Part shown: piece by piece, positions 1 through 33,381 of the stretch | Layout: each line of letters opens with the position of its first letter | Position numbering within the stretch: the first letter of the stretch is position 1 | DNA from: an uncultured Pseudomonadota bacterium | GTDB lineage: Bacteria; Pseudomonadota; Alphaproteobacteria; UBA9219 | Length of the DNA stretch: 33,381 bases | Assembly (NCBI GenBank): GCA_903869345.1 | Contig: CAIPYM010000060.1 | Location: forward strand, 1-33,381 | Reading direction: 5' to 3' | Position numbers and translations under genes: made by a program | Notes under the pieces: model-generated | Told to the model about the DNA's origin: nothing | Database searches by the model: none | What the model saw: the letters and a program-made list of their open reading frames with translations, nothing else

Positions 1-709
1 TGGATTCTGTTGTCAGCCCACCAAGATGACTAATGACATTTTGAAATTTAACACGATCATACTTATGCGATTTGCCCGTCAAACAGAATGTGGATTCCCG
101 GAATGTTATTTCTGGACACACAGCACAAATGCCTACAATGTCTGATTTATCGTTCGTTGTCGTGAAAGAACTGCACAACGTTGATGCAAATTCACCCAAA
201 AAACTCATCAGCATTTTATGTTCATCGGCGTCAATCACTTTATCGCTTATAACATCGGTTACAATGCTTTCAATTTCGTCGTAAGGCCAGCAATGTCTAA
301 GGTCTCTGTGATGGCAAAGCCAAGATGATATGCCCTCCAACTCCTCAATGTTTATTTCCCCGTCTGATCTTACGCCTGCCAATAATGCGTGTAGCTTCTG
401 CATATCAGACGTTGTTTTGTTATAATATTGAACAGACGTCAGCTTTTCACATAGCCATATAATGTCATCTTTCTCATCCTGTGTCAGAACTCCGTCGGCG
501 AGAGCTTGCTCGACCACGGGAAATAATTCGTTAAGGGGGTGCTTGTTTGCTCTAAAACGGTGCTCTTCAAGCCACATCTGTAGAAAGCGAACCTCGTCAT
601 GATTGATTCGTGTGTCAATGATAATGCCTTCAATCAGCCCAATTAAGGAATTAACCGATTTATCAAGCTGTGCTTTTTCCATAAACTTTCTGTAAGCAAC
701 GTTTTCCAT
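1..709 (-). CDS. BRCT-domain protein with two tandem TerB-like helical repeats (partial, runs off left edge)
   Basis: This frame is open from the ATG at 709 to the window edge (236 codons, C-terminus missing). Residues about 21-88 and 105-173 look like two copies of one helical unit: each has an acidic turn, a tryptophan, and an 'LADGVLTQDEK' or 'ISDKVIDADEH' type segment at the same place. The last visible part (FCLTGKS, then ISHLGG) matches the start of a BRCT domain, as in DNA ligase C-termini and in phage or plasmid BRCT proteins of this layout. BRCT domains bind phosphopeptides or DNA ends, but the role here is unknown. The gene follows the repressor by 18 bp on the same strand, so it would be made in the lysogen. 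Its base composition is much more AT-rich than its neighbours, which suggests recent transfer. ATG at 682 is an alternative start. Confidence 0.8.
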   Translation of the reverse strand, partial: MENVAYRKFMEKAQLDKSVNSLIGLIEGIIIDTRINHDEVRFLQMWLEEHRFRANKHPLNELFPVVEQALADGVLTQDEKDDIIWLCEKLTSVQYYNKTTSDMQKLHALLAGVRSDGEINIEELEGISSWLCHHRDLRHCWPYDEIESIVTDVISDKVIDADEHKMLMSFLGEFASTLCSSFTTTNDKSDIVGICAVCPEITFRESTFCLTGKSHKYDRVKFQNVISHLGGLTTES

Positions 710-727
710 GGGGAGCCTTTTGGTTGG

Positions 728-1222
728 TTACTCTTCGGTCTCCCACGTCGCGGGCGGCGTAGCGGGGGTGTGTTTTTTGACGTGCTCGATGATGATGCGG
801 GCGAGGTCCGCGTAGTATTCAGGTTCAAAAGCTTCTTGGTCAGCGGCCACGTATCCCGCCAGGCGCGTTTGAGCACGGGCTTTTTGAAACGCCTGGAGAT
901 CGTGCCCCCCGTACAAATCAATCATGGCGTACGCCAACGAAAGACTTTGTGGACTGACCGGCCTGTGTTCTCGGTCTTCCCAACGTGCCGTCGCCGGTTG
1001 TTTGAAGTCGTTTTGGGGTTGTTCGGCTCCGCCCATGATCGCCTCGGGAGAGACGCGGAGCGGGATGGCCAGACGCCGCATCCAGGCAACCGTCAGGCTC
1101 CGCTCCCCTTTTTCGAGGCGGTCTATTTGTTGTGCCGTTGTGTTCACGGCGTCGGCAAGCAGGCGCTGGGACAGGCCAAGCGTTGCCCTCAACTCACGGA
1201 TCCTGTTTGCCTGTTTCGTCAT
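728..1222 (-). CDS. XRE-family phage repressor
   Basis: A 164-residue protein with an N-terminal helix-turn-helix of the XRE/Cro type at about residues 6-60 (LSQRLLADAVNTTAQQIDRL, then EKGERS). It most likely represses the divergent early operon and holds the lysogenic state. The start at 1222 places the HTH at the N-terminus; the frame stays open further upstream but that would run through the control region. The C-terminal half shows no S24 peptidase Ser/Lys pair, so RecA-stimulated self-cleavage as in lambda CI is not expected. A different induction route, such as an antirepressor, is inferred. It is followed by the BRCT gene, probably as one transcript. Confidence 0.85.
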   Translation of the reverse strand: MTKQANRIRELRATLGLSQRLLADAVNTTAQQIDRLEKGERSLTVAWMRRLAIPLRVSPEAIMGGAEQPQNDFKQPATARWEDREHRPVSPQSLSLAYAMIDLYGGHDLQAFQKARAQTRLAGYVAADQEAFEPEYYADLARIIIEHVKKHTPATPPATWETEE

Positions 1223-1306
1223 GACACCATTCAATACTCCCGACTGCGTGTGGTCTACCACCAAAGAGGCTTGCTTTATCACCATCTTGTTGCTAAAAAC
1301 GCCACC
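1223..1306. promoter_or_regulatory. Divergent lysogeny control region with candidate pR and operators
   Basis: This 84-bp gap separates the repressor and the Cro-like gene. On the + strand a sigma70-like promoter can be read: TTGCTT at 1271-1276, a 17-bp spacer, TAAAAA at 1294-1299. It would start transcription at about the A of the Cro-like ATG (1307). A perfect 12-bp palindrome GTGGTCTACCAC lies at 1250-1261. The hexamer CACCAT occurs three times, at 1225, 1280 and 1303, beside the repressor start, in the promoter spacer and over the Cro-like start codon. These are the candidate operator sites; no binding has been shown. Confidence 0.5.
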
Positions 1307-1570
1307 ATGCTCCTCGCCGAATACCGCCGCCACGAAAAGCTGCCCCTGAACGCCTTTGGGAAACTCCTGGGTGTCAGCGGAGAGTCCATCCGTCGTTACG
1401 AGTCGGGAGAGCGCGTCCCGCGCCCCAAAGTCATGCGGCGGATTGTGACTCTCACGAAGGGGCGCGTTCCGCCGGACAGTTTCTACCTTGCCCCGGCGCG
1501 AGAGACTGATTCGCCGCATAGCACACATGAAAACTTGCGTCAATCCCAACCCCAAGGAGAAGCGTCATGA
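1307..1570 (+). CDS. Cro-like HTH regulator
   Basis: An 87-residue protein transcribed away from the repressor. Residues about 12-36 form an XRE-type helix-turn-helix (LNAFGKLLGVSGESIRRYES) followed by GERVPRP, a typical turn of this fold. Position and size match a Cro-type early repressor that favours lytic growth. There is no Shine-Dalgarno sequence ahead of the ATG, and the candidate promoter would start the RNA at or one base before the ATG, so the message may be leaderless. The stop overlaps the next gene (ATGA at 1567-1570), showing that it heads the early operon. Confidence 0.75.
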   Translation: MLLAEYRRHEKLPLNAFGKLLGVSGESIRRYESGERVPRPKVMRRIVTLTKGRVPPDSFYLAPARETDSPHSTHENLRQSQPQGEAS

Positions 1571-1809
1571 TGCCCGCCCCCGAAGTCCGGCTGCACGCGA
1601 TGGACATGTTCGACAGTTATGCAGAGGCCCAAGAAGCGGCCGACTTCATCCTGCAAGCCTCGGATGACATGGACCAAGCTTATCGCTTGTGGGCCGCCAC
1701 TAAAGATAATCGCGAGGAACGCTACGCCTTCATCACGCAGGGGATTATCCCCGCGCGTTTTGCGGCCAAGGCGAACGATCATCAGGCGACCACCGAGGCG
1801 GCCGCCTGA
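1567..1809 (+). CDS. Small acidic hypothetical phage protein
   Basis: An 80-residue protein I do not recognise. It has a good ribosome site (AAGGAG at 1554-1559) and overlaps the Cro-like gene by 4 bp. The protein is mostly helical in character and acidic, with a central stretch rich in Asp, Glu and Ala. It could start at either of two adjacent ATG codons (1567 or 1570). It is the second gene of the early operon, so an early regulatory or anti-host role is plausible but unsupported by any motif. Confidence 0.65.
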   Translation: MMPAPEVRLHAMDMFDSYAEAQEAADFILQASDDMDQAYRLWAATKDNREERYAFITQGIIPARFAAKANDHQATTEAAA

Positions 1810-1880
1810 TGCCGTCGCGTCCTTCCTATTTTTGTCTGAAGGACGCTTGTGCCTGCTCCAGCGCGTGCGAGGGGGATTAG
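1809..1880 (+). CDS. Possible 23-residue cysteine-rich peptide
   Basis: An ATG overlapping the previous stop (TGATG at 1807-1811) opens a frame of 23 codons ending at 1880, two bases before the next ATG. The peptide (starting MPSRPSYFC) has four cysteines at positions 9, 14, 16 and 20. The tight fit between two genes and the purine-rich stretch before the ATG suggest that it is translated, perhaps only to couple translation to the next gene. A function cannot be assigned. Confidence 0.35.
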   Translation: MPSRPSYFCLKDACACSSACEGD

Positions 1881-1882
1881 CG

Positions 1883-2491
1883 ATGATGCACGGTTTTTAC
1901 ATGGAGATGTCGCCGGGCGAGCGCGAGGCGTTCGTGATCCTGTCCGAGGCGGCGTTTGAGCAGATGTCGTCCCTGACGGCGCGAGCGCGGACGGCAGAGA
2001 CGGAGCGTTTATTCTCCCGTATTTTTGGGGACTGCCACAGGACGCCTTTGGAGCCACCCACGTTGCCGCCCCAGGTTCTCGCTGAGCGCACGATCCTGTC
2101 CTATTTCCAGAACGGCGACGCTGTCCGTGTTGGTCAACAAGCGCCCGAAACGCGCTTGGCTCTTTGCGTCGTTATGACCCTCGATGAGGGCTTGGGCGAT
2201 GACCCCGGCGCGGCTGTCACTGGCCAACAGAAACCCTATCTCGGAAAGGTCCCCGGCGGCGTACAGGCGTTCGTGGTCGGGACCAAGGCGTTTGAGGACT
2301 TTTTGCACGGCCTCCAGAACGGTAGCGACGCGCTCCCGTGTTGCGGGGTTCAGGCTGAGGGTCACGAGATAGACGGTCACGGGAATGTCTCCAGGGTGGG
2401 GGTTTCGAACGCCGCCGATCTTGAAGAGAGGGCGGGAGGGGATCAACCCCATCCCGCCTGTTGTTCCTTGTCGTTCCCTCCATCCCTGTGA
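1883..2491 (+). CDS. Hypothetical early ORF, doubtful beyond about position 2050
   Basis: The ATG at 1883 has a good ribosome site (GAGGGGG, 7 bases away). The first ~55 residues (MSPGEREAFVILSEAAFEQM region) read like a normal helical protein. The frame then stays open to 2491, nine bases before the CII-like gene, but residues beyond about 60 are glycine-rich and lie opposite an antisense ORF (2009-2380) that looks more like a protein. A strong hairpin at 2431-2458 lies inside the C-terminal part. Either the gene is real over 202 codons and the antisense ORF is a shadow, or its 3' end was replaced by the antisense gene. Confidence 0.4.
   Translation: MMHGFYMEMSPGEREAFVILSEAAFEQMSSLTARARTAETERLFSRIFGDCHRTPLEPPTLPPQVLAERTILSYFQNGDAVRVGQQAPETRLALCVVMTLDEGLGDDPGAAVTGQQKPYLGKVPGGVQAFVVGTKAFEDFLHGLQNGSDALPCCGVQAEGHEIDGHGNVSRVGVSNAADLEERAGGDQPHPACCSLSFPPSL
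2009..2380 (-). CDS. Antisense hypothetical protein, possibly ferredoxin-like (SinR/Cas2-like) fold
   Basis: A GTG at 2380 with GGAG eight bases upstream opens a 123-residue frame on the minus strand. The protein begins with a beta-strand-like TVYLVTLSLNP, continues with a long helix (ERVATVLEAVQKVLKRL) and later has a second strand-like TDSVAVLEIGQD. This order recalls small ferredoxin-like proteins of the SinR/Cas2 shape, but no catalytic residue identifies it and that comparison is only a hint. Third codon positions are mostly G or C, as in the surrounding genes. It would be transcribed against the early operon and would oppose the + strand ORF. Confidence 0.5.
   Translation of the reverse strand: MTVYLVTLSLNPATRERVATVLEAVQKVLKRLGPDHERLYAAGDLSEIGFLLASDSRAGVIAQALIEGHNDAKSQARFGRLLTNTDSVAVLEIGQDRALSENLGRQRGWLQRRPVAVPKNTGE
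2431..2458 (+). terminator. Strong hairpin, possible terminator or attenuator
   Basis: GGCGGGA (2431-2437) pairs with TCCCGCC (2452-2458), and GGGG (2438-2441) with CCCC (2447-2450), leaving a five-base loop and one bulged A. A mixed T-rich stretch follows (TGTTGTTCCTTGT), which is weaker than a normal U-run. It would lie between the early unknown genes and the CII-like gene. The same structure lies in the upstream region of the minus-strand gene at 2380. Confidence 0.4.
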
Positions 2492-2500
2492 GGTTCCAGC

Positions 2501-3013
2501 ATGTTGAAAATCTCCGAGATCACAACCGAGGTCTGCACCGAGCGCGTTGTGAGCGCTCTTTCGGAAGTCGTCGGTCCTGGCAAGCCGTGGACCTACGAAC
2601 GCGCTGCCGAGGCTCTGGGGATCGAATACAAAACCCTCGCGGGGTACGCGCTTGGCCAGAGTCTGCCGCGCTTATCGACGCTGCTTCGCATGTTTTCGCT
2701 CTGGGGGCCGGTGTTTTCCAACCGCGTGTTGCGCCTGTCCGGGCTCGATGGGTGTGGTCGCCAAGAAGCTGTGCGCGTCAACGATTTTGCCCTGAACGGC
2801 GGGGCCGCCGCGCTGATCGGTCGGATCGGCGAGGCCCTGCGCGACGGCCACATTGATCACCGCGAGCGGGCCCAAATTTTGAAAGAAGCCCGTGGCCTCC
2901 AGGAGATTTTGAACGCCTGGGTTGCCACCAACGACGCGCCCTCCGGAGATTTTCCGATCCCCGGCACGGTGGACATGGCAGCCCCTTCTGACGCCTCAGC
3001 CCGGCGGCATTAG
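2501..3013 (+). CDS. CII-like phage HTH regulator
   Basis: A 170-residue protein preceded by GAGG seven bases before the ATG. Residues about 30-60 (YERAAEALGIEYKTLAGYAL, then GQSLPRLSTL) look like a helix-turn-helix in which the second helix reads the DNA. The middle contains a short helical segment of the sort found in CII-like proteins that act as oligomers, and the C-terminal 25 residues are probably disordered. The place between the early operator and the primase fits a regulator of early transcription or replication. The family assignment rests on position and HTH only. Confidence 0.6.
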   Translation: MLKISEITTEVCTERVVSALSEVVGPGKPWTYERAAEALGIEYKTLAGYALGQSLPRLSTLLRMFSLWGPVFSNRVLRLSGLDGCGRQEAVRVNDFALNGGAAALIGRIGEALRDGHIDHRERAQILKEARGLQEILNAWVATNDAPSGDFPIPGTVDMAAPSDASARRH

Positions 3014-3024
3014 GAACGGTCGGA

Positions 3025-3072
3025 CGCCTAGGCGCTCTTGCCCAGGTGATGAAAGCCCGAGGGCCTCTCGGG
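3025..3072. promoter_or_regulatory. Palindrome and hairpin upstream of the replication genes
   Basis: The gap between the CII-like gene and the small membrane gene holds a perfect 10-bp palindrome CGCCTAGGCG (3025-3034) and a hairpin CCCGAG / CTCGGG (3056-3061 with 3067-3072, five-base loop). The palindrome could be a protein-binding site and the hairpin an RNA element. No convincing promoter was found with them. Confidence 0.3.
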
Positions 3073-3088
3073 GGAAGTGGGGGAAGAG

Positions 3089-3211
3089 ATGCAGTTACGA
3101 CAACTCCGGCGGCGAAAGGCGCTGTTCCGTGATCGCCTGTTCTGGCCCGTCGTCGTTTTGATCATCGCAACGGTTCTTGGCATTGAGATTGCCGCGTGGG
3201 TGGCGCTGTGA
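3089..3211 (+). CDS. 40-residue single-pass membrane protein
   Basis: The ATG at 3089 follows a purine-rich ribosome site (GGGGGAAGAG). The first 15 residues are strongly basic (MQLRQLRRRKALFRDR) and are followed by one hydrophobic helix, FWPVVVLIIATVLGIEIAAW, running nearly to the end. That is the pattern of a small inner-membrane protein with a cytoplasmic basic tail. The stop overlaps the GTG of the primase gene (GTGA at 3208-3211), so it is cotranscribed with the replication genes. Small phage membrane proteins of this kind can act in superinfection exclusion or anchor replication, but nothing here decides between these. Confidence 0.6.
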   Translation: MQLRQLRRRKALFRDRLFWPVVVLIIATVLGIEIAAWVAL

Positions 3212-4221
3212 GGGCCGAGCTGTTCCGCGAGGGCGCGGCACACGGCGTGCGCTACGCCCGGACCACCTCGCCCCATGAGATTGAGCGGATCAAAAAGTCC
3301 GTCAACCTGGTGGAGCTGGTCGGGCGCACAGTGAAGCTGGTGCGCGACGGCGCGGAGTTTAAGGGCCTCTGCCCGTTCCACGCGGAGACAACGGGAAGTC
3401 TGGCCGTGAACCCCAAGAAGGGGTTGTTTCACTGCTTTGGGTGTGGCGAGTCGGGCGACGCGATCGCATGGGTTCAAAAGACCGACCACGTTTCGTTCCC
3501 CGAGGCCCTGCGGCGTCTTGGGGCCAACGAGACGGGGCGCGGGGGCGCGGCGTTACCGTTGCCGTTGGAGACCCCTCCGGCGGTTGATCCGGGCGAAGAG
3601 GCCGAACGCGCCAAGCGCGTCGCGGCGGCCAAGAAGATTTGGGAGGAATCGCTCCCCGCAACGGGGACGCTGGTGGCAACGTACCTGGCCGCACGGGGGC
3701 TCGCGGGCGTCAAGATCCCGCCCACTGTTCGGTTCCATCCTCGCTTGTGGAGCGCCGAGGCCGCGCGGACATTGCCGGGGGTTGTCGGCGCGGTGTTCTG
3801 CCGGAACGCACTTGTCGGCGTCCACCGGACGTTCCTGCGCCCTGACGGGTCGGGCAAGGCGGACCTGAAGAGCCCCAAGAAAATGCTGGGCTCGTGCCAG
3901 GGCGGGCATGTGTGGTGCTCGCCCGCTCGCGTTGAAAAACGCCTGATCGTGGCCGAGGGGATTGAGACCTCTCTGTCCGTCGCCAAGGCCGTCCCGAACG
4001 TGCCCGTGTGGGCGGCGCTTTCGTTGGGGAACATGGGGGCCGACGTACCGGAATCGGTCGCGGACCTGGTCCTGTGCGCGGACGGCGACAACAAAGACCC
4101 CGCCGCTGCAGACCGCGTTCTGGCCCATGCAGAGGAAAAGCATCGACGCCCCTGGCGCGTCGTTCGGGTCGCGCGGCCCGATGTGGGCAAGGATTTTAAC
4201 GACATGGTTCGGGGGGTGTGA
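3208..4221 (+). CDS. Phage DNA primase, CHC2 zinc finger plus Toprim domain
   Basis: With GTG at 3208 the protein has 337 residues. A CHC2-type zinc-binding domain shows C55, H58, C76 and C79 (CPFHAE and FHCFGCG). The Toprim domain has the catalytic Glu at 250 (LIVAEGIETS) and the acidic DGD at 292-294 (LCADGDNKDP). Together these mark a primase that makes RNA primers for phage replication. It lies directly upstream of a P-loop helicase gene, a common phage replication pair. GTG at 3196 is an alternative in-frame start; 3208 was preferred because it overlaps the preceding stop. The C-terminus ends soon after the Toprim domain, so helicase activity is supplied by the separate gene. Confidence 0.9.
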   Translation: MRAELFREGAAHGVRYARTTSPHEIERIKKSVNLVELVGRTVKLVRDGAEFKGLCPFHAETTGSLAVNPKKGLFHCFGCGESGDAIAWVQKTDHVSFPEALRRLGANETGRGGAALPLPLETPPAVDPGEEAERAKRVAAAKKIWEESLPATGTLVATYLAARGLAGVKIPPTVRFHPRLWSAEAARTLPGVVGAVFCRNALVGVHRTFLRPDGSGKADLKSPKKMLGSCQGGHVWCSPARVEKRLIVAEGIETSLSVAKAVPNVPVWAALSLGNMGADVPESVADLVLCADGDNKDPAAADRVLAHAEEKHRRPWRVVRVARPDVGKDFNDMVRGV

Positions 4222-4562
4222 TGGGTAGGCCTCGTTCCACCACGAAGCCAACGCCGCCTCGGGCTCCCCGCGCTCAACTGGCCGCTGTGATTGTCCCTGG
4301 CGAATGGTTTACGCCCGCCGACCTCCGCGCACGCATTTCCTCCAAGGCCGTTCGGTCGGTGATTTTTTCGGCTCTTCGCGCCTGGTCTTCCGAGGGGCTC
4401 TTGCTGGAGCACGGCATTTCGCACGGCGCGGGCCGTGAGTTTTTGCTGCCCGTCGGGACCGTCCTCCCGATCCGCCCCCCGCGCCCCTGCGCCTTGTGCG
4501 GAACCGTCTTTGAGCCGCCGTCCCCGTTCCGAACGCGCTGCGATTCCTGTCAGGGAGATTAA
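4221..4562 (+). CDS. Small winged-helix-like protein with C-terminal zinc ribbon
   Basis: A 113-residue protein whose ATG overlaps the primase stop (TGATG). The N-terminal 20 residues are basic and proline-rich. Residues about 28-75 look like a winged helix (FTPADLRARISSKAVRSVIF, then a short wing). The C-terminus has two Cys pairs (CALC and CDSC) that should bind zinc. A DNA-binding role with the primase is inferred from position; I do not recognise the family. Three bases after its stop comes an ATG that begins a decayed copy of the helicase gene start. Confidence 0.65.
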   Translation: MGRPRSTTKPTPPRAPRAQLAAVIVPGEWFTPADLRARISSKAVRSVIFSALRAWSSEGLLLEHGISHGAGREFLLPVGTVLPIRPPRPCALCGTVFEPPSPFRTRCDSCQGD

Positions 4563-4571
4563 GACATGGGT

Positions 4572-4585
4572 GAGCCCGTTCAAGC
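4572..4585 (+). repeat. 14-bp direct repeat, left copy: remnant of the helicase gene start
   Basis: GAGCCCGTTCAAGC here is identical to 5448-5461, inside the start of the helicase gene. The context also matches: an ATG at 4566 with GGGAGA ahead of it would encode MGEPVQAIG, against MTNAEPVQAIS in the real gene. The left copy is therefore read as the old gene start left behind when a cassette entered between 4586 and about 5435. Confidence 0.7.
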
Positions 4586-4592
4586 GATAGGG

Positions 4593-5249
4593 TCACGCCT
4601 CTTGTGGAGAGAGGCTTTCGGCGCGTCGGTTCTTCAGCATGGTCGGAAGCGTGTACGTGTACATCAAGAACAAGCGCGTGGCGGTTTCAACGTCGGCGGC
4701 CTCTCGGGACGTCGGTTCCGAGGCGTGCGTGAACTCGTTGCCCAACTCGCGCAACGTATGGGCGAAATCGGCCAGGTCGGCGGGGATTTTCCCGTCAGAG
4801 GCCAAACGTTTTATCCGTGCATAGAGTGTCCCCGCTTCATCCTGAAGCAGGTCCTTCGTCGCGATGTCCAGAGTCTTGCGAAACATCAGGCACGCTTCTT
4901 CGTAATGCTGGCCGTTGTACTGCCAACGCGCTTTTTCAAACGTTGTTTTAACCCCTTCAGGAAGGTGTTCGACTTTATTGGACACGGTGGGCTCGGGCCA
5001 AACTTTCAAAATATTCATCGTCGTTTTTTCGCCGTGTATCGCGAGTCTGTGAGCAAGAGGCCCTCCGTTTGTTGGGTACGCACACAACACAACGATACCA
5101 AGGCGGCAATTCGTGCACTGAACAAACAAACTGCCCTTTATCCATGCTTGCACAGTTTCAGATGGGACATCGCTTATTCCGACAATATCGCACGCCTGTT
5201 TCTTGCTTCCGCAATGGGGACAATCAAGGGGGATTTGAACCGTGGACAC
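4593..5249 (-). CDS. DUF4145-domain protein with N-terminal zinc ribbon (inserted accessory gene)
   Basis: GTG at 5249 (GGAG nine bases upstream) gives 218 residues. The N-terminus has two Cys pairs, C10/C13 (CPHC) and C45/C48 (CTNC), forming a zinc ribbon. Residues about 115-205 are helical and contain LRELGNEFTHA, the signature-like segment of DUF4145. That family is often found in restriction and other defence contexts and has been linked to HEPN-type folds, but I cannot confirm catalytic residues. The gene points against its neighbours, is less GC-rich, and lies between duplicated copies of the helicase gene start, so it is an inserted accessory gene. A role in defence against other phages is an inference from context. 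Confidence 0.75.
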   Translation of the reverse strand: MSTVQIPLDCPHCGSKKQACDIVGISDVPSETVQAWIKGSLFVQCTNCRLGIVVLCAYPTNGGPLAHRLAIHGEKTTMNILKVWPEPTVSNKVEHLPEGVKTTFEKARWQYNGQHYEEACLMFRKTLDIATKDLLQDEAGTLYARIKRLASDGKIPADLADFAHTLRELGNEFTHASEPTSREAADVETATRLFLMYTYTLPTMLKNRRAESLSPQEA

Positions 5250-5439
5250 GAATGACTTCTCCGCCTGTGTGGGCCGCGTCAACGCTGTTTTAGCACAGGC
5301 CGGGCCGCCTGACACAAAAATTGCGGCCCTCTTTCAGCTGGCATCCACAAGAAGCGACGAGGCGCTGATGGCGATCAGCGCGGAGCTCGTCACGTCAAAA
5401 ACACTCACGTCCAGAGACCAGCAAAGGGGAGACTTATGA
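5242..5439 (+). CDS. Small hypothetical protein upstream of the helicase
   Basis: GTG at 5242 is preceded by AAGGGGG with a nine-base gap, and an in-frame stop lies just upstream (5236-5238), so this start is well fixed. The 65-residue product is unrecognised, with a helical N-terminal half and a polar tail. The stop overlaps the helicase ATG (ATGA at 5436-5439). The first eight bases overlap the start of the divergent DUF4145 gene, so each gene's ribosome site lies at or inside the other's coding start. It could belong to the inserted cassette. Confidence 0.6.
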   Translation: MDTNDFSACVGRVNAVLAQAGPPDTKIAALFQLASTRSDEALMAISAELVTSKTLTSRDQQRGDL

Positions 5440-7148
5440 CAAACGCCGAGCCCGTTCAAGCCATTTCAGATCGCGTCGCCGGGGCCGAGGTGTATGTCTA
5501 CAAAAGCCCGAACGACGTGATGGACGGGTGCCCGGTCCAACCCCTGGGCATGAACAACGGGCACTATTTTTTCGCCTCCCCCGACGGTGAAGTGCGCGAA
5601 CTGGCCGCGCGGGATTTTTCATGGCGGCAAATCCTCAGCCTGTTCGCGGGCGACGCGTCGTGGCTCTGCAAGACGTTTCCCAAAATTCGTAAGGGCTCGG
5701 AAGACCCGCTGTGGTTCAACGAGACCTCGGCGGCGGAAGGCTTGATGCGGGCGTGCCACCGGCGCGGGTTGTTTTCGTCGGAAACGCCCCTGCGCGGCCC
5801 TGGCGTGTGGCGCGTTGGAAGCCGCGCCGTCCTGCACGCGGGCGACGGGATTTACTATGACGGGGCGTGGCTGCCTCCGGGGCAGCTGTTGGGGGATGCG
5901 ATCTACGTTGCGCGGCCCGCGTTGGCGCGGCCTGATTTTAAGTTTCCCCTCGGTTTGGATGCGACACGCGAACTGCGGGCATGGCTCAACGCCTGGTCGT
6001 TTGAAGACCCACGCGATGCGGACCTGTTGTTCGGGTTTTTGGGAGCGGCGCTGCTCGGCGGGTTCCCGACATGGCGCGTTCACGCGATTGTATCCGGTGA
6101 GCGCGGGTGCGGTAAATCGTCGCTGGGCGAATACCTGGAGGCCTGTTTTGGCCCCATGTGTACGAGCCTGAACAACTACACTGAGGCCGGACTTCGTCAG
6201 TCGCTGCGCAACGAGGCTCGCCCGATCCTTCTGGATGAAGGCGAGGGCGACGACGATTCGCGGCGCATGAGTTCGGTGATCACGCTGCTCAGGACGCTCT
6301 CCAGTGGCGAGGGCGCACGGATCGTGCGCGGGTCGTCGGGCGGGCAGGCCCAACGAACAACCCTCATGGGGTGTGTGATGCTGCTGGCGATCAACCCGCC
6401 GCACCTGGAGCCCCAAGACCGTTCACGGATTGTGGAATTTGCGCTGAAGCCTCCCCACGTGAGCCCCACCAGCGCCCAGGACCTTGAGTTTTTCAAGACC
6501 GAAGCCGCCAAGCGGTCCACGGCCTTGCGGGCCCGCGCGTTGGTCGGTGCCCCGCACTTTTCGGCGGCCTTCCAGACGTACCGCAAAGCCCTGGTCGCGG
6601 CGTCGTGCGACGGACGGCAGGCCGATATGTGGGCAACCCTTCTTGGCGGTAGGTCCATGCTGTTGGATGAACGCCCCCCAACCCCCGAGCAGGCTGACAC
6701 AGTCGTCGCCAGGTACGCGGATCGGTTGGAGGCCATGAAGGCGGAGGACCGCGAGGCCTCGGACGGCAAGGGCTGCCTGCATCATTTGTTCGACACGATG
6801 ATGGACATCTACCAGTCCAACCACAAACTCACGGTCGGGCAAATGCTCGCCGCTTGCCTTTTTGACCCCCTTCTCCCCGATGCCGCATTGCAGGCCTACG
6901 GTCTGCGCATCATGCGTGGCGAGGATATCGGGGATACGGCCCTGGCCGTGCTGAGTGACCATGTCCAGCTGCGGAAAATCTACGCCACCACGCCGTGGCG
7001 CTGCGGCGGATGGCACAACTCGCTGAAGCGATTGCCAGGGGTCAAGCCGTCTGAACACCCCGTCCGTGTGGGCGGCGTGAAGCGGCGCGTGGTCTTGATC
7101 CCGTTTTCGATGCTGCCGCGTGAGAAGCCTCCGCCGGGTGATCTGTAA
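5436..7148 (+). CDS. Phage replicative helicase/ATPase (P-loop, D5/VirE-like)
   Basis: A 570-residue protein. The Walker A motif is GERGCGKSS at 221-229 and the Walker B motif is PILLDEGE at 263-270; a conserved Asn segment (LLAINPP) follows at about 313. This layout, with a ~200-residue N-terminal region and a central P-loop domain of the D5/VirE type, is usual for phage and plasmid helicases that work with a separate primase. It should unwind the origin and load the replication fork. The upstream primase and the repeat-rich gap downstream support this. The exact helicase superfamily is not settled from the sequence alone. Confidence 0.82.
   Translation: MTNAEPVQAISDRVAGAEVYVYKSPNDVMDGCPVQPLGMNNGHYFFASPDGEVRELAARDFSWRQILSLFAGDASWLCKTFPKIRKGSEDPLWFNETSAAEGLMRACHRRGLFSSETPLRGPGVWRVGSRAVLHAGDGIYYDGAWLPPGQLLGDAIYVARPALARPDFKFPLGLDATRELRAWLNAWSFEDPRDADLLFGFLGAALLGGFPTWRVHAIVSGERGCGKSSLGEYLEACFGPMCTSLNNYTEAGLRQSLRNEARPILLDEGEGDDDSRRMSSVITLLRTLSSGEGARIVRGSSGGQAQRTTLMGCVMLLAINPPHLEPQDRSRIVEFALKPPHVSPTSAQDLEFFKTEAAKRSTALRARALVGAPHFSAAFQTYRKALVAASCDGRQADMWATLLGGRSMLLDERPPTPEQADTVVARYADRLEAMKAEDREASDGKGCLHHLFDTMMDIYQSNHKLTVGQMLAACLFDPLLPDAALQAYGLRIMRGEDIGDTALAVLSDHVQLRKIYATTPWRCGGWHNSLKRLPGVKPSEHPVRVGGVKRRVVLIPFSMLPREKPPPGDL
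5448..5461 (+). repeat. 14-bp direct repeat, right copy inside the helicase gene start
   Basis: Identical to 4572-4585; encodes the EPVQA segment of the helicase N-terminus. The two copies flank the DUF4145 gene and the 65-residue gene. Confidence 0.7.
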
Positions 7149-7172
7149 TCGTTTTCCTGTCTGAATGTTCCT

Positions 7173-7437
7173 GGGACGTTTTGCGCTGTCCCGCGACCGT
7201 CCCACAACTGTCCCGTCCCGGTGTTTCACCATGAAAAACAACAAGTTACCAACATTTCACGGAGACCGGGACGGCCCAACAGGTGGTCCTCATGTGCGCG
7301 TGCGTGCGCGATGCACACAAACGGGTGTCCCAGGTGTCCCTACCGTCCCACTGACTCTCTTTTCCTTAAAAAGAAGAGATATAACAAGGGGTTGCGTCGG
7401 GCTTTTGGCGGGACGGCCTGCGGGACGTTTCCGGGAC
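7173..7437. repeat. GGGAC/GTCCC cluster in a 315-bp non-coding gap, candidate replication origin or regulator-binding array
   Basis: The gap 7149-7463 has no convincing gene. The pentamer GTCCC or its complement GGGAC occurs 12 times: at 7173, 7188, 7199, 7210, 7215, 7268, 7327, 7336, 7345, 7410, 7422 and 7433. Random expectation is about one. Spacing is regular in places: 11 bp between 7188, 7199 and 7210 and between 7422 and 7433, and 9 bp between 7327, 7336 and 7345. The form GGGACGTT appears three times. An AT-rich stretch with a TATAAC box (7380-7385) lies between the second and third groups. Location after primase and helicase genes fits an iteron-type phage origin, but a transcription control region is equally possible. 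Confidence 0.6.
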
Positions 7438-7463
7438 GTTACTAACTCAACAAGGAGATCAGC

Positions 7464-8000
7464 ATGAACGCCACAGCTCTTGCCAGAAAACCCGCCCAGG
7501 GGCGATTTCGGTCCTCTCGCTCGCGCCCTGTGCCCGAACGCATGGGTGACGGGCCCACGCCCGAACGTCGGGCCCAAAATGGCGGCACCGTGGCCGAGCC
7601 CCAGGCCGACGGCGCTAACCGCCGTGTCCTCGTCCACCGGGCACGGTACGAATGCTGGCTCGACGTTTACCGCCGCGCCGGTCGCCTGACCGAGGCCGAG
7701 TTTTCGGCGGGCCTCCGGTTCCGCACGGCGTGGCTCACCCACGTCGAGGGGATCAAGACACGGGATTCCATGGACCTGGCCGACGCGGCCCTTTCGGGAG
7801 GAGGGCCAACGTTGACCCCGTCTGAACGGCGCAGCTGGGCCGAGGCCACAATCCGCGAGGCCTACGCGACACTCACGGTCTGGCAAGCGCTCGTCGTTGA
7901 CGCCGTGTGCGGGTGTGACCAGTCGGCAGGCAATGCGGCCCGCATGAAGACGTTTGTGCGCGGCCTTGAGGCCTTGGCGAAGCATTGGGGCCTGCAGTGA
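7464..8000 (+). CDS. Hypothetical protein, possible late-gene regulator
   Basis: A 178-residue protein with a clear ribosome site (AAGGAG, 7446-7465 region). The first ~50 residues are basic and disordered-looking. The rest is helical with conserved-looking aromatic residues (RARYECWLDVYRRAGRLTEA; LTVWQALVVDAVCGC). I do not recognise the family by motif. It sits between the replication genes and the packaging operon, the place where many phages carry a late transcription activator or antiterminator, and a candidate promoter with a structured leader follows directly. That role is inference from position. Confidence 0.65.
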   Translation: MNATALARKPAQGRFRSSRSRPVPERMGDGPTPERRAQNGGTVAEPQADGANRRVLVHRARYECWLDVYRRAGRLTEAEFSAGLRFRTAWLTHVEGIKTRDSMDLADAALSGGGPTLTPSERRSWAEATIREAYATLTVWQALVVDAVCGCDQSAGNAARMKTFVRGLEALAKHWGLQ

Positions 8001-8019
8001 ACTTTTTTCAAAAAGGGGC

Positions 8020-8075
8020 TTGAAGTGGTCACGTCAAACGAGTACAAAACGTTAGCTTCGCAGTGCTGCGTAAGC
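8020..8075 (+). promoter_or_regulatory. Candidate late promoter with a hairpin at the transcript start
   Basis: TTGAAG (8020-8025), a 17-bp spacer and TACAAA (8043-8048) form a sigma70-like promoter. The RNA would begin near 8055, exactly where a hairpin starts: GCTT+CGCAG (8055-8063) pairs with CTGCG+AAGC (8066-8070 and 8072-8075) with one bulged T. The rest of the gap 8001-8175 shows no gene. This promoter would drive the HNH/terminase/head operon. Confidence 0.45.
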
Positions 8076-8175
8076 ACGGCAAGCATCCCCCAAAACCCTC
8101 AAAAAACCCAAGCAAACCGCCATACGCAGCGTTATCGCTCGCGCCTGCGGTCCCCCGAATCACTGAGGCCACAAC

Positions 8176-8595
8176 GTGCCCTATGCGCCCCCACGCGTTT
8201 GCTCGTGGCGGGGATGCTCAGTGGTCGCTGTCTCGGGCTCGCTCTGCCCTCGCCACGCCGCCGAACGCGCCGAACAACAACGATCCACCGCCGCCGCCTT
8301 CGACAAGGACCGAGGCTCGGCGGCCTCACGCGGCTACGGGGCCAGGTGGCGTGCTCTGCGCGAGGCGTTCCTGCGCAAGCACCCGCTCTGCTCGCACTGC
8401 AAAGACCCAACGCCCGCGACTGACGTGGACCACATCGTCCCCCTGGCTCGCGGCGGGACAAACGACTGGTCCAACCTGCAACCCCTCTGCCACGCCTGCC
8501 ACTCGCGCAAGACCGCGACCTCCGACAGCCGGTTCGCCTCGGGCCGCAGGGTGGGGGGCCTCTCATCTTTGGGCCCTTTCCTCCCTGGACCGTGA
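8176..8595 (+). CDS. HNH endonuclease (packaging-associated)
   Basis: GTG at 8176 starts a 139-residue protein. The HNH core is C72/C75 (CSHC), the catalytic DH at 85-86 (DVDHIVPLARGG), N100 (WSNLQPLC) and C105/C108 (CHAC), giving a zinc-bound beta-beta-alpha-metal nuclease. An N-terminal extension has further Cys/His residues (C9, C14, C24, H27) that could form a second zinc site. HNH genes next to the terminase are typical of HK97-type phages with cohesive ends, where they assist DNA cleavage during packaging. The next gene is the small terminase. Confidence 0.88.
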   Translation: MPYAPPRVCSWRGCSVVAVSGSLCPRHAAERAEQQRSTAAAFDKDRGSAASRGYGARWRALREAFLRKHPLCSHCKDPTPATDVDHIVPLARGGTNDWSNLQPLCHACHSRKTATSDSRFASGRRVGGLSSLGPFLPGP

Positions 8596-8654
8596 TCATG
8601 CCTCGGGTTTTGTGAGCGCGAAAATCGTGAAACTTTTTTTTAGGGTCAAAAACG

Positions 8655-9212
8655 ATGCCGCGAGGTCGCACTCCGAAATCATTGGCCTTGAAAGCGGCCC
8701 AGGGGAACCCCGGTCGGCGGAAGAGTCGTGCGAAAGTGGCGGCGATCCCGACGATCACCGGAACGTTTGAGACCCCGAGCGGCCTGTCAGCGGGGGCGAA
8801 GCGGATCTGGCAGCAGCTGTCGGTTCACTTGGCGAGCGCGAACTTCGTGCGCCCGACGGACATGTTCGCCTTGGCGCGGTATTGCGAGCACATGTCGACG
8901 TGGTGGGCGAAGACGGCGGAGATCCAACGGGACGGCGAGACGGTCGTCACGAAGAGTAAGCACGTTGAGATGATCCGGCTTCACCCGGCGTTCCTTGTCC
9001 GCGAGCGCGTGGAGCGCCACCTTGTGGAGATGGAGGACCGGTTCGGACTGAACCCGTCCTTCCGCCTGCAGATTGTGAACAGGTTTTTGAACCAAGGGCA
9101 GACGCCGAGCGACGGACTTTTCTCGAACCCCGCCCCGACCGAGTCGAGCGAGAACGAGCCGCCATCCCCGATTGGCATTCTTCACGGCGGTCAACCCCGT
9201 GGCCTCAACTGA
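8655..9212 (+). CDS. terS: Terminase small subunit, P27 family
   Basis: A 185-residue protein with the N-terminal features of the P27 group: MPRGRTPKS, KAAQGNPGRRK, then a helical segment (GAKRIWQQLSVHLASANFVR) and ALARYCEHM. Small terminases bind the packaging site and deliver the genome to the large subunit. The AGGG ribosome site precedes the ATG by about 11 bases. The C-terminus overlaps the start of the large subunit, as is usual for this pair. Confidence 0.9.
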   Translation: MPRGRTPKSLALKAAQGNPGRRKSRAKVAAIPTITGTFETPSGLSAGAKRIWQQLSVHLASANFVRPTDMFALARYCEHMSTWWAKTAEIQRDGETVVTKSKHVEMIRLHPAFLVRERVERHLVEMEDRFGLNPSFRLQIVNRFLNQGQTPSDGLFSNPAPTESSENEPPSPIGILHGGQPRGLN

Positions 9213-10830
9213 TTTGCAACCCCCGACGTGCCCCCCAGGAGGTGAACGCCACGGGGCGACGTTTGACGCAACATCCGCCGACGTTGCCGTTGACTTTTTC
9301 CCGACGTACCTCCGCCACACCGAGGCCGAGTGGTGGGGAAAACCGTTCATTCTCTCCCCTTGGCAGCGCGACCTTGTGAGGGCGGCCTTCGGATGGAAGC
9401 GACGCGACGGAACACGGCTCATCCGCCAGGTTTACCTCGAGGTCCCGCGCAAAAACGGAAAGACGGAGTTCGCGGCGGGCCTTGCGCTCTTGATGCTGCT
9501 CGCGGAGGGCGAGCCCGGAGGCCAAGGGTATTCAATGGCCTGCGACAAAGAACAGGCAAGTATTGTTTTCAATAAAGCCTGCACCATGGTGCAACTTTCG
9601 CCAACCCTTCGCGGCCTCTGCGAGACGTTCAAAACCGCCATTTTCTGCCCGCAACTCAGCGCATCGTTCAAGCCGCTCTCGTCCAAACCCTCGTCCAAGC
9701 ACGGCTTCTCGCCGTTCTTTGCGATTGCCGACGAGCTGCACGAATGGCCGACCGGTGAGCTTCACGATGTGGTCCACAAAGGCACCGGAGCCCGCCGTCA
9801 ACCGCTCGAGATTTTGATCACCACCGCCGGAGTCCCTGGCGAGGGCTACGGATGGCAGATGCACGAATACGCACAGAACGTGGCCGCCGGGATCGTGGAA
9901 GACCCGACGTTTTTCCCCCTGATCTTCGCCGCCGACCCCGACGACGATTGGCGCAGCCCCGAAACCTGGGCCAAGGCCAACCCGAACCTCGGGGTTTCGA
10001 TAAAAAACGAATACCTGGAACAGGAAGTGACCCGCGCCCAGGGCTCCGCCCACCTGATCGCGGACTTCAAGCGCTACCATTTGAACCTCTGGAATTCGCA
10101 CACCGAAGGAGGCCTTGATATCAACGCCTGGGACGCCTGCGGCCTTCACCCCGTGAAGCTGGAGGACCTCAAAGGCCGCCGCTGCTACGGCGCACTGGAC
10201 CTTTCCTCCACGACCGACCTGACGGCGCTCACGGTCGTCGCGGAGCGCGAGGACGGCGGGTTCGACGCGTGGTGGCATTTCTGGATACCAACCGAAAACC
10301 TTGCCGAACGCATCCGCCGCGACCGCGTTCCGTTTGACCGCTGGATTGCCGAAGGGCTTATCACCGCGACCGAAGGCAACGTCGTGGACTACGACGCGAT
10401 CCGCGCGATGATCTCGGGCGGCGTGGAGCACGACGCCTTCACCGACGAACCGATTTGCACCCAAATTGAACTCGCCGAACTGGCGATTGACCGCTGGAAC
10501 GCGACGCATTTGATCACGCAGCTGATGTCCGACGGCGTGAACGTCGTCGCCTTCGGCCAGGGCTACGCCTCCATGTCGGGTCCCTCCAAGGAATTCGAAC
10601 GCCTCATTGGTGTCAAGCAGCTGAATCACGGGAAAAACCCCGTCGCGCGGTGGATGGCCAGTTGCGTGACGTTCAAAACCGACGGCGCGGAAAACATCAA
10701 GCCGGTCAAACCCGACCGGAGGCGCTCCACGAAACGGATTGACGGAATCGTCACCCTCATCATGGCTCTCGCCCGCGCGACCGCCGCTGTGCGCGAGGAC
10801 GACACGGTTCCCGACATCATTCTTTTGTAA
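9199..10830 (+). CDS. terL: Terminase large subunit
   Basis: With GTG at 9199 the protein has 543 residues. The ATPase domain shows Walker A PRKNGKT at 83-89 and Walker B FFAIADE at 173-179. A C-terminal nuclease domain begins with GALDLSSTTDLTAL, giving the first metal-binding Asp. The enzyme pumps DNA into the prohead and cuts it. TTG at 9172 is an alternative start, but GTG 9199 has GGCGG eight bases ahead and gives a normal 14-base overlap with terS. The family is the HK97/P27-linked terminase group. Confidence 0.93.
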   Translation: MASTDLQPPTCPPGGERHGATFDATSADVAVDFFPTYLRHTEAEWWGKPFILSPWQRDLVRAAFGWKRRDGTRLIRQVYLEVPRKNGKTEFAAGLALLMLLAEGEPGGQGYSMACDKEQASIVFNKACTMVQLSPTLRGLCETFKTAIFCPQLSASFKPLSSKPSSKHGFSPFFAIADELHEWPTGELHDVVHKGTGARRQPLEILITTAGVPGEGYGWQMHEYAQNVAAGIVEDPTFFPLIFAADPDDDWRSPETWAKANPNLGVSIKNEYLEQEVTRAQGSAHLIADFKRYHLNLWNSHTEGGLDINAWDACGLHPVKLEDLKGRRCYGALDLSSTTDLTALTVVAEREDGGFDAWWHFWIPTENLAERIRRDRVPFDRWIAEGLITATEGNVVDYDAIRAMISGGVEHDAFTDEPICTQIELAELAIDRWNATHLITQLMSDGVNVVAFGQGYASMSGPSKEFERLIGVKQLNHGKNPVARWMASCVTFKTDGAENIKPVKPDRRRSTKRIDGIVTLIMALARATAAVREDDTVPDIILL

Positions 10831-10839
10831 AAGGACGCG

Positions 10840-12096
10840 ATGTCGAAATTCTTGGACCTTTTTCGGCGCGGCGCAGAGACCAAGGAACCTTCGCGCCCCG
10901 AAAACAGCGACACAAACTCCTTTCTTCTCCCCCTGTACGGCAGCGAACGCCTGGAATTTGGGAAATCCTCCTCCGGGATGGTCGTCACCGAGCGCACGGC
11001 CTTGTCGGTCAGCGCGGTTTATTCGTGCGTCAGCCTGATTTCCGGCGCGATTGCGGGCCTTCCGCTCCCGATTTACCGGGCGACCACCGACGGTCGCACG
11101 CGAACGGACCATTCAACCTGGGCGCTCTTGAACCGTGCGCCCTCGCCGCTGTGCACGGCGGCGGTGTTTTGGGAGTTTTTGACAACCTCGCTTCTGCTTC
11201 ACGGGGACGCGTTCGCCAAAATCGTTCGCAAAAGCCCCTACAACCCCACCATTGAATCGCTGGAGCCCTGTCACTCTCAGAACGTTGAGGTTTGCCGGAT
11301 CAAGGACCGGTTGGCCTACCGCGTCCACGACCCGTTGACCGCGAGCGTGTCCGTCCTCGACCAGGACGACATGCTCCACGTCCCCGGCGTCGGGTTTAAC
11401 GGCCTGCGCGGGCTCACGCCACTCGCCTATGCCCTTCGCAACGCGGCGGGCATTGCGCTGGCGGCGGGCGAGCACACCGCGCGGTTTTTTGGCAACGGTG
11501 CGCGGCCTGATTTCATCCTGAAAACCCCGAAAACCCTGACGGAGGCACAAGGCGAGAAAATCCGCGAGACCTGGCAGGCCATGCACGAGGGGCCCTCAAA
11601 CGCCTACAAACCAGCCATTCTCCAGGGCGAGCTCGACATCAAAGAGCTCACGATGAAGTCCGAGGACGCGGAGCTGATCGCCACGCGCAACCTCCAGGCC
11701 GAAGACATTGCCCGCATCTTCGGCGTGCCCCCGCACATGATCGGCCTGACCGAAAAGGCGACCAGTTACGGCACGGGCGTTGAGCAAATGTCCATCGGGT
11801 TCGTCAAATACACGCTCATGCGTCACCTGACCAAGTTTGAACAAGAAGTAAACCGGAAGATCCTGCGCGACGGCTCCGTGTTTGCCGAATTCACGACCGC
11901 AGGGCTTGAGCGCGGCGACATCAAGTCCCGCTACGACGCGCACCGCGCCGCGATTGGCCGCGCCGGAGAGCCCGGATTCATGACCGTGAACGAAGTGCGC
12001 CGCGTGGAGAATCTCCCGCCCCTCGACGGCGGGGACGTTTTGAACAAGGGCGAAAAAACGCAACCCGATTCCAACGCTCCTTCCTCCCCCCTCTGA
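10840..12096 (+). CDS. Portal protein, HK97 family
   Basis: A 418-residue protein with a good ribosome site (AAGGA). Features of the HK97-like portal are visible: VSAVYSCVSLISGAIAGLPL near residue 50-70, LLLHGDAFAKIVR near 120, the segment GLRGLTPLAYALRNAAGIAL, and ARIFGVPPHMIGL near 295. The portal forms the dodecameric ring at the prohead vertex through which DNA enters and to which the tail attaches. Order TerL, portal, protease, capsid is the standard HK97 module. Confidence 0.94.
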   Translation: MSKFLDLFRRGAETKEPSRPENSDTNSFLLPLYGSERLEFGKSSSGMVVTERTALSVSAVYSCVSLISGAIAGLPLPIYRATTDGRTRTDHSTWALLNRAPSPLCTAAVFWEFLTTSLLLHGDAFAKIVRKSPYNPTIESLEPCHSQNVEVCRIKDRLAYRVHDPLTASVSVLDQDDMLHVPGVGFNGLRGLTPLAYALRNAAGIALAAGEHTARFFGNGARPDFILKTPKTLTEAQGEKIRETWQAMHEGPSNAYKPAILQGELDIKELTMKSEDAELIATRNLQAEDIARIFGVPPHMIGLTEKATSYGTGVEQMSIGFVKYTLMRHLTKFEQEVNRKILRDGSVFAEFTTAGLERGDIKSRYDAHRAAIGRAGEPGFMTVNEVRRVENLPPLDGGDVLNKGEKTQPDSNAPSSPL

Positions 12097-12108
12097 CAAG
12101 GACCCGCC

Positions 12109-12807
12109 ATGCCCCGCTTGTCCAAGCTTCTTGCTGAAAACGCCGGGAAGGGGACGCCCCTTCGCGCCCAGGTCGTGGGCAACGCGACCGAGATTCTCCT
12201 CTACGACGTGATTGACCCGCTCTGTGGCGCGTCGGCCAAAAGCCTTGGCGCAGCGCTGGCCGCCGCCGAGGGCCCCGTGACGCTCCGGATCAATTCCCCC
12301 GGCGGCGACGTGTTTGAAGGCCGCGCGATGGCCTCCCTCCTGCGCTCCCACCCCGCGCCCGTGACCGCCGTTGTGGACGGCCTTGCGGCGTCGGCGGCGA
12401 CAACCGTTGCCCTGGCCGCGACCCGCGTCAGCATGGTCAAGGGCTCGTTCCTGATGATCCACCGCTCCTGGAGCTTGGCGCTCGGAAACGCCGAGGACCT
12501 TTTGGCAACCGCCTCGCTTTTGGAAAAAATCGACGCCGAGATTGCCCGCGACTACGCCACCAAGTCCGGCCAGAGCCTCGACCAGGCTCTTGCCTGGATG
12601 AAGGCCGAAACCTGGTTCACGGCGGACGAAGCCGTGGCCGCGCACCTGGCCGACGCTCTCTTCGACGGAAAAACCGTCAAGGGCGCGTTCAACCTCACGG
12701 CCTACGACAACGTTCCTCGCGCCCTTTTGGACGATCCCGCGAACGACGAGCCCACGCCCGACCAGGTTTGGGCGGCGAACGACCGCCGCCTGCGCCTGAT
12801 CGGTTAG
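12109..12807 (+). CDS. Head maturation protease, ClpP-like
   Basis: A 232-residue ClpP-fold serine protease. The oxyanion region (INSPGGDVFEG, 61-71), nucleophile Ser95 in GLAASAAT, and His118 in MIHRSW are in the expected order; the third residue is probably an Asp near 142-148. It cleaves the capsid precursor and scaffold during prohead maturation. It lies between portal and capsid genes, as in HK97-type heads. About 75 bp with a terminator separates it from the capsid gene. Confidence 0.94.
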   Translation: MPRLSKLLAENAGKGTPLRAQVVGNATEILLYDVIDPLCGASAKSLGAALAAAEGPVTLRINSPGGDVFEGRAMASLLRSHPAPVTAVVDGLAASAATTVALAATRVSMVKGSFLMIHRSWSLALGNAEDLLATASLLEKIDAEIARDYATKSGQSLDQALAWMKAETWFTADEAVAAHLADALFDGKTVKGAFNLTAYDNVPRALLDDPANDEPTPDQVWAANDRRLRLIG

Positions 12808-12842
12808 TCCTGCCGGAGCAGCACTCCTGCAACGGTTTTCCC

Positions 12843-12864
12843 GCCCGCACCACGCGGGCTTTTT
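12843..12864 (+). terminator. Rho-independent terminator between protease and capsid genes
   Basis: GCCCGC (12843-12848) and GCGGGC (12854-12859) form a stem with loop ACCAC, followed by five T (12860-12864). The T-run is also half of a perfect 16-bp palindrome CTTTTTCATGAAAAAG (12859-12874), which could sequester it. Partial termination here would separate the levels of portal/protease and capsid RNA. Confidence 0.6.
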
Positions 12865-12884
12865 CATGAAAAAGGAGAAACCAC

Positions 12885-14165
12885 ATGCCGTCGATCCAAG
12901 ACCTCCGTGAAAAGCGGGCCGCTAAAGCGACCGAGGCCCGCCAACTTCTTGACGCCAACCCCGGTGCCAAATGGAACAGCGATCATCAGGCGGCCTACGA
13001 CGCCTTGATTGGTGAGATCGGTGACACCGAACAGCAGATCACCAACCACGAGCGCCTGATGGACCTCGAAGCGGACACCCGCTTTGACGGTGTGGTGGCC
13101 GAGAGCACCGCCAAGGCGCGTCGGGACCGTGGTCTCCCGCAGGATGCCAACGACCCCACGAAGGTTTTTTCCAACTGGATTCGCGGTGGGGACAAGGCCG
13201 TCTCAGCCGAGCAGTGGTCAGCGATTCGCAACACCATGAGCACGACCACCGGATCGGAAGGTGGCTACACCGTCCCCTCCCTGATCGGCTCGCAGGTTAT
13301 TGACGCTATGAAGGCCTTCGGGACCATGCGGGCTGTGTCCGAGACAATTTCGACGCAAAACGGTCAGGCCCTTTCGTTCCCAACCTCCGACGGGACTTCC
13401 GAAACTGGCGAGTGGGTGGCTCAAAACACAACCGCCACAGCGTCCGACGCCTCGTTCGGGACGGTCTCCCTCAACGTGTTCAAGGTGTCGAGTAAAATTA
13501 TCGCCGTTCCCTTCGAACTGCTCCAAGATTCGACCGTCGACATGATCCCGTTCCTCACCAACCGCATCGCTCAACGTCTGGGGCGCATCGGCAACACGGG
13601 CTTCACGGTGGGCACGGGGACCACGCAACCCGACGGCATTGTGCCCAAGGCGTCCTCGGGCAAGGTCGGAACCACGGGTCAGACCACAACGATCATCTAC
13701 GATGATATCATTGACCTCATGCATGCGGTTGATCCGTCTTACCGGGGCTCCAGGTGCGCGTTTATGGCCCCTGATGCCCTTTTGAAGGTCTTGCGGAAAC
13801 TGAAAGACACGGCAGGCCGACCAATCTGGACGCCCTCGTACGATTCCGGGATTACCCTGAAGAATCCGAGCGCCATGAACGGCGGATTTATCAACCAGAA
13901 CACCCCACAAGTCTACGACACCCTCCTCGGGTTCGATGTGTGGGTGAACAACGACATGGCGGCCCCTGCGGCCAACGCAAAGTCGTTGGTTTTCGGGGAT
14001 TTCAGCTACTACAAAATCCGCGACGCCATGGGCATCACGCTCTTCCGGTTCGACGACAGCGCCTACGCCAAACTGGGTCAAATCGGGTTCTTGGCCTGGG
14101 CTCGCATGGGCGGAAACCTCGTGGATACGAACGCGGTCAAGTACTACCAGCACTCGGCCACGTAA
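12885..14165 (+). CDS. Major capsid protein, HK97 family
   Basis: A 426-residue protein with an AGGAG ribosome site. The first ~115 residues are helical and charged (the delta or scaffold-like domain, LREKRAAKATEARQLLD), ending near STTTGSEGGYTVP, where HK97-type capsids are normally cleaved by the phage protease. The remainder has the HK97 fold features (SETGEWVAQN, FKVSSKIIAVPFELLQDS, IGNTGFTVGTGTTQPDGI). The capsid assembles the icosahedral head. A stable hairpin follows the stop. Confidence 0.95.
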   Translation: MPSIQDLREKRAAKATEARQLLDANPGAKWNSDHQAAYDALIGEIGDTEQQITNHERLMDLEADTRFDGVVAESTAKARRDRGLPQDANDPTKVFSNWIRGGDKAVSAEQWSAIRNTMSTTTGSEGGYTVPSLIGSQVIDAMKAFGTMRAVSETISTQNGQALSFPTSDGTSETGEWVAQNTTATASDASFGTVSLNVFKVSSKIIAVPFELLQDSTVDMIPFLTNRIAQRLGRIGNTGFTVGTGTTQPDGIVPKASSGKVGTTGQTTTIIYDDIIDLMHAVDPSYRGSRCAFMAPDALLKVLRKLKDTAGRPIWTPSYDSGITLKNPSAMNGGFINQNTPQVYDTLLGFDVWVNNDMAAPAANAKSLVFGDFSYYKIRDAMGITLFRFDDSAYAKLGQIGFLAWARMGGNLVDTNAVKYYQHSAT

Positions 14166-14171
14166 CCGTTG

Positions 14172-14202
14172 GGGAGAGCGCCTGTCCCCCGGGCGCTCTC
14201 CC
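14172..14202 (+). terminator. Stable hairpin after the capsid gene
   Basis: GGGAGAGCGCC (14172-14182) pairs perfectly with GGCGCTCTCCC (14192-14202), an 11-bp stem with a nine-base loop. The following bases are C/T mixed rather than a T-run, so it may stabilise the capsid mRNA 3' end rather than stop transcription completely. Confidence 0.5.
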
Positions 14203-14247
14203 TTCCTTCCCCCGTCCCGTTTTCCTTTTCCACCATCGGAGGTCACC

Positions 14248-14631
14248 ATGGCCGCTCCCGTCACCACAACCGCGCGTCTTCTGACTGACACGTTCATCGA
14301 CGGCGTCTTTTACCCCGGCAATTCCTTGATCACCGCTAAGACAAAAACCGTGAAGGAGCTTGTGAAAAGCGGCGAGGCCGATTCCAACGCCGCCGCCGTC
14401 GCGTACGGCCAAAGCATCGGCGCACCTGTGTTTATCCTGGCCGATTCCGATCCCGTTGAGACAGCGCCCCCCGCCGCGCTCGCCCCGGTCGCGGTTGCTG
14501 ACGCTTTGCCAGCCGATCAAGGCGCGGTGGCTCCCGCTTCCGATCCGGTTGTTGAGGGGGCCGACCCCGCGTCTTCGTCTGACCCCGCGTCCGAATCCGT
14601 CCCGCCGAAAAGCAAAAAAGCCAACGGCTAA
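14248..14631 (+). CDS. Hypothetical head-region protein
   Basis: A 127-residue protein with a GGAGG ribosome site. Residues 1-65 look folded (ARLLTDTFIDGVFYPGNSLI; VKELVKSGEADSNAAAVAYG), while residues 66-127 are Ala/Pro/Asp-rich and end in a basic KSKKANG tail. Small proteins in this place downstream of the capsid are often structural or head-associated, but I do not recognise this one. The stop overlaps the next ATG (TAATG). Confidence 0.7.
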   Translation: MAAPVTTTARLLTDTFIDGVFYPGNSLITAKTKTVKELVKSGEADSNAAAVAYGQSIGAPVFILADSDPVETAPPAALAPVAVADALPADQGAVAPASDPVVEGADPASSSDPASESVPPKSKKANG

Positions 14632-15230
14632 TGCTCCGCACCGTCTCCCTTGTGACGCCTCCAGCGGCTGAACCGATCACGCTGGAGGAGGCGCGGCTGC
14701 ATCTGCGCGTGACGGGGACGGAGGAGGATTCGCTCATCACGTCCCTCGTCACCGCCTCGCGTCGCGCCGCCGAGGGGAAAACAAACCGGGCCCTGATGCT
14801 CCAAACGTGGCGGCTCTCCCTGGATCGGTTTCCCTACCCTGACAACGCGCCAATCCTGTTGCCGCGCCCCCCGTTCGGTTCCGTCACCGCGTTCACGTAC
14901 ACGGATGCGACCGGGGCCGGGCAAACGTTGACGACAGGAGCCACAACCCTTGTTGACCGAGGCGTGTGTGCCGAACTTGTCCCGGCCTACGGCACGGTGT
15001 GGCCCGTGGCCCGCGAACACCCCGGCTCGGTGCAAATCACGTACACGGCGGGGTACGCTTCGGCGGCGGACGTGCCCGCCGAGATCAAAGCGTGGATGAA
15101 AATCCACCTCGCCACGCTTTACGAAAACCGCGACCTCGTTCTTCGCGGCCTTGAAGCCTCCGCCTCGTTCCTGCCCGGAAGGTTCGTGGACGGCCTTCTT
15201 GATCCTTACATCGTCCCCTTTACATCATGA
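14631..15230 (+). CDS. Head-tail connector, gp6-like (phiE125 gp8 family)
   Basis: A 199-residue protein. The N-terminal ITLEEARLHLRVTGTEEDSL and the helical pair SLVTASRRAAEGKTNRAL are characteristic of gp6-like connectors, which form the ring beneath the portal; the C-terminal part (VPAEIKAWMKIHLATLYENR) is also typical of the longer phiE125 gp8 type. It is followed by a 4-bp overlap with the next joining gene. Confidence 0.87.
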   Translation: MLRTVSLVTPPAAEPITLEEARLHLRVTGTEEDSLITSLVTASRRAAEGKTNRALMLQTWRLSLDRFPYPDNAPILLPRPPFGSVTAFTYTDATGAGQTLTTGATTLVDRGVCAELVPAYGTVWPVAREHPGSVQITYTAGYASAADVPAEIKAWMKIHLATLYENRDLVLRGLEASASFLPGRFVDGLLDPYIVPFTS

Positions 15231-15562
15231 GGACCCCCGGCCCCGGCGACCTGCGCGACATGGTAGCGATCCGCGCCCGCGTGGACGTGCCGAACGCTAC
15301 GTACGGAAGCGACGTGACGTACGGCGATCCCGTCCTTGTCTGGGGGCAAATCACCAACGTCGGCGGGGCCCTGTTTTACGGAACCCAGCAAATCGAAACA
15401 GGTGTTACGCACCGCATCGTGATCCGCACGGGCCCCACGATCACAGAGGCTCACGAGGTCCGCGCCCTGAACAAACGTTTTCGCATTCGCCGCATCACCG
15501 ACCTGGGCCGCGCCCGCGAGTACACGCTGCTCGACGTTGAAGAACTGGAGGCCGCATCATGA
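15227..15562 (+). CDS. Head-tail joining protein (head closure family)
   Basis: A 111-residue beta-rich protein beginning GPGDLRDMVAIRAR and ending with the segment FRIRRITDLGRAREYTLLDVEE, as expected for the SPP1 gp16/HK97 head-closure family. It should form the ring that closes the filled head and receives the tail. It overlaps its neighbours by 4 bp on both sides. Confidence 0.85.
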   Translation: MRTPGPGDLRDMVAIRARVDVPNATYGSDVTYGDPVLVWGQITNVGGALFYGTQQIETGVTHRIVIRTGPTITEAHEVRALNKRFRIRRITDLGRAREYTLLDVEELEAAS

Positions 15563-16002
15563 TTGGTTCCTCCACGGCGTCGGTTCGGATCAACATCCGC
15601 GAAATCAGCCCGCACGGGATCGTGTTTGAGAAAAAGTACGTCCGCGCGGCCATGCGTATCCTCGGCGGCGAGGTCCAGGCCGAGGCCCGAAAGCTTGTTG
15701 CTCGCCCAAGCGTCAGCCAACCCGGCGACTACCCAGGCAAGAAGACGGGGCGGTTGCAAAAAGCCATCAAATACCAGGTCAGCAAGCCGGGGTTTCTGGT
15801 GATCATCGCCCCGATGGATAAGACGGGGCTCTTCAAAAAAAACCAGTTCTACCCCGCCTTCCTCAACTACGGAGCCAACCGCAAACGCGGCGGAAAGCTC
15901 GCGCCGCGTGCGAACTACATGGCCGACGCGCTTGCGGCGAAAAGCGACCGCGTCCGCAGCGTTCTTCGGTCCGCGATTGAAAAAGCGCTGCACGCGGCAT
16001 GA
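15559..16002 (+). CDS. Tail completion protein, HK97 gp10-like
   Basis: A 147-residue basic protein. The segments AMRILGGEVQAEARKLV, GDYPGKKTGRLQKAIKY and FYPAFLNYGANRKRGGKLAP match the HK97 gp10-like neck/tail-completion group in order and spacing. It lies exactly where that protein is expected, after the head-closure gene and before the tail terminator, with 4-bp overlaps to both. Confidence 0.82.
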   Translation: MIGSSTASVRINIREISPHGIVFEKKYVRAAMRILGGEVQAEARKLVARPSVSQPGDYPGKKTGRLQKAIKYQVSKPGFLVIIAPMDKTGLFKKNQFYPAFLNYGANRKRGGKLAPRANYMADALAAKSDRVRSVLRSAIEKALHAA

Positions 16003-16592
16003 CCACAACTCTCGAACGCCTGATTGACGCGCTCCGTACCAAGGTGCCCGCGTTTCAAAACCGTGTCTTCGGCGCGGCGGAGTTTACGTCCGCGTTTGAC
16101 GACGCGGGTGCTGTCCCGACGTCCTCGGCCTGGGTTGTCCCCCTGTCCGACAGCGCCGAAAGCCTCAGCCAGACGGGAACGTGCGTGAGGATCACGGAAG
16201 ATTTTGGGGTCTACGTCCTGATGGACGCCTCGACAGACGGGCGCGGCCAAGCGGGTGTCACGGGTGTGGCAGGCGCTCGGACGCTTCTGTTCGGGGCGCT
16301 TCTGGGGTGGCAACCGACCAAGGACCACAACCCGATCATCTACACGGGCGGCGAGATCGTCCGGCTCGACCGCGCACGTCTTGTCTACCAGTTCACGTTT
16401 CAAACCGCCTTCACGATCTCCGGAAAAGAGGCCGGAGCCCTCAGTCGTCAGCAAGCCGACCTCCAAGCCGTGGGTGTCCCCGGAACCCACGGAACAAACG
16501 GAATCCTCTCCGCCGTTGACCTGGCCGTTGATTTCTCCCCCGGCGGGACAACGCCGGACCACGAAGCCCTGATCAACCTGCCCACCACGTAG
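15999..16592 (+). CDS. Tail terminator protein (gp37-like)
   Basis: A 197-residue protein with ERLIDALRTKVPAFQNRVFG at the start and GEIVRLDRARLVYQFTFQT in the middle, the pattern of tail terminators of Mu-like and related phages. It caps the tail tube and stops its growth at the end of assembly. The C-terminal ~50 residues are extended and probably flexible. Position directly before the DUF2635 and sheath genes supports the call. Confidence 0.78.
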   Translation: MTTTLERLIDALRTKVPAFQNRVFGAAEFTSAFDDAGAVPTSSAWVVPLSDSAESLSQTGTCVRITEDFGVYVLMDASTDGRGQAGVTGVAGARTLLFGALLGWQPTKDHNPIIYTGGEIVRLDRARLVYQFTFQTAFTISGKEAGALSRQQADLQAVGVPGTHGTNGILSAVDLAVDFSPGGTTPDHEALINLPTT

Positions 16593-16602
16593 GAGCCTTC
16601 CG

Positions 16603-16806
16603 ATGCGCGTTATTCCCGCCCCCGGCCTGATCGTTCACGACCCCGAGCGGGGCGACCCCCTGCCTCCGGAAGGCCGCGACGTTGTCGACAGTTCGTACTG
16701 GTACCGCCGCGTGCGCGACGGCGACGTGACCGTGGTCGAGACGCCCGAGCCAGCCCCTGAATCCCCGACACCCCCCGCAACGCCCAAGAAAGGAGCCTCT
16801 AAATGA
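16603..16806 (+). CDS. DUF2635 protein (Mu gp38-like)
   Basis: A 67-residue protein. The core VIPAPGLIVHDPERGDPLPP, then YWYRRVRDGDV, is diagnostic of DUF2635, a small protein found immediately upstream of the sheath gene in Mu-like phages. The role is not known. The proline-rich tail ends in KKGASK and overlaps the sheath ATG by 4 bp. Confidence 0.88.
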   Translation: MRVIPAPGLIVHDPERGDPLPPEGRDVVDSSYWYRRVRDGDVTVVETPEPAPESPTPPATPKKGASK

Positions 16807-18293
16807 CCGTCCCCTTCAACAACATTCCCTCCAACGTTCGTCCGCCTCTGTTCTACGCCGAGATGGACAACTCGATGGCGAACATTTTCAACCTCAACCA
16901 AAAGACCCTGTTGGTTGGCCAAAAACTGACGGCGGGCGTTGGCGTTGCCGACACACCGATCATTTGCTCGTCCGAAGCCGACGCGATGAACCTCTGCGGT
17001 CGCGGCTCCATGCTCGCCCGCATGTACACGTTTGCGCGCGCCCAGGACCCCTTGGGTGAGATTTGGCTCCTGCCCGTGGTCGAACCCGGCGCGGGCGTGG
17101 CCGCAACAGGCACGATCACGCTGACCGGGACGGCCACGGCCTCGGGCACGCTGTTCACCACCATCGCGGGCCAGCTGGTCCAATCGGCGGTGACATCCGG
17201 TGACACGCCAACGGTGGCCGCTGCCGCTCTGACCGCCGCGATCAACGCCAACACCGACCTCCCTGTCACAGCTTCCGCTGCTGCAGGCGTCGTCACGCTG
17301 ACCTCGCGGTGGAAGGGCGAGACGGGCAACGACATCACGGTCCTCTCCAACTACCGGGGCGCGGCAGGCGGTGAACGCACACCCGCCGGGGTCACGGTGG
17401 CGATTGTCGCCATGGCCATCGGGGTCGGAGCGCCCACGCTCACGAACGCGATTGGCGCGATGGGGGATGAAGAGTTTGACTTCATTGCCCTTCCCTTCAC
17501 CGACACAACCTCGCTGGATGCGTTCAAGGTTGCGATGAGCGACACAAACGGGCGCTGGGCTTATAACCGCCAGGTTTACGGCCACGTTTATGGTGGAAAG
17601 CGCGGGAACCTTTCGGCGCTCACCACGTTCGGCGGCGCTCGGAACGACCAGCACGCGACGATTGCTGGCGTGGAGACGGGTGTTCCAACGCCCATCTGGG
17701 AATACGCGTCGGCCTACACCTCGCGCAACGCCGTGTTTCTCAAGGTTGACCCGGCGCGGCCCACGCAAACTGGCGTGTTGTCGGGTGTGCTCCCGGCCCC
17801 GGCGAGCGGTCGGTTCACGCTCACCGAGCGTCAGTCCCTCCTCAGCTACGGGATTGCCACATCGTTCGTGGGCGGCGGCGCGGTTCTTATCGAACGCGCG
17901 ATCACAACGTACCAAAAGAACGCGTTCAACCAGGCGGACACCTCGTACCTGGACAGCGAGACGCTCCACACGAGCGCCTACGTGATCCGGTACCTGCGCA
18001 GCATCGTCACGTCAAAGTACGCTCGGCACAAACTGGCCGACGACGGGACGGTGTTTGGGGCGGGCGCGGCGATTGTCACGCCAGCGATCATCAAGGGCGA
18101 GCTTATTGCCGCCTACAGGCAGCTTGAATTCGACGGCATTGTTGAAAACGCCGACGCGTTCAAAGCCGCTTTGATCGTGGAGCGACCCGCGAACGATCCG
18201 AACCGCCTGAACGTCCTCTTGGCGCCGGACTACGTGAACCAACTGCGCGTCTTCGCGGCCCTGGTCCAGTTCCGGCTCCAGTCCGCCGCTTAG
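16803..18293 (+). CDS. Tail sheath protein, Mu gpL-like
   Basis: A 496-residue protein. The start (FNNIPSNVRPPLFYAEMDNS) and the end (VNQLRVFAALVQFRLQSA) match Mu-like sheaths, and the protein contains the usual surface domain rich in Thr, Ala and Val (about residues 100-200). The subtilisin-like sheath core lies around residues 210-350. Sheath subunits surround the tail tube and contract to drive it through the host envelope. It establishes that the tail is contractile although the head is HK97-type. Confidence 0.93.
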   Translation: MTVPFNNIPSNVRPPLFYAEMDNSMANIFNLNQKTLLVGQKLTAGVGVADTPIICSSEADAMNLCGRGSMLARMYTFARAQDPLGEIWLLPVVEPGAGVAATGTITLTGTATASGTLFTTIAGQLVQSAVTSGDTPTVAAAALTAAINANTDLPVTASAAAGVVTLTSRWKGETGNDITVLSNYRGAAGGERTPAGVTVAIVAMAIGVGAPTLTNAIGAMGDEEFDFIALPFTDTTSLDAFKVAMSDTNGRWAYNRQVYGHVYGGKRGNLSALTTFGGARNDQHATIAGVETGVPTPIWEYASAYTSRNAVFLKVDPARPTQTGVLSGVLPAPASGRFTLTERQSLLSYGIATSFVGGGAVLIERAITTYQKNAFNQADTSYLDSETLHTSAYVIRYLRSIVTSKYARHKLADDGTVFGAGAAIVTPAIIKGELIAAYRQLEFDGIVENADAFKAALIVERPANDPNRLNVLLAPDYVNQLRVFAALVQFRLQSAA

Positions 18294-18350
18294 GACGCGT
18301 CCAGGAATTCGTCCGTCCCTTCATCCACATCCCCTCAAGGAGGTCACACC

Positions 18351-18713
18351 ATGGGCAATCGTTTGGCAGGCATCTGCTACATCAAAGTCAACGGAACGCA
18401 GCTGGAGGTCGAAGGTGGGGTCGAAATCCCCCTTGTCGACGAAAAGAAGGAGCCTGTCGTCGGCTCAACAGGCGTGAAGGGTTACAAGTCGTCGGTCGAA
18501 GTCCCCTACATCAAGCTGTCAGCGCTGTTCACACCGGACTTTCCCCTCGACCTGTTGAAAACCAATGACGACATGACGGTAACCGCCGAGCTTCCGAACG
18601 GCCGCGTGTACGTCCTCTCGCACGCGTGGGTGGCCGACGCCCCTTCGTTTAAAGGCGACGATGGAAAGCTCGACCTCACGTTCAACGGAAAGCGCGGCGA
18701 GTTTACCTCCTAA
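18351..18713 (+). CDS. Tail tube protein, Mu gpM-like
   Basis: A 120-residue protein with an AAGGAGG ribosome site. It has the compact beta pattern of contractile-tail tubes: LAGICYIKVNGTQLEVEGG, VVGSTGVKGYKSS, and GDDGKLDLTFNGKRGEF near the end. Tube subunits stack in hexameric rings around the tape measure. Its normal partner, the tape measure protein, is missing from this prophage. Confidence 0.92.
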   Translation: MGNRLAGICYIKVNGTQLEVEGGVEIPLVDEKKEPVVGSTGVKGYKSSVEVPYIKLSALFTPDFPLDLLKTNDDMTVTAELPNGRVYVLSHAWVADAPSFKGDDGKLDLTFNGKRGEFTS

Positions 18714-18781
18714 CACGTCGCTTATCCCCCTGGCCGCTCTTCCTCTTCTTCATCCCAACGCCCCCCCTGAAAGGACACACC

Positions 18782-19072
18782 ATGCCCGATACCATCGTTC
18801 AACTCTCCAAGCCCATCAGCGCCCACGGCGAGGAGGTCACCTCCCTCACGCTCCGCGAGCCCACGGGCAAGGACGTGAAGGAGTGTGGCGTTCCCTTCGG
18901 TATCGAAGGGGGTGGAGTGGTTCTCCAACCAGCACCCGCCGCCAAATTGATCAGCCGCCTCGCGGGGATCCCCTCGTCCTCGGTGGATGCTCTATCGGCT
19001 CCTGATTTTCTGACCCTTGCAAACACCGTCATCGGTTTTTTCTCGTCGTCTCGCGAGGCACAGACCCCCTGA
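18782..19072 (+). CDS. Tail assembly protein (Mu gp41-like, Phage_TAC_7)
   Basis: A 96-residue protein with ITAHGEEVxxLTLREPTGKDV-type start (here SKPISAHGEEVTSLTLREPT) and KLISRLAGIPSSSVDALSA in the middle, which identifies the gp41 tail assembly chaperone family. It helps the tape measure and tube assemble. The family's core appears complete; the last residues (SSSREAQTP) may be altered by the deletion that begins about here. In intact Mu-like phages the tape measure gene follows, but here the sequence changes directly to the end of the gp43 gene. Confidence 0.88.
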   Translation: MPDTIVQLSKPISAHGEEVTSLTLREPTGKDVKECGVPFGIEGGGVVLQPAPAAKLISRLAGIPSSSVDALSAPDFLTLANTVIGFFSSSREAQTP

Positions 19073-19473
19073 TTCAGCGCCTGTTTGGGGCCTTGAACGA
19101 CCTCGTGCGCGTGACTCTTTTGGCCCAAGGCGCTGCGGTCTTGGCCAACACGCCCGTCTCCTCCTACCAAGACGGGCTTGCGGCGCGAAAGGTGATGACG
19201 GCGGCCCTGGACACCGAGATGCTGACCGCGACGGATGATGACGTGGTGTTGGCACTCGGGGATTTGCGCACCGCCGTCCACCAAGACCTAAGTGCCAGGG
19301 CCCTCCAAGCCGCGCGGCTGATCACGTTCACGCCGCCCGCGACGCTCCCCGCGCTCGCGCTCGCCTACGACCTCTACGACGACACCGAACGCGCCGACGA
19401 GATTTTGACCCGCAACCGCGTGCGCCACCCCGGCTTTGTCCCCCCCTCGCCCCTCCAGGTGCTCGCGGTATGA
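19072..19473 (+). pseudogene. C-terminal remnant of the Mu gp43-like 'DNA circularization' tail/baseplate protein (N)
   Basis: The frame is open from the stop of the gp41-like gene to 19473 (about 133 residues, no SD; TTG 19093 or GTG 19105 could start it). Its end, TPPATLPALALAYDLYDDTE, then RADEILTRNRVRHPGFV, is the very conserved C-terminus of Mu gp43/N proteins, which normally have about 400-500 residues. The N-terminal domain is absent. The tape measure gene, which should precede it, is absent too. A deletion joining the end of gp41 to the last third of gp43 explains this. The stop still overlaps the hub gene by 4 bp, so the right side is in its original arrangement. Confidence 0.82.
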
Positions 19474-20519
19474 ACGTGACAACCGAACCCGTGACCTTGC
19501 TGGTCAATGGCCAGAGGCACGAAGGCTGGAAGGACGTCCGCGTGACGTGCGGCCTGGACCGTGCGGCGCGGGACTTTGACGTGTCGATCACGCGGAACTG
19601 GCCCGACCAACAGAGGGGAACATCCTTGCCGATCACGATTGGCGACGGCGTTGTCCTCATGCTGGGCGCAGACCGGGTGATGACGGGGTATGTGGACGCG
19701 ACGCCCGTTCGGTACGACGCCAACAGCCTGACGCTGGGGATCGCGGGGCGCAGCAAGACGGCGGACCTGATTGACTGCTCCGCCGCCGACAGTCCGGGGC
19801 AGTGGACGAACGCCCGCGTTGAACAGATCGCCCAGGCCCTGGCCGCGCCCTACGGCGTGACCGTTCGGACCGAGACCCCGACGGGCGAGCCGATCCCGGA
19901 CCACCAAGTGCAACAGGGGGAAACGGCGTTCGAAAGCGTGGACCGTCTGCTCCGTGCGCGGCAACTGCTGGCCACGGACGACGCGGAGGGAGCGTTGGTC
20001 CTGGTCGCGGCGGGTGGACAACAAGCAGATACGGCCTTGTCCCTCGGGCAGAACATCCTTTCGGCGGACTATGCGTGCAGCGGGCGCGACCTGTTTGCGA
20101 CGTACGTTTGCAAGGGCCAGGGCTCGGGCAACGATCAAGCGTTCGGGGCCGATGTGTCGGAGGCCTCGGGCCGCGCAACGGACATCGACATCAAGAGGAA
20201 CCGTTACCTTGTCCTGCAGCAGTCGGGGCAAGCCGACAATCTGACGTGCCAGGAACGCGCGGCGTACGAGCGCGACCTTCGCAAGGCCCGCGCCCGAACC
20301 GTGGTCTACACTGTCCAGGGGTGGCGGCAGGACAGCGGGGCCCTGTGGACGCCAAACCTGTTGGTGCAGGTCACCGATTCGTGGTGCGGGATCAACCGTC
20401 GCCTGTTGCTGTCCGAGGTCACGTACGCGCTGGGCGATCAAGGGACGCGGTGCTCACTCACGTTGTTGCCCGCCGAGGCCTACGTGGACGCGCAAAAGCG
20501 CCGTAGCGAGGCCACGTGA
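19470..20519 (+). CDS. Baseplate hub / tail protein, Mu gp44 (P)-like
   Basis: A 349-residue protein. The start (TLLVNGQRHEGWKDVRVTCG), the segment MTGYVDATPVRYDANSLTLG and GIAGRSKTADLIDCSA are typical of Mu gp44, the trimeric hub that plugs the tail tube. Further on come IAQALAAPYGVTVRTET and SVDRLLRARQLLATDD, also standard. It overlaps the gp43 remnant and the spike gene by 4 bp each. Confidence 0.9.
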   Translation: MNVTTEPVTLLVNGQRHEGWKDVRVTCGLDRAARDFDVSITRNWPDQQRGTSLPITIGDGVVLMLGADRVMTGYVDATPVRYDANSLTLGIAGRSKTADLIDCSAADSPGQWTNARVEQIAQALAAPYGVTVRTETPTGEPIPDHQVQQGETAFESVDRLLRARQLLATDDAEGALVLVAAGGQQADTALSLGQNILSADYACSGRDLFATYVCKGQGSGNDQAFGADVSEASGRATDIDIKRNRYLVLQQSGQADNLTCQERAAYERDLRKARARTVVYTVQGWRQDSGALWTPNLLVQVTDSWCGINRRLLLSEVTYALGDQGTRCSLTLLPAEAYVDAQKRRSEAT

Positions 20520-21055
20520 GCATCGAACGCCTAATCGCACGGTCGCTTGCGCCGCTCGCGCGTCGCGTGGCCAACGCCACCTCGCGGGGTGTCGTGTCGG
20601 TCGTGAACGCGGGCCTGAAAATGCAGGGCCTTCAGGTACGGCTTTTGGCGGGCGAGGTGAAAGACGGCCTGGAACACGCCGAGCCCTACGGCTTCACGGC
20701 GCACCCGCACCCCGGTGCCGAGGCCGTTGTTCTGTTTCTGGCCGGGGACCGGAGCCACGGGGTTGTGCTGACCACACCCGACAGGCGTTACAGAATCGCG
20801 AGCCTCGCGGCGGGAGAAGTCGCGGTCTACGACGATCTCGGGCAATTCGTGAAACTCGGGCGGAACGGGATCACGATTCACACGGATCAAACCCTTCGCC
20901 TTGAAGGGCGGGACATTCAAATCCACGCGACAAACTCTTTCAGGCACGACGTGAACGGACACGGGCAGCACTGGTTCCCAACCCGCGTTGATCCTTGGAC
21001 CACAGGCGCGACCGCCGGAACGCCGCACCCGATCACACCGCCGGAGATTTCCTAA
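20516..21055 (+). CDS. Baseplate spike / assembly protein, Mu gp45-like
   Basis: GTG at 20516 (GTGA overlap) starts a 179-residue protein. It has the N-terminal OB-like region (MQGLQVRLLAGEVKDGLEHA; HPGAEAVVLFLAGDRSHGVV) and a beta-helical C-terminal part (VKLGRNGITIHTDQTLRLEG) ending with a His-rich tip segment. This protein forms the membrane-piercing spike below the hub. Confidence 0.9.
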   Translation: MSIERLIARSLAPLARRVANATSRGVVSVVNAGLKMQGLQVRLLAGEVKDGLEHAEPYGFTAHPHPGAEAVVLFLAGDRSHGVVLTTPDRRYRIASLAAGEVAVYDDLGQFVKLGRNGITIHTDQTLRLEGRDIQIHATNSFRHDVNGHGQHWFPTRVDPWTTGATAGTPHPITPPEIS

Positions 21056-21483
21056 TGCTGGGCCAAGACGCCTCGGTGATGGTTGACGGACAGGTTGTGT
21101 CCCTCGGCATGACGCCGCTCGACCCCTTGGCGCGGTCCGCCCTGATCAGCCTCTTCACGTGGCGACGCGCGGACACCGGAGACGTGGCCAAGGGCGAGGC
21201 GCGTTGGGGTTGGTGGGGCGACACGTTTGCGGACAGCCGAATCGGTTCGCGCCTTTACCTGCTCGCGCGGGAGAAAATCACGCCGGAGACCATCGCCCGA
21301 GCCCGCGAATACATCGCCGAGGCCCTGCAGTGGATGTTGGACGACGGCGTTGCAAGCAACGTGAGCGTGACGGTGGAACGCGCCGGACTGACGCGCCTGG
21401 ACGCGCTCGTGATCCTGACCCGCGCCGACGGAACCAACCTTGACCTTCGCTTTTCCAACCTGTGGACGGCCCTGAATGTTTGA
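21055..21483 (+). CDS. Baseplate protein, Mu gp46-like
   Basis: The ATG at 21055 overlaps the stop of the spike gene (TAATG); a longer frame upstream is not needed. The 142-residue product has SALISLFTWRRADTGD, RWGWWGDTFADSRIGSRLYL and REYIAEALQWMLDDGVAS, the signature of the gp46 family, a baseplate wedge component comparable to T4 gp25-type parts. It lies between spike and gp47, as in Mu. Confidence 0.9.
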   Translation: MLGQDASVMVDGQVVSLGMTPLDPLARSALISLFTWRRADTGDVAKGEARWGWWGDTFADSRIGSRLYLLAREKITPETIARAREYIAEALQWMLDDGVASNVSVTVERAGLTRLDALVILTRADGTNLDLRFSNLWTALNV

Positions 21484-22516
21484 ACGCCCAACCCTTACGT
21501 CCCTGATTGACCGCGTCCGCGCCGACGTGTTGTCGCGCCTGCCAACGGACGACGTCTTGCGCCATTCGGACGCCGAGGTCCTGGCCCGCGTCCTGGCCGG
21601 AGCCACGCACGGGCTCTACGGGTACCTGGATTACCTCTCCCAGCAGCTTCTTCCCGACACGGCCACGGACTTCCTGGATCGGCACGGGAGCCTTTTTGGG
21701 ATCCTGCGCAAATCAGCGGCCCGCGCCACGGGATCCGTGACGCTGACGACCACGGCGGGCGTCGTGATCCCCGCCGGGACGGTCCTTCGCCGCGCGGACC
21801 AGACGCTGTACGAGACCGTGGCGGAGCAGACCGCGACGGGCACGACGCTTGCCGTGGACGTCCAGGCGCAAGTCGCGGGCGAGGCCGGGAACGCCTCGGC
21901 CTCTACACCCCTCACACTCGTCAGCCCGATTGCGGGCGTGGCCTCATCCGTCGTGGCCGGGACACTTTCGGGCGGGGCGGACCTTGAGGACGACGAGGCT
22001 TACCGCGCCCGTATTCTGGCCCGGTGGCGGCAAGCCCCGCACGGTGGGTCCTGGCAGGATTACGTCGCGTGGGCGCTGGAGGTGGAGGGCGTGACCCGCG
22101 CCTGGTGCTCTCCTGAAGAACTCGGCCCCGGCACCGTGACGTTGCGCTTTGTCCGCGATGATGACGCAAGCCCGATCCCCGACGCGGGCGAGGTCGCCAC
22201 CGTCGCCGCCCACATTGCTGAGGTTCGACCCGTCACGGCCTCTGTGACCGTGGTTGCTCCCGTGGCCGCGCCGCTGACGTTCACGATCTCCGGGCTCTTG
22301 CCCGCCACGACAGCGGTCCGCGCGGCGGTGGAAAGCGCCCTTCGCGCCTTGCTTCGGAGGGAATCCGAACCCGGCGAGCCCCTTTTGATTAGCCACATCC
22401 GCGAGGCGATCTCCACGGCGGCGGGGGAGTACGACCACGCCCTCGTTAGCCCCTCAGCGGACGTGACGCACGGAACAGGTGCCATGGCGACGTTCGGGAG
22501 CATCTCATGGGTCTGA
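21476..22516 (+). CDS. Baseplate J-like protein, Mu gp47-like
   Basis: A 346-residue protein. FERPTLTSLIDRVRADVLSR at the start, GAFGILR-like DRHGSLFGILRKSAARATGS, and EDDEAYRARILARWRQAPHG followed by WALEVEGVTRAW are typical baseplate J motifs. The protein builds the wedges of the baseplate. It overlaps both neighbours. Confidence 0.92.
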   Translation: MFERPTLTSLIDRVRADVLSRLPTDDVLRHSDAEVLARVLAGATHGLYGYLDYLSQQLLPDTATDFLDRHGSLFGILRKSAARATGSVTLTTTAGVVIPAGTVLRRADQTLYETVAEQTATGTTLAVDVQAQVAGEAGNASASTPLTLVSPIAGVASSVVAGTLSGGADLEDDEAYRARILARWRQAPHGGSWQDYVAWALEVEGVTRAWCSPEELGPGTVTLRFVRDDDASPIPDAGEVATVAAHIAEVRPVTASVTVVAPVAAPLTFTISGLLPATTAVRAAVESALRALLRRESEPGEPLLISHIREAISTAAGEYDHALVSPSADVTHGTGAMATFGSISWV

Positions 22517-23103
22517 CCGCCACCGACTACCGGGACCAGCTTCAAGCGCTGACCCCCTTCGGGCCCGCATGGCCGCGTGACGAAGGGGCCGCACTGACCG
22601 CGCTCTTGGACGGCCTTTCCCAGGAATTGGCCCGCGTGGACGCGAGGGCCTTAAACCTTGTTGACGAATCCGACCCGCGCCTGACGTACGAGATGCTGAC
22701 GGATTGGGAACGCGCGGCGGGCTTGCCGGATGCGTGTTGGATTTTGTGGAACGGTTCGACCACCGCCTCGCGCCGCGCGGCGCTTGTTCAACGCCTGACC
22801 TCGGTCGGGGGACAGAGCCGCGCGTACTTCATCGCCCTGGCCGCCGCCCTTGGCTACGCGGGCGCGACGATCACTGAGTTCACGCCCTTCGCCTGCGGGT
22901 CAGTCTGCACGGCCCCGCTCAACACGGCCTCCGCCGGGTGGCCCTGGGCGTGGAGGATCACACTCCCCCTTCTCACGGTGACCGTGATGCGGTGCGCGGA
23001 CAGCTGCGCCGACGCGATCCGCACCTGGGGCGACGACGTTGTGGAATGCGTCCTCCAGCGCCTTCGACCGGCCCACACCACCCTTCAAATCGCCTACGTC
23101 TAA
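22507..23103 (+). CDS. Baseplate/tail protein, Mu gp48-like (YmfQ, DUF2313)
   Basis: A 198-residue protein with YRDQLQALTPFGPAWPRDEG at the N-terminus and a Cys-containing C-terminal segment with MRCADSCADAIRTWGDDVVE and LQRLRPAHTTLQIAY, the standard pattern of YmfQ/DUF2313 proteins. They connect the baseplate to the fibres. It overlaps gp47 by 10 bp and is followed 12 bp later by the fibre gene. Confidence 0.9.
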   Translation: MGLTATDYRDQLQALTPFGPAWPRDEGAALTALLDGLSQELARVDARALNLVDESDPRLTYEMLTDWERAAGLPDACWILWNGSTTASRRAALVQRLTSVGGQSRAYFIALAAALGYAGATITEFTPFACGSVCTAPLNTASAGWPWAWRITLPLLTVTVMRCADSCADAIRTWGDDVVECVLQRLRPAHTTLQIAYV

Positions 23104-23115
23104 CAGGAGATCACC

Positions 23116-24099
23116 ATGCAACGCATTGACACGGCAACCGTCTCTTCCGGCTTGTTCGGATTGGGGAAGGACGGTTTCACCGACGGCAACCCCGGCACCG
23201 GCGTCCCTGCAACGCAGCTCAACGCCGCGTGGTTCAACAACCTGCAAGAGGAGGTCGCGCACGTCATTGAAGACGCAGGCCTCACGCTCAACGGCAGCGA
23301 CAAGACCCAGCTCCTCCAGGCGCTGGTCTCCAAATTTGGGAACCAGCGCATCCGCCTTTCGGCCAACACGACGTTTTACGTCTCGCCCTCAGGGAACGAC
23401 ACGTCGGGCAACGGAACGGTGGGGAGCCCGTGGCTGACTCCCCAAAAGGCGTTGGACACGATTCAGCAGAAATACGACCTGAACGGCTTCACCGTCACGA
23501 TCCAACACGCCGACGGGACCTATTCGGCAGGGGCTTCATTATTTGGCACCGTTGTTGGGGCCAAAGGGCCGGACAGCATCCTTTTGAATGGCAACGCGGG
23601 AACCCCCGCTAACGTTGTGTTGGGTGGCATCGGTGCGGGCCAAGGGGCCGGATTGACCGTGCAAAACATGAAACTGCAGGGGACCAACTATTGTCTCAGC
23701 GCAAGCTCGGGAGGGCACATCAACGCAGGCGCTGGGATTGTTTATGGCCCCACCACCGTCGCGCACATCTCGGCATGGGATGGCGGGCGTGTGTTTTTGA
23801 ACGGCAATTATTCCATTGTTGGCGGGGCATCCTGTCACATGCGTGTTTACACGGGGGAAGTTTCCAATGCTGCCACAATAACCGTCACACTGACGGGAAC
23901 CCCTACATTTGGTTCGTTTGCTTCCGTCACGACGCTGGGCGTTATTAACCTTGGTTCTGCTGTTACCTATTCAGGAGCGGCGACGGGACAACGGTATTAT
24001 GCAGACGCGAACGCCATCATTAATACGGCTGGCGGCGGCGCGTCCAAGTTCCCAGGCTCGACCGCTGGATCAACGGCAACGGGCGGACAGTACATCTAA
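23116..24099 (+). CDS. Tail fibre / receptor-binding protein with beta-helix region
   Basis: A 327-residue protein with a good ribosome site (AGGAG). The N-terminal ~75 residues (GFTDGNPGTGVPATQLNAAW; FNNLQEEVAHVIEDAG) are the common baseplate-attachment part of phage fibres. From about residue 85, YVSPSGNDTSGNGT, and the repeated short glycine/asparagine-rich strands suggest a right-handed beta-helix as in tail spikes. The C-terminal half is less GC-rich than the N-terminal part, consistent with exchange of the receptor-binding portion. The target receptor is unknown. Confidence 0.8.
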   Translation: MQRIDTATVSSGLFGLGKDGFTDGNPGTGVPATQLNAAWFNNLQEEVAHVIEDAGLTLNGSDKTQLLQALVSKFGNQRIRLSANTTFYVSPSGNDTSGNGTVGSPWLTPQKALDTIQQKYDLNGFTVTIQHADGTYSAGASLFGTVVGAKGPDSILLNGNAGTPANVVLGGIGAGQGAGLTVQNMKLQGTNYCLSASSGGHINAGAGIVYGPTTVAHISAWDGGRVFLNGNYSIVGGASCHMRVYTGEVSNAATITVTLTGTPTFGSFASVTTLGVINLGSAVTYSGAATGQRYYADANAIINTAGGGASKFPGSTAGSTATGGQYI

Positions 24100-24120
24100 C
24101 TCTTTCTCACGGAGGTTTCG

Positions 24121-24615
24121 ATGCTCAACTATACCCCTGCAAATTGGTACTGGATTGTCGCGGGCGACGCGAGCCAGGTTTACGCTTCGGCCCTCGCCGC
24201 GTACGTGGCAACCGACGATCCGGACTTTACGGTCTGGTGCGAGGACGGGAACCTCCCGACCAAGATCGCGTCCGAGGCCGAACTGGGCGACGTTCTGAAA
24301 GCTGCGGGCGTCGCGTCACCGTTGGCGAAGGTTTTCCCGACCCTGACCATACGGCAGTTCATCATCGCGCTCGCCCAAGCGGGATTCATCACCCCGGCAG
24401 AGGCTCTGGCCGCTGCAACGGTGCGCACGATCCCGGCGGCGATTGCGGCAGTCTTTTCGGGGCTTCCTGCGGACCAAAAGCTTGGCGCGGAGATCACGTT
24501 TGGCCTCATGACGCAGGTCTCGCGCAATGAGCCCCTGGTGGCGGCGTGCGCGGCCAGCATGGGCCTGACGGATGCCCAGGTGGACGCCTTTTTCACCAAC
24601 GCGGCGGGGATCTGA
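24121..24615 (+). CDS. Tail fibre-associated protein (assembly chaperone-like)
   Basis: A 164-residue protein with GGAGG before the ATG. The start (YTPANWYWIVAGDASQVYAS, then AYVATDDPDFTVW and GNLPTKIASEAEL) is the familiar beginning of small proteins encoded just after tail fibre genes, often fibre chaperones or fibre caps. The C-terminal half (IRQFIIALAQAGFITPAEAL) is helical. It overlaps the next gene by one base (TGATG). Confidence 0.65.
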   Translation: MLNYTPANWYWIVAGDASQVYASALAAYVATDDPDFTVWCEDGNLPTKIASEAELGDVLKAAGVASPLAKVFPTLTIRQFIIALAQAGFITPAEALAAATVRTIPAAIAAVFSGLPADQKLGAEITFGLMTQVSRNEPLVAACAASMGLTDAQVDAFFTNAAGI

Positions 24616-25004
24616 TGAGCCTCCTCTCGCCCTTCCTTGACGAACTGGCCAAGCCGGACGGTCAGGGCCGCGACTGGTACGCCTGGGCCGCGAACCAGAC
24701 GGGCCACGCCTTTCTGGGCGTGATGGTCGCGGGGATCCCGCTGGTCTTGGGGGCTCCCGTCTGGGCGGCGCTGGTCGTGGTCGCGGTCTTGGCCGGGGCG
24801 AAGGAGGGCCGCGATTTTGTGGCAGTGCCAACCCTCGACACGTTGATGGACAACGTGAACGACTTCTTCTTTTGGATGGTCGGCGGTGTCCTCGCGGTCG
24901 CCCTTGCGGGGGGCCTCGCGGGGACGTTCGGGATCACGCTCGCGGTCGGCGGGGCGATGTTGTTCCCCGGCGTCATCCAGCGGTTTTTGAAAGCATCGGT
25001 CTGA
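24615..25004 (+). CDS. Multi-pass membrane protein in the lysis region
   Basis: A 129-residue protein starting at the ATG of TGATG. It has hydrophobic stretches at about 31-62 (probably two helices with a break at Gly-Ala-Pro) and 84-120 (one or two helices). The loop between them is charged (AKEGRDFVAVPTLDTLMDNV). No holin family is recognised. Its place directly before the spanin-like and endolysin genes suggests a role in lysis. Confidence 0.65.
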   Translation: MSLLSPFLDELAKPDGQGRDWYAWAANQTGHAFLGVMVAGIPLVLGAPVWAALVVVAVLAGAKEGRDFVAVPTLDTLMDNVNDFFFWMVGGVLAVALAGGLAGTFGITLAVGGAMLFPGVIQRFLKASV

Positions 25005-25019
25005 GAAGGAACCTCCCTC

Positions 25020-25322
25020 ATGCTTGAACAATGGCACCTGGATAAGCGCGTCCCGCTTTCGATCATCGGGGCGATCATGCTGCAAACCTGCACCATCGTT
25101 TGGTGGGCCGCCGGGATCGACGCCCGCCTGAACGATCATGAGACGCGCCTCACCAAGGAAGAAACGTTCGTCTCGAAACACGTTGACGAGGGCCGGGACG
25201 TCTACGAGCGGATCGTGAGGCTGGAGGAGCGCTTCCAAAACCAAGAACGCATCCTCACCACACAAGCCAACACCCTGCTGCGGATCGAGGAGCTGATCCG
25301 GGATTCTGGCCGCCGGAGGTAG
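25020..25322 (+). CDS. Single-pass membrane protein with coiled coil, possible inner spanin-like protein
   Basis: A 100-residue protein with a transmembrane helix at about 12-32 (PLSIIGAIMLQTCTIVWWAA) and then a long charged coiled-coil-like segment (about 35-98) ending in RRR. That layout is shared by inner-membrane spanins and by other small phage membrane proteins. No outer-membrane lipoprotein partner is visible nested or nearby, so the spanin role is uncertain. Confidence 0.55.
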   Translation: MLEQWHLDKRVPLSIIGAIMLQTCTIVWWAAGIDARLNDHETRLTKEETFVSKHVDEGRDVYERIVRLEERFQNQERILTTQANTLLRIEELIRDSGRRR

Positions 25323-25328
25323 TCCCCC

Positions 25329-25712
25329 ATGACGTTTGCTCTCGGCCCCCGATCCCTTGCTCGCCTGGAAGGGGTTCACCCGGACCTCGTGCGCGTGGTC
25401 AAGGCGGCAATTCTGACGTGCCCGGTGGACTTCACCGTCCTGCAGGGGGTGCGGACGCTGGAGGAGCAAAAGGCATTCGTGGCGGCGGGCAAGAGCCAGA
25501 CCCTGAACTCGCGCCACCTGACGGGCCACGCGGTGGACCTTGGGGCCTGGGTGAACGACACGATCTCGTGGGACGCGCACCTCTACCCGCTGATGGCCAC
25601 GTCCGTTGTCGGCACCGGGCAACGCCTCGGCGTGCCGATCATCTGGGGCGGCACGTGGCGCACGATCAAAGACCTCGATCATTTTGAGCTGTCGCGGGAG
25701 ACCTACCCATGA
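25329..25712 (+). CDS. Endolysin, M15-type L-alanyl-D-glutamate peptidase
   Basis: A 127-residue protein. Zinc ligands are visible as H63 and D70 in SRHLTGHAVDLG and H118 in DHFEL, the M15 pattern. The catalytic acid is probably an Asp/Glu just before H118. The enzyme cuts the peptide stem of peptidoglycan at the end of the lytic cycle. There is no signal peptide, so it needs a holin for export. Confidence 0.92.
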   Translation: MTFALGPRSLARLEGVHPDLVRVVKAAILTCPVDFTVLQGVRTLEEQKAFVAAGKSQTLNSRHLTGHAVDLGAWVNDTISWDAHLYPLMATSVVGTGQRLGVPIIWGGTWRTIKDLDHFELSRETYP

Positions 25713-26254
25713 GCCTTCTCCTGATCCTCTCCCTTGCCATCGTCTTCGGCGTTCTGGGCCGGATGCTCGGCGGTTGGCTGAAACCCGGCGGGAGCACGAC
25801 GTGGTGTCGTCTGGTGTGCTGGTCGATCCCCGTGGCGGTGTGGGGATTGGTCGCGTTTGGGCCCTGGGGCCTCTTGTGCGGCCTTGGCGCGTACCTCGGG
25901 CGCTTGATCCCTCACACGTGGTGGTTCGGCGGGCCAACCGTCGGAGACGCTGTGGCGATGGGCCTGGTTGGTTTTGCGCGCGCCGCCCTGATCCTGTCCC
26001 CTTGCGCCTTGCTTGGACACCCTGAAGCCATGGTCTTCGCCCCGCTCGGGCTCGTGTCCGGCGTGGCGTACTGGGTGGGTTGGCATTGGATGGAGAGCGT
26101 GAAGAGCCCGATCACCATCCCCTCGTTCACATGGCGCGGCGTTCTGGTGGACGGCGGGAACTTTGCCGAGAGCGGAACCGGATGGGCTGAGTTCCTGACC
26201 GGCGCGGATTTTGGACTGATGATGGGAGGATGCTTATGTCTCTTGACCCTGTAA
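25709..26254 (+). CDS. Membrane protein of unknown function in the lysis cassette
   Basis: A 181-residue protein overlapping the endolysin stop by 4 bp. It has hydrophobic segments at about 2-20, 33-60, 80-105 and 108-128 and a soluble stretch at 130-165. I do not recognise it. Its location between endolysin and holin suggests that it affects lysis timing or membrane function. Its end overlaps the start of the holin gene by about 19 bp. Confidence 0.6.
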   Translation: MSLLLILSLAIVFGVLGRMLGGWLKPGGSTTWCRLVCWSIPVAVWGLVAFGPWGLLCGLGAYLGRLIPHTWWFGGPTVGDAVAMGLVGFARAALILSPCALLGHPEAMVFAPLGLVSGVAYWVGWHWMESVKSPITIPSFTWRGVLVDGGNFAESGTGWAEFLTGADFGLMMGGCLCLLTL

Positions 26255-26661
26255 CGGCTGTCCTGGATGTCGGCAGCAAGATCATCGACCGCCTGTGGCC
26301 CAACCCGACCGAGCGCGACGCCGCGAAGCTGAAACTGCTTGATCTGCAGCAGTCCGGCGAGCTGGCACGGCTCGCGGCGGAAACAGACCTCGCCAAGATG
26401 CAGGGCGAGACCAACAAAGCCGAGGCCGAGAACGCCTCCCTTTTCGTCGCGGGCTGGCGGCCCTGGATCGGCTGGGTCTGCGGCGCGGCCTTCGCCTATC
26501 ACTTCGTCCTGCAACCCCTGATCGCCTTCATTCTCGCGGCGTGCGGGAAGACCTTTCCCCTTCCCACGTTCGATATCGAATCCCTGCTCACCGTCCTCCT
26601 CGGCATGCTCGGCCTCGGCAGCCTACGGACGGTCGAAAAACTCAAAGGCGTGAGCCGATAG
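26236..26661 (+). CDS. Holin, 3TM family
   Basis: ATG 26236 is chosen over ATG 26230 because GGGAGGA precedes it at the right distance. The 141-residue product has an N-terminal charged helical part (about 1-65) and then the signature GWRPWIGWVCGAAFAYHFV with two more hydrophobic stretches (to about 130), as in the 3TM holin family of Alphaproteobacterial phages and gene transfer agents. The holin opens the inner membrane for the endolysin. It is the last gene of the + strand late operon. Confidence 0.87.
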   Translation: MSLDPVTAVLDVGSKIIDRLWPNPTERDAAKLKLLDLQQSGELARLAAETDLAKMQGETNKAEAENASLFVAGWRPWIGWVCGAAFAYHFVLQPLIAFILAACGKTFPLPTFDIESLLTVLLGMLGLGSLRTVEKLKGVSR

Positions 26662-26669
26662 GCGTTGGT

Positions 26670-26984
26670 TTACGTCAAAAGTCCGATCCCGCGTTCCTGC
26701 ACCAAGTGCAAGAGCTTCAGGGCCGCGCCCGTGGGGTGCTTTTGCCCGATCTCCCACTTCTGAACCGTGGAGACGCTTGTGTTCAGAAGGGCCGCAAAGA
26801 CGGTCTGGCTGACCTTGAGGCCCGTCCGGATTTGCTTGATTTTCTGCGGGGCCAGGGGCGCGACGGGCGGCAGATTCAAAGCACTGAACGTCTGCCAGGT
26901 GATTTGATCCATCACCCCCGCCTTGTGAAGACCCTCGGCGGTCTCACGGATCGCCCCCAGAAGAGGGGAATGTGTCTTACGCAT
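26670..26984 (-). CDS. HigA-like antitoxin, XRE HTH
   Basis: A 104-residue protein. Its C-terminal half has a helix-turn-helix (IRTGLKVSQTVFAALLNTSV, then STVQKWEIGQKHPTG, about residues 52-88), typical of COG2944 antitoxins. The N-terminal part (MRKTHSPLLGAIRETAEGLH) should bind the toxin. It is encoded after the toxin with an 8-bp overlap and convergent to the holin gene, 8 bp away. It is expected to neutralise the toxin and repress the pair. Confidence 0.88.
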   Translation of the reverse strand: MRKTHSPLLGAIRETAEGLHKAGVMDQITWQTFSALNLPPVAPLAPQKIKQIRTGLKVSQTVFAALLNTSVSTVQKWEIGQKHPTGAALKLLHLVQERGIGLLT

Positions 26985-27357
26985 CGCACGGAACCTCCGT
27001 CAGTTCACCAGCACGTTCGGCCTCTTTCAACGCCTGTGCCGTCAGGGACAAAAAGTGATGGGCTAATTTTTTAAGATATTCTTGCTCGGTTGAGTCGAGC
27101 GAACTGCGCTCGTTTTTCGAAAAGCCGTAAACGAAAATCCACAGATCCTTCTTGTTGGTGACAACCAGGGCCCGAAAACCACCGCGTTTCCCTTGACCGG
27201 ACCGGGCCACGCGTTTTTTCAACAGGCCGCCGCCCAAGTCGGCCTCATAGAGCCCCGACCGCACCTCGTACGCCGCACGAGCGAGCGCGACTCGGTCGAG
27301 CCCTTGTTTGGCCGCCCAGCGAGCAAACCACCTGGTCGCATAAACTTTCACACTCAC
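26977..27357 (-). CDS. RelE/HigB-like toxin
   Basis: With GTG at 27357 the protein has 126 residues. It starts VKVYATRWFARWAAKQGL, contains KKRVARSGQGKRGGFRALVV and IFVYGFSKNE, the pattern of COG4737 RelE-type toxins, which cut mRNA on the ribosome. The upstream extension of the frame to 27414 would run through the promoter and palindrome and is not used. With its antitoxin it is a stability or defence module carried on the prophage. Toxin-first order is typical of this group. Confidence 0.87.
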   Translation of the reverse strand: MSVKVYATRWFARWAAKQGLDRVALARAAYEVRSGLYEADLGGGLLKKRVARSGQGKRGGFRALVVTNKKDLWIFVYGFSKNERSSLDSTEQEYLKKLAHHFLSLTAQALKEAERAGELTEVPCDA

Positions 27358-27385
27358 GATCGCCCCATGCCTTTGACCCGAGGGA

Positions 27386-27414
27386 AGACTAGCACCCAGT
27401 GCTAGAGACGGCAA
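27386..27414 (-). promoter_or_regulatory. Toxin-antitoxin promoter with overlapping operator palindrome
   Basis: On the minus strand TTGCCG (27409-27414) and TAGTCT (27386-27391) are separated by exactly 17 bp. The perfect inverted repeat CTAGCAC-CCA-GTGCTAG (27389-27405) covers the spacer and the edge of the -10 box, an ideal site for autorepression by the antitoxin. Confidence 0.6.
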
Positions 27415-27447
27415 GCGTTTTTTCCACCGCTGAAAAAGGCGGGGGCA

Positions 27448-27537
27448 CGGACTGCTTCAACAGTCCGCACCGCGTGCTTGAGGCACGCCCGACCCCAACC
27501 GGCCATGTCTGAGGAGAGTGAGGACTCTCCCAGGGCC
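27448..27537 (+). other. Three consecutive perfect hairpins upstream of the methyltransferase (structured leader or small RNA)
   Basis: The gap between the toxin promoter and the methyltransferase gene holds three perfect stems: CGGACTG/CAGTCCG (27448-27454 with 27461-27467), GCGTGC/GCACGC (27472-27477 with 27483-27488), and GGAGAGT/ACTCTCC (27513-27519 with 27524-27530), the last possibly extended by GGCC pairs (27501-27504 with 27534-27537). None has a T-run. The dense secondary structure suggests a functional RNA or leader for the methyltransferase, but no known family was recognised. Confidence 0.45.
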
Positions 27538-27584
27538 GACCCGTCCCCGAACGCTCGGTGGACGGATTATACAAGGTAAACGTT

Positions 27585-28442
27585 ATGCTCCCGTTAACGA
27601 CCGCCGACGGGCAAACCGTCGTGCAAACCGTCCGTCCCGTGGCCTCGTACGTCGGGGGCAAGCGCGTCCTGGCCCCCGAGGTGATTGCCCGGATCAACCG
27701 GACGCCCCACAAAACCTACGCCGAGCCCTTTGTCGGCATGGGCGGCGTGTTTCTTCGCCGGACGATGCGCCCGCGTGCCGAGGTGATCAACGACATCAGC
27801 CAGGACGTGACGACGTTTTTTCGCATCCTCCAGCGCCACTATGCGGCGTTTTTGGAGATGCTGAAGTTTCAGCTGACCACGCGGGCCGAGTTTGAGCGCT
27901 TGAGCAAAACCGACCCCGCGACGCTGACGGACCTCGAACGCGCGGCGCGGTTCCTCTACCTGCAAAACTGCGCCTACGGCGGCAAGGTCTCAGGCCGCCA
28001 CTTTGGCGTGGACCCCGGCTCGCCCGGAGCGTTCAACGTGCTGAAACTCGTCCCTATGCTGGACGACGTTCACGAACGCCTCGCGGGCGTTGTGATCGAG
28101 CGCCTTCCCTGGGACGATTTTATTCCCCGCTACGACCGCCCCGATGTGCTGTTCTACCTCGACCCGCCGTACTGGGGGAGCGAGGACTATTACGGCAAGA
28201 ACGTCTTCGCGCGGGATGATTTTACCCGCCTTGCGGATGTTCTCCGCGCCCTGCAGGGGCGATTTCTCCTTTCGATCAACGACGTCCCCGAGATCCGTGA
28301 CCTCTTCGCCTGGGCGACCGTCGAGACCGTTGACATCACGTATACCGTTGGCGGTGGTGGAACGACCGAGCCTTCGACCGAACTCATTATCTCGTCCCCG
28401 CCGCCCGTCCGTGTTTTGCAACCTGAACAGGAAAGGGGGTGA
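27585..28442 (+). CDS. Orphan DNA adenine methyltransferase, D12 class (Dam-like)
   Basis: ATG 27585 with AAGG upstream gives 285 residues (GTG 27558 is a possible earlier start). The SAM-binding motif is AEPFVGMGGVFLRR (about 46-59), and the catalytic motif IV is DPPYWG at 193-198. SYVGGKR near residue 21-27 is the usual N-terminal motif of D12 enzymes. The enzyme should methylate adenine N6 in a short site, often GATC, but the specificity cannot be read here. No restriction partner is adjacent, so it is likely an orphan that protects phage DNA or alters regulation. It ends 63 bp before a strong terminator. Confidence 0.9.
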   Translation: MLPLTTADGQTVVQTVRPVASYVGGKRVLAPEVIARINRTPHKTYAEPFVGMGGVFLRRTMRPRAEVINDISQDVTTFFRILQRHYAAFLEMLKFQLTTRAEFERLSKTDPATLTDLERAARFLYLQNCAYGGKVSGRHFGVDPGSPGAFNVLKLVPMLDDVHERLAGVVIERLPWDDFIPRYDRPDVLFYLDPPYWGSEDYYGKNVFARDDFTRLADVLRALQGRFLLSINDVPEIRDLFAWATVETVDITYTVGGGGTTEPSTELIISSPPPVRVLQPEQERG

Positions 28443-28504
28443 TCCCCGATGTGTGTTTTGAAAAAACCAAGGAAGAAAAAGTGCTAACGCGCTGATCCCG
28501 AAGA

Positions 28505-28536
28505 GGGCCGGGAACGCGACACCCCGGCCCTTTTTT
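28505..28536 (+). terminator. Rho-independent terminator at the right end of the prophage
   Basis: GGGCCGGG (28505-28512) and CCCGGCCC (28523-28530) form a perfect 8-bp stem with a ten-base loop, followed by six T (28531-28536). It ends the methyltransferase transcript before the attachment site. Confidence 0.85.
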
Positions 28537-28548
28537 GACGTCGAAAAT

Positions 28549-28613
28549 GTTGGGCACGACACTCCAGACCCCGCAGAAAACCTAGGGTCTGAAAACCATC
28601 GTTTTTGCCCAAC
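28549..28613. other. Nested inverted repeats forming a three-way junction next to the attachment site
   Basis: The outer arms GTTGGGCA (28549-28556) and TGCCCAAC (28606-28613) enclose two further perfect hairpins: CAGACCC/GGGTCTG (28565-28571 with 28585-28591) and AAAAC/GTTTT (28592-28596 with 28601-28605, loop CATC). All stems can form at once. It lies 25 bp from the tRNA-Val half, so it is either part of the phage attachment region or a small structured RNA. Confidence 0.5.
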
Positions 28614-28638
28614 GGTCTTGATAGACAAGCATTCTCGC

Positions 28639-28687
28639 GTCGTTTACACCGAGAGGGTCGGGGGTTCGACACCCTCACCGCCTACCA
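28639..28687 (+). other. attR: 3' half of a tRNA-Val (anticodon UAC) gene
   Basis: From 28643 the sequence can be read as tRNA positions 32-76: anticodon loop TTTACAC (anticodon TAC), stem 3' strand CGAGA, variable loop GGGTC, T-stem GGGGG, T-loop TTCGACA, CCCTC, acceptor strand ACCGCCT, A73 and CCA at 28685-28687. The 5' half is missing: no D-arm or matching acceptor strand lies upstream, and the bases before the anticodon loop pair with the 3' anticodon strand only for three positions. This is the usual footprint of a prophage integrated in a tRNA gene. The intact tRNA-Val should be at the other prophage end. Confidence 0.78.
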
Positions 28688-28730
28688 TAGAGATTTCTGT
28701 GACGGACGAAACAACCCTCGCCTATAAAAT

Positions 28731-28755
28731 GATCTCGGCTTTCGCCGGGATGACG
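28731..28755. repeat. Imperfect palindromic REP-like unit in the intergenic region 28688-28976
   Basis: A 25-bp unit with a CGGC-TTTC-GCCG type stem that ends in CGGGATGACG, which recurs with a similar palindrome at 32032-32057. It resembles the dispersed palindromic units common in alphaproteobacterial chromosomes. The rest of this 289-bp gap holds several small hairpins, such as GGGCC-TGC-GGCCC at 28891-28903, and no gene. Confidence 0.5.
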
Positions 28756-28976
28756 TTCGTTGTGAAGCTCCGTCCCCACCGCCGCCCTTGCGAGTCCCTG
28801 AAGGGGACGAGGCAATCCATAGGGGACTCAGTCCGTGAGGCCTCCCACTTGGCTCCGCCGGACTCCAACGTGAATTGCTTCGTTGGCGCCGGGCCTGCGG
28901 CCCGTGGCCGCCTCGCAAAGACGACTCCCTTTGACTCCAGTCCCCTCCCCCCGCGAGGAGGAAGGGGGTCTGTGCC

Positions 28977-31571
28977 CTACCCCCCGCGTAGGCGACGCCA
29001 CCAGCCGTTCTTGGGCGGTTGGTCGCTGGGGGGATTGACGAGCCCGTTCTGTCCCGAAAAAGGCAGGGACGAGGACGTGGATTCGCGATCCCTCGGGGTG
29101 GTGTCGAGGTCATAGACGCTCATCGGTGCCGAAGGAATCGGGGGGCTCGGAATAAACGTTGCCGCAGGTGTCACCCTTACAGGGGGCACGGCAACGGCGT
29201 TGCCCTCACGAGGAGCCTCGCCACGGGGCGGCGATTGCTCGCCTTCACGTGCAAACCCCTCACGCCCACCGCTGCGACGACGGCCCCCGCGACGTCCACG
29301 ACGACGACGGTTGTTCGCGGCGTTGGGGTCAGCGGAATCACCCCCCCCAGCTTGTCCCGGAGCACGATCCGAAGCACCGGGCAGTCCCTCGGGGTTCAAG
29401 GACTCGTTGATGTCCGGCGAGGGGGCGGTACTTCCTTCACGACGGAAAGGAACTTGAGCCCCGCTTTCGCGGTGCATCTCACCCCGAGGGCGACGACGTC
29501 CTCCACCCTCACGACCGCCTTCTCCTCGGCCACCTTCACGTCCGCCGCGACGGTTGTCCTCGCGTCCTCGGCCCGAAGCCACAGGCGGTGCGCCCACCGT
29601 TCGGGGGAAGGCGCGGCTATCATCATCGGTAGCTTGCACATGCGGGGTGCGATCATCACCTTCCCCGCCCGCATGAGAAGCCAGGGCCAGAATTTGATCG
29701 GTATCCACGGCAGGGCCCGAACCGCTCGACCCACCGCCCGCGCGAGCACGTTCGATGCGGTAATCCGGCGGCACGAGCGAGTCGTCCTGGCCGATGAAAA
29801 TCGCCAGGTTGTAACGACGCTCAAGGTCCGTCATCGCCGCGCGTTTCTGATTGAGCAGGTAGAGCGCGACGGACGTTGTCACGCGCACATCGAGGGACCC
29901 CGAGCGCCCCTTGATGCCCTCTTCCTCCAGCGCACGCAGAACGGACAACGCCGCCGAGTCCACGGACCGCACGTAGCCAAGGCCCGCGCAGTGCGGGCAT
30001 TTCTCAAAGTTAGTTTCGTGCAGGCTGGGGCGCAGACGCTGGCGCGAAAGCTCCAGAAGCCCAAAGATGGAAATCCGCCCGATCTGCACGCGTGCGCGGT
30101 CGTGCCGCATCGCGTCCTTCAAGCGCCGTTCGACGGCCAGGTTGTTGCGCCCGTCTTCCATGTCAATGAAGTCAATGACGATGAGCCCGGCAAGGTCCCT
30201 AAGCCGCAGCTGGCGAGCGATTTCTTCTGCCGCTTCCAAGTTGGTCTTGAGCGCCGTTTCCTCAATGTGCCGCTCACGTGTCGCGCGGCCCGAGTTGACG
30301 TCAATCGCGACAAGTGCCTCGGTGGGGTTGATGACAATGGAGCCCCCCGAACGCAATTGCACGGTGGCGCTGTACAAAGAGTCCGTCTGCTTTTCCACGT
30401 TGTGGCGGAAAAACAGCGGTACGGGATCCGTGTAAAGCCTGATTTTCTCGACCTGATCGGGCATCAGGGCTTCCATGAACTCGCGGGCGCGAGCATAGCC
30501 GCCCTCCCCCGCCACCAGAATCTCGGCGATGTCCGGTGAGAACAAATCGCGGATCGAGCGTTTGATGAGGTTGGCTTCTTCGTAAATCATCGCAGGCGCA
30601 CTGGATCGCAGCGTTTCCTCGCGGATCGTGTCCCACAGGCGCATCAGGTAATCGAGGTCCCGCTGAATCTCGGGCGGGTTTTGCTCAAGACCTGCGGTGC
30701 GAAGGATAACCGCCATGCCCTCGGGCAAAGACAGCTGGTCCAGAATTTCCTTGAGACGTTTGCGATCCTGCGGGCCCGTGATCTTGCGCGACACGCCCCC
30801 CCCACGCTCGGTGTTGGGCATCAGGACGCAGTACCGCCCTGCCAGCGACAGGTACGTCGTGAGCGACGCACCCTTGGAGCCGCGCTCCTCCTTGACGACC
30901 TGCACCAGCATGACCTGGCCGCGCGTGAGGACTTCTTGGATCTTGTAATGCGGCAAACGCGGAGCGCGAACGGGACGTTCGGTTTCGCCGCCCACGCTTT
31001 CGGGTTGCTCAAGCGGGGCCTCGTCCGTCGGCAATAAGATAGCCCCTTCCAAGGCCGTCGCCTCACCCTGCAGCGGAGGAACGGCGGCGTTGCCAAAATC
31101 GGTGATCAGGCCAACGTTCGTGTCACCCTCGCCCATCAGGGACGTTGGCGGCAAAGAAACACCCGAGCTTTCAGCCGACGCGACGAAAGGCATCGACGAT
31201 GCAGCGGGCCTTTCCGACAAGACGTCCGTCGTCGGCAAGGGCAATGCGGGCGACGCCCCGTCGTCGTTCAGGCCCTCCGGCGCGGAGGGGTCGTCGTGAG
31301 GACGATCGGCAACGGGAATTCGGAAGTAGTCGGGATGAATCTCGGGGAACGGCAAGAAACCGTGCCGATTGCCGCCGTACTCCACGAACGCCGCCTGAAG
31401 CGAAGGTTCGATTCGCACAATTTTAGCGAGGTAGATGTTCCCCCGCAAAATGGGCTTGCTGGCGAGGGCAAAATCGAGATCATCCAAACGGGAAGAGCCG
31501 TCGCGTCCCCCCTCAACAATCGCAACGCGGGTTTCTTCGGGATGCGTCGCATCCACTAACATACGCTTCAT
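28977..31571 (-). CDS. rne: Ribonuclease E
   Basis: ATG 31571 with CAGGAG upstream gives 864 residues; an earlier in-frame start at 31613 is rejected. The protein starts MKRMLVDATHPEETRVAIVE, typical of alphaproteobacterial RNase E. The catalytic metal-binding aspartates are D424 (VAIDVNSGRA) and D467 (LIVIDFIDM), 43 residues apart as in E. coli D303/D346, and the Zn-link cysteines are C525/C528 (CPHC), again in E. coli spacing. The offset of ~121 residues is due to an insertion in the S1 domain (about residues 91-205). The C-terminal third is Arg/Gly- and Pro-rich, the unstructured platform for RNA and degradosome partners, ending WWRRLRGG. It starts RNA decay and processes rRNA and tRNA. 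Confidence 0.95.
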   Translation of the reverse strand: MKRMLVDATHPEETRVAIVEGGRDGSSRLDDLDFALASKPILRGNIYLAKIVRIEPSLQAAFVEYGGNRHGFLPFPEIHPDYFRIPVADRPHDDPSAPEGLNDDGASPALPLPTTDVLSERPAASSMPFVASAESSGVSLPPTSLMGEGDTNVGLITDFGNAAVPPLQGEATALEGAILLPTDEAPLEQPESVGGETERPVRAPRLPHYKIQEVLTRGQVMLVQVVKEERGSKGASLTTYLSLAGRYCVLMPNTERGGGVSRKITGPQDRKRLKEILDQLSLPEGMAVILRTAGLEQNPPEIQRDLDYLMRLWDTIREETLRSSAPAMIYEEANLIKRSIRDLFSPDIAEILVAGEGGYARAREFMEALMPDQVEKIRLYTDPVPLFFRHNVEKQTDSLYSATVQLRSGGSIVINPTEALVAIDVNSGRATRERHIEETALKTNLEAAEEIARQLRLRDLAGLIVIDFIDMEDGRNNLAVERRLKDAMRHDRARVQIGRISIFGLLELSRQRLRPSLHETNFEKCPHCAGLGYVRSVDSAALSVLRALEEEGIKGRSGSLDVRVTTSVALYLLNQKRAAMTDLERRYNLAIFIGQDDSLVPPDYRIERARAGGGSSGSGPAVDTDQILALASHAGGEGDDRTPHVQATDDDSRAFPRTVGAPPVASGRGREDNRRGGREGGRGEGGREGGGRRRPRGEMHRESGAQVPFRREGSTAPSPDINESLNPEGLPGASDRAPGQAGGGDSADPNAANNRRRRGRRGGRRRSGGREGFAREGEQSPPRGEAPREGNAVAVPPVRVTPAATFIPSPPIPSAPMSVYDLDTTPRDRESTSSSLPFSGQNGLVNPPSDQPPKNGWWRRLRGG

Positions 31572-32116
31572 GGTGTTCAAACTCCTGACCGCCCTGGGCG
31601 CCGGGGAACACAAAGCCCCGCGCCCCTGAAGGGGGTCTCTTAAAGGTTAGACAAAGGGGTGAAAACGGAGGCATCTTTACGTGTGTTCCCTACTGATGTG
31701 CGGCGCAAAGCGCCCTTACAGATCAGCCTCGTCACTTTCAAAACCCAAAACGGCACGAGGAGTCCTCTTGAAAAGAGGACCGCTTTGAAGGGATCCAGGG
31801 CGTCTCCGGCATCTCGGCCATGGAGCAACATCCCCTCATCCCCGCCCACGTTCGGGGCTTGTCGCCCCCGTCGGCCTTCGCGGAGCCCCTAGGCCCCTCG
31901 CACTCAAGCACGACCTTACACACACCCTGAGGGATTCACAAGGGCTTTAAAACGCAATTATTCCTGATGAGAAACTAATACTTTTTCTCACACGGGGGTT
32001 CTTGGTTCCGCTGCCCCCGAAAAACGGCTCGGGATCCCGACGTTCGTCGGGATGACGGGTTTTCTTAGACTCCGCCCCCCCCATCGTCAATCGCGAACGA
32101 CGTGAAGCGATCCAGC
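31572..32116 (-). promoter_or_regulatory. 545-bp non-coding upstream region of rne (probable long 5' leader)
   Basis: No gene is visible between glpX and rne. On the rne strand the region is rich in hairpins: GTCCTCTT-loop-AAGAGGAC (31762-31780), GGCGC-AAA-GCGCC (31702-31714) and others. E. coli rne is controlled through a long structured leader that RNase E itself cleaves, and this layout would allow the same. A clear promoter was not found; an AT-rich stretch at about 31945-31990 is the best place. Confidence 0.45.
32032..32057. repeat. Second REP-like palindromic unit, downstream of glpX
   Basis: GATCCCGACGTTCGTCGGGA is a good inverted repeat and is followed by TGACGG. It shares the segment CGGGATGACG with the copy at 28731-28755. 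The two units bracket the rne gene and its leader. Confidence 0.5.
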
Positions 32117-33109
32117 TCAGCCCTCTTCGGGCAGGACGAACGGTTGGCGGCGGAAGTTGTGGTGGGCCTCAATGTAGCGAACCGTGCCGCTGGTCGAACG
32201 CATAACGAGCGAATGCGTGATGGCTCCGCCCGCGAATCGACGAACGCCACGCAAAATGGTGCCATCCGTCACGCCCGTTGCCGCGAGCAGAACATCGCCA
32301 TGAGCAAGGTCGTTCAGGCTGTACTTGCGGTTCAGATCCGTGATGCCGAGTTTGGCGGCGCGAGCTTTTTCGTCGTTGTTGCGGAAAATCAGCCGTCCCT
32401 GCATCTGCCCACCGATGCATTGGAGCGCGGCGGCGGCCAGAACGCCCTCGGGGGCGCCGCCGATGCCAACGTACATGTCAATGCCGCTCTCGGGACGTGA
32501 GGTGGCGATGACGGCGGAGATATCCCCGTCGCCAATCAGCATGATCCGCGCACCCGTCTCACGCACTTTGGCGATCAGTTCCTCGTGCCGGGGGCGCTCC
32601 AGGATACACACCTGCAAGTCCTCCAACTCGGCTCCCTTCGCCTTGGCGAGGTTCTTGAGATTTGTCGCAACGGGCGCGTCGATGTCCACGACACCGTCCG
32701 GCAGGTCCGCGCCCACAGCGATTTTGTCCATGTAGACATCGGGCGCGTTCAGGAACCCCCCGGCCTCGGCCATGGCGATCACCGCCAGCGCATTGTTGCC
32801 GCCGTGCGCCGTGATGCTGGTGCCTTCCAGAGGGTCCAGGGCGATATCCACTTTCGCGCCATGCCCGTTGCCGACTTTCTCCCCGATGTACAGCATCGGA
32901 GCCTCGTCGCGCTCGCCTTCGCCGATGACAACCTCGCCTTGAATGTCGAGGATGTTGAGCGTGTGACGCATGGCACTGACGGCCAGTTGATCGGCCTTCT
33001 TTTCATCGCCGCGTCCGATGGCGGGGGAGACCGCCAAGGCCGCCGCCTCGGTGACGCGCACCATTTCAAGCGCCAAGTTACGATCCATGTAGGCTTGAGC
33101 TAACGACAT
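32117..33109 (-). CDS. glpX: Fructose-1,6-bisphosphatase class II
   Basis: A 330-residue protein of normal length for the family. The metal and substrate motifs are visible: GEGERDEAPM at 63-72, LDPLEGTS at 91-98 and GGAPEGVLAAAAL in the C-terminal half. The enzyme removes phosphate from fructose-1,6-bisphosphate in gluconeogenesis, in the cytoplasm. GGAG lies ten bases before the ATG at 33109. It lies in the same orientation as rne, 545 bp upstream, with a separate control region between them. In several alphaproteobacteria it follows a homoserine dehydrogenase gene, which is not seen in the 272 bp available here. Confidence 0.95.
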   Translation of the reverse strand: MSLAQAYMDRNLALEMVRVTEAAALAVSPAIGRGDEKKADQLAVSAMRHTLNILDIQGEVVIGEGERDEAPMLYIGEKVGNGHGAKVDIALDPLEGTSITAHGGNNALAVIAMAEAGGFLNAPDVYMDKIAVGADLPDGVVDIDAPVATNLKNLAKAKGAELEDLQVCILERPRHEELIAKVRETGARIMLIGDGDISAVIATSRPESGIDMYVGIGGAPEGVLAAAALQCIGGQMQGRLIFRNNDEKARAAKLGITDLNRKYSLNDLAHGDVLLAATGVTDGTILRGVRRFAGGAITHSLVMRSTSGTVRYIEAHHNFRRQPFVLPEEG

Positions 33110-33298
33110 GACGGAACGCTCCGGAGGAGGACGGGAAAGGGGATGATTCCCCGGCCCAGGTTTCGGACTCCCCAGGGTCGAAAGTCAAGAGCGTGACAGA
33201 GCGTTTAAGCCGATAAGGTTGGAGAGGGTGGCGGTGCGGCCATCCTGGAAGTTATGAACCATCCGGTGCTTTTCACCTTCTCGAAAAAAATCTGATTT

Positions 33299-33368
33299 TT
33301 CTGTGTCGATTTTGCTTGACTCGGCGGGTTCAAAGGCGTATTGACAAATCCATGGCGTACTGTACCCG
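33299..33368 (+). promoter_or_regulatory. Possible rightward promoter at the window edge
   Basis: The 272 bp upstream of glpX hold no gene. On the + strand TTGACA at 33342-33347 is followed 16 bp later by TACCCG; a second TTGACT (33315-33320) lies 17 bp before TATTGA (33338-33343). Either could drive a gene beyond the window. An A/T-rich palindrome (GAAAAA...TTTTTC, about 33283-33301) lies just upstream. Confidence 0.3.
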
Positions 33369-33381
33369 CGTTTCGGCCGAA

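Follow-up and report, generated by a model that had tools for sequence, protein, structure and literature searches.

An iteron array downstream of a phage helicase gene, a putative replication origin, changes together with one helicase residue

Why a non-coding gap of 315 nt, packed with one short repeat, should lie directly after a helicase gene was the question raised by this phage locus. The gap (7149–7463) is part of the window, by which we mean the whole 33,381-nt stretch of DNA that was analysed, and is bounded by the stop of the helicase gene (7148) and the start of the next gene (7464). A sequence-only reading had interpreted it as an iteron origin on the basis of twelve GGGAC/GTCCC sites in roughly tenfold excess, and both figures were confirmed by our recount. 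GGGAC was found at 7173, 7268, 7410, 7422, and 7433 (5 sites) and GTCCC at 7188, 7199, 7210, 7215, 7327, 7336, and 7345 (7 sites), against 1.05 sites predicted from the window-wide density (111 copies in all), an excess of ca. 11-fold. Dinucleotide shuffles of the gap (n = 2000) yielded a mean of 1.29 sites and never more than 5. An equal density of GGGAC across the phage DNA would have refuted the reading and was not seen, as the next-densest stretch more than 400 nt from the gap held 7 sites in 315 nt (around 28768–28772). Long open reading frames overlap that stretch (28772–29070). In the 1,738,116-base host assembly, a closely spaced GTCCC triple occurred at only 3 places, all of them triplets of the gap; the reversed control pattern gave 2 matches. 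Mechanically called open reading frames also cross the gap (7165–7467, plus strand, 100 aa; 7290–7985, minus strand, 231 aa) and were taken as chance, with no test behind that assumption. Rfam and tRNA scans of the window returned no match.

The array (7173–7437, unstranded) was annotated as a putative origin from the motif count, the shuffles, and the repetition of its place and layout in relatives. Its sites fall into four groups. Group 1, the outer left (7188–7219, plus strand), comprises GTCCC at 7188, 7199, and 7210 in 11-bp steps with an extra copy at 7215, beside which the GGGAC at 7173 is a lone reverse copy. Group 2, the inner left (7262–7272, minus strand), is degenerate, with one exact GGGAC (7268) and a one-mismatch GAGAC (7262), where relatives often have two or three exact copies. 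The middle gap holds a 20-nt alternating purine/pyrimidine run, CATGTGCGCGTGCGTGCGCG (7291–7310, unstranded), recognized from the sequence and from the four-group arrays described below. Group 3, the inner right (7327–7349, plus strand), consists of GTCCC at 7327, 7336, and 7345 in 9-bp steps, and is followed by a low-GC stretch (7359–7388, unstranded; 27% GC) made up of a pyrimidine/purine tract and TATAAC, a candidate unwinding element. Group 4, the outer right (7410–7437, minus strand), has GGGAC at 7410, 7422, and 7433 in 12- and 11-bp steps. The spacings of 11 and 11 bp and of 9 and 9 bp given by the sequence-only reading were correct, with the 12- and 11-bp steps of group 4 to be added; the sequence it had found three times was GGGACGTT, at 7173, 7422, and 7433, and its AT-rich TATAAC stretch is real and lies between the third and fourth groups.

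The upstream gene (5436–7148, plus strand) encodes P0001, a helicase of 570 aa assigned to PHROG 21086, with a Walker A motif GERGCGKS and, by annotation and fold model, an AAA+ SF3/D5-like fold. A Pfam search with P0001 gave no match. The full model had a mean pLDDT of 84.6, and its best fold match was SCCmec Cch (5dgk; Z 16.6, rmsd 5.8, 340 residues), with MCM, poxvirus D5/E5, and SaPI5 Rep ranking below (SaPI5 Rep, 7om0: Z 12.4, rmsd 6.9, 315 residues). Foldseek with the same model returned 5dgk at 1.6e-08 and 7ola at 5.7e-07, and a search of profile A8 against PDB sequences found neither Cch nor SaPI Rep up to E 1. P0001 therefore qualifies as an AAA+ SF3/D5-like initiator at the fold level only, and hexamer formation is inferred. 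The C-terminal domain (residues 433–570; 6732–7145, plus strand), putatively the part that reads iterons, was modelled alone with a pLDDT of 90.2. A fold search with this domain alone gave nothing at E < 0.001; its best Z, 4.7 to TcpK of pCW3, was below 5 and so was not counted as a match. Its weak matches, headed by TcpK, include many DNA-binding domains, and the comparison with the Rep_3-type tandem winged-helix protein RepE54 reached a Z of only about 2.

A DnaG-type primase with a CHC2 zinc finger, DUF7146, and Toprim_3 was identified by domain search in a separate gene (3196–4221, plus strand). The primase is its own gene in many relatives as well, while in others (e.g., L005, L069, L070, and L071) the helicase frame is long enough for a primase fusion, and relatives such as L069 and L070 have long single proteins whose annotation or size points to a primase-helicase fusion. 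Elsewhere in the window are genes for terminase, portal, major head, tail sheath, baseplate, and tail fibre proteins, so that the DNA represents a tailed phage with a contractile-type tail. Its host was inferred to be an alphaproteobacterium, as Zavarzinia and Tistrella belong to the same class.

To place the array in a wider context, 107 non-redundant helicase loci were collected from whole genomes, viral contigs, genome contigs, phage records, and plasmid records; 105 could be scanned, and 2 were ended by a contig edge. P0001 as sole query found no close relatives in viral or genome contigs, nor did query A2 in viral contigs. Most relatives had a non-coding gap after the helicase stop, packed with one short repeat in both orientations, and the repeat differed from lineage to lineage. 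The pentamers observed were GTCCC, GTTCC, GTTAC, GTTAG, GTTGC, GTAAG, GTCAC, GTAGC, GTCAG, GTACC, GTTGT, GTCTC, GTCTA, GTCGT, GTCGC, GTGAG, GTTGG, GTTCT, and GACCC, with GT plus three variable bases as the shared frame. The earlier proposal to look for the same motif beside related helicases was thus met in part: the array was conserved, but the literal GGGAC was missing from most relatives. Its absence there would have been the wrong refutation, because what is conserved is the array, while the pentamer is particular to each lineage.

When the best GTNNN pentamer per 350 nt was scored between −30 and +1500 of the helicase stop, arrays of at least 8 copies were found in 73/105 loci, compared with 3/98 matched upstream control stretches; at a looser threshold of at least 7 copies, the counts were 79/105 and 11/98. 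This control tests position and not the choice of frame, because the GT frame had been noticed before the control was run. In the remaining 26 loci, no GTNNN pentamer reached 7 copies in the scanned stretch. Among them were short arrays of 6 copies (L011 and L019), non-GT arrays of GACCC (L009 and L013), and arrays displaced further downstream (L046, L070, and L179). No array was found in the scanned DNA of, for example, L018, L058, L071, L073, L074, L077, and L092, and in L078 the array lay upstream of the helicase gene. A scan for unconstrained pentamers told us little, since its controls were swamped by GC-rich coding repeats, with at least 8 copies in 70/104 upstream stretches. In that scan, 68 downstream arrays exceeded their own shuffles, and a GT-leading pentamer came out on top in only 31; most of the non-GT pentamers were shifted phases of the same longer motif (e.g., CACAA in CGTTGTG), and some were GC-rich repeats (e.g., in L046, L076, L106, L129, and L180).

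The layout recurred along with the position. Over 65 arrays, the commonest copy number was 12 (23 arrays), followed by 11 (12 arrays) and 13 (11 arrays), and same-strand neighbours were mostly 8–9 or 11–12 bp apart. Thirty-three arrays had exactly four groups of at least 2 copies each. In these, steps of 11–12 bp prevailed in the outer groups (45/64 in group 1 and 42/56 in group 4) and steps of 8–9 bp in the inner groups (45/47 in group 2 and 53/55 in group 3). Group orientation alternated in 24/33, the longest alternating purine/pyrimidine run fell in the middle gap in 33/33, and the lowest-GC 30-mer fell in the third gap, between groups 3 and 4, in 24/33. The alternating run averaged 19.4 nt against 7.8 nt in coding control pieces and was the longer in 63/65 comparisons. 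The window matches this general layout in part, having both outer triplets, the inner right triplet, the alternating run, and the AT-rich stretch, with the inner left group degenerate. The 9- and 11-bp periods remarked on earlier correspond to the inner and outer triplets, as the general layout has inner steps of 8–9 bp and outer steps of 11–12 bp.

Iteron codes were assigned from DNA alone, and an automatic rule agreed with the assignment in 52/56 cases. Two loci with GACCC (L009 and L010) were left out of the covariation analysis because they lack GT, and the column and tree tests omitted L129, whose C-terminal end was unaligned. In the column test, 489 helicase columns were compared with each variable base in 46 representatives. 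For base 5, the top column was residue 544 (rank 1/489, z 10.1; next 6.6); for base 4, it was residue 549 (z 5.8; next 5.7); and for base 3, no column stood out. The tree test used a helicase-core tree of 67 sequences, without L141, L142, and L182 of the held-out set described below and without L185. On this tree, base 5 changed 14 times and the residue-544 class 15 times, with 11 changes on common branches (p 1.3e-10), and residue 544 ranked 1/517 columns (next column 1.4e-3). Residue 549 ranked only third for base 4 (3.4e-3), so that this second pair is no more than suggestive. Across the 67 sequences, R or K at residue 544 went with C in 30/32, W, Y, or F with G in 11/12, and T with T in 14/14.

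The window combines R544 (codon 7065–7067, plus strand) and K549 (codon 7080–7082, plus strand) with GTCCC, and in the predicted model the two residues lie on neighbouring strands (543–545 and 548–550) of a C-terminal hairpin. A Mantel test of the whole C-terminal domain against the motif was not significant (partial r 0.06, permutation p 0.13). The claim of covariation rests on single columns, because only the stretch 530–564 stood out and not the whole domain.

Residue 544 was also used for prediction in a held-out set of 21 new loci, all sharing less than 90% identity with the earlier loci and each having 8 or more copies and residue 544 aligned; it gave the correct base 5 in 18 of them (failures: L147, L139, and L141). 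A single GTTGT clade accounts for many of the 21; more informative are L163, L167, L174, L183, L178, L179, L143, and L140. For example, L163 has K with GTTGC, though it is 57% identical to a GTTGT relative, and L167 has R with GTACC, though it is 67% identical to a GTCGT relative; in both, residue and base alike differ from those of the nearest relative. The failure L141 would agree if its site were read as ACAAC, with flanks as in its sister plasmids, which was noticed only afterwards. In a later test under a fixed rule, two loci qualified, with a residue call and 8 or more copies. The prediction was correct for L193 (Y, GTGAG) and wrong for L197 (K, GTGGT), the L197 cluster sitting inside an annotated recombinase gene; no array was found in L195, L196, or L198. 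L185 (S, GTTAG) was a no-call under the residue rule.

At the level of sequence comparison, these results showed a conserved array directly downstream of the helicase gene, a recurrent layout, and a tight covariation between base 5 and residue 544. The joint change of the repeat with one helicase amino acid across related phages and plasmids suggests that the helicase itself may be what reads the array. We consider it very probable, in the absence of binding or replication data, that a tailed, probably temperate phage starts its replication at the gap and that the adjacent upstream AAA+ SF3/D5-like helicase is the initiator. The iteron-origin interpretation of the sequence-only reading was therefore upheld by conserved position, architecture, and covariation with the helicase. 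Its remark that no obvious initiator was present did not hold, as the helicase, with a C-terminal hairpin that covaries with the iteron, is a good candidate. The other partners it had put forward found no support: by tblastn in the flanks of the other array-bearing loci, the 7464 product had a homologue in 1/64 and the CII-like protein in 0/64, compared with 50/64 for the primase.

Recognition by the 7464 product, an operator, a centromere, and a packaging site were each weighed and ranked low. That the array is an origin read by another protein, such as the 7464 product or a host protein, with the helicase merely recruited, is improbable. A 7464 homologue does adjoin the array in the host's own family (L011 and, by eye, L009 and L010), but none was found in 63/64 other array loci, and one hairpin residue stood far above all other helicase columns, even though the presence of the helicase was constant by search design. 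We give slightly less credence to operators for a phage repressor or activator of the 7464 gene or of late transcription. The array is upstream of a gene start, and an HTH protein (770–1570) and the weakly CII-like protein (2501–3013) are encoded nearby; however, the array follows the helicase whichever gene is next, the scarcity of CII-like and 7464 homologues speaks against such regulators, and the helicase hairpin and the motif change together. An operator would also be unusual in having a dozen short, symmetric sites arranged about an alternating run.

A centromere-like (parS) site, serving plasmid-type partition of the prophage, would fit with the plasmid-like nature of some relatives and with the ParA- or ParB-like genes of plasmid L142 and phage L071. 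It is nevertheless very unlikely, as a five-gene Arsenophonus plasmid with 14 copies has no annotated par genes and the motif tracks the helicase residue. Covariation with the helicase also tells against a packaging site (pac or cos), the least credible of the four, as does the presence of the array on small plasmids; in its favour is the terminase large-subunit gene (9172–10830) ca. 2 kb downstream.

If the gap is an origin initiated by the helicase, the C-terminal domain of each helicase subunit would bind one GTnnn iteron, and residue 544 on the β-hairpin would read its last base (R or K reading C; W, Y, or F reading G; T reading T). The approximately 12 sites could seat two helicase hexamers in opposite orientation around the alternating run, the number of hexamers being inferred as well. 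The AT-rich flank or the alternating run would then melt, with the site of melting likewise inferred, and the helicase could load itself, allowing the neighbouring primase to start synthesis.

Similar arrangements have been reported for SaPI/PICI elements of Gram-positive and Gram-negative bacteria. In these, the origin lies immediately 3' of the initiator-helicase gene with iterons around an AT-rich region, the primase adjoins or is fused to the initiator (PMC6092414, PMC7581432), and replication of a plasmid in E. coli is reported to be driven by a PICI rep-ori segment (PMC6092414). Our phage resembles these elements in an iteron array directly 3' of the helicase gene, repeats flanking an AT-rich stretch, and a primase gene near the putative initiator helicase, a likeness of sequence anatomy from which origin function is inferred. 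Binding of iterons by the C-terminal domain, as in SaPI/PICI Rep, is supported by the covariation of residue 544 with base 5 but remains an inference without binding data. Unlike SaPI/PICI, the carriers here are complete phages and small linear plasmids rather than satellites; where a PICI satellite has few structural genes and depends on a helper, the window has terminase, portal, major head, sheath, and baseplate genes. The arrays often have four triplets, with 11–12 and 8–9 bp steps around an alternating run, and no sequence match of the helicase was found to SaPI Rep or to the Pfam domains D5_N, DUF927, and Primase_Cterm. Because it occurs in complete phages with a helicase lacking such a match, the locus may work like a SaPI/PICI origin without being one by membership. 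The best reading by analogy is an origin that would act as theirs do, in complete phages and with diverging specificity.

Other systems offer narrower parallels. The isolated C-terminal domain of SCCmec Cch2 (400–538) is reported to bind specifically to what is putatively the origin, which lies downstream of the gene and contains AAGTG iterons (PMC7581432). Cch is the best fold match of our helicase, but the Cch2/Cch system differs in its iteron, in having three repeats only, in its integrated cassette, and in its polymerase-based primase. The phage P4 α protein is a primase-helicase initiator with a DNA-binding domain and a fused primase. In pRN1, the primase-helicase initiator ORF904 also has a DNA-binding domain and the origin is downstream of its gene (PMC4234260). 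A stem-loop takes the place of iterons in pRN1. P0001 is like both as a putative helicase-type initiator with a putative DNA-binding domain; unlike both, its primase is separate, and unlike pRN1, its origin would use iterons. In geminiviruses, close relatives frequently have different iterons, five to six nt long, each interacting specifically with its cognate Rep (PMC12548392). The likeness of short, divergent iterons matched to an initiator is one of concept only, as the geminivirus protein is an unrelated rolling-circle Rep. No description of the iterons of this phage family or of the residue–base pairing was found in the titles and abstract beginnings brought up by searches of the open literature.

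With somewhat better than even confidence, we propose a widespread, undescribed class of origins in proteobacterial and other phages, phage-plasmids, and linear plasmids. Its members would share a twofold-symmetric platform of about 12 GTnnn sites for two hexamers, with one hairpin residue setting the last base; as the pair keeps changing, it could amount to a protein–DNA recognition code that can be read and might sort phages into plasmid-like incompatibility groups. If this is right, the sequence would reveal where many uncharacterised phages start replication and with which initiator, with the partner residue predicting an iteron base, and the SaPI/PICI style of initiation would reach beyond satellites to complete phages and also small linear plasmids. 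The way in which an initiator changes its origin specificity without loss of function would become a question of one residue and one base, open to testing in dozens of natural variants, and a source of compact helicase-plus-origin replicons would be suggested.

In Arsenophonus nasoniae, this helicase occurs together with 13–14 iterons on small plasmids, linear in most records, that have few other genes. In paNv_CH14 (8190 bp), 14 iterons directly follow the helicase, and five genes are annotated (a small protein, the helicase, an HTH regulator, an Rpn nuclease, and a protelomerase), although the gene table is incomplete. Five-gene linear plasmids with helicase and array are consistent with autonomous replication from rep plus ori, replication itself being inferred. 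Co-resident plasmids had different iterons, judging by their repeats alone, as incompatibility would demand: strain aNv_CAN has paNv_CAN18 (GTAAT) and paNv_CAN17 (GTTGT, or ACAAC in the frame of its sisters), and strain aPv has paPv15 (GTTAC) and paPv13 (GTTAG). The rule cannot be strict, because two prophages of one Zavarzinia aquatilis genome (L015 and L044) both have GTTAC. The A. nasoniae plasmids of 8–12 kb (L139, L140, L141, L184, and L185) have protelomerase genes in addition to this helicase, and the gene for a terminase small subunit on some A. nasoniae helicase plasmids hints that they may descend from telomere phages. The replicon is also that of a Phaeobacter phage-plasmid with genes for an acyl-homoserine-lactone synthase and for autoinducer binding (L143, 3611–4844), and a synthase with a LuxR-type gene is present on paNv_CAN17 (L141, 7037–8677).

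Follow-up and report, generated by a model that had tools for sequence, protein, structure and literature searches.

Whether a contractile tail operon has lost its tape measure gene and most of its gp43 gene while the other tail genes stay open, and what such an operon could still build, is the question raised by this locus. The window, that is, the whole stretch of DNA analysed, is contig 60 in full (33,381 bp); the bacterial genome it belongs to measures 1.74 Mb in 76 contigs and is 99.3% complete.

The prophage and its tail operon

From left to right, the window encodes an HTH-domain repressor, a replication region with primase-type matches, the small and large terminase subunits, a portal, a ClpP-type head protease, an HK97-type capsid, connectors, sheath, tube and gp41. 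These are followed by a remnant of gp43, gp44–gp48, a tail fibre, an endolysin, a GTA-type holin, a DNA adenine methyltransferase and host genes. The SfV class of phages combines an HK97-type head with a Mu-type tail. Since HK97-type head genes and Mu-type tail genes are both in the window, the element is a temperate SfV-type prophage in the host chromosome. Two hallmarks of this type were found (terminase, portal, ClpP protease and capsid of HK97 type; sheath, tube, gp41 and gp44–gp48 of Mu type), and another, a tape measure gene and a complete gp43 between gp41 and gp44, is absent from the window. The prophage is a deletion derivative of the SfV type, not an intact member. The features are as follows, with identities to the related prophage L018 (contig C32 of genome G005).

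9172..16592, + strand: head module (terminase large subunit, portal, ClpP-type protease, HK97-type capsid, head-tail connectors)
16803..18293, + strand: tail sheath protein (Mu gp39-like), intact; phrog_165, E 3e-197, full length; 72% identity with L018
18351..18713, + strand: tail tube protein (Mu gp40-like); Pfam Tail_tube, E 3e-32
18782..19072, + strand: gp41-like tail assembly chaperone, intact; Phage_TAC_7, E 4e-14
19090..19473, + strand: C-terminal third of gp43 (DNA circularisation/tube initiator, part of the helix-rich domain), here gp43C; phrog_184; 56% identity with the L018 gp43 C-terminus
19470..20519, + strand: baseplate hub gp44/P, intact; phrog_177, E 9e-122
20516..21055, + strand: spike gp45; Phage_Mu_Gp45, E 5e-29
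21052..21483, + strand: baseplate wedge gp46; phrog_180, E 2e-42 (matched as ORF 20995-21483)
21476..22516, + strand: baseplate wedge gp47 (Baseplate_J), intact; Baseplate_J, E 2e-71
22507..23103, + strand: baseplate wedge gp48, intact; Phage_Mu_Gp48, E 3e-31

The original prediction placed the C-terminus of gp43 directly after the gp41 stop at 19072, and this is borne out, with gp43C coding resuming by about 19090. The ORF 19093-19473 matches phrog_184 (baseplate hub) only at profile positions 280-406 of 411 (E 1e-28) and phrog_17109 (DNA circularisation) at positions 93-201 of 204, and the retained piece aligns to residues 391-486 of 495 of the Mu gp43 chain 9ki1. It shares the overlap ATGA (19470-19473) with gp44. 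Joining of the tail genes by 4-bp overlaps, as first described, holds for gp43C/gp44 and gp44/gp45 but not for sheath/tube and tube/gp41, which lie about 57 and 68 bp apart. Apart from the deletion, the head, neck, tail and lysis genes are intact; the ORFs for head, tail and baseplate are open and follow the same gene order as in G005.

The element had been called Mu-like, which is right for the families and order of the tail genes but not for the element as a whole, which is SfV-type with an HK97-type head. Sheath, tube, gp41, gp43C and gp44–gp48 share order and families with the phage Mu tail (gp39–gp48), whereas the window differs from Mu in its HK97-type head, in having no recognised Mu-type transposition module and in lacking gp42 and residues 1 to about 390 of gp43. 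No family for transposase A or target protein B was matched in the window, and the early region gives the primase-type matches. An R-type tailocin was also considered and rejected, because head and packaging genes are kept and the tape measure is absent, the reverse of the tailocin pattern. The window, cut on the left by the contig end, gave no site-specific integrase; the integrase and the left end of the prophage would lie past the contig start, and five integrases are found on other contigs. A circular contig is unsupported, as a terminal overlap of 15-200 bp is absent. The right flank of the prophage consists of the host genes for RNase E/G (rne, 28977-31613) and the fructose-bisphosphatase GlpX (glpX, 32117-33109), both on the minus strand.

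Size of the loss against related prophages

The nearest relatives are the prophages L018 (G005:C32) and L019 (G006:C437), from two genomes of the same bacterial family as the host. Their gene order matches that of the window across head and tail (the G006 contig spans the tail side only), with 50-76% protein identity over the tail operon and 40-76% across the colinear head and tail genes. Unlike the window, they keep the order gp41, gp41' (in the -1 frame), a tape measure protein of about 570 aa (PhageMin_Tail, E 4e-27), a 400-aa gp43 with a DNA_circ_N N-domain (E 2e-33) and gp44. Equivalent alignment boundaries lie 2,690 bp apart in these relatives and 47 bp apart in the window, which therefore lacks about 2.64 kb. 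This comprises the remainder of gp41', the tape measure gene and residues 1-272 of the 400 of gp43. The predicted loss of the tape measure gene and the N-terminal two thirds of gp43 is thus confirmed, and the comparison with related prophages that had been proposed gives its size.

Several kilobases had been expected between gp41 and the end of gp43, and in 50 related loci with both genes aligned, a set that includes near-duplicates and is not a count of independent lineages, the interval is indeed 2,389-3,246 bp (median 2,945). The short form occurs in none of the 50, nor do they contain a family in which a short gp43 follows gp41 as a rule. Measured from the sheath end to gp43C, 85 loci span 2.9-4.3 kb and the window 0.78 kb. 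The short gp41–gp43C form was sought in IMG/VR, GTDB genomes, the family and order of the host, and the phage records, and did not turn up. No other genome of the host genus was among those searched, and a second assembly of the species was not found.

Short gp43 ORFs (163-264 aa) in G016, G075 and G083 were examined as counter-examples and rejected. G016 and G075 both encode the N-domain in a different frame immediately before the short ORF, with a tape-measure-like ORF ahead of the N-domain in G016; these are split genes, not deletions of the window type, and the G083 ORF was judged on its N-domain match alone. The gp43 of these two genomes is divided between overlapping ORFs, one for a DNA_circ_N-like N part and one for the C part; the pair lies at 9496-10841 of L020 (G016) and at 1117-2357, reverse strand, of L021 (G075), and represents either a natural split or a frameshift. 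L018 and L019 represent one prophage: their head and tail genes are identical across 9 kb or more, and the two genomes are assigned to different genera. Either a recent transfer or cross-contamination would explain this (the listed contamination of G006 is 9%).

The junction and the -1 reading frame

Two further features define the junction.

19034..19042, + strand: slippery site GGTTTTTTC for a -1 gp41/gp41' frameshift, conserved in most relatives
within 19043..19092, most likely about 19084-19092, + strand: deletion junction

Towards the end of gp41, most relatives have GGTTTTTTC or a site like it, and their -1 ORF extends 32-57 aa beyond the gp41 stop (the gp41/gp41' arrangement). In the window, the frame after a -1 slip reads LVVSRGTDPLIQRLFGALNDLVRVTL...; it is open already ahead of the gp41 stop and runs on to 19473, entering gp43C where the relatives have gp41'. 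Its start, DPLIQRLF, resembles the start of the relative's gp41', EKLVDRLF, and similarity to gp43 follows from ALNDLVRV (ALRDLVRG in the relative). The gp43 alignment can be stretched with a gap up to VVSRGTDPL, and therefore the breakpoint is placed only within 19043-19092, its exact position being beyond resolution at about 56% identity. A gp41::gp43C frameshift fusion is predicted, with the join gp41 / LVVSRGTDPLIQRLFGALNDLVR. The open -1 frame would also fit a selected fusion; since an open frame across the junction has a probability of 1/3 by chance, it is not by itself evidence of selection.

The predicted fusion matches phages of the SfV group in both its parts. Shigella/Enterobacteria phage SfV (NC_003444), SfI, SfII and SfIV have, like the window, a Mu-type tail region with a gp41-like tail protein and a DNA circularisation protein. 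In the phage records, in contrast to the window, the two matched parts lie at separate places and are never joined, and the window has neither the tape measure nor the N-domain of gp43. None of 50,697 phage records holds at least 80% of the fusion in one place, and a DNA pattern of the junction-side peptide had no match in IMG/VR.

Search for the missing parts in the host genome

A separate tape measure gene elsewhere in the host genome, a check proposed with the original prediction, was sought with the relative's tape measure protein (best E 0.12 across the whole genome) and with PF10145, which gave nothing above cut-off. PF07157 (DNA_circ_N) had no match in the whole genome, and the remnant was the only match of the relative's full gp43. 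The sheath family search of the genome finds this single copy, thus no second Mu-type tail. A very diverged tape measure could escape such a search, because tape measure proteins vary fast. The whole-genome searches argue against relocation of the segment and against a helper prophage within this genome.

Origin of the junction and consequences for particles

The segment is lost relative to all comparable relatives, neither of its parts occurs anywhere else in the genome, and the structural genes that remain are intact. A real internal deletion of about 2.6 kb in an SfV-type prophage, leaving it defective, is the most likely explanation. A single deletion, presumably by one-step illegitimate recombination, would have fused the start of gp41' to about codon 273 of gp43, so that the tape measure protein and the tube-initiator (DNA_circ_N) domain were lost. 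With the slippery site kept, the operon would give gp41 plus a minor gp41::gp43C fusion without known role, and translation across gp43C could still couple to gp44 through the ATGA overlap.

In phage Mu, the tube-like domain of gp43 nucleates the tail tube and its helix-rich domain contacts the wedges, while the tape measure protein determines the length of the tail and acts with hub and spike to seal the centre of the baseplate and hold it together (PMC11915804). These roles support the earlier expectation that no normal tails form without a tape measure. In the siphophage TP901-1, knockout of the tail chaperone gpG or gpT gives capsids without tails (PMC4493119). Since the tape measure protein and the tube-like domain of gp43 are both lost, the prophage should be tail-defective, and if induced it would be expected to give heads at most, possibly with partial baseplates. 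Among the three outcomes first offered (a cryptic prophage, complementation or an altered particle), the cryptic one is best supported.

An assembly artefact, in which the organism carries the segment and the contig is a chimeric misjoin or a collapsed minority variant, is unlikely, although the draft state of the genome (76 contigs) counts in its favour. In the relative, the gp41/gp41' region and gp43 share exact repeats of 9 bp at most, too short for ordinary k-mer collapse to be favoured, and both sides of the junction are syntenic with the same relative. The missing segment is also on no other contig of this 99.3% complete genome, although it could have sat on a short unbinned contig that was dropped. 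Far less probable is that the tape measure and tube initiator come in trans from an unbinned plasmid or from a second phage or prophage. Intact, unaccelerated tail genes would suit such a helper, and the integrases on other contigs suggest further elements, but a source within this genome finds no support, as a second sheath, a tape measure above the Pfam cut-off and DNA_circ_N are all lacking.

The remotest of these readings is an altered particle, in which a working gp41::gp43C fusion would serve tapeless or very short contractile structures, such as a tailocin-like or injection-like derivative, maintained by selection. The in-frame -1 fusion through the retained slippery site and the baseplate genes without decay are compatible with it. 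G016 and G075 encode the N and C parts of gp43 separately, so the C-domain can be a polypeptide of its own, but both keep the N-domain. Here the tube initiator domain is gone as well, which makes an altered particle unlikely; the fusion is found in none of the 50 comparable loci or the phage records, and capsid and packaging genes are retained, whereas tailocins lose them.

Age of the probable deletion and neighbouring genes

The remnant appears free of decay. Against 12 outgroups, mean identity is 46.8% for gp43C of the window and 48.8% for that of the relative, compared with 45.2% and 46.5% for gp44, and GC3 is 0.85 in gp43C and 0.84 in gp44; by these measures gp43C appears to change no faster than in the relative and to keep the codon bias of its neighbours. 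The deletion had been called recent, and it looks so because, this loss apart, the genes for head, neck, tail and lysis remain intact. The open frames and the unaccelerated gp43C give indirect support and fit a recent loss, whose age these data do not date.

Deletion-inactivated prophages are common, and this one is most likely an ordinary case of prophage decay with a clean, probably recent cut. It offers a clean natural example in which one cut removes the adjacent length ruler and tube initiator and leaves the rest open. Were it expressed, it would serve as an existing null mutant, in an SfV-type phage, of both tape measure and tube initiator; its importance would grow only if sister strains retained the fusion.

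Within the lysis module of the prophage, the holin (26230-26661) matches GTA_holin_3TM, the holin of gene transfer agents (E 3e-27). At the right prophage edge, the D12-class DNA adenine methyltransferase (27558-28442) has 69% identity with the copy in the G006 prophage, although the other lysis-side genes differ.
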